This document shows positions 1 to 64,000 of a DNA stretch of 64,000 nucleotides, in pieces. The translations under genes and the position numbers were made by a program. Below the pieces are notes generated by a model. It saw nothing but the letters and a program-made list of their open reading frames with translations. It made no database searches and was not told the DNA's origin. Numbering within the stretch: the first letter of the stretch is position 1; every line of letters starts with the position of its first letter. Source of the stretch: Hemileia vastatrix. Its lineage: Eukaryota; Basidiomycota; Pucciniomycetes; Pucciniales; Zaghouaniaceae. The stretch lies in contig JASXTE010000011.1 of NCBI GenBank assembly GCA_030280995.1, forward strand, positions 26,520,817 to 26,584,816. The letters run 5' to 3'.

Positions 1-613
1 TTTTCTTCTTCAAAGAGACCCAGATCTCCCAGTCCTCTTGCAATAAGCTGCAAGAAAAGAAATATTCCAACAATCAAAGTACTGCCTATTCTAACCTCAC
101 CAAGAGACTTCCTAAATTTCCTAAAACAACCTTCCTATCACAACATTAAGAATCCCTACTCTTCCCTTCTTGAAGAAAGATTTCTACCAAGCCTGCCTTT
201 AAATCTTGAGCTTGACACAGTTGTAGAAAGTATTAAAATTTTTATTCTTCTTTAATTTTATATCTTAACTTTTACTGATGACCTGATCTAGATTCTTTTG
301 CATCCCATTATTTTCTGTCTGCTTATTATATTCTTGATCCAGAATCCACTTCAGCTATGGTGAAATGTAATGAGGTCACTTAAAAACTTTATTCTATTTT
401 CAACATTAACTTTATCCATTACAAGGAATATCCTTCAAAGGATCATGCAGAAGTATTGGCAAGAAAGAAAGTTTTGAAATGTCAATTTAAAATGGCCCCT
501 TGGCTTGACCATAAACAATGTCTTTGATTTGAAGAAATTGAAAGATTTACTAGAGAATCTCCTGAAACCTTTACTGTGCCTTCTTTGTCAAACAATAAAC
601 TTTCTTAGCTCTT
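1..613 (+). pseudogene. Unidentified coding-like remnant at left edge
   Basis: Frame 1 is open from the window edge to a TAA at 253-255, and its translation is protein-like: a serine/arginine/proline-rich start, then a mixed helical segment ending around residue 80. A second coding-like stretch at about 410-610 contains the words HAEVLARKK and MAPWLDHKQ and is broken by stops. The gene would begin left of the window. I do not recognise the family. A transposon gag or a broken host gene are both possible. Confidence 0.3.
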
Positions 614-1496
614 AAGGCTCCAGTTAGAGATTTTAAAGAAAAAAAAAAAACTATAAATATATATATATAATTATAAAATTTTTACTTCTACTTCTACTTT
701 TTTTCTTTTATCATTATTATTATTATTTTTTATTTTTACTCTTATTTTTAAGTTTTTTATTTTTAAAAATTTAAAACTTGTAGTAAAATATATACTAAAA
801 ATTGTAAATTTAAAAATATAATAATATAAAAGATGTCCCCCAAAAATTTAATGAGCCATACCCCTGAAATCATACTCACATCCAAGTGCACCTTGATTGT
901 GGGATACACTGATAATAAATTGAAAATAAACATAAATAATTTTGAAAAATTTGAAAAACATGATAAACAAAAATAGAAAATGATCACGGGGTGGGCTCTC
1001 TCCAATTTGTAAAAATGATTGCAGACCACCAGTGATTATTATCCCTGAAAAAATTAATTTTTAATGAATTTTAAAATAAAATTAAAACATCTAACAATCA
1101 AACATAAAAATTTCAATAACAGAAAATCATAAAAAAATCTTGAATTCCACTTCAAATGAGTGTGGTTCTTGTGATGTTGTGGTGATCCAGTTTATAGTCT
1201 TATAGGACTACCTATATAACAAAACAAAGCCAGGTTTCAACTAGAAAAAGGGAAACTATAGTAAAAAAATTGTGGGGTAATTGTGTATAGAGCATCCAGC
1301 CCATTAATTACCACCAAACTTTCCAATATTTAATTTAAAAGGCTCCCCTTTGAACACTTCTACCAAAAAATAATAATATTCCAACATAAATCTTCAACAT
1401 GAAGTTTTTGACATTTGTATTTCAATGATTTTATTTTCTAATAATAGTCATTAGTTTATACTATTGGCAGAGTAAATCTTTTAAAACAATAGTTGG
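614..1496. other. AT-rich spacer, no gene seen
   Basis: The stretch is very AT-rich, with poly-A, poly-T and TA runs at about 630-760. The open frames are short and low-complexity. I see no domain, LTR or terminal inverted repeat here. Confidence 0.5.
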
Positions 1497-1652
1497 TAAT
1501 TTATCCTCATTTCAGAGTCACTTTTGTATTGATAAATAAGTAGTTTACCCTCATTTTGTAGTTACTTTCATATCAATAAATAAGTAGTTTACCCTCATTT
1601 CAAAGTCAGTTTTATATTGATAAATAAGTAGTTTACCCTCATTTCAGAGTTA
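1497..1652. repeat. 44-bp tandem repeat, about 3.6 copies
   Basis: Units begin at about 1497, 1541, 1585 and 1629, a spacing of 44 bp, each with the core TAGTTTACCCTCATTT and a following GATAAATAAG segment. The first copy is more diverged and the last is partial. It lies next to a Gypsy integrase fragment, so it could be element-derived. Confidence 0.85.
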
Positions 1653-1664
1653 GATTGTGGCACT

Positions 1665-1960
1665 TCTGGTTCCCCTAGGATAAAACCACTTGACTTGGTC
1701 AGCAGCTACCCTCTTTTTCAACTCCACACCATCCAGCTCCTTTGAAACATATGAACCACCAGAAACCTGTTCTTTTACTACATACAGTCCATTCCACCTA
1801 TCAGAAAATATTTCCCCCACTTACTCTTCAAACTCCTATTATACACCAAAACCATATCTCCAGATTTTAAAGGTCTTCTGAGCCTATGAGCTAACCAATT
1901 ATCCCAATCTTTTACTGACTTACTTCAAACTTTCATCATTCAAGAATATACCATCTATAA
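1665..1960 (-). pseudogene. Ty3/Gypsy integrase C-terminal fragment
   Basis: Read on the minus strand, frames here give a typical Gypsy integrase C-terminal tail: RLRRPLKSGDMVLVYNRSLK, then a KWGK/WNG-like segment, and finally QVKWFYPRG just before about 1668. The frame changes at least twice, so this is a decayed fragment. No chromodomain follows, unlike the two large Gypsy elements in this window, so it belongs to another lineage. The match is by motif recognition only. Confidence 0.7.
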
Positions 1961-2566
1961 AGTTTCTTCTTTCTTCTCTAACTGAAACATTCTTGCACAT
2001 AGTACACAGGAGAAAAAATGAATGAACTAGACCTCTAGTTTTTTTTGTCCCTGTTCAAGCCCTGGTAGTGATTCTTCTTGATACCTGGGAGTTGCCTTGG
2101 TTGAGCCGTTCCACCCTTTCAATGTCTATAAAAACTCACTTTTTTGCTTATCTGCTTTCTCCCTCTTTCCATTATACCTTTATTGCTTATTTAATCATTT
2201 TTTTCTTCCCCTTTTTTACTTTTTTCTTCCTCTTTTTCTTGTTTTCCTCTAACTGCTTACCCTTTTTCTTTCTTGGCTTGTTCTTTAGCACACAAAGCAT
2301 TTTAACTACATATCTACTTACATCTTTACAATTTGGGGACTCACTCCATTTGAAAAATGGCTTAAAGCACAAAATGAAACTATTTAAATTCTTCCTTTAA
2401 CATTGTATTTTAGAAATAATAGTTGGATGTACATATGTGGTGAGAAAAAGTGAACAATTTAAAATTGAAATGATTAAAAAAAGAAAAATAGACAGATTAC
2501 CCCAGAGTTTAGATGATGTGTACTAGGGGAAAATTATGTTATGTTTGCATCACAGGTTACAAAGTC
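1961..2566. other. T-rich flank of element 1, no supported gene
   Basis: The region is rich in T and C on the plus strand, so it gives hydrophobic phenylalanine-rich open frames on plus and lysine-rich ones on minus; neither looks like a real protein. Upstream integrase remnants of the minus-strand fragment may extend to about 2360. The last bases before 2567 (AAGTC) form the left target-site flank of element 1. Confidence 0.45.
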
Positions 2567-3704
2567 TGTCAGTGTATTCTAGTATCTAAGTATGATTTAA
2601 TAGTAAATATTAATGGTCCTACTACTTATTGATAAATTATTTAGTGATTAAAACTCAGGGGAAGACTAATACAATAGTTATTTTCAATAGAGACTCACAA
2701 TACTTGGATTTTATGCATGCTAGTGGTGGAAAATAGTTCAATAAAATATAGTTATAGCTTATATAAAGATAATATCAATTTATAAATGCTTTATAATATA
2801 TTTCTATATGATAATAATTGTTTAATAGTGTTTATTTGAAGTGTAGTAAGTAAGTGATGTCCAATAACCCATCAAATCCTCCCTTACTTATACCAAAATC
2901 CACTGGAGTGCACAAACCTTCAATCCAGATAATGTCACTGCTATCCCCAGAAATTTCAGCACTGTGAGGGCCCATCACCTCCCCATTGCATCCACTTCAA
3001 GCATATTCAACACCCAGACCTCCAGTAAGGACCCTCCATCACAATTAATGATACCACAGACCCATACCATAAATAGGATAAACTGATAAAAGCGGATACC
3101 ATAAAGAAACAGGTAAAATAACTCATCCAAATAGAATATAAAGGAACCAAATTAACTTTCCAAGCATCCATATTAACCCAGTAATCATATCCCAACTCAT
3201 AAATACATGAAAATCCAACCAAGGAAGCAGATTAAGTTGTCCAAACTGGATATATGCGCCTGAAATAGATGTATATGCTTGTGTAAGAGTTGTGAGTCCA
3301 CTGAATATGTTCATATGTCCTAAAATAAGCAGAAAAACAAATTTTATAGGCTATTAAGAGGTTAAAACCCACTTATAGGCCTAAATATACATAATATAAC
3401 TACATATTTCACTGAATATGAGGTTTATGTATACATATAAGCTTATGTATGTCTATTATTACTTAATATCACTTAAGATAAGTATATTATGACTCTTTTA
3501 ACACCTTAATAATTATTATTAGGCTATGGATAATCTCTTTAAACTACTATAAGTTATATGATAGTGTAATAATTATATATATATGTATTATAACCACATA
3601 TATAAGTGTTTTGACCTTATTTTTAAGTTATAAGATTAATGTAATTAAGGTTATATTATTTTAATCATAAGAATTACTCAGTACTGGGGGTACCTAGGCT
3701 GACA
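2567..3704 (-). repeat. 3' LTR of element 1
   Basis: It begins TGTCAGTGTATTCTAG and ends CCTAGGCTGACA on the plus strand and matches 10193-11329 along its whole length with scattered substitutions. Short hydrophobic frames inside (near 3007-3314) occur in both LTRs and are not convincing genes. Confidence 0.93.
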
Positions 3705-3821
3705 CTTCCTCACCCAAAAAAAACAATAAAAAAATGTTAAGACATTTTAATTAATAAGTAAGGAGTGAATAGAAAAATAATTTTTAAAATTTCTATGATA
3801 CATATACTGATTTAAACAGTA

Positions 3822-6800
3822 TTATTTGGATTTAAATTCTTTCAAGAGATTTTTAAGATCAGAGATTTCATTTTCTGGAATCCACTGGTCATATTCACTT
3901 GATTTATTTTTAAATCTTAGTAGATACTCAACTCCCTTTTCTTTTGTAAGGTGTCTCTTTTTAAGTATCTTTTCAATTTCTGCTTTTTCAACTATTTCTT
4001 CAGGTTGCTGTTTATGCCTTTCTGATCTTCTTGGAAATAGAGAAGTATCATTAGAATGGTATGGTTTTATAAGAGAAATAAGAAATACTGGATGTTTTCT
4101 ATCATATGGTGCATATAGAATAGCTTCAACAGCATTGTTACCAACCATCTTTTTCACTACAAATGGTCCAATAAATGGATCCTTCAATTTAACATTACCA
4201 TTTAAATTGAAATGTAGTATAGAATTAAAGACTTCATCACCCTCTTTGAAAATTTTTTCTTTATGGTATTTATCCCATCTTTTCTTATCATACTCAAATG
4301 CCTTATTTATACATTCTTGAGAATGCTTTCTGCATAATTCCTGCATCTGAAGAAAAGACTTAGTACCTGGATGGATATCCAATCTAGATAATGAATTAAC
4401 ATTTTTAGCAGGGGTATTAGGTACATAACCCAAACATAACTCAAATTAATTTTTGCCAGTGACAGAATGTACTGTACTATTGTATGAAAATTCTAAACCT
4501 GGGATAAGGGTTACCCAATCATGCGTGAATTTATCATTGTCTTTAAGTTAAGACCAAAAGCACAATATCTTCTTATCATATCTTCTAAAGTTTGTATCAT
4601 TCTTTTTGATAGCCCATCAGTTTGTGGATGGTGTGCTGTAGAAAGTTTTAATTGACAACCTGAAACATCCATAAGTGATGTCCAGAACTCAGAAGTAATT
4701 TTATGATCTCTTTCTGAGACTATTGCTTTGGGGAAACCTGCTATATTTAACATTTGTGTCCACCATAAAAAAACTAAGTCCTTTGCAGAAACCTCTTTGT
4801 GGGTTGGAATAAATTTACAAATTTTGGTAAATCTATCTACAATTACCCAGCAGGAGTTATAACTCTTATGCCTTGCTATTGGAAAACCTGTTACAAAGTC
4901 CATGTTAACTATTTCCCATGGAGCTTTTATCTTTTCAATTTGTTGTAATAATTCAGCTCTTTTGCCTGTTAATCTTTTAGATTTTTGACAAGAATCACAT
5001 GTCTCAACATATTTTTGAACATCATCAGACATGTTAATCCACCAAGCTGTATTTTTTACTCTGGTTAATTTTTTATGGAAGTCAAAATGACCTGCTAATA
5101 TATCATCATGACATATACTTAACATTAACTACTTCATTGAAGGGGGAATTACAATTACATTACTTAATTTTTTCCTGTAATATATAAAACCATCTTCAAT
5201 GGAAAAGTTTCCTTTTTCTAATGCTTCTTTATACTTATTTGGTAATGTTTTTATTAAGAAATTCATTGAAGCATTAGATGGATCATTTAATATTGTAGTA
5301 AGCTTACTCAAGTCAGGATCTGAAGCATAATTATCAAGAATTGATTGCATAAATTCATCCTCAAGATCTACAATAAAAATGCCATAAATGATAATAATCT
5401 CTGACTCAGGGACATAAGCAGGATTATTATCATTATTAGGTAGAGGTACTCTAGATAACAGATCTACATTAGAGTTTAAGGCTCCTGCTCTATGTGTAAT
5501 AGTCATCCTTCCTCTGTATTCTTGTACAGCTAATTTCCATCTAAACGTGTGTCTATTAGGAGTTTTCATGTTTAAGAGTGACTTAACTGCAGTACAGTCA
5601 GTTATTAACTCAAATTTTTGGTCTTCAAGGTAATAATTTAGCTTCTCAAGAGCCCTTACTACTGCCAAAAATTTAAGTTCAGTAGCACCATATTTCAATT
5701 CACTACTTCTTAGAGTACATAAAATATAGCAAATTACTACTTCTGACATTTTCCCTTCAATAAGTTGTTTTTGATGCAAAGCAGCACCCAGACCAATAAA
5801 ACTTGCATCTGTATACAATACAAAAGGTAATTGAAAATCTGGTAATCCCAAGATAGGAGCTGTCATCAAAATTTCTTTCAACTTATCAAAAGCCTGTTGT
5901 CTTTCATTATTCCAAATGAAAGCTTCTGATTTCTTTATCAGTGTGGTCAATGGTGCAGCAATTAATTGGTAGTTCTTTATATATTGTCTATAATAACCAC
6001 ACATACCAAGAAAAGATTGTACATCCTTTACATTTTGAGGAATTCCAATATTCTTGATTGCAGCCACCTTATTTTTGTCTACACATATTTGTAGGCCAGA
6101 TACAATATGACCAAGCACTTTTAAGGACTCAAACCCAAATTTACATTTTTTCAATGCAAGAGTCATTTTTATTTCATCCATTTTTTGAAACACCTTCTTT
6201 AAATGGATTAAGTGTTCATCATATGTCTTAGAGAACTCTATGATGTCATCAATGTATACCATTAATCATCCTTCAATCATTTCATTATAGAATGTTATAT
6301 TCATTAATTTCTGAAATGCTGAAGGAGCATTTTTTGGTCCAAATTGCATCCAGACATATTTATATATTCCCATATGTGTTGTTATCAACAAAGAGTTCTG
6401 TGAATTCTTTTCTACAGGAATTATATGGTACCCTTTACTTCCATCTAAGCAACTTATATACTTATCACCTTTAAGGGTAGCATGTATAGAGGCAATCCTT
6501 GGCAAGGGATAAATATCATCTACTTTAAATGTATTTAATGCTCTATAATCACCGCACAGTCTTGCTTTATCTTCTTCATAAGAAATTAGCACTGGCGATA
6601 TTACACAATATTTTGGGGTAGTTTCAACCTTCTCAAGAATGTTCATTTTTAATAACAACTTAATATTTTCCTCTATTTCTTTCCTCTTCATTGGTGAATC
6701 AGGGTATGGTTTCTTTTTGAGACTAGCAGGAATACTATCCATATCACAGGTTAAACTAATTTTCATCTCATGATCTTTTACAAGGCCTAGTTCATTGGTC

Positions 6801-7450
6801 CCATGTGCAAAAGCCATTGGAAATGCTTTAATTAAGTACAAAATATTTGTCTTCTCAGCTTCACTTATCTGAGTGCCAAATGATGCTTTTGAAATTTCTG
6901 TTTCCAGAAGTTCCATTTCATTGGATTCTCTTCCTTTGCACAGAATATTTATCACTGACTCAATGTGTAATACTGTGTTAAAAGAATTTATTTTAAATTT
7001 CCTTTTACCATTCATGCCAATTGTAAAATTGTTATTAGCAGGGTCTAATTTCAGACCAAACTTAGTCAGAATGTCATTTCCAATGATAAAACAGTTACTA
7101 AAATTAGTATTATCCGTTACTACAAAGTCAAAAGTTACTCTAACATAACCATGTTGATGTTTAAAGAAAACAGAAGCTTTGTATCTACAAATGGGGTGTA
7201 GTACTGATCCAAAACCTCTCCAATTTTTACTTTGAAGGGGTTCAAGCTTTGACTAATACTCACTATCAATTTTCTGTAATGTATTTGTAGAGACAACAGA
7301 GCCAGCAGCTCCTGTGTCCAATACTACATTAAAATTTTCACCAGAAATGATAGTTGGAACCATGATAGGTGTCACTTTTAAGTTATCAGATTGTATATCC
7401 TTAATGATTTCAGCATCCTCAAAATTCATTAAAGATTCATTTGAGTCCAT
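3822..7450 (-). pseudogene. Element 1 pol: protease-RT-RNase H-integrase-chromodomain
   Basis: On the minus strand the fragments are: an aspartic protease with VLDTGAAGS (7253-7450), the N-terminal half of reverse transcriptase (6266-7015), the palm with the YIDD catalytic box followed by RNase H (5129-6262), the integrase zinc and catalytic domains (4511-5125), and an integrase C-terminus ending in a chromodomain (3822-4433, motif EYDQWIPENEISDL). Each fragment ends in a stop or frameshift, so no polyprotein can be made. The chromodomain end is better preserved here than in element 2 and is a useful reference for it. Sequence similarity to element 2 runs end to end. Confidence 0.9.
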
Positions 7451-7630
7451 ATTTAATATTGGATTTTAAAAGATGGACAAATCATCTTCCAACATACAGA
7501 CTTCATTTTCATCACTATATAAAATATTACTGTCATAATCACTTGAATCTTCACTTTTTTCTGTTTCAATTTCAGATTCATGTGGATTTTCAACAATATT
7601 TATGTTTTTCTCACATTTTATACCTTTAAC

Positions 7631-8791
7631 TCAAGGCTTATTACACTTATAACAAGTATTAGTTTCATACTTTATAGGTACTACAGGTGCAGTAGGTTTT
7701 TTCTGCTTCTCCCAAAGTGTTTTTGAATTCTGATTTTTTACAGGTTCAATATTTTGTTTATAAGTGGTATACCTTGTTTCATACTTATGGTTTAACAATA
7801 TTTCATTACAAAAATTAATAAATTCAGAATATTCAGCAACCATTATTTTTCTAGCTACAAAAATGTCTCCAACAGATATATGTAATTTATATATTATCTT
7901 ATCTTTCCATAAGTTAAAATCCATGTTTGGCTCAATGTCTTTTAATATTTTATTTAAATTCATTAAAAATACCATAGGTTTGCCACCATTCAATGGATTG
8001 TACCTAGTTTTCTCATATAATCTTTGTTGAGTGAGCCTTAATTTAGAACCTCCAAATTTTTTTTCAATTAGTTGCTTGCATTCAGCCCAAGAGTAATCTT
8101 AACCCTCACTCAATACAGCTTCAAACCACAATAAAGCAACATCCTTAAATAAAGAAATCAATTTTGATGTTATTTCTTCATCTGGTAACTTATATGAGAA
8201 TTTTAAGTTGTCAATTCTTTGGATAAAATTTTGCCAATCAGAGCTGGCTTCCCCATCATAAGTTGGGTACTGATCAATTTTAGGCCAGTTCTTCTGATTG
8301 GATTTTGTTTCACTAATATTAGGTAAATTCAATATCTAATTTACTATGGATAAATGGTCTTGTATCTCTTCCTGCACAGATTTTTGACTTACATTTGTTT
8401 TCTCAGATTTGACACTACAACCAGAGAGTTTTACTTGTGTTGGTATGGGGAATGATTGAGATTCATTTTTTCCAATGAAAGGATTATCATTATACTGTGT
8501 ATACTTATGATTGTCCTGATTCATTAGTATATTAGCAGTTTCAATCTCAACTTTAGTTAATCTTTGTAACAGATCAAAGACACTCTGATTTGTCTGTGCA
8601 AAAGATAACTTTGCTCTTGATTCAGTTTTCAATAAATGTGCTTTATACAACTTTTCTAACTCACAGAATTTGTTTGAAAGTTCACTATATTTATTACTCA
8701 AAGAATCATACTTAAGAGTTAGAGACAAGTTTTCATTCTCTAATTCTTTATTTCTTGTTGCCAGTTGAGAAATGTTCAATGTCAAGGACAA
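7631..8791 (-). pseudogene. Element 1 gag: coiled coil, capsid, zinc knuckle
   Basis: On minus, 8791-8336 encodes a long heptad-rich coiled coil; after one in-frame stop it continues in the same frame (8332-8099) with the capsid-like segment NWPKIDQYPTYDGE. A later fragment (7993-7631) ends in CYKCNKP, the start of the same zinc knuckle seen intact in element 2. Because coiled coil and capsid share one frame here, the frame change between the same parts in element 2 looks like a lesion or a recoding site. Several stops make the gene dead. Confidence 0.82.
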
Positions 8792-9686
8792 AATTGTATC
8801 ACTTGTGAGCTTAATTTTCTGTTCCTCACACAGTCATTCTATTCCATAATGCTGAAACCATTCTATGGACAGTTGGGTTATTATTAAACTACTCCATGTC
8901 TTCCTTCTCAATTTTTTCACTGTTTTGTGAACTTCTCATCTCACTAGTAAGTGGTGGAAACTGAGGGTTAACTGTATTATTATTATAAATAGTACTGTTC
9001 TTATTGACTAAATATTAATCAGGTGTATCTATATAAAAACCTAATTGTCTCAAGTCCTCCTCAATTTTCTGTACAGATTTTACATCAATAACATTATCTA
9101 TATTGTAATCATCAGCATTGTGTTCAATCTGAGAGGATAATCTACTTACCACAGGATAGGTGCAAGTCCTGATTTTTGGGACTTTTGTTTTCCTTTTTAA
9201 GGATGAGTTGAGGAAGTCTGATGAGGGGGAGGATCCCTGTTGCAATTGTGACCGGACCACTGCTGGTGGAACCAATCCCACTTTGATTTCTCTACCAGAA
9301 TTTTTTCCTGGGAATAATGAGACCCTCCTTGGGTAGGGGGTTTTTGGCTTGGCTGCCCTACCTTTAACTGCACCAAGGTTTGATTCATTTGTTGGAAACC
9401 CATCTTGCAGTTGTTTTGCAACTGCTCTACATCCTTTAGCATTGAAGACCTTGATTCCTCCAGTTTCAGAACCTGATTTGCCAGATGGGACAGTTGATCC
9501 TGCAGAGGAGGTGAAGTCTTTTTGATTTTTATCTTTTTTAGGAGGGTGTCCTTTTCCTCTATGCTCATGGACTCTTGTTGTGGGTAGGATTGACCCTCCA
9601 TGTTGATGTCCTGGAGCAATGTTTTTAGCTTTAGACCTGATGTTACAAGCAGGTTTTTCACTTACATTGTCCTGTTGAGCACTCAT
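8792..9686 (-). pseudogene. Element 1 gag N-terminus with an intron
   Basis: A 7-codon first exon (ATG at 9686) runs into GTAAGT, and a 55-nt intron (9665-9611) ends in CCAG. The next exon opens in frame with D-I-N-M and encodes a coiled coil and a KWDWF...PPPHQ motif. Element 2 has the same structure: phase-0 junction, next exon starting D-V-E-M, later KWDY...HQP. The unspliced frame is also open, for 223 codons (9015-9686). A second GTAAGT at about 9149 lies where element 2 has its second candidate donor. The downstream frame is broken. Confidence 0.72.
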
Positions 9687-10192
9687 TGTGACTTAAATAA
9701 AACTTCTATGCATCCACAAAAGGGAAAAACCATATGGTAATTAGTAGACAAAAATTATTAGCAATACAATTACTAATAAAAGCACTGGAGCTTACCCTGA
9801 ATTTATATCTTTATTTATTTAAATAAATTATAAGAAAAATTTGAAAAAATCTGTTGAAAAAATAATAAGTTTAGCTAGACCTTTAGAAGGGTGAATTATT
9901 AGCTTACCAAGCTTTAACCAATTACCAATTTAATTGGGTGTTATATTGGTGACCAAATACCAAGTGCAATTGGTTTTATATTGGGTACAGTTACTACTGT
10001 ATATACCTAATTTTTATCATAAAAAATTAGTACAATTATTATAAGGGTTATCTTCCGCAATCACTGAGTTATGATAACCCACTAATTTTCAGCAGACCCA
10101 AATATTTGGTTTGTTTGAGATATACTAGAGGAAAAATCATGTCCTAAGGCTTATACTAAATAATCAGTAATAATTATGGAAAGACCCCCAAT

Positions 10193-11329
10193 TGTCAGTG
10201 TATGCTAGTATCTAAGTAAGATTTAATAGTAAATATTAATGGTCCTACTATTATTGATAAATTATTTAGTGATTAAACCTCAGGGGAAGACTAATACAAT
10301 AGTTATTCTCAATAGAAACTCGCAATACTTGGATTTTATGCATGCTAGGGGTGGAAAATAAATCAATAAAATATAGTTATAGCTTATATAAAGATAATAT
10401 CAATTTATAAATGCTTTATAATATATTTCTATATGATAATAATTGTTTAATAGTGTTTATTTGAAGTGTAGTAAGTAAGTGATGTCCAATAACCCATCAA
10501 ATCCTCCCTTACTTATACCAAAATCCACTGGAGTGCACAAACCTTCAATCCAGATAATGTCACTGCTATCCCCAGAAATTTCAGCACTGTGAGGGCCTAT
10601 CACCTCCCCATTGCATCCACTTCAAGCATATTCAACACCCAGACCTCCAGTAAGGACCCTCCATCACAATTAATGATACCACAGACCCATACCATAAATA
10701 GGATAAACTGATAAAAGCGGATACCATAAAGAAACAGGTAAAATAACTCATCCAAATAGAATATAAAGGAACCAAATTAACTTTCCAAGAATCCATATTA
10801 ACCCAGTAATCATATCCCAACTCATAAATACATGAAAATCCAACCAAGGAAGCAGATTAAGTTGTCCAAACTGGATATATGCGCCTGAAATAGATGTATA
10901 TGCTTGTGTAAGAGTTGTGAGTCCACTGAATATGTTCATATGTCCTAAAATAAGCAGAAAAACAAATTTTATAGGCTATTAAGAGGTTAAAACCCACTTA
11001 TAGGCCTAAATATACATAATATAACTACATATTTCACTGAATATGAGGTTTATGTATACATATAAGCTTATGTATGTCTATTATTACTTAATATCACTTA
11101 AGATAAGTATATTATGACTCTATTAACACCTTAATAAGTATTATTAGGCTATGGATAAGCTATTTAAACTACTATAAGTTATATAATAGTGTAATAATTA
11201 TATATATATGTATTATAACCATATATATAAGTGTTTTAACCTTATTTTTAAGTTATAATCTTAATGTAATTAAGATTATGTTTTTTTAATCATAAGAATT
11301 ACTCAGTCCTGGGGATACCTAGGCTGACA
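10193..11329 (-). repeat. 5' LTR of element 1
   Basis: Partner of 2567-3704, with ends TGTCAG and CTGACA. It is followed on the right by AGGTC, one base different from the left flank AAGTC. Confidence 0.93.
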
Positions 11330-11590
11330 AGGTCCTACAAAAATTTTAACATAATTCATCCTACTCAGAAATTTTTAATTATTAAAGATAAATTAATGCA
11401 ATAAAATGAAACCATTTACAGGAAACTATGTCATCTTTTTCTTTTTTTGGTGTGAGATCCCTACTCAAAGCAAAAATATGAAAAAACAACACCTCTCCCC
11501 TATGTATTGAAGAATATGACAAAATTACTAGATCTAAGTGGCCCAGTAATCAATGCAGTGACAGCTGCTCATCATTATGATGATGAAAGG
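11330..11590. other. Short spacer between two Gypsy elements
   Basis: This is 261 bp of target DNA between element 1 and element 2. Its last part (about 11520-11590) is coding-like in one frame (DLSGPVINAVTAAHHYDDE) and continues in frame across element 2 when one AAAGG duplicate is removed (QLELKLV, after 20786). Element 2 therefore seems to have inserted into an already decayed coding sequence of unknown identity. Confidence 0.5.
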
Positions 11591-12731
11591 TGTCAGCCAG
11601 GCTATTCCAGGAGTCCAGTAAATGATATATAAATTATAAAACTTTAAAAAGTGGGTAAGACTTGTATTTAATGAATATAACTTAATATTTTATTGCATAA
11701 TGAAATTATATAAGAATTTTATTATATACAAGTGTTACATTAAATTTATTGGTTATATATATTTTTATATATACAATTAAATTGAGCATAATATAATATA
11801 TTCTACAAATAATGGCGCATTTTTATGTATTTAATAATTATAAATTTATATTTAATTAATTAAAAAACATATATTATAATTACAAGTGTAAATTTGATTT
11901 ATAATATATTTAAATTAATTACTTAAATTTATATATTAAATAATACCTCTCATATGATACTAAACAATAATTAAGGACGCTTCTTTTGACCCTTAATTGT
12001 GTTAGAAAAAACAAATAAATTAATTTGGACTAAATTGAGATTAATTGCTTGTTTTGTTGCGTCAAATTATTTTTTGTTTCACTTAAAATGTCCTCTAATC
12101 AGAATGTACCATCTGTTGGGAATTATATTTCTCATAGTTCCTATGTTTCCAATCTTTTTTAGTTATTCACTATTGTCACTTACTGATTTGGGAATTAATG
12201 GCGGGGAAATTGGATTCTTAATTGGGCTTTTAATTATTTGTTTCATGTTTTTCTCTATATTGTTATGTTTCATTTACTCTTTTGATATGTTTGTTTTATT
12301 CCATTCTAATCATTGTATTTACAAATATAGTAGCGCTTCAGAGGACCCATTGCCTATAAAAGGGCCTTGGATAATCCCCTGTAGCCTTATCACTTATTAC
12401 ACACTCAACAAATTAAATAACCAATTTATTACGTTTATATTTTTTTTATTAGTAATACAAATCTAATTTAAATTCTATACAACAAATCAAAGGTTGCTTT
12501 AAGTCTGATAGTAATTAAAATTGTTTGCCGCGCAGAACCCTTACATTTAATAATATTACTGTTAATAAAATCTAAGTTTTTGTCACCTCTCAAAGTTGCT
12601 CACCGTTGTTTCCCTCTCAAATAAATTAAATATATAATTTTTTGGTTTACTTCTTTATTTTCCCTTGTCCTCCTCCTTCTCTCCTCCTTTTTCTCCTATT
12701 TTTCCTACCTCTTCTAGACGACTGACCGACA
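11591..12731 (+). repeat. 5' LTR of element 2
   Basis: 1141 bp. It is very AT-rich in U3 and contains a TATA box (12355-12360) and a GC-richer, C/T-rich 3' part. An open frame for a 155-residue hydrophobic peptide (11999-12466) occurs in both LTRs. I treat it as a by-product of T-rich sequence, although it overlaps the promoter without a stop. Confidence 0.96.
12355..12366 (+). promoter_or_regulatory. LTR TATA box
   Basis: TATAAAAGGGCC, the clearest core-promoter match in the LTR, is repeated at 20405 in the 3' LTR. The unrelated solo LTR at 51140 has a very similar TATAAAAGGAGG. Transcription would start about 25-35 nt downstream, marking the U3/R border; this is inferred. Confidence 0.65.
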
Positions 12732-13439
12732 ACTGAGGGCCTTTCCAAACGACGACGACGATCGAGCCTGGCGACAAACGACAAAACGCACGGACCACCT
12801 AGCAAAACGAAACTTTTGCCGCGACTGTGTTTCGAACTTGGGTTCGACATCTTAGGTTTATATAATATTAATTTTTAGATTATTTTGAAGTGATTTTTCG
12901 ATCACTATAGTAAGTTCACCTTTGCGCCTCTCACTCATATTACTATATTTTTATTGCAATAACAGTGATTGTGGCTTAATTTCTGATTCACTGAGTGTAA
13001 GTGTTCAATTTTAAAAAAATTTTTTTTTTTCCTAGTTGACCATTATAGAGTGTTAAATCCTCTTAGTCCTAGAAGAATTGACATTATTATTAATACAAAT
13101 TGAATTATTAATTTAATTTTTTTTTATTATTAATTATTGTTAATTTTGGTTGACTTAAAAGTACATTGTGCTTAGTCCCAATATATTGCCATATTTAATA
13201 TTGGTAATTAATTGGTTGAATTAACTTACTTGTTATTCCCAATTTAAACTTGCAATCCATTTTTTTTTTTTTTTAAAATAAAAAAATTAATTTTTTAATT
13301 ATTACTTTATATTGAAAATTATTTTTTCTATAATTTAATTAATTAAAAAATTTTTTTTTATATTATTTGGAGCAATTATTAACTAACTTTGATTATTTTT
13401 TTATAAATTACAAAGTAAAATATAAATCTTCCCACTAGT
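12732..13439 (+). other. Untranslated leader of element 2
   Basis: The first 120 nt are unusually GC-rich with GACGACGAC and GCGAC words; the rest is T/A-rich with long T runs (13013-13030, 13260-13274). No standard TGG-type primer-binding site adjoins the LTR (the first bases are ACTGAGGGCCTTTCC). The priming tRNA is not identified, and self-priming is possible. Confidence 0.55.
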
Positions 13440-14714
13440 ATGTCCAACAATTTGGCAGAAAAAATGGATAACATGCAAGTGGATGAGATAGAAATTGACT
13501 ATGATGCTGACACTGTAAGTTCTTCTAAAGTTGGTCATAAAAAATCTTATGCTAACACAAAAAATTCACATACTGCAGGATGTGGAAATGACAGGAAATG
13601 CAAACAAACCAAACCCCCTTCCCCCAGTACCACAGAAGGAAGTAAAGCCTCTAGTGCCTCAAGAAGGTCTTCCAAAAGGCTTCAAAATAAAAAAGCTTCC
13701 TCTGCCACAACAAATCAGCAACCTATCCAGTCATATAAAAGATTTGAAGACAGAAAATATGACATACAAAGCAAAGGTAGACACATTGTGGGATCAGGTC
13801 CAAGAACTCAGGAACCAGATTCAGGCCCAGGCCCCTCCTCAATTGCCTCCCAATCAGCTTCAATTTCAGGCTCAACCTTCACAGCCACCCAGCTCAACCA
13901 TCCAAAATCCAAATACTATGGAAGTAGAGCAATGGAAATGGGATTATCTAATGAGTCACTACCAACAGAATGTGCAACACCCTCCTCATCATCAGCCTGG
14001 CCCATCCAGAACACCCAATTTCCATCCACCTCCTCATCCCTACCAACAAAGCAGGAGAAAGAAGGCCCAAGCACAATCCCAAACCCAGTCCCAGGAGAAG
14101 TTTCCTCCTCTTCCATGGTAAGTAATTTGGTTGATAGTCACTTGGGTATGTTTTCTAATAAATCTTCTTCTGCAGGTAATATTATTGAACATGGTGAAAG
14201 AACAGTTAAACCTGTTAAAAGACAGCTTCCTGTAACTAGTAGCCCTATTGATGTAATTAGCAAATTGTCATTTGATGAACCTTTACATTTAACTTCTACA
14301 TCTTTAATTAATCCTTCTCTTGCAATTAAAAATGATTCTGTTCCCCCTGAAATCTATACCTTAATTGAAAAAACTTCTGAGGAAATATTGAAAGATACCC
14401 TTGATTTTAATATTGTGAAAGACAAACATGTGAGAGACGTGTTAATCCATGAAAATGATAGATTAAATAATTTACACTTGCAATGTAAAGTGAGTTCTTC
14501 TGTACAAGATACAGCTTATTTAAAAATCAAAGAAACCTTAAATATTGTTCTTAGTCAACAAAAACAAATAAGAAGTGACCATAGAGCTATCTCAGATAGA
14601 AATATCAGTCTACATAAGACATTGAGTGAATTGAAACCCCTTATTGAGGAAAATTATTCATTCAAAAATGAAATAAAATCTCTACAAAATGAGTTGAAGA
14701 AGCTAAAAAAATGA
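13440..14714 (+). CDS. Gag of element 2, spliced, with overlapping frames
   Basis: One frame is open without splicing for 424 codons from ATG 13440 to TGA 14712. However, codons 1-25 are followed by GTAAGT, and a 64-nt intron with GCTAAC and CTGCAG leads in phase 0 into a different frame (13579-14121). That frame encodes a proline/glutamine-rich protein with a coiled coil and the motif VEQWKWDYL...PPHHQP. This second frame, not the unspliced one, has the counterpart in element 1 (VEKSKWDWF...PPPHQ), so it is likely the real product. From about 14176 the first frame is again clearly coding: an acidic then heptad-rich coiled coil up to 14714. How the two are joined is unresolved (see the second intron). 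The role would be particle assembly. Confidence 0.75.
   Translation: MSNNLAEKMDNMQVDEIEIDYDADTVSSSKVGHKKSYANTKNSHTAGCGNDRKCKQTKPPSPSTTEGSKASSASRRSSKRLQNKKASSATTNQQPIQSYKRFEDRKYDIQSKGRHIVGSGPRTQEPDSGPGPSSIASQSASISGSTFTATQLNHPKSKYYGSRAMEMGLSNESLPTECATPSSSSAWPIQNTQFPSTSSSLPTKQEKEGPSTIPNPVPGEVSSSSMVSNLVDSHLGMFSNKSSSAGNIIEHGERTVKPVKRQLPVTSSPIDVISKLSFDEPLHLTSTSLINPSLAIKNDSVPPEIYTLIEKTSEEILKDTLDFNIVKDKHVRDVLIHENDRLNNLHLQCKVSSSVQDTAYLKIKETLNIVLSQQKQIRSDHRAISDRNISLHKTLSELKPLIEENYSFKNEIKSLQNELKKLKK
13515..13578 (+). other. Intron 1 in gag of element 2
   Basis: 64 nt: donor GTAAGT, branch-like GCTAAC at about 13551, acceptor CTGCAG. The junction is phase 0 (T|D). Element 1 has a 55-nt intron at the equivalent place with the same phase and same following residues, which supports real splicing in both copies. 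Confidence 0.8.
14118..14175 (+). other. Candidate intron 2 in gag of element 2
   Basis: 58 nt: donor GTAAGT right after the codons for PPLP and the first two bases of W, branch-like TTTCTAAT, acceptor TTCTGCAG. Joining these sites restores W and then meets TAA at once, so splicing as drawn does not connect the two coding frames. Either Gag ends there, another junction is used, or one base has been lost or gained nearby. Element 1 keeps a GTAAGT at the matching place (about 9149 on minus). Confidence 0.5.
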
Positions 14715-17700
14715 CTTCCATGCACTAAGTACCAAACACTCAGTTTCTGAGGACAGAAATGTTCTATCTCTTGCAAAAGTAAATGACCAGATGTCTGAAA
14801 TTCCAAGAATAAGAAACTATGTGTCTGACCTACAAGAAAAGTTCTCAACCTTAACCATCAATAATGAATTAAATGAAATTTCTGCAAATAAGCTGCATAA
14901 AAATAAAGGGAAAAAACCTGAACAAAGTTCATCCTTTCTTCCTCATATTTCAACCATTAAACAAACTGACAATGAGTCTGTAAAATCTTTTGCTAATAGC
15001 AAAAAATCTTGTGATGGTCATGCACCAGCTGTTTCTGTAAATAATGAAATTTCTGAACACCTGGCTAAACTTCAGGAATTATTACTAATGAATAATTCAA
15101 ACCAAAAAGTGGACCATCCCAGTAGTCAGAAAAATTGGCCTAAGTTAGACCAATATCCTACCTTTGATGGTGATTCTTCCTCTGATTGGCAACACTTTAT
15201 CCAGAGAATTGATAATTTAAAGAGATCTTATAAACTACCTGATGAGGAAATTGTTTCTAAGTTAATTTCTTTATTTTACAATGTAGCCTTGATGTGGTAT
15301 GAATCTGTCCTCTTAGATAACAATCATTATACATGGAATGATTGGAAATCCTTGATTGAGAATCAGTTTGGTGGTTCAAAATTCAGGTTAGCTCAGCAAA
15401 GACTGTATGAGAATACTAGATATGTATCCTCCTCTGTTGAAAAGCCCATTGTTTTTCTGATGAAAATAACTAAAATCCTTAGAGCAATTGATCCAAAAAT
15501 GGATTATGATATTTGGAAAGATAAAATCTTGTATAAATTACCAAATTCTCTTAGGGATTTGATTGTTTCTAGAACTGAGCATGTAAGGGAAAATTCTTCT
15601 TTCATTAATATCTGTAATGAAGTACTACTCAACCATAGATATGAACCAAAGAATTACCTTAGTAAATCTTATACTGATCAGAATAAACCTTCTATAAAGC
15701 TCCCAGAAAAATCTGGTAAACCCTCTGCCCCAGTTGCACCTAAAAAATATGCAACAAATACTTGTTATAAATGTAACAAACCGTGGCAGAAGGGTCATGT
15801 TTGTGACAAGAAAATTCATCTTGTTGAACAAAATGAAGACACTGATGAAATTGAACTGGATGTCAATAATTCTTCCAGTGACTGTGAAAGTAATATCTCC
15901 TATGACAATGAATCTGTTAAAGATGTTTTAATGTTGGAACATGATGTCCATTATTTAAATAATATATCTGAAGATTGTGTATTGAATTTATCTTCAGTAG
16001 AAAATGCTGAGATAATTAAAGATATTACTAACAATTCTATTCCTATATCCCCTTTAAAGGCACCTGTTATCATTAATGGTAAAAATGTTGATGTAGTTCT
16101 TGATTCTGGTGCTGGAGGAAGTGTAGTATCTGAAAAAGCTTTGGCTTCAGTGGATAAGGAATATTTAAGTAAATTATTGCCTATAACTTCTGAAAAATGG
16201 AGAGGGTATGGTTCTACCTTATTTCCTATTGGCAAATACAAAACCTCTGTATTCTTCAAATATAATGGTGGTTTTGTCAGAGCTATTTGTGAGTTTGTTG
16301 TCATGAAAAATGATAATTTGAGCAATTGGTTTATTATGGGAAATGATATTTTAACCATGTTTGGTGTGAAACTGGACCCAGCAAATAATTGCTTTACCTT
16401 AGGAATGAATGGGAAAAGAAAATTCAAAATTTCTTCTCCTAAACCTTCTGGGCATTTGTTGAAATCTTGTAACTCACTGACCCAATGTAAAGGTAGAACA
16501 ACAACTGAAATGGATGATTTATTACATGAAATAAATACCGCTTCTTTTGGTGATCATTTAACTAATGAACAAAAGGATTCTATTGTTGCCTCTATTACCT
16601 CTTTCCCTATGGCTTTTGCTCATGGTTCTCATGTCTTGGGAATTGTTCAGGAAGAGATGAAAATTACCTTATCCTGTAATTTGAGTGATATTCCTCCTTC
16701 CCTTAAGAAAAAACCATATCCTGCTTCTCCATCAAAAAGAAAAGATATTGAAGATAATATTGAAACATTATTGAAAATGAATATCATTGAGAAAGTGAAT
16801 GTCACCCCCAAATATTGTGTCATCTCCCCAGTCTTGATTTCATATGAAAAAGATAAAGCTAGATTATGTGGAGATTACAGAGCTTTAAATACTTATACTG
16901 TTGATGATATTTATCCTTTACCCAGAATTAATTCAATACATGCTACCTTGCAAGGTGCAAAATTTATTAGTTGTCTGGATGGTAATAAAGGTTATCATCA
17001 AGTTCCAGTTGAGAAAAATTCTCAAAATTTTTTGCTTATTGCTACTCATATGGGAATATATAAGTATGTTAGGATGCCATTTGGCCCTAAAAATGCTCCT
17101 TCAGTTTTCCAGAAAGTCATGGATAACACTTTCCATCAAGAAATTATTGAAGGTTGGCTCATGGTTTATATTGATGATATTATTGTTTTTTCTAAAACTT
17201 TTGATGAACATATGATTCACTTGAATAGAGTTTTCCAAAAAATGGATGAAATCAATATGAACTTATCTTTAAAAAAGTGTAAATTTGGTTTTCAATCTTT
17301 GAAAGTCCTTGGCCATGTTGTGTCAGGCTTACAAATTTGTGTAGACCATAATAAAGTTGCTGCCATTCAAAATGTTAAAGCACCAACTTCTGTAAGAGAA
17401 ATCCAAAGTTTTTTGGGTATGTGTGGCTATTATAGACAATATATTAAAAATTATCAGGTCATAGCCTTGCCTCTTACAAAACTAACCAGAAAAGATGTTG
17501 TTTTTCTCTGGAATGATGACTGTCAGAAAGCTTTTAATACATTGAAAAATTGCTTAATGACAGCCCCTATATTGGCTCTCCCAGATTTTAACAAGCCATT
17601 TGTACTTTATACAGATGCTAGCTTTATTGGTCTGGGTGCTGCCCTTCACCAAAAGCAAATTATTAATGATAAATCCTCAGAGGTTGTAATTTGTTATATT

Positions 17701-19581
17701 TCAAGAACCTTAAGGAATAGTGAATTGAAATATGGTGCCACTCAATTGGAGTGCTTAGCAGTTGTTTGGGCTCTTGAAAAACTTCATTACTACTTGGATG
17801 ACCAAAAATTTGAGTTGGTAACTGACTGTAGTGCTGTGAAATCTCTCTTAAACCTCAAAACACCTAACAGACATATGTTCAGGTGGCAACTTGCTGTTCA
17901 GGAATACAGAGGAAGGATGACTATTATCCACAGAGCTGGAAATGTTCACTCTAATGTTGATATGCTCTCCAGATTGCCTCTGCCAAATAATGACTCCAAT
18001 CCTGCTTATGTACCTGAGGATGACACTGTTCATATACATGGTATATTTATAGTTGATATGGAAGAAGAGTTATTACAGTTAATACTGGATTCATATGATA
18101 AAGATTCTGACTTAAATAAATTAGTTACTATTTTGAATGATCCTAAGAATGCTTCAATTCAAGCATTAATAAAAACTCTTCCTGCAAAGTACCAAAATGC
18201 TTTAAATAAAGGAAAGTTTTCTATTGAAGATGGTTATATATATTATAGAAGGAAGCTTACCAATGTAATTGTTATTCCTCCTTCAATGAAAGAAACTATC
18301 CTCAAACTTTGTCATGATGACATATTAGCTGGACATTTTGATCTTGAAAAAACATTGATTAGAATCAAAAACACTGCATGGTGGGCTAATATGTCTGAAG
18401 ACACAAAGTTATATGTTGAATCTTGTGATTCCTGCCAAAAATCTAAAAGGTTAACAGGTAAGAGAGCAGGGTTATTACAACATATTGAAGCACCTAGTGC
18501 TCCCTGGCAAATCATTAATATGGATTTTGTCACTGGTCTTCCTGTTGCAGGTAAAGACAGCTTTAACTCTTGTTGGGTAATAGTTGATAGATTCACAAAA
18601 ATGTGCAAATTTATTCCAACCCACAAAGATGTATCCACCAAGGAATTAGCTTTCTTATGGTGGTCTTACATGTTTAATATTATTGGTTTTCCAAAAGCCA
18701 TTATCTCTGATAGGGATCCAAAATTCACTTCTGAGTTTTGGACCTCTTTGATGGATATTTGTGGCTGTGAGTTAAAATTGTCTACAGCTCATCATCCTCA
18801 GACTGATGGTCTAGCTGAAAGAATGATTCAAACTCTGGAAGATATGATTAGAAGTTATTGTGCCTTTGGTTTAGAATATAAAGACAATGACAGATTTACT
18901 CATGATTGGGTCACTCTTTTGCCTGGTCTTGAATTTGCATATAATAGCACTGTTCATTCTGTCACTGAGAAAAAGCCTTTTGAGCTCTGGTTAGGTTATG
19001 TCCCAAACACTCCTGCTCAAATTCTCAATAATAAATTACCTAAGTTGGAACTGCACCCTGGTGTAAAATCTTTTATGCAAATGCAACAGCTCTGCAGAAA
19101 ACATGCTCAGAGTTGTATTGATAAAGCATTTGAATATGAAAAGAAAAGATGGGATAAATCCCATAAAGAATACACATTTAACAAGGGTGATGAAGTGTTG
19201 ATCTCTACTGTCCATTTCAATTTACAAGGTAACCACAAATTAAAAGATCCTTTTGTAGGACCATTTGTTGTTAAAAGAATGGTTGGTGATAATGCAGTAG
19301 AAGTTGTATTGTATTCTCCATATGATAGGAAACATCCTGTTTTTCCCATTTCTTTACTTAAACCTTATACTTCCAACAGTGACTTATTTCCAAAAAGAAG
19401 AGGAAGACCTAAGAAGAACCCTCAGGAAGTCACAGAAACAGCAGAAATTGATAAAATTCTCAATGATAGAATTATCACTTCTGAAAGAGGTACTGAATAT
19501 TTATTGAGATATAAGAACAAATCATCTGAACATTTGCATGGATACCTGGCAAGGAAATTTCAAATCTGCCTGCTCTGTTGA
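14707..19581 (+). CDS. Gag-Pol/Pol polyprotein of element 2
   Basis: The frame opens at 14707, +1 relative to the gag frame, and its first ATG is 14791 (numbering from there, 1596 residues). Domains: capsid-like segment from N115 (NWPKLDQYPTFDGD); zinc knuckle CYKCNKPWQKGHVC (C-x2-C-x7-H-x-C, about 324-337); protease LDSGAGGS (D438); reverse transcriptase with YIDD (793-796); RNase H starting at TDAS (D942); integrase HHCC finger (about 1174-1220) and the catalytic triad D1245, D1307, E1343 (35 residues between the last two, canonical); and a C-terminal chromodomain. The chromodomain is cut: after SSEH a one-base loss near 19538 sends translation to a stop at 19581, while the +1 frame still reads WIPGKEISNL to a TAG at 19605. 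Capsid upstream of pol in one frame means the product is Gag-Pol-like. Confidence 0.95.
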   Translation, partial: KNDFHALSTKHSVSEDRNVLSLAKVNDQMSEIPRIRNYVSDLQEKFSTLTINNELNEISANKLHKNKGKKPEQSSSFLPHISTIKQTDNESVKSFANSKKSCDGHAPAVSVNNEISEHLAKLQELLLMNNSNQKVDHPSSQKNWPKLDQYPTFDGDSSSDWQHFIQRIDNLKRSYKLPDEEIVSKLISLFYNVALMWYESVLLDNNHYTWNDWKSLIENQFGGSKFRLAQQRLYENTRYVSSSVEKPIVFLMKITKILRAIDPKMDYDIWKDKILYKLPNSLRDLIVSRTEHVRENSSFINICNEVLLNHRYEPKNYLSKSYTDQNKPSIKLPEKSGKPSAPVAPKKYATNTCYKCNKPWQKGHVCDKKIHLVEQNEDTDEIELDVNNSSSDCESNISYDNESVKDVLMLEHDVHYLNNISEDCVLNLSSVENAEIIKDITNNSIPISPLKAPVIINGKNVDVVLDSGAGGSVVSEKALASVDKEYLSKLLPITSEKWRGYGSTLFPIGKYKTSVFFKYNGGFVRAICEFVVMKNDNLSNWFIMGNDILTMFGVKLDPANNCFTLGMNGKRKFKISSPKPSGHLLKSCNSLTQCKGRTTTEMDDLLHEINTASFGDHLTNEQKDSIVASITSFPMAFAHGSHVLGIVQEEMKITLSCNLSDIPPSLKKKPYPASPSKRKDIEDNIETLLKMNIIEKVNVTPKYCVISPVLISYEKDKARLCGDYRALNTYTVDDIYPLPRINSIHATLQGAKFISCLDGNKGYHQVPVEKNSQNFLLIATHMGIYKYVRMPFGPKNAPSVFQKVMDNTFHQEIIEGWLMVYIDDIIVFSKTFDEHMIHLNRVFQKMDEINMNLSLKKCKFGFQSLKVLGHVVSGLQICVDHNKVAAIQNVKAPTSVREIQSFLGMCGYYRQYIKNYQVIALPLTKLTRKDVVFLWNDDCQKAFNTLKNCLMTAPILALPDFNKPFVLYTDASFIGLGAALHQKQIINDKSSEVVICYISRTLRNSELKYGATQLECLAVVWALEKLHYYLDDQKFELVTDCSAVKSLLNLKTPNRHMFRWQLAVQEYRGRMTIIHRAGNVHSNVDMLSRLPLPNNDSNPAYVPEDDTVHIHGIFIVDMEEELLQLILDSYDKDSDLNKLVTILNDPKNASIQALIKTLPAKYQNALNKGKFSIEDGYIYYRRKLTNVIVIPPSMKETILKLCHDDILAGHFDLEKTLIRIKNTAWWANMSEDTKLYVESCDSCQKSKRLTGKRAGLLQHIEAPSAPWQIINMDFVTGLPVAGKDSFNSCWVIVDRFTKMCKFIPTHKDVSTKELAFLWWSYMFNIIGFPKAIISDRDPKFTSEFWTSLMDICGCELKLSTAHHPQTDGLAERMIQTLEDMIRSYCAFGLEYKDNDRFTHDWVTLLPGLEFAYNSTVHSVTEKKPFELWLGYVPNTPAQILNNKLPKLELHPGVKSFMQMQQLCRKHAQSCIDKAFEYEKKRWDKSHKEYTFNKGDEVLISTVHFNLQGNHKLKDPFVGPFVVKRMVGDNAVEVVLYSPYDRKHPVFPISLLKPYTSNSDLFPKRRGRPKKNPQEVTETAEIDKILNDRIITSERGTEYLLRYKNKSSEHLHGYLARKFQICLLC

Positions 19582-19640
19582 AAAAATACAAAAAGAAAAA
19601 ATCTTAGCATTTTTTTATTGTTTTTTTTAGAGTGAGGGAG

Positions 19641-20781
19641 TGTCAGCCAGGCTATTCCAGGAGTCCAGTAAATGATATATAAATTATAAAACTTTAAAAA
19701 GTGGGTAAGACTTGTATTTAATGAATATAACTTAATATTTTATTGCATAATGAAATTATATAAGAATTTTATTATATACAAGTGTTACATTAAATTTATT
19801 GGTTATATATATTTTTATATATACAATTAAATTGAGCATAATATAATATATTCTACAAATAATGGCGCATTTTTATGTATTTAATAATTATAAATTTATA
19901 TTTAATTAATTAAAAAACATATATTATAATTACAAGTGTAAATTTGATTTATAATATATTTAAATTAATTACTTAAATTTATATATTAAATAATACCTCT
20001 CATATGATACTAAACAATAATTAAGGACGCTTCTTTTGACCCTTAATTGTGTTAGAAAAAACAAATAAATTAATTTGGACTAAATTGAGATTAATTGCTT
20101 GTTTTGTTGCGTCAAATTATTTTTTGTTTCACTTAAAATGTCCTCTAATCAGAATGTACCATCTGTTGGGAATTATATTTCTCATAGTTCCTATGTTTCC
20201 AATCTTGTTTAGTTATTCACTATTGTCACTTACTGATTTGGGAATTAATGGCGGGGAAATTGGATTCTTAATTGGGCTTTTAATTATTTGTTTCATGTTT
20301 TTCTCTATATTGTTATGTTTCATTTACTCTTTTGATATGTTTGTTTTATTCCATTCTAATCATTGTATTTACAAATATAGTAGCGCTTCAGAGGACCCAT
20401 TGCCTATAAAAGGGCCTTGGATAATCCCCTGTAGCCTTATCACTTATTACACACTCAACAAATTAAATAACCAATTTATTACGTTTATATTTTTTTTATT
20501 AGTAATACAAATCTAATTTAAATTCTATACAACAAATCAAAGGTTGCTTTAAGTCTGATAGTAATTAAAATTGTTTGCCGCGCAGAACCCTTACATTTAA
20601 TAATATTACTGTTAATAAAATCTAAGTTTTTGTCACCTCTCAAAGTTGCTCACCGTTGTTTCCCTCTCAAATAAATTAAATATATATTTTTTTGGTTTAC
20701 TTCTTTATTTTCCCTTGTCCTCCTCCTTCTCTCCTCCTTTTTCTCCTATTTTTCCTACCTCTTCTAGACGACTGACCGACA
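19641..20781 (+). repeat. 3' LTR of element 2
   Basis: Nearly identical to 11591-12731. The differences I saw are T to G in the CAATCTT(T/G)TTTAG segment and A to T in an AT run near the 3' end. It is directly preceded by the purine tract AGAGTGAGGGAG and followed by AAAGG. Confidence 0.96.
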
Positions 20782-20786
20782 AAAGG

Positions 20787-22394
20787 CAACTGGAGTTGAA
20801 GCTGGTGTAAAGGAGTGTATAGCTTGAAAAATATCAGCTTCAACTGAGACTCCACTATGTTAGCTAAGTGTTAAAAGCAATGCACAGTATTCTTCTCACT
20901 ACTTGTCCAAATTTTTTATTCTCCAAAACTATACTCAAAAGTGAAAATCTTGAAAAGTGGTAATGGAGATGAGAAGAAGAAGAGTTTAATAAGTACAATT
21001 TTAACCAGATAAGAGTAATGCATATGTTTAATTATTAAATTTGTATATAAGGAAATAGATATAATATAGGCATGAAAAAAAGGAGATGAATGTTACCTAT
21101 ATTGAAAAGTATGAAGAATAGAGTGAGAAAGATTGATGTTCAAATTTAGGAGAAATTGAATATTGAGTAAGTGAAATTCATAAAGAATGTGAAATGTATG
21201 TGTTTTAATGACATGGAGCCAAAAAAATTGAAATAGGGAAAAGGATGTATTTACCATGTCAAGGAGGAATGAAGAGTAGGGTGATGGAGCTAAAAAAGAA
21301 AGTAAAGAGGGAGAGAAAAAAATGTTAATTTTGCTATTGAAACCAAGAATAACCACTTTCAAAAAAAAATCTAGATACAAAAAATAAAAAAAACAAAAAA
21401 AAATATTATTAGCAATCAAAAAATCAAAAAAGTAAATAAAATGACTTACCTAAAGAGATGAGATGAGAAAATAAATGAAACCAAATTATTTGAGGGATGT
21501 TGGGGGAGAAGAAGAAAAGGATATGAGGGATGAATGAAAAAAAGAAACAGTGAAAAATTATAGAATTGCAGAAAATATGTGATTTCATTTTGAGCTGGTG
21601 AATGAAAACAAATGAGACATCCAAAAAAGAGACATTCAGCGTAAATTCAGAATAAAAATAAATATCCAAAAAACAAAAATGCCAAACCAAGTGAATAAAG
21701 CACAGAAGTTGATAATTTGAAGAGTATGAAAAAATTTTTAAAAGGGTTGTGTTTGAAAATTTTGGAGGTTTGTTGGCATAATGACAGAGTGTATGCTGGG
21801 GGAAAAAATGTTTTGTGATTCAAGGGAGGGGAGAGCTGGTGCAGGTCTGGGTTCATCTTCTTCATAAAGATCATTGAAAAGACATATAAGCTAAAGTGTC
21901 TTCTAACCCAGTGTCAGAGTCAGAGTCAGCAGCTAAAACTAAAGTGATAGCATTCATAGCTGTGTGAAGTTGCTTCCTAGTAGAGGGGTGCTTCATTATT
22001 TTCAGTAGAAAAGGTTGTCAATAGAAGGTTTAGGTGATGAGTGGGAAGTGGGAACTCACCACCAAATGAGCAGATGGGGTGGGTAGATAGAAAAAAATTT
22101 TATGTGTTCCCCACAAAAATTAAGTATCATAGAGTGATGAGATACATAAGGATGGCATCTAAAATTATATGTCATGTGACTTGCTTATAAAGCAATCATG
22201 GATGTGATGAGTCTGGGATCAGGAATTAGGAATGGATATTGGGGTATAAGAGGCAGGATAATGCATTATTGTGGATTCCTTATCCACTAGCCCTGGGGCT
22301 AGTGGATAAGAATCATCCACAATTAATAATTTCTGATCCTGGGAAAAAAAATTCCTGATCCCTAATTAAAGATCCCTAAACATCGATACCCCCT
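20787..22394 (-). mobile_element. Harbinger-like element D remnant
   Basis: On the minus strand, 22394 starts AGGGGGTATCGATG, a terminus matching another copy that ends at 55887. Further in (about 21660-21400 and 21370-21250) the sequence matches copies A and B of the Harbinger family: the CTCAxxATGAAATCxCATATTTTC segment, the CTCATCTC motif before GGTAAGTCA, a T-rich tract and a TCTCTCCCTCTTT stretch. No transposase or other intact gene is visible. The termini are a different subfamily from A and B. The 20787-20990 part has no recognised content beyond the short coding-like tail noted for the spacer. Confidence 0.6.
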
Positions 22395-22502
22395 ATTACA
22401 GCTATGTTAATTCTTAACACCCGCCAATGCTGATTATTGTGATTATGATAAAAATAGGGATGTAGTACATTTTTCATGTGATTTTTTGGGTAAATATTCT
22501 GT

Positions 22503-25500
22503 TTAGATATTGGCACACATTTGAGAAGCAGGAAGAAATTTCAGTATTATAGATTTATTTGAAATTAAGTCACATAACCAATGTATCTGTCTGTTGATGT
22601 GACAAGTGTGATGTTGGTATAAGGGATTCTTCATTAATTTGGTGGCACCCTGATTATCACAATATAAAAAAGACTTATCTAAATTTATTTTGAAATCAGA
22701 AAAGAGACCTTCAGCCCATTGTAAATCTTGACCAGCCTCAGTCATAGCTTGAAATTCAGCCTCTGTTGTTGAGAGTGACACTACAAGTTGCTTCCTTGAT
22801 CTCTAGCTTATAAGCCCTAGATGAAAAATAAGACTCCCTGAGGTGGATAGGAAATCATTTGAATCACTCCAGTTTGCATCAGCTCATGCAGACAGAACAT
22901 TGAGAGTGGAATTGGATACATTTCCCAGAGTTAAACCAAGATTTCTGGTTCCAGATAAATATCTAAGTGTCCTTTTAAAAGAGTTGATATGCTCAATGGT
23001 GGGATTCTCAAGTTGTTGGGCCAACAAGCTAGCAGTATAAGCTAGATCAGGACAAGTACATGAAACTAAATAGTCTAAAAGACCAATGGCCCTTCTGTAA
23101 GAAAATTAGAATGAGATTTATCACTGGTAAATTTGTGGTTTGGAATAAGGGGTGTGGATACAGGCTTGCAATCTTGAAGCAAAAATTCTTTGAGAAAATT
23201 TTGAATATATAGAGTTTGAGAGAAATGAATTGTGTGGTTCAATTGATTTTGTGTTACTTTCATCCCTAGAACCCAGTTTAATTTTCCTTGATCATCCATA
23301 TTAAAAACACTCTTTATTTGAGTTTTAAATTTGCTAATATCAGGACCTCTGATGATCATATTTTCTACATGTAGAAAGAAATAGCAAGGAAAGGTTTTAT
23401 CATGGTTGAGAAATAAACACAGGTCAGTTTAACTGGGTTGAAAACCAATGTTTGCACAAAAAATCAATAAGTGCATTGTACCAACAGCAAGGACTTTGCT
23501 TCAAGCTGTATAGAGATTTTTTGAGTTTTAAGCAGCTATTTTTAAGTTTTGGAGAGTAACCAAGTGGCAATTTAAAGTACATATCTTCTTCAGGAGTACC
23601 ATTTAGGAAGGCAGATTTGACATCCATTTGATGAAGCTCCCAATTATTGAAAGCTGAAAGACCTAAGAGAAATCTGAGCATGGCTAACCTTTCAGTGGGA
23701 GCAAATGTATTGTTGTATTCTATGCCTTCTAATTGAGAAAAACCTTGAATGCATAATTGGGCTTTGTATTTGAGTATGTTGCCATCAGAATCAGTCTTTT
23801 GCTTAAATGTCCACATAGTACCTAAAAGATGAGAATTGGGAGGATACTCAACTTCATCCCACAAGTCATATTTCTCTATATTGCTTAACTCAGACTTAAT
23901 TGCTGAAATTCAGTTATCTTTTTCAGGTGAATGATTGGCTTCAAAATATGATTTTGGGTTGTCTTCATAGGTAACAGTAAGATGAATCTTATTACCTCGT
24001 TGATCATGAGTGAGTATATTTGATGGACTAATATTGGATTTTATATCTTGAGAAGGTGTTTGATCTTTACTAACCCAAGAATAGTGCTTATAGTTAGGTA
24101 ATACTGCTGTAGAATTTGCAGGAGTATCATTAAGAGTTGTAATTTCATCTTCTATTTCATAACTTGATTCACTACTTTCAATCACATCAGTTTCTATATT
24201 ACAGTTTTTGGAGGTGGTATCAGAGAGTTGTTGAAAACTAGTTTTAGGTTCATTATAGGTAGAGTTGTTGTTGATAACTATTGAAAATAAATAAGTAAAA
24301 GTCATAGTTTCAGCGTAAATTCCAGTTGAGAACTTTTTGGCAACAGTAAATGTATTATAGAATTTGACATCATGTGTAATACAGGTATTATTGGACTTAG
24401 GTAAGTAAATAAAGTAATTGTTATGACCTTCTTCAAAACCTAGAAACATTTCTTCTTCAACAGAAGGTCCAAATTATCTTTTGAAATTGTTTTTTCTAAG
24501 ATTGATAACAACATCACAACCAAAAGGATGTAAGATAGTAGAGTCTGATTTAAAGTTTGTCCGTAAATTGTGAGGAGAAAAGTTGTTAGGAAGATTAAGT
24601 AAGGGAGTAAAATTAAGTAAGTAATTTTCAGTTTGAAGATCTTCAGCCCACCATGAGTTATCTAGGCCACTTTGAATTAATAAGAATTTGGCTTTTTCAA
24701 CCAGGGTTTTATTTCCTCTTTCTGAGAGTGGATTCTGCTGAGGTGAATAAGGAGCAGTTAGTAGATGAATAATGATTTTTAGTATTTTTGTTGCAGAATT
24801 CCCCTTCATTATCAGTAACTACATACATATTTGACACAAACGGTAGTGAGATTTTTGGCTAACACTTCAAAGGTTTTGTAATGTCCAAAAGTCTCAGATT
24901 TGTGTGTTAGGAAATAGACATAACAATATTAAAGAAGCCATCAACTATTTGTAAAAAATACAGTTTGCCTCCTTTAGAGATCAAATCAATTTTTCCACAC
25001 AGGTCCATATGAATAACCTCAAGAAGTTGTTGGGAGTTGGAAATGCTCCCAAATAAGGAAGAACATGAGCTTCAGCCAAAGATTAGGCCTGACAGATAAA
25101 GTTGGAAAAATCCAAATTTGGATAAAGTAATTTCATAATTTTATTACTAGGATGACCACTGCTGCAATGAAGAATATCAAGTTTGGATAAAGAAGAGGAA
25201 GTAATATTACACACTGAATTTGATTGTATTGGAAAACTAATAATGTTTCCAAAAGTAGAGAAATTAATAAAAGTTTTGTTATGATCTTTTATTTTAAAAA
25301 TACCATTGTGATTAGTAAGACTCCAACCATTCAGTAAGAGATCAGTAGCAGCAATTAATGGAGTTTTTAATACAGGTGCATAAAGAGCAGGAATATTTAA
25401 CTTGAGAGCTGTGTCCATAACAATTTTGATTGTGCCTTGCCAAATATCTTCAAATTGAACACTGTTAGCGATAGCTAGATCCAATTTAGTTTTATTAAAG

Positions 25501-26492
25501 GATGAAAATAAGGTACAATAAATGAATATTTAATATAAAGCATGGCTGTCAAGTACTACATGATTAGGAAGATAGTCCCTGACAACGGCTAAAACTTGAC
25601 CAGTATCTTTTTTATTTTTAAGTGTTTTGTCTTATTTTTCAGGGTGAAGCTGAAAACAGTTTGCTTCCGAGTGAGGAGCAAGAGGATTGTGTCTACCTTT
25701 GCTACAGAAAAACTTGGCTTTTTTGTCTTCTACAGATAAAGAGGAACTGGAGTATGAATTGTTAAGATTGACTTTTGTAGTAAATTCATTTTCTAAGTCA
25801 GCAAAGACCTCATCAAGGTTGGGTTTGATATTAGTAATTTTATAGTTGTTAAGAATAAGATTAGTTGTAGGTTGGTAGGAATCAGGGAGTATATTTAGTA
25901 TATAGTGAGACATTAAGAAAGAAAAGATATCTTTTTTGAAAATTTCAGGAGCCACTTCTTCAAGGAGATTAATAATGCCTCTGAAGTCATTGATTGTTTT
26001 TACTACATTGCTTTTGGTAAATTGGATGTCAAATAATCATTTGACAATATAGGATAAGTTAGCTCCTGATCTTGCGGCATAATGATTTTGAATTTTTAGC
26101 CATAGGCCAGCAGGGTCTTCAGTTAGATTATTTTTGACAAGATTTTTATCATTAGTTCTATCCAGGAACATTTTATGATAGTATCAGTTAGTCTTCTTCT
26201 TATGACATAAGCTTCTTTTAGATTCAGATTAGTTGGCTCCGTAAAATTAGGATTTAAGAAATAGTTAAGATTTGAAACCTTGAGTGCATACATGATATTG
26301 GTTTTCCAGGTAGCATAATTTTTGTCATTTATTTTTTCAATATTTTTAATATTAGAAAAATTAGGACTTTCAAGTTGAAGTGCTGAGAAGTGTAGCAAGG
26401 AGGAGGAAGGATTTTGGAGAGGTACAGAAGTAGCATCTGAGTAAGAAGAACTAGGACTGGATTCAGAGGGATTGGAAGCAGGTGATCACATG
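22503..26492 (-). pseudogene. Copia gag-pol, broken
   Basis: On minus from ATG 26492 (second codon already a stop): a Copia Gag segment with IEKINDKNYATWKTNIMYAL (26398-26123), a late Gag part with a damaged zinc knuckle (CSKGRHNP...HSEANC, 25955-25632), a protease/pre-integrase region with H-H and C residues (25484-25083), an integrase fragment with YSPQQNPLSERGNKTL (24809-24474), reverse transcriptase (23864-23424, 23359-23075) and RNase H with SLSTTEAEF (22781-22503). The RT active site that should read YVDD reads HVEN at about 23370, so both aspartates are lost. Many stops and frameshifts. Confidence 0.88.
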
Positions 26493-26512
26493 TTGATGAA
26501 TTAGTAAAGCAC

Positions 26513-26527
26513 TGGGCTCATAACCTG
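26513..26527 (-). promoter_or_regulatory. Copia primer-binding site, initiator tRNA-Met type
   Basis: Directly inside the 5' LTR the plus strand reads CACTGGGCTCATAACCTG, which resembles the anticodon stem-loop of initiator tRNA-Met (CAT anticodon). The minus-strand RNA would pair with it. Priming by the anticodon half of this tRNA is known for Copia of Drosophila. The gag start is only about 34 nt away from the LTR. Confidence 0.7.
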
Positions 26528-27020
26528 TCAAGAACTATAAAAATATAGTCAGAGGCAAAGTATATGTATAGGAGGCGCCAAATACTTAGATAGAGAGAAA
26601 GTAAAAATTTTACCTATAAAAATATAGTCAGAGGCAAAGTAGATTTATAGGAGGCACCAAATACTTAGACAGAGAGAAAGTAAAACTTAGAGATAGAGCA
26701 GGCAACAGAATTAGTTAGTAAAGGTGGTTAAAAGATGAGTGAGTAAGAATGAAGAAGAAAAGACCACCTTTATAGACAACAGAGTTGAAACTTTTAGATA
26801 GTAGGTAACAATAACTGATGGAAACTAATTAAGGAGATTAAAAGGAAATAAATGGTAAATTAGTTAAGGAATTAATTGAAGGATTAATATTTCTAGAAGA
26901 TTAACGTTGGAGAGTAAGTGGGTAATTGACCAGTAAGGAAAATGATATACATTATAAGAGACAGTAATACATGGTGAGATAAGGAAAGTAAATACATTAA
27001 ATCTATGTTAATTCTTAACA
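26527..27020 (-). repeat. 5' LTR of the Copia element
   Basis: 494 bp, plus-strand ends TGTCAAG and CTTAACA. It contains an internal direct repeat: AAAAATATAGTCAGAGGCAAAGTA followed by GAGGCGCCAAATACTTAGA occurs twice (about 26537 and 26613). Its counterpart at 22402 is truncated, so no LTR divergence can be measured. Confidence 0.8.
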
Positions 27021-27110
27021 ACATCCACTGCCAAAACATGATTTTAGGTCACTTTTGGCAGGGGATAAGTAGCAAGAAAGCTGCAAGCTTTTTAGAACTA
27101 GCTGTATGTA

Positions 27111-28650
27111 CAGTACCCTGACAAAAGGTTGAGTCCAAATTCATTTATTTATTACTCATAAACCTTTTATTCAAATTCTATAAAAATTTGATATATGATA
27201 GAATAGAGACTCTAGAATAAGAATATAATAGCAAAAAATGAAAATAAATAGTTTCCCCATATAGATTTACAGCTTTCTTGTGGCTTAATTTTCCAAGTCA
27301 GTGAGGAAACATCTAAAAAATATGAAAAAAATACCATTAGATAGTTTGGATAGAATAATGAAAATTTGCACAAAACAGAATTTAAAAATAATAAAAACTC
27401 ACAGAGAAAAAAAATATTTTGTTTTCAGTCACCATAAGATGGTTCCACCATGTGCCTTGACAACAAACTCCATTTGAGATGGCATTGATGCCACTAAATT
27501 TTCTAGAAACTATCAGGAAAGCTCTCCCAAGCCATCTTGAGTGCAATCTTCATCTGGTTGATATTTTTTGGCTGATAATAGTCTTGAATGGTAGTTTTGA
27601 GTTTATGTCATACATTTTCTATAGGGTTCAAATCCGGAGATTGAGAAGGCCAATTTTCCATTTTATGAATGTTTTCTTTTGATCTATAGTCTTTACAATG
27701 AAGAGATGTGTGTATTGGAGAATTATCTTCCATTAAGATGAGTTTGTTAGCTGGATCATGCTTAGCAAGAAAAGGGAGAAGGGTATCTTTGTAAACATTC
27801 AGAACAAAATCAGTTGATTTCTGTTGGTTTTGAGGAAGAAATGTGAGAGGTGCTTTTATAGTATTAAAAAAAGCACCCCAGACCATAACTAATGTGCGTC
27901 CACTTCTAAAAGTTGGTTGAATCATCTCCTCCTGAAATCGTTGACCATTCTTTTGCCACACTAATGTTTTTTTTGACTTCTTTCCAATCTCAAAACTTGA
28001 TTCATCTGAGAAAATAACCCTTTTCCAATCATCCACAGTCCAGCTTAAGTGATCCTTAGCAAATTCAAGTCTCTTTTGCTTGTGAGTTTTGTTTAAGTAT
28101 GGTTTTTCAGCAGCAACTCAGCAGTGGAATCCAAGCACATGTGCATGTCTTTGGACAGTTTGGCAAGAAACATTAGCAGACAGTGAGTCAGTTATTTCAG
28201 CTAATGTTGCTTTTGGATTAGTTTTTAGCACACATGCAAGCTGCCGAAGATCTCTGTCAGTCATTTTCAAGACTGTGCCCCTCTGACGGTATCTTGACAT
28301 AATGGAAGATACAGATGTTCGAGGCATTTCTTGTAAAGATTCCCTTGCTCACTAACCGGAAAACTGTAGCTTTTTCTTCAGTTGTATAGTACTTTTTTTC
28401 AGATTTCTTGCTTGCCATCTAAACAAGTTTCAGGAAAGAAAAACAAATTCATTTGAGAAGTTTAAAATGCAAAAAAAAGGATGATAACAAAAAAAAAATA
28501 AACTTACTATTGAAGAAAGAAGGGTGCAAAATCAAAATACAAAAAAAATGATGGTGGCGGAGATTATTGTTGTGCTGAAGTAAACTGGCGAAGATGGGGC
28601 AAGTTCAAAACAACCTCCAATATCGGACTTAACCTTTTGTCACCCCACTG
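27111..28650 (-). mobile_element. Tc1/mariner-type DNA transposon
   Basis: 1540 bp between TA dinucleotides (27109-27110 and 28651-28652). The terminal inverted repeats read CAGTACCCTGACAAAAGGTT on the left and, on the complement of the right end, CAGTGGGGTGACAAAAGGTT. It carries one transposase gene on minus with inactivating changes, so this copy is non-autonomous. Confidence 0.92.
27429..28418 (-). pseudogene. Tc1-like transposase, inactivated
   Basis: The start ATG at 28418 opens a short reading that shifts frame near 28350. The N-terminal helix-turn-helix region (28327-28118) ends at a TGA where the family has W in HVLGFHCW. The catalytic part (28036-27608) has the DDE-type motifs VIFSDES, LMEDNSPIH and SPDLNPIEN; by my count 35 residues lie between the second D and the E, close to the usual 34. 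It ends at a TGA where W is expected after NPIENV, and one more frameshift precedes the C-terminal end at 27429. Both nonsense changes fit TGG to TGA. Confidence 0.92.
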
Positions 28651-28794
28651 TACATACATTCTCAATCAAATGACGCAACAATACATGCACATAATTAAAA
28701 AAAAATTGGCTTCAGTTGACATTATGGGTTATTTTTGAGTAAATAATGGTTTGGAAGGTGTGGACGAAGGTCACAATATAAAAATAAAGTGTAT

Positions 28795-29247
28795 CACTAC
28801 GCACCAAGTAAGATATCCCTGATGGGGATATCCGGCGCGAGTTAGGTATATTATAGTGAGAGACATAAGGATAGAAAAATATGTGCAAGAAAAATATGTG
28901 TGAGATAAATATTTTCCAGGAAAATATGTGCAAAAAAAAGATGTGAGGATAATAAATTTAAGAAAAATATCTTGCAACCATGGGAAACTGTGTTTTGTAC
29001 TTTTGTTTTTTCCGAAAAAAAGATTTTTTATTTCATTTTTTATTTTTTTCTGTTTTTTTACAATTTTTTTTCGAAAAAAAATATTCTCATGGTCACAAAT
29101 GATTTTTCTTACACTTACGTTTCTCGCACATATTTTTCGTGCACTTACTTTTCTTACATATATTTTTCTGACCTTATGTCCCTCCCTAAAATATCCCTAA
29201 CTCGTGCTGGATATCCCCATCAGGGATATCTTACTAGGTGCGTAGTG
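28795..29247. mobile_element. CACTA-ended MITE with long inverted repeats
   Basis: 453 bp, starting CACTACGCACCAAGTAAGAT and ending in its inverse, with about 52 bp of terminal inverted repeat including GATATCCC(T/C)GATGGGGATATCC. It is flanked by TAT on both sides, a 3-bp duplication as in the CACTA superfamily. The interior is a further imperfect fold-back (ATATGTGxAAGAAAA against its complement) around a T-rich centre. No coding capacity is credible. Confidence 0.9.
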
Positions 29248-29250
29248 TAT

Positions 29251-30780
29251 ATTGGTGAAGTGTAGTGTCTCATGTGGTGTTAAGTGAGAGTGAAAAAATG
29301 GATAAGTAATGAAGCGCATCTGGGTTCAGTAGACACTGCGATGAATGTTTGTTTTGTCTTGGGGCGCAACAGTGGCGCAGCAATTACGCAACGGGGTTAT
29401 GCAACAATTGTTTTTAGAACCTACAGGTCTTAAGTGGTTCTTAAGTGTAAAAAACAATTATTTCATAACTGTTGCACAATTTTTGCACAATTGTTGTGCC
29501 TCATGGCGAAACAAATATGTGTCATAGTGAGATAATGAATGGTTTGAAAAAAGTGGCGCGAGGATTTGCGTCTTACAGAAGCAGGCTGTATTGACTCCAG
29601 CAACTTTGCTCATTTTGATGAATGAATACAGAAAAAATTAGTAACTGGAGTCTAATTGAGCAACGAATGAGGAATAAGTCGGTAAAATATGCATACCGAA
29701 CGAGTTTACCGACACGGTTGGAGATGCTCTTACTCTAGCTCAGGGTGGCCCAGTTAAAAGCTTTTACCTTGTCATTTCACCAGGTTGATGATACATCAAG
29801 TAAATATAGTAGTAAGCGCTTTAGCCGGCCATAGTAAAATTAGTATGCTTTCTATATTTAAAACTTGCGGAGCAGCTGAAGGTATCTTCGCTGGTACCTT
29901 TTAGATTAAGTAACTGATGTATGTTCTACGAGAAAGTGATTACCATTGTTTTTTCATGTTTCAAAAAAATTCTTACTCAAGCAAGTAGATTTTTTGGGGT
30001 AATCAACTCAATTGTATCATATTCATAGTCATATGCATTCTTCTGAAAAGATACAGCTACTTGGAAAAACCTTGCTCTTTTTCTGCCTCTCATCCCCCGC
30101 CAAAAGCGAACTAAACCCATGTTTTTGGCGGGGTATCGAAGGCAAAAACATAGCAGGCTTTTTTCAAATAGCTTTAACTTGTATTTCTCAAAATTTGGCA
30201 GAAGAAGGGGATAAATGTGTAATCCACGGATTATGATGGAGAGTTATTACTCCCCGAAGCATAAGCAATACTCGGCAAGGAGCGCAGGTCACACAGCATG
30301 CTTATTTGAGGAGCTAGGTATTTAACTTCAGATTTTTCTTTTTATTAGTTCTGCAGAATACTGGAATCTGTCGCACGACAAAGCAGTGGGAGGTGAGGTT
30401 AGGTTTTATGTATCAGGATGAGTTGAAGAAATAATGCCATCAAGTTGTTAGTTTGGATGAATTGACTTTAGTGTGAATTTATCTTTACTTTACTCCAAAA
30501 GGTTTTCCTTGAAGGGTCGTCAAATATTAGGGGCTGGCTGTGCGGAAATCGTCTATGAATTTATGATACTTCTTTGCCGAAAAACTTATAAAAACTGTCA
30601 CACATCCTTCATTGGATGTCAAATTGGCTGCGATTTCATCCCCTCTTTTTTTTCGCAAACCTTAGAACCACAAAATTTTTATTGGCGCCTGCTACAAGGC
30701 GGCTCCCCTGAATAGAACTACCATAGTTCAGTCAAGGGTAGCGACTTGCTACCAAACTGGGTTTTTTAGGTGTAAGTAGA
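29251..30780. other. Upstream intergenic region of the GH16 pair
   Basis: Less AT-rich than its surroundings and apparently unique sequence. It contains GCGCAACAGTGGCGCAG-like words near 29365 and a short fold-back with stems CCCCGCCAAAA and TTTTGGCGGGG (30095-30105 and 30123-30133). Small open frames (30012-30236, 30473-30715) lack any recognisable domain and I do not call them genes. Confidence 0.45.
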
Positions 30781-30781
30781 T

Positions 30782-30788
30782 TATAAAT
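30782..30788 (+). promoter_or_regulatory. TATA-like box upstream of first GH16 gene
   Basis: TATAAATG 57-63 nt before the chosen ATG at 30845. A plausible core promoter element, not proven. Confidence 0.4.
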
Positions 30789-30844
30789 GGTTGGGTTTTT
30801 ACCACAGTATCTTTATTCTCCGTGTATTACAGTCACCTAAAATT

Positions 30845-32041
30845 ATGCTATCCAGATTTTTATTTACTTCAAAATCATTTATATTATGTTTAGTTTTTAT
30901 TCTATTAAGCCAACACTGCCAAACCATCTCGTATGCAAGACTGAATTCCAGGAAAAGTCTCAAATCTCACCATTATGTTCATTCCAACAAGAAATGTACT
31001 CCTTATGTTCACAAATTTAATTATGGGTCTGTTGGAAGTGGAAAAGAGTGGATCGCTTTTTCGACCAGAAAAGACGCATTTACCTCTAGCCATGATGGTG
31101 TAAAACTTGTGTTACATCCCCCTGCTGGCTCAGTCAAAATTTCTGAAGACGGTCTAACTAATGATAAAGTGGGAGATGGTTCAACCCTTAATTCAACTTA
31201 TTCATTCTTGTACGTCACTAAAATTATCTCTATCATTTTTCTGTTCCTTATTATTCAGTTTTCCATATTGTCTAATTAAGTTTGATTTCTTCATTGGCTG
31301 GAAACATCATGTATTCTTAGATATGGAAAAGTAACCATTACTTTAGCTGCTTCAAGGGTCCCTGGCACCGTCACAGCTGCAGTCTTGTTTGGAACGGCCT
31401 CTACTGATGAGATCGATGTTGAAATTTTAGGAGGGGATCAAACCCACTGGCAAAGCAATGTTTTTCGCCCTGCTCCGGGCGAGATAAGTCCCCTTTACGG
31501 CGTTTTTGGTAAAATTCATGATTATATAAAAGGATCAGCGGCCGACTTGCACACCTATACCGTCGATTGGAGCCCAGAAAAGGTATTAGTACAAATGTTG
31601 ACTTGTAATTTGCGATGAATATATATATTAGAAGCTGATCATGTCTTTTTTTTACAGCTCATCTGGTCAGTCGATGGGAAACCAGTAAGGACTTTGGCTC
31701 GGGAACAAACAAAACGTGGTGACTACTTCCATTATCCCTCGGCTACCTCTCGGATTCAGGTATGTTTCATCTTATCTTAGATATCTAAGACCAAGGATCA
31801 AAATTTTTAATAATTGAAACGGACTGTACACTTCTTGATAGATTGGTGTGTGGGATGCCAGCAGACCGACCGGTACAAGTAAATGGGCTCACGGTCCGAT
31901 TCTTTGGTTTGTATTTCCGTCTTTTTCTTTGCATATGTACATACAGTTTTATCAACATGTTTTCATTCATGTTGTAGGTCGAAAGTAAAAAAGCCGATAA
32001 CGGCTCTGATGAAAGAAGTGAAAGTTGAATGCCCCTACTAA
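30845..32041 (+). CDS. Secreted GH16 (Crh-like) protein 1, five exons
   Basis: Exons 30845-31209, 31321-31582, 31658-31759, 31842-31906 and 31978-32041 join to 285 residues. An earlier in-frame ATG (30791) exists, but 30845 matches the paralogue's start (MLSRFLFT / MLTRILFT) and begins a signal peptide. The GH16 signature is DEIDVEILGGD with the catalytic E152, D154 and E156 (E-x-D-x-E) all present; YGKV precedes it, and HTYTVDWSPEK plus IWSVDGKPV follow, as in Crh-type cell-wall transglycosylases that link chitin to glucan. An NSTYSF glycosylation site is conserved in both copies. No GPI signal is seen; the protein ends VECPY. Splice phases are consistent throughout. AATAAA lies at about 32104. 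Substrate is inferred from family. Confidence 0.88.
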
Positions 32042-32934
32042 ATGAAGAAAGACTACTTCACTTGCTTGATTACTACAATATATATACAGATTAATCCTCC
32101 AAATAATAAAACTATACTTCAAAAATATCCCATAATGATAATATATTGGGACAATGATTTTTTTCTAAGTTTGATACTTAAAATTTTTCATTTATTTTGG
32201 GTTGTGGATCTTGGTGTTTAGAAATCATTCATACTTGATTGATATGCTGTCCTTAAATTTTGGGAAAACTATAAATAAAAGTGAAATTACATGAACAGCC
32301 ATGGGCGGAATTATTTAACTTTAATAAAGTGACTAAGCACTATAAAATAAGAGTCCATGAGACCTGTTGAATTAAATAACACCATGCAAGTCATTCATAA
32401 ATTTTAAATATTTTGTAGCACAATAAAAAAATGTATGTATCGTTTTATCAGTATATCCAGGACAAGGAGTTAAAGTATGGTGCAGGGGACACATGAAGGC
32501 TTTATACCCCCTTTAATACCACTGGACACTAGAAAACGAAGGGAGGCCAAGCAGGGTCGTCATTTATAAGTTTAGGTGTAAATTTTAATTTTCCTACTTT
32601 TATTTCCTCACCAACCATTTAGATTTGTCACTTGAAAATAAGAATTAAGTTTTGGTGAGAGAAAATAGTATTCATTTCGGAATGTGATGTGATATAACAC
32701 AGTGAGCCAAGAAATGGTATAATGATGATTTAATAGTTAAGCTTATCTTAACTTATTCGGCATTTCATCGTTTTATTGTATCCTTGGAATCTTTAAAGTT
32801 GAAACGGTAAAAAATATCAACATAAACCCCTGACTTAATACCATTTTCAGCCTTTAATTTTTCACATTTTTAGTATACCACAAAAGACACACTTTCTTGT
32901 TTTTTTTCTGTATAGTTACCAATCAATAAAGAAG
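32042..32934. other. Intergenic spacer between GH16 paralogues
   Basis: 893 bp of AT-rich DNA with the 3' UTR of the first gene and, near its end, ACCAATCAATAAAG just before the next ATG. No transposon ends or coding frames were seen. Confidence 0.5.
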
Positions 32935-34151
32935 ATGCTTACAAGAATTTTATTTACAAAAAGATACTTTATATCAATTTTATTTCTCGTTAATTTCAGT
33001 CAAGCTTGTGACAACACCACTACTAAAAAGCCAAATCCAGACCAACATAGCCATCAGCCAAATCGTACAACTGATTCCAATAAGAACTGCTTTCCCTATG
33101 TTCACAGATTTAATAGTGGTTCTATTGGGAGTGGGAAACAGTGGAACCAACTTTCCAAAAGAAAAGATTCGTACACTTCTAACAGTGAAGGTGTAAGACT
33201 TGTGCTAAATCCGCCTGCTGGTTTAGTCAAAATTTCTGAAGACGGTTTGACTAATGATAAAGTGGGAGATGGGTCAACTATAAACTCTACCTATTCATTT
33301 TTGTTCGTCACAAAAAAAAAATCACTTATAATCGCTCATATTTTTTTATGATTGAGCCTTCTATAATGTTATCTAAAAATTTATTTGTCACTTCTTTTTT
33401 TCATTCATTCATTCTTTTGATAGATATGGAAAAGTGACCTACACTTTAGCTGCTCCAAGCGTCCCGGGTACCGTGACTGGAGCAGTTTTATTTGGGACTC
33501 ATTCAGCCGATGAAGTTGATGTTGAAATTTTGGGAGGAGATCCATCTCATTGGCAAACCAATGTTTTCCGACCTGCTCCTAACGAAACAACTCCTCTGTA
33601 TGGTGCTTTCGGTGGAGTTCACAATTATTCACAAGGTTTAGTTGATGAATTACACTCCTACACAATTGATTGGAGTCCTGATAAAGTGCGAGAATTAAAT
33701 TATAATGCTTAAATTGGTTTGGATATGGACGTTTGAATCTGATCACATTATCCTTCTACAGATTATCTGGTCCGTTGATGGAAAGGAAGTGAGAACACTA
33801 ACTCGGGAACAAACAAAACGCGGTGGTCACTTCCACTACCCGTCAGCTACTTCTCGTTTTCAGGTAATTGTTTTAAAACATTTTCTAGATGTATATAAGA
33901 TGAAGATTTCGAGTTTTAAGGATTGAGATAAACTTTGAGATTTTCTAATAGATTGGTTTGTGGGATGCAAGCGCACCACTTGGTACCAGTAAATGGGCTC
34001 GTGGTCCTATTCCTTGGTTTGTGTTCAATTTTATATTATTAATTCTAAATATATACATAGAGCTATATCAATATTTTTATCCTTCAGGTCGAAACTAAAA
34101 ACTTCCATAACGGCTGTATTAAAAGAAATAAAAGTGGAATGCCCTTACTAA
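32935..34151 (+). CDS. Secreted GH16 (Crh-like) protein 2, five exons
   Basis: Exons 32935-33302, 33424-33685, 33762-33863, 33952-34016 and 34088-34151 join to 286 residues. Exons 2-5 have exactly the same lengths as in the upstream gene (262, 102, 65, 64 nt) with the same phases, so this is a tandem duplicate. The catalytic motif is DEVDVEILGGD (E153, D155, E157 intact). An N-terminal hydrophobic signal is followed by a histidine/threonine-rich segment unlike paralogue 1. Donors of introns 1, 2 and 4 are GTTCGT, GTGCGA and GTTTGT, unusual after GT, yet their frames fit perfectly. AATAAA is at 34156. The proposed role is cell-wall glucan/chitin remodelling. Confidence 0.88.
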
Positions 34152-34249
34152 AGAATAAAGTCATATATGAAAACAATTATTCAACTATTTTTTCTATTTA
34201 TTTTGTCCTCAAAGTTATTCTTGGTAATGTTTTTTTTTTTTGAGTTTCT

Positions 34250-34463
34250 CACCAAAAAAAAAATGTGGGCACCTGATCGCTGGTGCCAATCCCTATCTTT
34301 GATTTGATTCGGTTCTAGCTCAGCTGTAATTCTTCTGGCAAGGCCGCGCACTGAACACTGAGCATGCTAGCTCGCGTGTCATCAAATCTCAGTTATTCTT
34401 GTTTCACAAATAGATTGAGGGAATGGCACCTGTTAGCAGGTTCCAGGTGTTTTTTTTGTGGTG
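34250..34463. mobile_element. Small CACCA-ended MITE, copy H1
   Basis: 214 bp, starting CACCAAAAAAAAAATG and ending TTTTTTTGTGGTG, with TCT on both sides (3-bp duplication). Inside the ends are imperfect palindromes GGCACCTGATCGCTGGTGCC and GGCACCTGTTAGCAGGTTCC. A second copy in opposite orientation lies at 56194-56388. Non-coding. Confidence 0.85.
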
Positions 34464-35158
34464 TCTTTATCTGAAGAAAACAATATGGTTATAGTTTTAT
34501 GAAAACAAATCAAATAAAAATAAAATTGTGAGATGTAAGAAAAAGATTTCTGAAGAACATTAAACAAACATTAATTAATTGATTTCTATGATATATATAT
34601 ATGAATTAGGGGGTGTCAGTTCTGGCAAATCTGCACTTAAATTTGACTAAATCCACACTTATTTAAGTGCGGATTTCCAAAACACACTAGCCCCAACACT
34701 GGTGGATTTCAAAATGAAATAAGTCACTTATTTCACTCAAATCCACACTTTCTCAACTAAAAGTGCTGATTTCACCATAACATCCCACTTCACTGATTTG
34801 TCAGCATCATCCCATTCATACTCAGCACTCCACAGCATAACACTTTATAACTCAAAACATTGTACATAATTTACATTTCTATACCATATAAGAGTCATGC
34901 CTTCCTCACTCTCAATTCACCACCTCAACATGAAATCACATATTTTCATCTATCACATAATTTTTCAGTCATTCTTTTTTTTTTCATTCATCCCTAATAT
35001 CCTTTCCCTCTTCTCCTCAAACATCCCTCAAACATTTTGGTTTCATTTATTTTCTCATCTCATCTCTCCAGATAAGTCTTTTTATTCATTTTTTTGATTT
35101 TTTGATTGCTAATTACAATTTCTTTGTTTTTTTTTCTGTTTTCTGTTTTCTGTTTTCT

Positions 35159-35190
<32 letters not shown>

Positions 35191-35285
35191 TAAGTGGCTC
35201 TTTTTCTGGTTTTCAAGGTTAAATTAACTCTTTTTTATTGTTCTTTCTCTCCCTCTTTTCTCTTTTTTTAACTCTCCATCATCCT

Positions 35286-35700
35286 CTCTTTATCCCTCCT
35301 TGACCTGGTCATTATCCCACCTTTCCCCCCTTCTTGATATCCTCATTCCTACCTTTCCCCCCTTTCCCTTCTCTTTGGATGCCTCTAACCCCCTCCTTTC
35401 ACCCCTACAGCTCCCTCAACCCCCCTTTCCTCCCCCTATAACTCCCTCAAACCTCCCCCTTCAAACCCCCCCTCAAACCCCCCTCAAACCCCCCTCAAAC
35501 CCCCCTCAAACCCCCCTCAAACCCCCCCTCAAACCCCCCCTCAAACCCCCCTCAACCCCCCTCAACCCCCCTCAACCCCCCCCCTCTGGTCCCCCTCATA
35601 TCCCCATATAACCCCCTCAAATCCCCCCTCAACCCCCCCTACAACCCCCCCTACAACCCACTTCAATCTTCCCCCTAGTTCCCCTCTTACCCCCCCCTTC
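35286..35700 (+). repeat. C-rich arm of the inverted repeat in copy B
   Basis: Pyrimidine-rich sequence with many CCCCCCTCAAA units after a T tract; the matching G-rich arm lies at 50165-50430. In copy A the two arms are adjacent. Proline-rich open frames over this tract are artefacts of composition. Confidence 0.8.
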
Positions 35701-35999
35701 TAATTTTTTGTGAACAAATTATTGATGAAAATTGTTCATTAACAAAAGACACCAGGTCAAAAGTTAGATGACTTGCAGTCAAGTGGTTGTTTAGTACCTG
35801 TGGTCTAACCTGAGTCAAACCTGTGTTGGAACTTTGGTGGGACAATTTTTCATCATGACACATAGCTCATAGCTGAATCATTAGGACCAATTTGAATTCT
35901 TCATATAGTGCTGCTTGCATAATTTCCAACAGGCAATAAATCATACTTTGGTGTCTAAAATACATATATTGAATTCATAATGGATATTACAAAGGTGAC

Positions 36000-37450
36000 T
36001 AATATGCACCAGCTATATTACTTAATGACATTATACAGACAGTATCTGATAAAACACCACCAAAGCCACTTGGGTTGAGAGTTCTTGAATCATGTCAAAT
36101 AATATCTTTATGAGTAATAATAACATTTTTAGACCATCAATTGTAGTACCAAAATGTTTTGAGTCCTGCTTTTGAGAAAGGATTTTCTTTTTTTTTTCAA
36201 CAGCATCATACAATTCAACTAGAATAAAGATTTGATCTGGTAAAATTCAGTGACTTCCACATTCTCAAAAAAAAAACTCCAATCTTGTTGCCTCTTGATA
36301 TTCCCATAACCTTGTTGTTTTGAGTATAATGAGAAGTATTTACCACCAATGTTTCAGTATTGTAGATCAGTAATTTTAGATTGTAGAAATCTTAAAGCAC
36401 CAATCAATTTATCTTTTTAAAAAATGTTTAAAAAAGACATTTTTCTATAAATCTTGTTTAAATATTCAGGCCATAAATCATATTCTTCACAGAGCAATAT
36501 AACAGTTTATTTTGAAGTCTTTCCTTTTTCTATATTGAAAAAATCTTTAATTTAGATTTTAAATCAATTGTCATTCATCTCAAGAAGAGATTGAAGATTT
36601 ACTATCATGATGAATATTTCCATTAACATTTTGTCCATTTCAAATAAAAACAAAAAAATAATGTAAAAAATTATGGGTAATAAAAAGAATTATGAAAAAA
36701 TGAGTTTATTAATATTGTGTGGGATAGATCTTAAAATTTGTTTCATACTCTCATGATCCCAAGCTTCCTCTGATGATGCTGGGCCAAATATTTGCATAAC
36801 TTCAGGAAAATTTTGGGCTAAGTGGACATTATGCTTGATGTGAATTTGTGGCCAAAATTTTCCATGGAATTTTTATACTCCTTCAGCTAATCATGAAGAG
36901 ATATAATTTCATCTTCATTGATTTAAAAGTAAGTTAAAAGGTTTTTTATTGATACAAAAATAGAAATACACTTAATTAAATTCTTCTCTTTACTTTCAGA
37001 ATTTTCTATATTCACAACTAGAAACAAAGAAACCACATCATAATTTTTTTTTGCAAAACTCATTCTTCTGCCTTGAGATTAGTTCCAGTCTTCCCTAAAT
37101 GGTGTGGAACACAGTTGAACCATGAGGTAATGAGTGTATGAAAAATAAAATTTTGAACCATCATTAAATCCTTAGTACTAAGATCCAAATAAGAAGTTAA
37201 ATCATTTGGTGTTGCAACAGATCCCCATTGATTTAAGGTCTAAAACAGGCAGAAAATTCGTGAAATGTGGACTCTAAGGAAGATATTTATTAGGGAAAAT
37301 TTTATCTAATGATGATTCAGCTATAATTAATTGAACTATCTACATCAGAACTATATTTTTCATTATATGAGCTGGGTCCAACACCTAGTGGATTAGAACT
37401 TCCTGATGGCCCAACAATTTTTAGAGCTTCTTTTGCCTTCTCTCAACAAA
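36000..37450 (-). pseudogene. Unidentified coding remnants inside element C
   Basis: On minus several short stretches look coding, for example AVEKKKKILSQKQDSKHFGT near 36200 and NVHLAQNFPEVMQIFGPASS near 36800, the latter continuing to about 36690. Frames are broken throughout. They may be the ruins of the element's own transposase. I cannot assign a family. The stretch 37450-38664 shows no recognisable gene. Confidence 0.35.
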
Positions 37451-38978
37451 TTTCATCATAAGATAATTTTTGCTTGAGGTCTGTTCTCAGTGGTGGTATC
37501 ACTATGCAAACTGTACTCTCTTTTTTCTTCTTTTACTTGAGTCATGAGAGGAATAATTTGAGGGGAAAGATGGTATTTTTGAAAAAAAATTCCTTTTGTG
37601 TGAATTCTGTCTTTGAGTGTGAACCTTTCTCTTTCTCTGTATTGTAGTTTAGTAGTCTTAGTCAACATTGTGTTGTTTTCTATTGTTTCATATGGTGAGA
37701 TTTGTCATATAATCAAGCCTCTTCTTGCTGTTTCCATTTTCCCCATCAATTTTTTTTCTCTCTATTCTCTTTATCACTTCCATTTCTCCCTCCTGTACAC
37801 TGCTTCCCCCTTGGCTGAAACTTACATTCCTTGAATTTTTGGGGGATAATAGATTCCTTTTTCCAGGTTCTTTCATTTTAATTTCTGCTTATTCTTTTAA
37901 TCCTAACCACAGAAACTCATCTTTTTGTACCTTCTTATTTCATCACATGCTTTTTTGTAGTTGTTATAAGGTGCACAGTTGCTGATTGACCTATTTTTAG
38001 GTATGTTTGTTTTTGAAATGATATACAAGTATTTTTACCTCTATTATCTTTATCCCCTGAATTGATCCCTCCTGTTAACTTCTTCACCCTTGGCTGCATC
38101 TGACAGTACTTGCTCCATGTGGGAAGAATAGAGTATTCTTTCCATTTTTATCACATGCTTTGTTGTTGTTTCTTATTGAAAGGTGAAAAGTTTCTCATTG
38201 ACATGTTTTTCACATTCCCCTGTGCTAAAAAATCTTCATTGATGTCTTTTATAGAATGATAAGGTTTGATAAGAAATAAAGAATCAGGGGAGATAGAGGA
38301 TATTTAATTGTTTTGATTGAATATATCTTTCACAGGACAGCCCAAATTAATCAATGGGTTATAGTCAGGAATAAGATTAATTATGTTGGGGAGTGACTCA
38401 AGTCCTTGGGAAATAGTTATTAGGAAATTAGAAAGATAGAAATTCAAAATATTAATTAGTAGGGGGAAGTTGGTATCTTTTTGGGGTAATAATGTATTTT
38501 CAACTCATATAGAGGATGAATCCTTCCCTAGAAGCTAAACCCCCAACAGGAGAAAATAAAGTTTGATATCCTGAGAGGCCAATTATTACATAGAGGATGT
38601 GGGAATTAGAAGGGCACTGTTTACTAATGTTAATATGAGTTGAATGTGCCCTAGCCCTGATAATAGGGGGTGTCAGTTCTGGCAAATCCGCACTTAAATA
38701 AGTGCGGATTTCCAAAACACACTAGCCCCAATACTGGTGGATTTCAAAATGAAATAAGTCACTTATTTCACTCAAATCCGCACTTTCTCGACCAAAAGTG
38801 CTGATTTCACCATCAAGTCCCATTTCACTGATTTGTCAGCATCATCCCATTCATACGCAGCACTCCGCAGCATAACACTTCATAACTCAAAACATCGTAC
38901 ATCACTTACATCTTCATATCATATCATATAAGAGTTATGCCTTCCTGACTTTCAAATCGTGATAAATTACATAAAGCA

Positions 38979-40199
38979 ATGACTTTCATGGCTCTTGAAC
39001 TGCTCTTGGACTCTGATTCCGATTCTGATCTAGAAGAAGATTTTGTCGTTTTATCAAAAATGGCCAGGAAACATTACCTTCTTCCCAGAAAGCCTCAAGT
39101 ATTAATTTATACCCCCAAGTACACCATCCAAACACTTCTTAACCTATCTACACCCAGTTTTAGACAGCTGTTCAGGACTTCTCAGGAATGTTTCCTTAAA
39201 TTGCTTGAGCTTATTCAGGATCATCCCATATTTCACAATAATTCTCAAAAAGAACAATGACATCCTTCAATTCAATTGGCCATCACACTATGTCGTTTGG
39301 GTTCAAATGGTAATGGAGCCACTTTGAAACGTTTAGAAAATGTCTTTGATTTAGGGTATGGTCCAGTTAACACTTATACCAAACGATGTATCACTGCCAT
39401 CAACTCCTTGGAATCTCAACTTCTCACCTGGCCAACAAAAGAAGAGCGACTTGAATCATCTCAGGTTATGCAAGCAGAGGGTTTCCCAGGATGTATTGGT
39501 TTTGTTGATGGTACTACTATTCCTTTGAGCCAGAAACCTGCTCAAGGTGGAAACAATTACTTTGACCGTAAAAAGAGGTAGATTATTTTTAACTCCTTTC
39601 ATCCTCTTTGAAACTAACACAAACAAATATATCTTCTTTATAGATATTCAATTAACGTTCAGCTTATATGTGACGTAAACAAAAAATTTATATCATTCTT
39701 CGCTGGCTATCCTGGCTCATGTCATGACTCCTACGTCTTCCAAAGAATGAAAATTTCAAATGAACCTGAAAAATTCTTTGATGAAGATCAGTATCTTCTT
39801 GCAGATTCTGCTTATGTGAATGGAAAATATGTACTTCCTGCTTTTCGGGGAGCAGCTTCAGAAGACAGTCAAAGTTCCAAATTCAACAATCATTTGGCAA
39901 AGTCAAGAGTCCGTATTGAACATTCTATTGGAATCTTGAAAGGCCATTTTTCTAGTTTAAGGGAATTAAGAAGTCCTCTTAGAAATAAATCTGAAATGGA
40001 GGCGGTGATCAACTGGATTCTGTGTTGCACTATACTTCATAACCTACTTGCTGACCTCAAAGATCAATGGTTAGAGCTGTATGACGATGAACAAGTTGAC
40101 TCACCTCCGACTATATCCAACACTTCTATTTCTCAATCAACTAGTATAAGGGCGAAAATTCTTCCAATAACACTCCAACATTTTTCAACGCAATTTTAA
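38979..40199 (+). pseudogene. Harbinger DDE transposase, one nonsense codon
   Basis: Two exons, 38979-39577 and 39644-40199, with a 66-nt intron (donor GTAGAT, branch ACTAAC, acceptor TATAG) joining in frame to 384 codons. It is a DDE_Tnp_4-type transposase: D177 in FVDGTT, D228 in GSCHDS, E292 in RVRIEHSIG, and the strongly conserved HPS..LAI.L.RLGSNGNGA and FAGYPGS motifs. Codon 94 is TGA immediately before HPS, where CGA would need only a C-to-T change. Otherwise the reading frame is intact, so the copy died recently or the stop is read through. It acts in the nucleus to cut the element ends, with the Myb-like protein as DNA-binding partner. Confidence 0.93.
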
Positions 40200-40639
40200 T
40201 TTTTTTTTCTTTCTCTTCAAATTATCAATTTGCATGTGTTATTCACTGAGAATGGTAAATTTTTTTGCATATTTTTTTGGTTTTTGAATTTGCTGTTAAA
40301 GTCTTATTTTTTTTTCTCTCTGTGTTTTCTTTCATCAACTCAACATGAAATCGCATATTTTCAGCAAACGCATATTTTTTCAGTCACTCTCTTTTTTTTC
40401 TTCACTCATATCCGTTTTCTCCTCTCTTCCTACATCACTCAATCAATTTCACTTATATTTCTTTTTTCTCAACTCATCTCTCCAGGTAAGTCATTTTATT
40501 TTTTTTACTTAATTTTTTGCTAATTTTTTTTTTTTTTGGTTTTTTGGTTTTTTTTTTTTTTTTTTTTTTGTTTTTTTTGTAAGTGGTTGTTTTTAAATTT
40601 ATAGGTAAAATTAACCTTTTTTTTCTCTCTCTTTCTCTC

Positions 40640-41360
40640 CCTCTTTTCTCTCTTTATCCCCCCTTGGCCTGGTCTTTTTCCCACCTTTACCCTCTCCTTG
40701 GAATGGGTACATCCCCCTTTTCCCCCCTTTGGCTGCCTTATTCCCCCCTCCTTGGCTCACTCTAACCTCCCTTTTCTCCCTATTTGGTCTCATCTCTCCC
40801 TTTCTCCCCCTTCTTGGTCTCCCCATATCTTCCCCTCATTTCACTCCACCCCCCACCAAATCCCCCAAATCCCCCCACCAAATCCCCCAAATCCTCCCTC
40901 CAAATCCCCACCAAACCCGCCTCTAACCCCCCCTCCAAACCCCCCTCCTATCCCCCTCAAAACACCCCCAAATCCTCCCTCATATCCCTCCTACCCCCCC
41001 TTAAACTTCACTTAACGATTTGTTAACGAATCGTTAAGTAAGTTGGGGAGGTTAGGGAGGTTTAGAGGGAGATATTGGGGGGGTTTCAAGGGGGATTTGG
41101 AGGGGGGTTAGGGAGGGTTTGGAGGGGGTGAAAGGAGGTGGATTGAAGGGGGTGTTTGGGGGGGTTGCAGGGGGTTTGGAGGGGGATTTGCAGGCGGGTT
41201 TGGAGGGGGGTTTGGAGGGGGGTTTGGAGGGGGGTTTGGAGGGGATTTGGAGGTGGACTTGAAGGGGGGATTTGGGGGATTTGGTGGGGGGTGGAGGGGG
41301 GGTTTTCCAAGGGTTTTTGGGAGGTGGGAGAGGGCTTTGGAGAGGGGAATTTAGGGGAAT
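40640..41360. repeat. C-rich/G-rich giant inverted repeat in copy A
   Basis: A C-rich left arm (about 40640-41000) and a G-rich right arm (about 41038-41360) are imperfect inverse copies; for instance CCCCCCACCAAATCCCCCAA occurs on the left and in the complement of the right. The apex is a short perfect stem, ACTTAACGATT and AATCGTTAAGT, around 41013-41042. The arms have many runs of four or more G or C and strong strand asymmetry. Open frames here are compositional artefacts. Confidence 0.88.
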
Positions 41361-41583
41361 GGGGAAGTGTTAAAAAAAATTTAACAGTTTATTGATTTTT
41401 TTTTTGTTTTTTGATTTTGATTTTTTAATTTTAGAGAAAAATATTCATTAAGTTCAAGTGAAATAAAAAAAATTCTCATTAGTCTTTTGAGGAATTTTTA
41501 TTTTTAATTTAAATTAAGTGAGTTTTTTTTAATGTATAATTTTGGGTGTTTGAAAAGTAACAAATTTTTAAGTAGAAAAATAC

Positions 41584-42692
41584 ATGACTTTAACTTCAGA
41601 TTCACCACTTACCTCACTCTCATCTTCTTCAACTTCATTATCATCTTTAAATTCAGCTTCTTTTCAATCATCATCTAAAACATTGTCAAAAAATGAAAAG
41701 TATCGAAATAAAAGAAATTATAAAATAAAAATTCACTTGGATCAATTATTTGGCCATATTTCAAAAATCAAGTACTATAAAACTAAAGTTGAAAGAAAAA
41801 AAAATATCCGAAAACGTTACCTGAAAATATACATTATTTAACTGAAACTGGAGGTGATGAAGTTAAAGCTGTTATTAATAATACTTTCAAACCTCAATTT
41901 ATTTACGAAAACCATTCTTTTAATGGTTTAAAAGATGAATCATTTAATCAACTCTGCAATCTCATCATAACACTCTATCAAATGGCTTTGGTTCGCTTAT
42001 CTTTAAGGAATAAGAATTTGTTGGGTGGAATCATGATTGGAATTGGATGGAGACCAGGATTTGTTAAAGGTTTTTCTCTTGGTATGTTTAAAGATTTTTC
42101 TAGATTTTTTAATATCATTTTACTGAATTTAATTCAAATAGGCATATATTCTTTACTCAGATCTTTATCTAAAGCTGAATTAGATAATGATTTTCGAAAA
42201 TGGAATACTTTACCTTCATTTAATTCATTTATTGCTCTTCGACTTAAAAAACTCTTCAATAAAGCTTTTGAAAAAAATCATGAAGTTGCTATGAGATTTG
42301 GAATACCAAACTGGTGCGACTCTGAATGGGAAGATATTAGCAGTGATTATCTAATGTTTTCAAATGTTATAATCACTCATTCTGGATTTCATAACCAAAT
42401 TCACACCGACTCAAATGATGCCAATTACCTCACTTATGGAATTTACACATATATTCATCCTATCACTGGACAACCTATTCCATCACCTTCTAAAATTAAA
42501 GGACATGGATTATATTTCCCGGATCATAGATGTATAATCGATTTTGGATTAGGAAATGGAATCATCGAAACAGTTTGGAATTCTTCTTACGATAATCACC
42601 AAACCACAAAGGCTCCTCCAGGTTTGGAATCTTTTCAAGACTTCACACATTTTGGTTGCTCTTTCCAGATCAGTCAAAATTTAATCCAATGA
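41584..42692 (+). CDS. TET/JBP-like 2-oxoglutarate/Fe(II) dioxygenase
   Basis: The long frame from ATG 41982 encodes 236 residues and is open upstream to 41793. A start at 41584 in another frame gives a serine-rich then lysine-rich N-terminus, and the two meet at an A run (about 41796-41804), so one base is probably missing or extra. Total length would be about 370 residues. In the 236-residue part the iron ligands are H141 and D143 in NQIHTDSNDANY and H206 in DNHQTT, with TYGIYTYIHPITG, GHGLYFPDH, IIDFG and ETVWN in the usual spacing of fungal TET/JBP-type oxygenases. The basic 2-oxoglutarate residue expected later may be H223 (FTHFGCSFQI). The family oxidises 5-methyl-pyrimidines in DNA; activity here is inferred. 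Codons are AT-rich like the transposase. It lies between hairpin and Myb gene, convergent with the latter. Confidence 0.78.
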
Positions 42693-43083
42693 ATAAACAA
42701 GTAAAAAAAAGAAGAAAAAGGTAATAAATTTAAACATTCTTTAGGTAGATCTAAAAAGTATGGGGACTTGTAGAGTCACCAAATATTTAATATTCTTCCA
42801 TAAATTTTTAATAAATAAATATGATATTTCAATTTATGAAATTAAAGTAATGGGCCCATGACCTTGTGTTGTATAAATGGTAATCATGATAACATTAATT
42901 TGTTTCATGGGGTTCCTCTAACCTATACCTGTGGAAAGTCCCAAACCTAGTTTCTAGACTTGATCTGCATTTTGGCTTAAGGAATTGTCATTACTTTAAA
43001 AGTAGTATATTTGACATATCTTATTTATATATTAATTAATTTATGTAATTATATTAAATTTTGATGACTTTCACCCTTTACTT

Positions 43084-43345
43084 CAATAAAATGTAGGGGA
43101 GGGTATTGCCAATTTTTTAAATCTGACATGTGAAATTGATGACTTAGAAAAATTTGGTGGTACCCACCCCTTGTTTCAATAAAATGCAGGGGAGGGTATT
43201 GCCAATTTTTTAAATCTGACATGTGAAATTGATGACTTAGAAAAATTTGGTGGTACCCACCCCTTGTTTCAATAAAATGCAGGGGAGGGCATTGCTAATT
43301 TTTTAAATCTGACATGTGAAATTGATGACTTAGAAAAATTTAGAT
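43084..43345. repeat. 93-bp tandem repeat, about 2.9 copies
   Basis: Units begin at 43084, 43177 and 43270 with CAATAAAATGxAGGGGAGGG and end with GATGACTTAGAAAAATTT. Copies 2 and 3 are almost identical. Copy B of the transposon has only two diverged units at about 52840-52985, so the number varies in the family. The preceding 42693-43083 is the 3' region of the dioxygenase gene. Confidence 0.9.
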
Positions 43346-43509
43346 AAGCAAACTTATTGACTAGAAAGTAAAGATAGAAAATTTTTGTTATACATTCAAA
43401 TTTTTGTCAAAAATAACGTACTATATTCAAGACTTTTTATAAGTCAGCATATAAGAAAATATTACCAAAAAGAAATCAAACAAAATTAAATTAACTAGAA
43501 AAACAATTT

Positions 43510-44822
43510 ATCAATTGAAAAGGTCAAGTAATTTTTTAATGTCCTCATAAGATTGGCCATTTTTAACACATTCCATAATGAAATCTTTTTTCTTAAAACT
43601 CTCTTGTTTTTCCAATTCACAAGTAGCCATTTCTCTTTGAAATTGACGGTCATTTACTCTTTCCATCTGCTCTGCCTCAAATTTTTTTCTTCCAAATCTA
43701 AGGCTTGCTGATCTTTCCTTAGCATATGATCAAACTTCATCTTCTCAAAGTCAAGGGCTTTATTTGCAATAGTTGATTTCACTGAGAAAATTAAATTGAA
43801 ATAAATAAATAAATGAGTTAATGATTAAGATATATAGTAAATGAAACTTACTTATATCTTTTTTTCAAAATAATCCTCAAGGGAGCCAAATGAGCTTGTT
43901 GAAGTATTACCTCGTTTTAATAGATGGTTCAAGTTCATTGAAGTTGAGGCTCGACGCTTTAGTTTGGAGTTTGAACAAGAGGCTTCAGGAAGTTCATCTA
44001 AAGCAGCTTCTAAAGTGGGATTCACATTTCCAGAATTGAGATTATTTAATGGAGATTGAGTTTGAGTAGGAGGAGACTAGAAAGAAAGAGAAATTCAGAG
44101 AAGAATTGAAGAAAAAACAAAAAGTAAACATACATTTAAATTTTGGGCCTCTGAGGATTCAGATCTTCTGCGATATAACTGTTCTGCTTGATAGTTGGGA
44201 TCATCTTCAGCTGAACTATGGTTAGAAGGTAGAGGGGATTGATCTTCTTCAAGTAAAGGTGTGTTGGGAGGATTATAGGAAGGTTTGGATCCAGAGGGTA
44301 TATGCTTAGTAGTATCGTGTAGAAACCAAGGGTTTAAATCAACTCGGGAGCCAAAAAGATTATCCATTTCCTCATAGAAAGGACACATGACATTGAGCTT
44401 TTTGGAAACAATAGTAATTCCAATCTCCAAATCATCATTGTCAATACCAAAGCCAGTTTTATTTGCAGCATGATGAGTCTTTTTATATTTTGAATGGTAA
44501 CTCTTAAATCTCTCCTTCATTTGTTTAGGATTGATATCGATTCTCCCCTTGTTTTCTTCCTTACTTCATTGGCCATCAACAAGTAGCCATTAACCTTTGA
44601 AGAAGGTGGACGTCCAATACGAGTGGACTTTTCACATCTAAAACATGCTTCAAAATTTGATTTTATTTTAAGGAAGTTGATTATGATGAGATAATCATCC
44701 TTTTTAAGCTGACCTGAACCTGCCTTTGATTTTTCAGGTGTAGGGCTTGCTTTACGAGAAGACTTTTGTGATGAAGCAGATTTTTGAGTTACCTTTTGAG
44801 ATTTGGAATGTCTGGGAGGCAT
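43510..44822 (-). pseudogene. Myb/SANT-like Harbinger accessory protein, frameshifted
   Basis: On minus: exon 1 from ATG 44822 to 44134, intron 44133-44077 (GTATGT...TTCTAG), exon 2 44076-43852, intron 43851-43782 (GTAAGT...CTCAG), exon 3 43781 to TGA 43510. The N-terminus is a basic S/K-rich tail, then a trihelix/Myb-like domain (KKDDYLIIINFLK...QMKERFKSYHSKYKKTHH...) and CPFYEEMDNLFGS; the C-terminus is an acidic coiled coil ending DIKKLLDLF. Relative to copy B, one base is lost near 44540, one near 43865 and one near 43690, so the gene is broken. The family role is to bind the element ends and recruit the transposase. Confidence 0.8.
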
Positions 44823-45159
44823 TATGAAACTGGCACATAACAAGAAAAAAGATTAAAAAGTAGAAGAAATAAGTAAAAAAGAATGTAAACATGCCTGGTC
44901 AAAATATTGAAAATGTCAGGAAGGGGTGTGTGCCGAGGATTGATGGGTAGGTAGCGAGGAAGGTCAGTGTGTCACATGTGACAGGGATGTTTTGTGGCCA
45001 AAATGTGGTTGTGAAAAAAAACGGGAAAAAAGTGCTGATTTGAGGTCATAACTGACACGCTTTTTTGAAATAAGTGACTTTTTTGCAAAATTTAAGTGCT
45101 GATTTGGTTTGAAATCCGCACTTAATTTAAGTGCGGATTTGCCAGAACTGACACCCCCT

Positions 45160-46384
45160 AATATGTTATGTATGAGAGAGATGAAGTGAAAAAGGTTTCT
45201 CAATAAAACCTGGGAAGCTTCTGAAGTCAGATATGTGAAATTGAAGTAAGCTAATACAGATGGGAGAGGAATTATACAATGATTCCATCTTGAATATAAA
45301 TTAGTTATGAGAGGAAAGACAATAATTCAGGAATATATTACTATTTATAAAAGACTAAAAACATTTCTTGGAAAAGTAAGTCACATTATTTGAATGATGA
45401 ACAGATTTCCAATAATTTTCAGAGATTTTTTAATAACTCTAGGTTGAGATAAACCATCAGGAAATATGTCAGAAGCTAATATTATCTGAATTATAATTTG
45501 TACATAGATTGAAGTCACAAGAGGTCCCACTTGACCAATGAAAATTTCAAAAATTAATGATTGGTTTTTTCATGTATAATTTGAACTCCACTTGTTTAAA
45601 ATATGAATTAAGGTTTTCTCCCAAATTAAAAGAATAGATTAGGAAAAATTGAAAAGTAAAAAAATACTGAAACTTCCACTTTTACAAAATAAGAAACCAA
45701 ATTTTTGACTTGTGAAAAATGCTTATGGACACATAAATACATCCAGTAATTTTCTCATGTTTCTATTATCTAGTATTGAAATAAAAATGCAGGATCTGAA
45801 GGGCCTGGAATATGCTCTTACTTTAAAGTCCTGTTTTAAAAAACTGCACAAAAATAAGTTAAAATAAAAGTGGATCTCAGTCAAAGTATATGAAAAATCT
45901 ATTATTGCACATGCCTTGTAATCTTACTTGATTTCTGTTTAAAATCCATAGCACAGGTTCAACTTCTTATAGTCAAAAAAGTGTTAGTAAGTTTATGAGA
46001 TTAAGTCTATCTAATAAAATGATTTATTTTTAATAAAAAATATTATATTATATTTTTCCTCTGGAATTCTCTTAAAAAAGTTTAAAATAGTAAAACCAGA
46101 TTTTAATTCACTGAACTCAAGTTCCAGTACAAATAAAGAAATTCATAAAGATACTCAACAATATATATTTACAAAAAACTTCAGCAACTTGAAGTGCTCT
46201 ACAGTCATGCTCTGGGGTGCCCCACCCTGCCCCCCTTTTGGCAGCCACAAGGCCTTGCACAAGCCTCTCAAAATAACACTTGCTTACTTCAATTTTTTCA
46301 TTCTTACTTAGCATATTTTTATCATATACTCTGAATTTTTTCATACAATGAAGTTTTAAAATGAGTCAGATAAACTTTTCAACA
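45160..46384. other. Element C interior, no gene seen
   Basis: AT-rich sequence right of copy A. A minus-strand frame at 46117-46344 contains a GC-richer island (GLVAAKRGAGWGTPEHDCRA) that stands out from the surroundings, but it has no recognised family and no supporting neighbours. Confidence 0.4.
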
Positions 46385-48115
46385 AAGGTTTAAGGCAACA
46401 AGTTGCCTCATGTTTTCAATAACAGCAGCTCAGAAAAAAAAAGAGGCAAAATATGAGGCACCATGTTGCCCCATATTTCACTCTTTGGTCAAAGGCAGAT
46501 GTGACATACACTAGGATTCATCTGCATAAATATGAGGTGGCATGCTTCCTCATTGTTTGCTTTCTGGTAAATATTGAAAGTAATGGGTAGGTTAGTTGCT
46601 TACATGCATACATGAGGCAACATGTTGCCTCATATATGCATGTGGGCAACTTGCTCTCTCACATTGAAAAAAAAATACAAATAAAAACTGAATATTTACT
46701 TTGCATACATGAGGCAACATGTTGCCTCATGTATGCAATAACAAAATCTCAGAAAGAAAAAGAGGTAAAAGATGAGGCACAATGTTGCCTCATCTTTTGC
46801 TTGTTTGTCAAAGGCAGATGTGAAATACACTAGGGTGCATAGGAATAAAGATGAGGTGGCATTTTGCCTCATCTTTTGCTTCCTGTAAAATAGTGAAGCC
46901 AACTGGTAGGGTAGTTACTTACATGCATAGATGAGGCAACATGTCACCTCATGTATGCATGTGGGCAACTTTTTTTCTCACATTGAAAAAAAATGAAAAA
47001 AACTTAATATTCTAATTGCATACATGAGGCGACATGTCCCCTCATGTATGCAATAACAGAAGCCCAGAAGAAAAAGGGGCAAAAGATGATGCTCCATGTT
47101 GCCTCATTTTTTCTTGTTGGTCAAAGGCATATGTGACATACATTAGTGTGCATTTTCATAAAGATGAGGTGGAATGTTACCTCATCTTTTACTTTCTGGT
47201 AAATCGTGAATGTAGTTGGTAGTGCAGTTTCTTACATGCATACATGAGGCGACATGTCGCCTCATGTATGCATGTGGGAAACTTGCTTTCTCACGTTGTA
47301 AAAATAAAAATTATACAAAATAAAATTAAATATTGTAATTGCATACATGAGGCAACATGTCGCCTCATGTATGCAATAACAGCAGCTCATAAAAAAAACA
47401 GGAAAAAGATGAGGCACCATGTTGCCTCATCTTTTGCTTGTTGGTCAAAGGAAGTTGCCACATACACTAGGCCATATTTTCTCAAAAAGATGATGTGGAA
47501 TGTTGCCTCATCTTTTTCTTTCTGGCACATAGTGAAGGTAATGGGTAGGGAAGTTTTTTACATGCATAAATGAGGCAACATGTTGCTTTGTGTATGTATG
47601 TGGGCAACTTGCTTTCTCACATTTAAAAAAAATACAAAAAAAAAACATAATATTATAATTGCATACATGAGGCAACATGTCGCCTCATGTATGCATGTAA
47701 AAAACTACCCTACCCATTACCTTCACTATTTTCCAGAAAGCAAAAGATGACACAACATTGCACCTCATCTTTATGCAAATATGGCCTAGTGTATGTGGCA
47801 TCTTCCTTTGACCAACAAGCAAAAGATGAGGCAACATGGTGCCTCATCTTTTGCCTGTTTTTTTTTCTGAGCTGCTGTTATTGCATACATGAGGCGACAT
47901 GTCGCCTCATGTATGCAATTACACTATTCAATTTTATTTTGTATAATTTTTATTTTTACAATGTGAGAAAGCAAGTTGCCCACATGCATACATGAGACGA
48001 CATGTTGCCTCATGTATTCATGTAAGCAACTACACTACCCACTACCTTCACTATTTGCCAGAAAGTAAAAGATGATGCAACATGCCACCTCATCTTTAGG
48101 CAAATTTACCATGTC
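46385..48115. repeat. Palindromic satellite, about 315-bp units, last unit inverted
   Basis: About four head-to-tail units (same palindrome at about 46605, 46920, 47235, 47561) are followed by an inverted unit (about 47690-48010) that matches 47244-47660. Each unit holds perfect or near-perfect palindromes such as GCATACATGAGGCGACATGT and its completion, plus AGATGAGGCACCATGTTGCC types and an ACTAGG-containing spacer. Open frames through it are repeats of the same peptide words and not genes. Confidence 0.92.
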
Positions 48116-48589
48116 CTGGTGATATGAATAAATGAGCTGCATCATGTCATGAGGACATGGTAGATATTTTGTATGTACAAAAGTGTGCCAACATATCATT
48201 AAGGTACTATGTTGGATTGAAACATATTGGTTAGCATATGTAGGAGAACATGTAGCAGCATGTTGCCTCATGTTTTACATATCTTGTATAGTAAATTATA
48301 TTGTGATTAGATGGATGAAATGCTATTATGGAAAGGGTTTGGTGAACTTTTCAATTTTAGATGAAAGTATTATAGATGGAGAAGTTTTCAGATCACTTCA
48401 GAGGTGCAGCACATGAGAAGCTAATAAATTTTCTTATATAGCTAATGATAAACAAACCTATTCTTAAAAGATAGAAAAGGTGAATCTGAAAAAATTGAAG
48501 TTAAACTTTCTAAAAGAAGAGAATTAATAGTATTGTTTATATAGCTCTAAAATAGTTATTATAAATTAACATCACATTTTTTAAGTTGT

Positions 48590-49200
48590 GTGATGGAATA
48601 ATCAAAATTTATTCATATTTTTTGGCACCTGAAATTACTGGATTTTTTAAAGATATCTGTATTCATTCTGATACTGAGGAAAGACAGGATGGGAGTAGTG
48701 TCATAACTCCAATCCTATGGAGGAGTGCTTGTTTTACTTGATGTTTAAATAAGCTTAAAAAGGGTGGATGTCTAAATTTCTTTCAAGTTTTCAATCTCAA
48801 ACATATAAGTAAGCTATCAGGAAAAGGTTGATCAAAAATTGAAGGTCCCTAAACCCCCAGAAATGGAAGGTGTTCAGCCTTTTTTAGGGCCCAGGAGTTT
48901 TCCTATGGATGATATTGTTGAAGAATATTTTACTGGGAAACTTCCAAAAGTCTTTCTAGAAGAAACACACAATTATAATTTGTCTGTGACAGAGTAGTTC
49001 ATTTTTGATACTGAGAAAAAGGTCATTTTGGAAGATTTATCAACTTTTATAGAACTTTACTATTGAAAAAGTCAAGCTAGTTTGAAAGCAGAACAGCTTG
49101 AGTTTTTACAGAAGGATAAATTGTCTCATTTATTTATACTAACTGCAGCTGTACTGTTTTTAACAAAAAAGAATTCTAGTTTTAATCCTTATTTTTCATC
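48590..49200 (+). pseudogene. Unidentified coding remnant in right part of C
   Basis: Protein-like stretches occur in shifting plus frames: KDICIHSDTEERQDGSSVIT near 48650, then PPEMEGVQPFLGPRSFPMDD and a following acidic helical region up to about 49160 with two internal stops. I do not recognise it; a gag or a transposase tail are both possible. The rest (48116-48589 and 49201-50110) has no recognisable content. Confidence 0.35.
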
Positions 49201-50164
49201 ATAGCATAGAGCATAAATGTAATCTGTTTAAATACTTTAAATTTCCCCTCCCTAAGTTTCTAAAATTACCCTTTAACTAAAATAATTATTAAAAAGTTTA
49301 AATAAAATCAGATTGAGTACTATAAGGTTCCTGATTAGCTAGTTATGTTTGGTGAATGTACACTTTTTTCTCGCCTATTTATATTTTTATCTGCTCTTTC
49401 ATATTTTTTTTCAAATCCTTTTGTTTATCACTATAGGGTAAAACCTCAAATGATCAACTCATCTATTTTTTTTAGATTATGGTGAAGTATATTCCTGAAA
49501 CTATGATTCAATTTTAAAAATTACAGGTTTCAGATTAATCCGAATGAGTGCATTCTTTTATATATATATATATATTTATAAAATTTCAAGTATAAGTCTA
49601 TTTTTAAATTGAGATTCTAACTCTTATACCATAAAAAATTCACATTATTTTCTAGAATTCATTTTGAAAATATGGTAAAATTAATAATATTATATTATTT
49701 CATGTAGTAAAATTTTCATTGATTAAATTAAACCCACACTTCATTCACAAAAACAGGGTATAAGAATTTTATATGTTCTTTCATTGAATTTTGTCCTGGT
49801 AAAGTCTATGTTTCCAGGCTGAAGAAAGAAAATTATGAAAACATATTGCATGGCCTGAAATAAATGTTGTAAAGGAACTTAGTATGAAGGACTTCTTGCC
49901 TGGAAAATGAAGCTGATATAGAACTAAGGCAAATTTTTTGAAAATTATTCAAGTTCAAATCAGATAGACAGCTTCAACAATAAGCATTGAGATATAATTT
50001 TTCTAATTTTTTTTTTGGTACAGTGACATTCACAGTTTTGGTTTGGCTTGTAACTACTTTAAGCAAAAAATTTCCTTCAAAGGTTACTTCTGATGTTACT
50101 TTAAGATACCTGAAAAACCACTTGACTGCAAGTCATCTAACTTTTGACCTGGTGAGAGTAGCTG

Positions 50165-50430
50165 GGGAGGGGGGGTAAGGGGGGATTGTAGGGAGATATG
50201 TGGGGGACCAGGGAGGGGGGGAGGTTGAAGTGGGTCTAGGGGGGTTTAAGGTGGTTTGGAGGGGTTTGAGGAGGGGTTTTGGAGAGGGTTGGGGGGGTTT
50301 GAAGTGGGTGTAGGGGGGATTGAGGGCATTTTGGAGAGGGTTTGGAGGGTGTTTTTGGGGTGTTTTAGTGAGGATTTGGCTGGGCTTTGAGGCAGTTTGG
50401 AGTGGGCTTTGGAGAAGTTTTATAAGGGGA
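50165..50430 (+). repeat. G-rich arm of the inverted repeat in copy B
   Basis: Runs of GGGGG and GGTTTGGAGGG complementary in style to 35286-35700. It continues directly from element C, which inserted at the hairpin apex. Confidence 0.8.
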
Positions 50431-50794
50431 GAAAGGTGACCAAGGAGGTAGTAATGAAAACATTTACAGAAAATTTTTTCAGGGACCAATGAGGGAGCAA
50501 TTAAAAAATTGACAGAAAAGTTTTATTAACATTTAATTTTTTTCTTTTTTTTGTTTTTTGTGCAGAATTAACCAAAAAAACTCCTCAAATTGAAGTAAAG
50601 TAATAATTATTCCTATTAATTATTTTCAAAAAATTTTTTAGGTCTTTTAATTTAAGTTGTGTGAGTTTTAATTTATTTTTAAAAAATAAACATGACATTT
50701 TTATAACCAGTAAAAAGTTTTTTTAGAAAAAAAAGCCTGTTTCTTTTGATTCAAGCCTTACACCTCTATCATCATCTTTCTCTTTATATTTCCC

Positions 50795-50975
50795 CAATAA
50801 TAGGTGTATAATTGATTTTGGATTAGGAAATGGAATCATAAAATAAGTTTGGAAATCCTCTAATGATAACCACCAAACAACAAAAGCTCCTCTAGGTTTT
50901 GAATCTTTTCACAACTTTACTCATTTTGGCTGCTTCTTACAAATAAGTCAAAAGCTAATTCAAAGGATAAAAAAG
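50795..50975 (+). pseudogene. Dioxygenase gene remnant in copy B
   Basis: GTGTATAATTGATTTTGGAT onwards matches the 3' end of the copy A dioxygenase (from about 42530): IIDFGLGNGII, then a TAA, NHQTTKAP, and FTHFGC. The middle of the gene, including the HTD iron ligands, is deleted. Finding the same gene tail at the same place in a second, diverged copy shows that the dioxygenase belongs to the transposon family. Confidence 0.88.
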
Positions 50976-51139
50976 GTAAAAAAAGAAGTTAAAAGTAATA
51001 AATTAAAAAAAAACTTTAGGTAGATCAAAAAATTTTGGTGATTTGTAAAGTCATCAAATATTTTTTATTCTTTTGTAAATTTTTAACAAATAAATCTGAT
51101 ATTTGAATTTACTAAACTAAAGTAATGAGCCAACAACCT

Positions 51140-52622
51140 TGTCAGCCTGTATATCCCCAGGAGTGAGTAAAAATTACTTATAAGTTATGTTAAACACATG
51201 AACTATACATGGGAACAATAAATTAGAGTACACAAACAATATACATAAGTAAAATTATGATAATACACAAAAAATGCCATTATAACACCTTATATACACG
51301 CATATATCCACCTTTTATAATTCTTATGTACTTAATATTGAGTTGGAATATGTTATGGTAACCTTAAGAACCTTAATTATAATGCCACATAATTTTTAAG
51401 TACACTTAAAGCTGTTATTTTCATTGTTTTAGGCAAAAAACAAGAAATGTGCTTTAAATCACTTAAAAGTTGATTATATGCGCTATAAATTTAAAAATAT
51501 TAAAAATGCGCTTTGACAGTTCAATTTGTCTCATTTAGGACTAATGATCTAGCTACTTAAATGCATAAAAATAACACTTTTCAAATTTGGTGTTTTTTAT
51601 GCCGGAAATGGCTTCTGTGTACTGGTCACATACTGCCTGCATTTTTCCCGTGTGAATAGATTCATTTTTAGAAAATTTAGCTTTTTCACACTATAATTAC
51701 CCCACATTCTAGGACCACTGTGGGGAAACACACTAAAATAGGTGAGAGGCGCATATTTAGTGTCCTAGGTTAATTAATAATGCATTGACCCTCTTTATAT
51801 GCACTAATTTCATTAATAACCTCACTCTTGGTGCCTTATTTCACTACCATGCTTAAATTTGCCTAAAATTAGTCAAGGATTTACCCATGCAAGCGCCTGC
51901 CAAGGACTGCATGTAGTTACCCCACATCTCACGCCCTTTTTTGGGTTTCTAGGTGGTTTCTCAGTCAATTTTGGTCATTTTTGAATGGGAATTTCACATA
52001 TTATAATGTCAGTATTAGCCCCATCATTTCTACTGTGAATCCCCCTTATTATTAAGCTCTTATTAACCTTAATTTTCCCTCTTTAGTCTTTTATATTGAT
52101 GTATAATACGCATATACTCTCTTTTTTACTTATTCTTTAATTTTGATGGATTTTGGTGGTTGATATTCTTCTAATTATGTTATGGGTCACTTGGAATGTT
52201 GATGGACATTTCTATTAGTTGTATGGAGGCGTCATTAACTGTTTATTGGACTGGTAAATCAAGGGATTCATTGGGGAACTCATTGTGTATAAAAGGAGGA
52301 GGTTTTGTGTCTTTCTTTCTACATTCCTTATCATTACAATTTAAATCATATAACCAAACCAGTTACAATACATATCAATTAGCACTTATAGAGTTATTTG
52401 AATAGTATCTGAATAATTAAAATCTATTTTTCTACCAACTAAAAAGATTTTAAGCCATATATAAAATTAGTGAGAATTATATTACTGAGACCTTTATTTT
52501 GGATTATATTTTACTATTTGTTGGATTTATACTACAGTATTCATATAGGACCATTTAAATCTTCTAGACACAGACTTTTCAAGCTAGTTTACGTCCTTGT
52601 AGCTGATATTAGCCTGAAAAAC
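51140..52622 (+). repeat. Solo LTR inserted in copy B
   Basis: Copy A has no equivalent between its ACCTTG and TTGTATAAATGG. The insert starts TGTCAGCCTGTATATCCCCA, like the complement of the element 1 LTR end (TGTCAGCCTAGGTACCCCCA), and ends near TGAAAAACA. It contains a TATAAAAGGAGG box at about 52278. No gag or pol remains, so it is a solo LTR of a family related to element 1. The exact right end and target duplication are uncertain. Confidence 0.75.
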
Positions 52623-53225
52623 ATTTTGTTGTACAAATGGTAATCATGATAACATTAAATTGTTTCATAGGATTCATCTAGCCTATACTTGTGGAAAGTC
52701 CCAAACTTAGTTTCTAGACTTGGTCCTCATTTTGGCTTGAGGAATTTTCATTACTTTACAGCTAGTAAATTTGATTTATCTTATTTATTTACTTATTAAT
52801 TAATGGAATTATATTAAATTTTGGTGATTTTCACCCCTTACTTCACTAAAATGCAGGGGAGGGTATTGCAAAATTTTCAAATCTGACATGGAAAATTGAT
52901 TACTTAGAAAATTTTGGTGATACCCACCCCTTGCTTCAATAAAATGCAGGGGATGGTATTGCCAAACTTTTCAAACAGATATAGAATTTTGTTCACTTAG
53001 CTTTATTTAGAAATACAAATTGGTAGTGATGTGATAAAATTATGTTGGTAATGAGGATTTTTGCACAGGCGTCAGTATTATTTTTCCATCTGGAATTCAA
53101 AAAGTGCAAAATTTTAGATTTCATTAAGGACAAATGGTGTTATCAGAATCTCATGATATAACTATCTTTGATAAGATTAAAAGTAATTATTAAATTCATT
53201 CCCCAACCATTAATTAAATAAACAA
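52623..53225 (+). other. Copy B region with two 93-bp-type units
   Basis: Sequence equivalent to 42870-43500 of copy A. Two units of the 93-bp repeat (about 52845-52985) are followed by a stretch unlike A (52985-53200). No gene. Confidence 0.65.
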
Positions 53226-54592
53226 TTAATCAATTGAGAAATTCAAGTAATTTTTAATGCCCTCATAAGATTGGCCATTTTTTATACATTCTGTAACTAA
53301 TTCTTTTTTCTAAAAACTTTCTTGTTTTTCCAATTCAGAACTAGCCATTTCTCTTTGAATTTCATGGTATTTTGTTTTCTCCAAGAAAAGGTGAACTCTT
53401 TCCATCTCCTCTGCCTCAAATTTAGCCTTTTCAAAAATTTATTGAAGAAAAAAAAATTTTTCCTCCAAATCTAAGTACCATTTATCTTTAATTAGCATAT
53501 GATCAAACTTCATCTTCTCAAAGTCAAGGTCATTTTTTTCAATAGAGGATTTTTCTGAAAAATTTAATTGAACAAAAATAAATATGTTATTGAAGAAGAT
53601 ATGTAGTGACCAAATCTTACTTATATCTTCTTTCTCAAAATTATTTTCAAGGAAGGAAAAAGAGTTGGTTTAAGTATTACCACATTTTAAAAGATAGTTC
53701 AAGTTCATTGATGTTGAAGCCTGAAGCTTTATTTTGGAGTTTGAGCTAGAGGGTTTAGAAAGTTCATCTAAAGCAGCTTGCAAAGCAAGATTGTCATTGC
53801 CAGAATCATTAATATTTTTTGAAATTTGAGTTTGAGTAGGAGTAGACTAGAAAAGAAAGAATGAGAAATTCAGCAAAGAATTTGAGGAAAAAGAGAAAGT
53901 AAAATTACATAAAAATTTTGGGGCTCTGAGGACTTATATCTACTCCAAAATAATTGTTTTGCTTGATAGTAAGGTTCATCTTCAGGTGAACTATAGTTAG
54001 AAGCTAGAGGGGATTAATTTCCTTGAGTTTCATGTGTTTTGAGAAGATTATTGGCTTGTTGAGATCCAGAGGTTATATCCTTAGTAGTATTGTGTATAAA
54101 CCAAGGGTTTAAATCAACTTGGGAACCAAAAAGATTATCCATTTCCTCATAGAAAGGACACATGACATTGAGCTTTTCAGAAAAAGTTGTAATTCCCATC
54201 TCCAAATCATCATAATAAATACCAAAGCCAGTAAAAGTGAAAGCAAAATGAGTCTTTTTATATTTTAATTGATAACTTTTGAACCTCTCCTTCATTTGCT
54301 TAGGATTGATGTCAATTCTCCCTTTTGTTTCATTTTTCACTTCATTTTTGATCAACAAGAAGCCATTTAAATTTGATGAAGGTGGACAACCAATTTGGGT
54401 AGACTTATCACATCCAAAAAATGCATCATAATTTGATTTAGTTTTGAGGAAGTTAATGATGATGAGATAATCATCCTTTTTTAGCTGTCCAGATTTTGAT
54501 TTCTCAGGTGAGGGGCTTGCATTATGGGAAGACCTTTGTGATGTAGCATTTTTTTGAGTTGCCTTTTGAGTGTTGGTTTTCTTGGGAGGCAT
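53226..54592 (-). pseudogene. Myb/SANT-like accessory protein of copy B
   Basis: From ATG 54592 a first frame of 192 residues is intact: S/K-rich tail, QLKKDDYLIIINFLKTKSNY, RIDINPKQMKERFKSYQLKY, CPFYEEMDNLFGS and VDLNPWF. It ends at 54014, earlier than the equivalent exon of copy A. Downstream exons are recognisable but contain stops (for example in the coiled coil near 53450) and end at TAA 53226. The DNA-binding part is better preserved than in copy A. Confidence 0.8.
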
Positions 54593-54880
54593 TATGAAAC
54601 TTTTATGTTAGAAGAACAAAGATAAAGCAGTTAAAAATATAAAAAAAAGAAGGAAAAAAACATGCCTGGTTAAAATGTTGCAATTAAATGTTTCAAATCT
54701 CAGTGAAGAGTGTGTGCCAATAATTGATGAGGGAAAGGAGTTCTGGGTGTCTTATGTGGAAGGAATAGGTGGGCAAGGAAGGGACCATGTGGCCAAAATG
54801 TGGTTTTGAAAAAAAAATATTGGGAAAAAAGTGCTGATTTGAAGTCATAACTGACACCCATTTTTGAAATAAGTGACTTT

Positions 54881-55140
54881 CACCACGCAATACGGGGGGC
54901 GGACTTGTTAGCAAGTCCGCAACCTTGGACTCAAATTCACCACAGATTGAACACACATTGAGCTATTGACAAAGGAACCATACAATCAGGGATGAACACC
55001 ACTCAGCATAACAGTTTTTGTGGGTCTTCAAGTAGAGTTCAGTATGAGTTCAGTATGAGTTCAGTCTGAGTTCCATCTGAGTTCAGTCTGAGTTCAGGTT
55101 GGGGACTTGCTAGCAAGTCCACCCCCTATATTGCGTAGTG
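54881..55140. mobile_element. 260-bp CACCA-ended MITE with tandem core
   Basis: Starts CACCACGCAATACGGGGGGC, ends TATATTGCGTAGTG, with GGACTTG(T/C)TAGCAAGTCC palindromes just inside both ends. Copy A has GACTTTTTTGC where copy B has GACTTT, the MITE, TTTTTTGC, giving a TTT duplication and a clean empty site. The core carries about six GAGTTCAGTxT repeats. Its outermost bases resemble the MITE at 28795 (CACTACGCA / TGCGTAGTG). Confidence 0.93.
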
Positions 55141-55224
55141 TTTTTTGCAAAATTTAAGTGCTGATTTGTTTTGAGATCTGCACACAAGTTAAGTGTGGAT
55201 TTTACAGAACTTACACCCCCTATT

Positions 55225-55564
55225 AGGGAAAATAAAAGCTAAGGGATCTGCAATTAAATCAATTTCAGAGAAAAATCCTTATACCTTAATTATCTTCTGC
55301 AAATATTTTTGAAAATAATTGGGTTGGTAGACATTATATGTGTCAAAGTTCACCTCTTGTCCAAGAATTTTTTACTCAATTTTTCATAAACACGTATTGG
55401 ACAACTTTCTGCATATTCCAATCTACATAACTTATAGTGCATTCCCACCCTCATCTCATCCTTTCTACTCCTTCTATCTTTTCAGATCCCTCCCCATCTC
55501 ACCATCTCATCTGCTCATTTCTGCTCCTTTTTATTATCAAATATCTTAAAATGCCTCATGAGCA
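55225..55564. other. Flank right of copy B
   Basis: Ordinary AT/pyrimidine-rich sequence. No gene or repeat end recognised. Confidence 0.4.
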
Positions 55565-55887
55565 GGTGGGGTATGTATATTGAAGAATATTTCAAGTTTT
55601 TTCCACCAAAATTAAGTATCATAAAGTGAAGGGAGAAATAAGGATGGTATCTACAATTATATGTCATGTGAATTGCTGAAAAATCAATCATGGATGTGAT
55701 GAGTTTAGGATCAGGAATTAGGAATGGAAATTAGAGTACAAGAGGCAGGATAGTGTATTATTGTGCATTACCTATCCACTAGCCCTTGGAATAATGGATA
55801 AGAATCTTCCAAAATTAATAATTTCAGAGCCAGGCAAAAATAAAATTCTGATCCCTAATTGTAGATTGCTAAACTTTGACACCCCCT
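55565..55887 (-). mobile_element. Harbinger-like terminus, second copy of the D subfamily end
   Basis: It matches 22060-22394 over about 320 bp (shared ATCATGGATGTGATGAGT, AGGATCAGGAATTAGGAATG, CCTATCCACTAGCCCT, CTGATCCCTAATT) and ends TTTGACACCCCCT, flanked by ATT in both places. Two further AGGGGGT starts follow at 55963 (AGGGGGTGTCAAACATG) and 56041, which may be ends of other family members. No gene. Confidence 0.7.
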
Positions 55888-56193
55888 ATTGGAAGTTGCA
55901 GTTTTTGAAATTGGTAGCAATGGTAATTTTTATAAAATTGAATGAAAAATCAATGAAATATTAGGGGGTGTCAAACATGTGAAATATAGAACACATTAAT
56001 TTCATTCACAGTCACAAAAAATAGGAATCCCATCTATATTAGGGGGTCTAAACTTGATGTCTGATTTACTCCACTTCTTCAAAATTAAGTAAATCAACAC
56101 TATTGCACACAAAATCAATGCCCATCTTATAATTATTTTTTATTTCTTTTTCTTTTTCATAGTTTCATTTTTTACTGGATTTCTGAAAACAAA

Positions 56194-56388
56194 CACCACA
56201 AAAAATCAAGTGGCACCTGCTAGCAGGTGCCTATCCCTATATTCAGTTTTGATTTGACAATGTGCAAGCTAGTGTGCTTATTGTTTAGTGCACAGTATTT
56301 CCAGAAGAATTACAGCTGAGCTTAAATTGAGTTAAGTCAAAGATAGGGATTGGCACCAGCTATCAGGTGCCCATGTTTTTTTCTGGTG
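56194..56388. mobile_element. Small CACCA-ended MITE, copy H2
   Basis: 195 bp. Its complement matches copy H1 at 34250-34463 throughout (GGGCACCTGATAGCTGGTGC, CAATCCCTATCTTTGA, CTCAGCTGTAATTCTTCTGG). The ends are CACCACAAAAAA and TTTCTGGTG. The flanks AAA and AGA do not match, so the duplication has decayed. Confidence 0.85.
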
Positions 56389-56469
56389 AGAGTTATTAGA
56401 ATTTTGATCATTGGGGAAAAATACTCTTATACTCTTGTAATATTTGTTTGAATCCTTATCATATATAAT

Positions 56470-57842
56470 CTATCTCTTTCCTCCTACCAAATAGCTTACC
56501 AAAATACATTTAAAACATCTCTTATATATCATTTTACATTTTTCCACTGTTATATGTATAAAGCCTGTTTCACCAAAAATCTGGAGGTGGTCCATTTGGG
56601 GTTTATTTCCCATAAATAATTTGAAAGGTTTAGCTTTGTTGAATATGGAGCTTGGAATCCTATTGTAGATATTAGAAGCCCACATATATGCCCTGCCCCA
56701 GAAAGATTCAGGGAGATTACTTTTGACCAATAAAGTTTTTCCACTATCAGAGATGGTCCAGTTAAAAATTTTGGCATTGCCATTGTGTCCATGGGTGTAA
56801 GGCATGCACTTTTTATGCTTTATACCTTTAGAAGTGAGATAAGTCTTGACTTGCTTATTCACATACTTGGTGCCATTGTCAGTGCATAGGGTCTTAACTT
56901 TTTTTTCAGTAACATTCTCAAGCCAATTAATTGATTTGACCAAACTTTTAAATACATCTTGTTTGCTTTTTAGTAATTCACATACTTGGAAGGAGTTTAA
57001 AGATCTCTGTATGTGATTATGTAAATAAAGCCCTCTGGGGTTGGTTCCATAGGTCCAATTAAGTCTGTCAGGATTATGTCCGAAATTTCTAGAGGTCTGT
57101 CTTATGGCTTCCAAATTTTATTTTGTTGTCTCCCACTTTTGGCAATTTTACATGAGTAGCAATCAATAAAAACTGGTGGTAAATATTTTGGCGGGTGGTT
57201 AGAGCCTCCAAAGTGAAGAAAAATTTTGATGCACTTAAGACTTCAGTGACAAAGGTGTTTGTGCCATAAAATTAGTCCATTGTTATCACTGTGACTAATT
57301 GGGTTTATTGATGTGGCTAGGCAAGTACTTTCACTTAAAAACTCAATTGTGGAGCTCTCAACTTCTCCTTTTAACAGTGGACATGGCAAGAGCCATTTTC
57401 TATCTTTATATGTGGAGGAAAAAAGTTCTTTTCAATGCTTGTCTAGAATTTTAAAATTTTTGCCCCTACTCCCAATTTTTCCACCTGCTTCAATAATGGC
57501 TTCTGAGGATATCAAAGTGCCATTGGACTTGTCACAGTAAAGGATGCCTTGTAGAATCATACAATGGCCATTGCTATTTGTAAAGTGCATCGCTCCTGCC
57601 CCTGTAATATAGCAAATGTTAGTAGTATCAGTGGCAACATTCAATCATTTAGGTTTCTGAAATGTTTGAAATTCAACTAACTTGTTTAAATCACCAGTCA
57701 GATTGTGCAAAGAAACCAAGTCAAGAATGGGTTCAGAAAATGAATAGGAAGCATGTGATAGGCTAACCTCCATGCTTGGTTCATCAGCTTTTGTGACTGC
57801 CTTGTCATTCAATTCAGTAACTTTGACAATGGGAGTCGTCTG
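56470..57842 (-). pseudogene. Second Copia pol fragment: protease to integrase
   Basis: On minus: a Gag-protease linker (57842-57650), a protease with ITGAGAMHF where D-S/T-G is expected (57644-57432), a damaged zinc segment (about 57310-57110), and an integrase core (57114-56470) with VKTLCTDNGTKYVN, MPYTHGHNGNAK and LPESFWGRAYMWASNIYNR. The integrase E after HGHNGNA (normally ...NG.AER) reads K-I-F, so the catalytic glutamate is lost. It is not the same copy or subfamily as the element at 22402. It is cut at 57863 by an LTR. Confidence 0.85.
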
Positions 57843-57862
57843 GCTGTGTCAGAGAGGGTATC

Positions 57863-58420
57863 TGTCACCAGACAGCCTATGCAGAAGTTTGTGGGTGTTC
57901 CTGAGCAAGTGAGATTTGAAAAGGTAAATTGAAAACTACTTCAAAGCACAGAGGAATACTTCAAGGAAGTGATTTAAAGATATGTAAAAGAAAAATTGAT
58001 ACTGATTTGAGATAGGTTTAAGAGAATCTTAATGTATTTTTTAAAGCAACACTAAATATTCTGGATAATCTCACAAAAGTTTGGAAATTAATAATCAAAG
58101 AAAAGATTTAGATATTTAGGATTTATTAAAATTTATTATTAAGAAAGGTAGGAAACAATAATAGTCTTATATAATTTCAACCACTATCAAAACAATATTA
58201 TAATTAAAATCTAAGGAATTTCAAACCCATCCAACCAATTATATAGATAACTCAACCTTGCATTGACCTCTTTAATAAATCATCATTGCCCTATCAAAGA
58301 CCCTCCAATATAACCCATAGATCCTTTGACCATACTCTCTACTCCTACTAACAGGCCTTAATATCCTCAGATAAACAATTACCCACACTTAGAATATTCC
58401 ATTGAGTATATTACAAATAC
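57863..58420 (+). repeat. Diverged LTR, family E, copy 1
   Basis: TGTCACCAGACAGCCTATGC onward aligns with 61323 onward (TGTCACCGGACAACCTACGC) for about 550 bp, then similarity fades. A TATAAAA at about 58641 suggests the LTR extends to roughly 58740, but I cannot place its 3' end. It is much more diverged than copy 2. 58421-58889 has nothing else recognised. Confidence 0.65.
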
Positions 58421-58889
58421 ACTGTGCATTTGCTTAAGATTGAAAAGTAAAAGCATATGATTTACTAATTCAGAATTCAAGACTTAGATAACACGCTCAA
58501 ATCAAGACACACAAAAGGAAATGCAGTTGCTATGTAAATTTTACTTCTGTGCTTCACATATAGATTTTTGTACTGGATTATGGACTAAAAGGTTGACTTT
58601 TACTTTGAGTGTCACATGGTGCATGACAGATGTCCAGGTATAAAATGCAAGCTCTGTTGAGCATGAGAACTCTTTATTAACTTTATATCTTTTACTTCTT
58701 GAACTCAAAAAAATGAAATATATATATAAATTTTATGCATTAACATCAAGATCCCTCTCCAGCTCTACCTCATCCCTGTGAAGACGGCAGTATTCCCACT
58801 TGAAAACTTAAATCAACATGAACAGCTTGTACAGCCATAGACCTATTCTGAATCAAGAGTACTGGTTCTTCAGGTCCTCAAAAGAAGTT

Positions 58890-59705
58890 CAAATTTTGTT
58901 CATGGCGTCAATTCACTTGTGATGCATTGGAAAAAAATGCAATCACTGAAGGGCAATTTACTTTGACTAAGTTTTAGTTGATTTCTAAATATCAAGATTT
59001 TGTAAAAGATATATGGGAAGTGCCTATTGAGAATAATTCAATAGTTGATGGAGAAGATTACATGCTAAGTCAGGGGGAGAGAAAGGAGATATCCAGTTGG
59101 GTTGCCAATATTAATTTGGAAAAGTGACCAATGTATCAGGAAGAGGAACTTGATGAGCTCCTCAAAGATGGGTCAGAGCAGGTAGTTGAGGTAGCTACTA
59201 CCCCAGAACAACAACAATTGGTTATTGAGGATGAGGATGATGAAGCATTGGAGATAGTTAGGACCACCAATCCCACTCTGTTCCTTAATTCAGATCCTGA
59301 ATTTGAAGTAAGAAGTTTGAATTTGAATTTGTTTTTATTTAGAAGATGACTGATTCATTTTTGTTTCAGAAGGTAAAAATAAGTGAAGAACTTCCTGTTG
59401 AATTGGTAAATGATCCTGCTTTCAAACTTCAACTTGAAGTAAAGAGACCAATTGAAGCTGGTACTTCACGGGTTGAGATCCCCAAACTCATCATGATTGA
59501 TTAAATTGAGGAAGGTGAATTGGATCAGGTGTGGTCCAGAAAGCCTTGTTGAGCTTGTCAAACCATATTCTTGGAAAATTTATGCAACAAAGTGAATAGA
59601 ATTATTAATGTGGTGTCATATGATGTAGCTGAAGAATTGCTGGATATTGGAGAAGTGAAGGTGTTTGAAAAAGTAGGAAAGAGATTTTTAGAGTGGTGGA
59701 AGGAA
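58890..59705 (+). pseudogene. Spliced coding remnant of unknown family
   Basis: A frame with two internal stops reads SWRQFTCDALEKNAITEGQF then KYQDFVKDIWEVPIENNSIV and an acidic segment (DGSEQVVEVATTPEQQQ...EDEDDEALEIV). At 59308 GTAAGA opens a 62-nt intron ending TTTCAG (59369), phase 0, followed by KVKISEELPVELVNDPAF and, after more stops, VSYDVAEELLDIGEVKVFEK. It is plainly an old protein gene; the compact acidic sequence and its place after an LTR suggest a retroelement product, but I do not recognise it. Confidence 0.5.
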
Positions 59706-60609
59706 TGAAGGGTTTGATTCAAAGATAGATGGAAGAGAATATTTTAAAGTATAAAGAAGAAAATAAAATGAAGAAAAAGAAAAGAAAAATAGAGATTTTA
59801 TATAGTTTGTTTTGAATATATTTTTAGATTTATTTTGCTTTTTTGGATTAAAAGTTTATTTGAAAAGAAAGAAAAAAATTTTGTAATGAGATTGAAGAAA
59901 AAAGGAAGAACATTTTTTTATGTTATTTATTTTATTTTATTTGAATTTACTTTTTTTGAAGTTTTAATTTTATTTTATTTGTTTAAATAAGAAAAAAGGA
60001 AGAAAGATAAAAAAATGTTGTTTAGAGAATTTTTAAAAAGAAGGAAATTTGTTTTATAAATAAAATTTTATAGAAAAAAAAAGATTTCAGTTTTGAAGAT
60101 GATTGAGAGAGAAGATATGGGTTGAGTTGGTTTGTGGAAATTTCTATGGTTTGAGAAAAAAAATTTTTAGAAAAAAAAATGAAATAAAGAAAGATTTTAC
60201 AGTTGAGTTGAAGTTTTCAATAAAAGGGAATAGAAAAGAAATAAAACATAATATGATGTAATAAATTTTAGAAAAAAAGAAATTTTGATTTTTTTGATTT
60301 CATGTGTTTTTATTTTAATTCATTATTTTAATTTATTTTATTTTAATTTTGATTTAAAATTAATTTATTTTCAATTATTTTATTATATTTTTTTTTTTGA
60401 TTTTGATTTTAATTTATCTTGATTTTAAACTATTTTAGGGTATTAAAAAAATGAAAATGAGAAAAAAGAAAAAAGAAAATATATAAAATTTAAATTTTGA
60501 TTTAAAAAGAAAGAGAGAAGATAAAATGTTTTTAAAATTTAAGGGAAGAAAATTGAGTTTAAGGTTTAAGTTTTTTTAGGGTATTTTAAATGAATAGATT
60601 TTAAAAGTT
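59706..60609. other. Extremely AT-rich spacer
   Basis: Purine-rich then T-rich low-complexity sequence (GAAAAAGAAAAG types, then TTTTATTTTAATTT types). No feature identified. Confidence 0.55.
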
Positions 60610-61322
60610 CAGGAGCATTTGAAACATTAACGGCTGGTTCCTAGGATTTTTTATTCAAGTAATCAAGGTAACCTTCCCATTCTACAAGGTATTGAAGCTT
60701 CCACTTTTGCTTTCTTGAATCAAGAATCCAACTTACTTCCCACTGTAAATGATCTTCTAATTTGACTGGTTCTGGAGGAGGTTGGTTCTTGCCTGGGTTT
60801 ATTTCTCAAGAAAGTTCTAGAAGAGATACGTGAAATACAGGGTGAATTGATTGCCATTTTAAAGGTGACATGAGTCAAAATGTATTTTTAGAGACTTCAG
60901 CATTAATTTAAAATGGACCCAAGCACTTTTCAGATAGTCTCTTTGATGGTTAAGTTGTTCAAATATTTTTAGCATCAAGCCATACTATGTCACCTGGTTT
61001 TATAAGTGGATCAGATTGTCAATGGTTGTCAGCCTGTTACTTATACCTTTGATTTTCCACTTTCAGTTTAGATTGAGGTTTTCCTTGAAGTTGTGAAATT
61101 GTTCAAAGATAGTTTTCAGCAAGATGATTGATTCCTACATAAATTGGATTGAATCAAGGATGTTGTCCATAGATTGTTTAAAAAGGAGATGGTTTTTTCA
61201 AAGAATGTGTCGAGTTGTTGTAAGCAAATTTGGCCAATGGTAATCATATGGTCCAATTGTCTTGTTGATACTTGAAATACATTCAAAGATATTGTTTGAG
61301 TATTTAGTTGATTCTTTCAATT
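60610..61322 (-). pseudogene. Ty3/Gypsy integrase C-terminus and chromodomain, truncated
   Basis: On minus in broken frames: YQQDNWT and LPLAKFAYNNSTHS (integrase end), a PGD-like LWLDAKNI region, VFHVSLLE, then PPPEPVKLEDHLQWEVSWIL and the chromodomain core KWKLQYLVEWEGY near 60680. It differs from elements 1 and 2, so it is another Gypsy lineage. The 5' side is cut precisely at 61322/61323 by the LTR of family E, showing the LTR element is younger. Confidence 0.82.
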
Positions 61323-63138
61323 TGTCACCGGACAACCTACGCACAAGGTTGAGGGTGTTCCTGGAAGTGAGATGGAGGGAGGAGTTTAGAAAATTTTTTG
61401 AAGCACAGAGGAAATGTTTGAGGAAGTGATTCAAAGATGACTCAAAGGAAGAGCTACTGCTTTGAGATATGTTCAATAAGAATCTCAATATAATTTAAGA
61501 TAATACTAATATTCTTAGGATCTCACAAAGGGTTGTAAACTCAATAATTAGAGATTTAAGTTTTAGAAAAGATTACTGAGAAAATAAGGAAATGTACAAT
61601 AATAATGATTTAGCTTGAAGTTTTACCACTAATAACTATAGATACGTTTTATCATTTAATTCTAAAGGAATGTCAAACCAAATTCCAACCCCTTTTATAT
61701 CCATTACTCCTCCTCACATTGAACTCATACCCATCCATCATTCTGCACACCACAGACCTCCAAAAATACACCTGTTACACCTGGACCCTCCTCATTAACA
61801 TCCGTTAAACATTTAATCCTCCACTAACCATCCCGTCCATGCTCACTAACCCTGTTAATAACCCACAGATAATTAATAAACCTTTTAGTGGAATATCACA
61901 TTGACTATTGCGCTGTGCGTTGTGGTACGGGCCTTGCAGGTAGCATAATTTTAGACCAATCAGCGCGCGTAGTCCAGGAAGAACAAAGGAAGTTAGCCAG
62001 TAGGAAGTGCTAAAATATAATATGTATTTGTGTGTTTCAAAGAACAAAGGAAATGGAAGCGCGGAAAAGGATTAAGGGTCTGTGCACTCAGATTTTTCAG
62101 CGAGATGTGCCGCACAATGGGGAATTTTGTGTTATTGATTTAGGACCGTAAAGCGCTAAACAATATGGATTTGGACTTTCCAATAATTATGTGTTACGCA
62201 TTAAGAAAAGAGTTATGGCTTAAGGATGACTCAAGTGCATAGTATACTGTACCACGGCTAGTTGGGTAACTTACTGAAACAGGTAATAAGGGAGGCTAAC
62301 TAGTTAAGTGAATTGTCAGGACTATGAACTTAGTATTAAAGAAAGGAGAGTGGGGACTCAATCACAAAACTACCCAAGAGTCAAGGGGGCTAGGATCAGC
62401 ATTGGAATGGGTCAAAACTGAAAATAGCGCTGAAACAAAAACGAAGGTATATTCAAAAGCGCATATGTGGAGTATGAGTGAAACAAGTTAATACTAGTGT
62501 TAGTAATCATAGGGTATGTTTTATGCACCGTAGTTGTTACAAGCAGTTTACGTAGTTTACTAATAGATTAGCTATTGTTTTACTAATATGGCGCTAGAGC
62601 CAGCGCTGAAGATCTACTAGGGAACTGTGTCTTGAGTACTGGAAAAATATAAAAAGGAGGACTATTTGATAAAGATAGAGAGTTTTCAAAGAGAAGATAT
62701 ATATATATATAATTAAAATAGAATAGTGAATTAGAGATATTTTCTGAGTCTTTTATCATTTGTGCATCGGTGTGTGTATTTCATATAGCATAGTGAAAGA
62801 GTGCAACATAGAGAGAATATATAGATTTAGTAGGATTGACTATGATTAGAGTTATTTTATTGCTATAATAAGGCATATTCAAAGAGAGCGCTTCAAGAGG
62901 GAGTAGCTGTGGATATTAGCGCTTATTAAGAATAGAAATATCCAGATAGTAATACTTGTTTTCCTGATCTCTAAAACTCATATCTCATCTTATAAAATTT
63001 CTAATCAAATATTAGTGTTACACATTATTGTGCTGTCTTTAAAAATAAGAGTGGCAGGCACTTCTTTTTAGAAATTGAAGAGGAGAACCAACCCATTTTT
63101 CATTGTGTCTACTGCTTATTACTTTAGAACAGTCTACA
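61323..63138 (+). repeat. 5' LTR of a retrotransposon running off the window (family E, copy 2)
   Basis: 1816 bp from TGTCACCGGACAACC to AGTCTACA, partner in its first part of 57863. It contains TATAAAAAGGAGG at about 62648 and GC-richer blocks than its surroundings (61900-62160). It is followed after two bases by a primer-binding-site-like sequence. The 3' partner would be beyond 64000, so the length is judged from the ends TG...CA and the primer site. Confidence 0.7.
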
Positions 63139-63140
63139 AT

Positions 63141-63158
63141 TGGTGTCCCAACAGTGGC
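63141..63158 (+). promoter_or_regulatory. Primer-binding site of the family E element
   Basis: TGGTGTCCCAACAGTGGC begins with TGG (complement of the tRNA CCA end) two bases after the LTR, the expected place and form for a tRNA 3'-end primer site. The tRNA is not assigned. Confidence 0.65.
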
Positions 63159-64000
63159 ATAATTGTAACTAGTATTTTTGATTATATTGTTTGGTTTTAA
63201 GGGTTTCGTCAAGAGGACATAATCAAGCTGGTGCTTAAGCAGAAGAGTCGTAGGGTCTAAAATGAGTGGATCAATAAGCCGTTATCAGAAGATAGCGTTG
63301 TGGTGATCCAAACCTGGGTAGGCCTTTGGAGTGCATATTTGGGGGTATTTGGTATGTAGAGTGTTATTGGGGTTATGGTGTTATTAGTGTTTTTTTTCAT
63401 CTTTAGGTGATAGTTAGTAGTGTTTATGGAGGCTTAAGCTAGGGTCACTTATTATGTCTCAGCTTAATGTCCTTTCTTTTCTTTTCATTTTGGTATCCCT
63501 TATGGGTGGTTACCTTGTTTTATAAGGTAGTTATGGTGTTATTATTGGTATTTATTGGATGTTTATTGCTTAGTGGTGCTTATTTAGGCTTAAGCTAGGG
63601 TCACTTATTATGTCTCAGCTTATTATCTTTTATTTTATTTTCATTTTGGTATGTCTTATGTGTGTTTATTTGGTTTATTAGTGAAGTTATGGGTTTTTAG
63701 GGTTTTTATTGGTTGTATGGGTGTTTTAGGGCCTAGAAGCAGCCTGCCTGCCCCTAGGCGGCACCTCCCATGTCAGGCGGCCCGCCCACCTCTGTTTTAG
63801 AAGTTTGGGGAGCGCTTCTGGAGGGTTTTTATTCAATTTGGCTGGATTTTGGGTGGGGAATTGGTCAGGGTGGTCTGTGCACTGGCTGTATGATGCATGT
63901 GTGGGAAGATTTTTAGGGAATCACCTTATCTCTTTAACTCATCGCCTCTCTGCTCCTCACTTTCTCATTGGCTTGTGTTTTGTTGGAATATATTACTGCT
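63159..64000 (+). other. Leader/start of the family E element, with a tandem repeat
   Basis: An ATG at 63261 opens only 14 codons before TGA, possibly a short first exon as in elements 1 and 2. From about 63355 to 63690 a unit of about 159 bp occurs twice (GGCTTAAGCTAGGGTCACTT at about 63431 and 63590). 63720-63810 is a GC-rich island (GCCTGCCTGCCCCTAGGCGG). No gag domain is visible before the window ends. Confidence 0.5.

Follow-up and report, generated by a model that had tools for sequence, protein, structure and literature searches.

A TET/JBP-like oxygenase gene carried by a Harbinger-type transposon family with AWT target duplications in Hemileia vastatrix

TET genes have been described in seven transposon lineages of the rusts, and 15 TET-bearing Harbinger families were reported from six species (Kojima 2025, PMC12730594). 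The TET-bearing Harbingers of Puccinia and Austropuccinia, published in December 2025, were termed PHISTA and named for their TA duplications, and an escape from methylation-based silencing was proposed in the same paper. The initial annotation of the locus studied here knew of no association between a TET gene and a Harbinger element; this has been overtaken by that publication. The combination is already published, and the element of Hemileia vastatrix is a distinct family. In Agaricomycetes, CcTet and the AG-type TETs of the Kyakuja and Zisupton transposons share the TET/JBP fold and are also transposon-borne; however, the AG-type enzymes are carried by another transposase superfamily, and the rust TETs form a separate (PU) type in Kojima's scheme (PMC12730594). 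Few mobile elements have been proposed to bring along their own eraser of silencing marks, and those with a TET gene are among them. According to a 2026 review, the transposon-encoded TETs are yet to be functionally characterised (PMC13297926). The available text of a 2025 study of rust transposons mentions PIF-Harbinger once, and neither dioxygenase nor Hemileia occurs in it (PMC12210899). Open-licence papers on Hemileia with Harbinger, Tet-like oxygenases or transposable elements were also searched, and among those listed no such element was found by title or abstract start.

The second system for comparison is the Pangu group of the PHIS superfamily, for which 5'-ANT-3' duplications were shown via empty sites (Han 2015, PMC4482050). 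The Pangu elements usually have terminal inverted repeats (TIRs) starting with AG or GG, 11-40 bp in length, and encode a DDE transposase with a further ORF; basidiomycetes are among the hosts. In section 6 of the paper the second ORF is given no known motif, and in section 11 it is given a Myb/SANT domain. The autonomous candidates mostly contain two ORFs and average ~3.5 kb, whereas the element described below has three genes in 6,495 bp. No TET gene is named in the description of the group (PMC4482050), and the family described below is a candidate member by its duplication and TIR features.

The window, a 64,000-nt stretch of the H. vastatrix genome with a G+C content of 32.7%, contains a 6,495-bp DNA transposon at 38665-45159 (copy A). 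Its outermost 35 bp are identical to those of its own reverse complement, which gives perfect 35-bp TIRs at 38665..38699 (plus strand) and 45125..45159 (minus strand). The element starts at the 5' end with AGGGGGTGTCAG, and its 3' terminus is the exact complement. The flanks are AAT on the left (38662..38664) and AAT on the right (45160..45162), as the initial annotation had read them. The transposase and the TET-like oxygenase are encoded on the plus strand and the third gene on the minus strand; all three genes are damaged in copy A. From the ORFs and the comparison with a related copy (L061), the first transposase exon region was placed at 38949..39577 (plus strand), with an in-frame stop at 39258-39260 in copy A. 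A 66-nt GT..AG intron is predicted from the sequence at 39578..39643, and the second exon (39644..40199, plus strand) encodes the DDE_Tnp_4 catalytic domain. The Pfam match to this domain (PF13359, E=5.3e-25) exceeds the cut-off and confirms the Harbinger transposase of the initial annotation; the profile evidence supports membership of the element in the PIF/Harbinger (PHIS) superfamily.

Classification within this superfamily depends on the target duplication. The border reads A-W-T-A ahead of the G run at 42 of 45 ends, which could represent either a TA duplication, as in PHISTA, or an AWT duplication beside an element ending A...T. In eight of nine two-ended copies the flanking three bases match on both sides (AAT or ATT); the ninth has AAT/AGT. 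Empty sites were compared by aligning the joined flanks across the junction to uninterrupted relatives. For all six insertions (L032, L045, L049, L052, L062, and L075, the last belonging to a second family), one 3-bp copy outscored one TA, and most of the displayed alignments required a gap of three bases under the TA reading. The gap bases at L045 numbered four in the TA version versus one in the 3-bp version, and the rows shown for L032 had one to three in the TA version. The L052 site lies inside an AT microsatellite, and the L032 site comes from ~80% identical relatives with gaps in some rows. A TA target duplication was ruled out by these six comparisons. Because the empty sites score higher with the 3-bp copy than with TA, the duplication is a 3-bp AWT, within the ANT of Pangu. 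The TWA duplication of the canonical PIF/Harbinger group (Han 2015) was found neither at the ends nor at the empty sites. The TIR of copy A, 35 bp starting AGGGGG, falls in the Pangu range. Like PHISTA, copy A is a Harbinger-type transposon of a rust fungus with a transposase, a TET/JBP dioxygenase, and a third gene, but its family differs from PHISTA in the duplication (PMC12730594). Since an AWT beside an A...T-ended element leaves a TA next to the G and C runs, the published TA calls may merit an empty-site check.

The TET-like oxygenase gene consists of two exons at 41584..42081 and 42142..42692 (plus strand), separated by an in-frame 60-nt intron (42082..42141). The first exon was placed by ORFs, comparison with L061, and protein alignment; its frame is broken near 41793 in copy A. 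The residues encoded by the intron are missing from three Puccinia proteins (P0003, P0004, P0007), all of which span the site. The initial gene model is amended in that it lacked this intron and began at 41793; the start lies upstream, at ~41584. In copy A the gene also stops earlier than in L061. The encoded protein matched PF20515 with E=2e-30 (106.8 bits, cut-off 27), so the profile search that the initial annotation proposed did find a 2OG-Fe(II) dioxygenase family. The HxD...H site lies in the second exon at 42402-42410 and 42597-42599, and its triad is H204, D206, and H269 in the 299-aa frame 41793-42692 (H141, D143, and H206 in the earlier numbering). The triad is invariant across 17 aligned proteins, three of which come from the own family of copy A. 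Relatives in PF20515 also occur in Puccinia and Austropuccinia. The profile and the triad together support the identification as a TET/JBP-type oxygenase, as had been claimed.

A structure model of the protein had a mean pLDDT of 70, with residues 191-290 at 81-91. The first 11 rows of the Foldseek search were CcTet; the first ten rows of the VIA search were CMD1/TET2, and the best structural matches were CMD1 and TET2. The predicted fold, a double-stranded beta-helix, is closest to the TET/JBP enzymes. When the PDB was searched by sequence, with the protein as well as with its alignment, no TET was recovered.

The third gene comprises at least three exon pieces at 43511..44822 (minus strand), with a frame broken near 44560 in copy A. 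Its product in copy A matched the Myb/SANT profile PF13837 with E=0.017, under the Pfam cut-off. In other copies the E-values were 0.0014 and 0.0018 for the two best and 0.03-0.071 for three more, all below the cut-off. No homologues of the protein were found at E<=0.001, no match was found in the PDB, and the structure model (pLDDT 37) was too poor for a fold search. A second gene with a Myb/SANT domain is a feature of most groups of the PHIS superfamily; for the third gene of copy A the Myb/SANT label, proposed in the initial annotation, is weak. The third proteins of PHISTA are described without a Myb/SANT domain (PMC12730594), a difference that is not firm given the sub-cut-off match in copy A.

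Copies and relatives were searched in the 747.6-Mb assembly (791 contigs). The counts are lower bounds, with the best 131 of 16069, 150 of 11033, and 150 of 10849 candidates scored for the TET frame, the transposase, and PF20515, respectively. At least 131 matches to the TET frame were found, each >=90% identical, and the matched frame was stop-free in 59 of these best 131 (by tally), which does not equal intact. The gene recurs as stable cargo. The loci L001-L030 and L031-L060 rank highest among the matches to copy A, with a bias to well-kept, similar copies. The three-gene order of copy A exceeds a chance arrangement, as it recurs in four full regions (L061-L064) and in a second family; in L061 all three genes have open frames. 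The PF20515 search also recovered other TET lineages, with 51-56% identity to the TET protein of copy A at the ten top-scoring loci. The second family, L075 (a 218-residue TET type), has the same gene order and orientation. Its identity to copy A is 44% (N-terminal piece), 73%, and 63% for the transposase, 79% for the TET protein, and 44-64% for the third-gene pieces. It terminates in AGGGGG...CCCCCT with AAT on both sides, and is inserted in a Ty3 element, an uninterrupted relative of which is present in the window. An older related element, copy B, spans 34608..55221 (plus strand) in the pieces 34608-35653, 50784-51142, 52621-53000, 53209-54880, and 55141-55221. It is flanked by ATT/ATT and retains the 3' end of a TET gene together with the third gene; copy A is nested between its pieces. 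As far as the searches go, neither the second family L075 nor a TET-bearing family with Pangu-type duplications was found described.

Many copies have lost the TET gene. Among the 30 transposase loci that resemble copy A most closely (copy A included), the TET side is kept in six. In 18 the transposase is joined straight to the right end, in four the TET gene is skipped and the third gene is reached, and the remaining two were unassigned. The initial annotation had held that copies lacking the gene could reveal a one-off insertion into copy A. Such copies do exist, but they are deletions and no proof of a one-off insertion. TET-less copies are common, and they are derived, because copy A, copy B, and L075 all have the TET gene at one and the same place. 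A TET-less ancestor was ruled out by this shared position and by the ~97-98% identity of the TET-less transposase regions to copy A. A one-off capture was ruled out by the further copies, the second family, and the between-family dN/dS. By tally, 119 of the best 150 transposase hits (of 11033) have one score, 419.1 bits, as expected of a recent burst. The TET-less derivatives amplify, and therefore the TET gene is dispensable in cis for amplification.

Selection was analysed between and within families. Between copy A and L075, dN/dS was 0.076 for the TET gene (182 codons), a rough value with dS at 1.6, near saturation. The two transposase pieces gave 0.086 and 0.087, and part of the third gene gave 0.20, which are also rough with synonymous change near saturation. 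Saturation left the N-terminal transposase piece and a further piece of the third gene without a value. By these estimates, constraint on the TET gene between families matches that on the transposase, which is evidence for the importance of the enzyme to the element. Five more distant TET loci gave 0.21-0.26, each with 1-5 stops in the unspliced frame. Against the decayed copy B, the TET piece gave 0.11 (59 codons) and the third-gene pieces 0.41 and 0.76. Within the family, copy A versus L061, L062, and L064 gave 0.69-0.77. Across 29 distinct TET copies, non-CpG changes numbered 37/7742, 17/7814, and 35/7727 at codon positions 1, 2, and 3, and 7/1740 in the intron. Constraint is hardly visible within the family, a pattern to be expected where a source gene is under selection and most of its copies are dead, and the TET gene of the family appears to be kept by selection. 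The TET gene might instead be a captured passenger without benefit to the element. The free amplification of TET-less derivatives, the damage to the TET gene of copy A itself, and the scarcely visible selection among young copies are consistent with this. However, the between-family dN/dS, like that of the transposase, contradicts the strong form of this explanation, and the TET position that copy A shares with copy B and L075 also speaks against it; we regard it as very improbable.

The 29 distinct TET copies (L061-L064 are the same copies as L002, L003, L005, and L019) showed C-to-T changes at 75/974 CpG positions versus 14/7234 other C/G positions, a rate ~40 times higher at CpG. The CpG observed/expected ratio of the window is 0.21. 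The signature is that which deamination of 5-methylcytosine (5mC) or CpG-directed hypermutation would leave. Given its strength in these copies, a TET enzyme would probably find its substrate, methylated DNA, in this genome. We consider it fairly probable that the element-encoded oxygenase oxidises 5mC in the element DNA, and that this would relieve host CpG methylation while expression of the transposase is needed, likely in trans. Alternatively, the enzyme might make a protective or marking modified base (compare glyceryl-methylcytosine of CMD1, or base J, which is started by JBP), or act on N6-methyladenine, as CcTet also does. This seems unlikely, as the mutation signature lies at CpG and points to 5mC as the relevant mark, and Pfam, run on eight frames of the element, recognised neither a glycosyltransferase nor any other modifying enzyme.

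Protection in cis was analysed in the transposase regions. C-to-T changes were found at 51/482 CpG positions in nine TET-bearing copies versus 49/1218 in 21 TET-less copies, and A/T substitutions at 37/9043 versus 33/22214. The ratio of the two rates is ~26 in TET-bearing and ~27 in TET-less copies. The majority base was taken from both classes pooled, and rows with <70% coverage were dropped, which kept 21/24 TET-less and 9/9 TET-bearing copies. Cis protection from CpG mutation was not seen between these nine and 21 regions, a weak negative from copies of differing age in a sample chosen by likeness to copy A; two of the nine (L037, L051) extend no further than the first part of the TET gene. 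The stripping of silencing marks by the element from itself, suggested in the initial annotation and also proposed by Kojima 2025 (PMC12730594), stays plausible, although the relative CpG load gives no sign of cis protection. Another explanation, in which the TET gene chiefly counters CpG C-to-T hypermutation of the element copies rather than silencing, has been proposed for rusts (Kojima 2025, PMC12730594) and would agree with the ~40-fold CpG excess. It is weakened by the equal relative load in TET-bearing and TET-less copies, and appears quite improbable. For the oxidation of 5mC, action in trans and transient, not as a lasting shield of the own copy, would be most likely, given the abundance of TET-less derivatives and the CpG mutation that copies with the gene suffer as well. 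Many insertions of one family, some with and some without the TET gene, coexist in this genome, which makes the claim of lifted silencing addressable by methylation and expression maps.

Tentatively, the family could represent a Pangu-type PHIS lineage with a TET gene, in which demethylation is a shared good exploited in trans by TET-less derivatives, and the TA duplications of other TET Harbingers may be AWT read short; this combination is possible but doubtful. Two further features were observed between the genes of copy A. An inverted tract of 771 bp with five CpG, C-rich and then G-rich, lies between the transposase and the TET gene (40600..41370). Downstream of the TET gene, before the third gene is reached, self-matches identified ~3 copies of a 93-bp direct repeat (43072..43341).

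The reported element sits nested among the pieces of copy B, an older relative, which lie on both sides of it across 34608-55221; additional insertions are also found among these pieces. Upstream of the TET gene there is an inverted tract (40600-41370), which is C-rich then G-rich, and CpG-poor. Self-comparison of the window identified resembling sequence at 21304-21782 and 34916-35653, and the TET genes of other lineages, at loci elsewhere in the genome, have C-rich frames nearby. A remnant of another related element was located on the minus strand (21304-21984); it contains the tract and a piece with 46% identity to the transposase N-terminus of the reported element.

Copies of the same family in three other genomic regions, L041 (529-3056), L035, and L049, are short derivatives without the TET gene; the right subterminal region is repeated in some of them.

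Two small proteins of the window (30776-31279 and 32839-33351) are alike and hydrophobic at the start, and the Pfam search returned no family above the cut-off for either. The window also contains a Tc1/mariner-like transposase fragment (27608-28117; DDE_3, E=1.3e-11), and a long open frame of 1624 residues encoding a Ty3-type polyprotein (14707-19581). This frame, itself uninterrupted, was used as an empty-site reference for the insertions in L049 and in L075, a locus of the second TET-bearing family.
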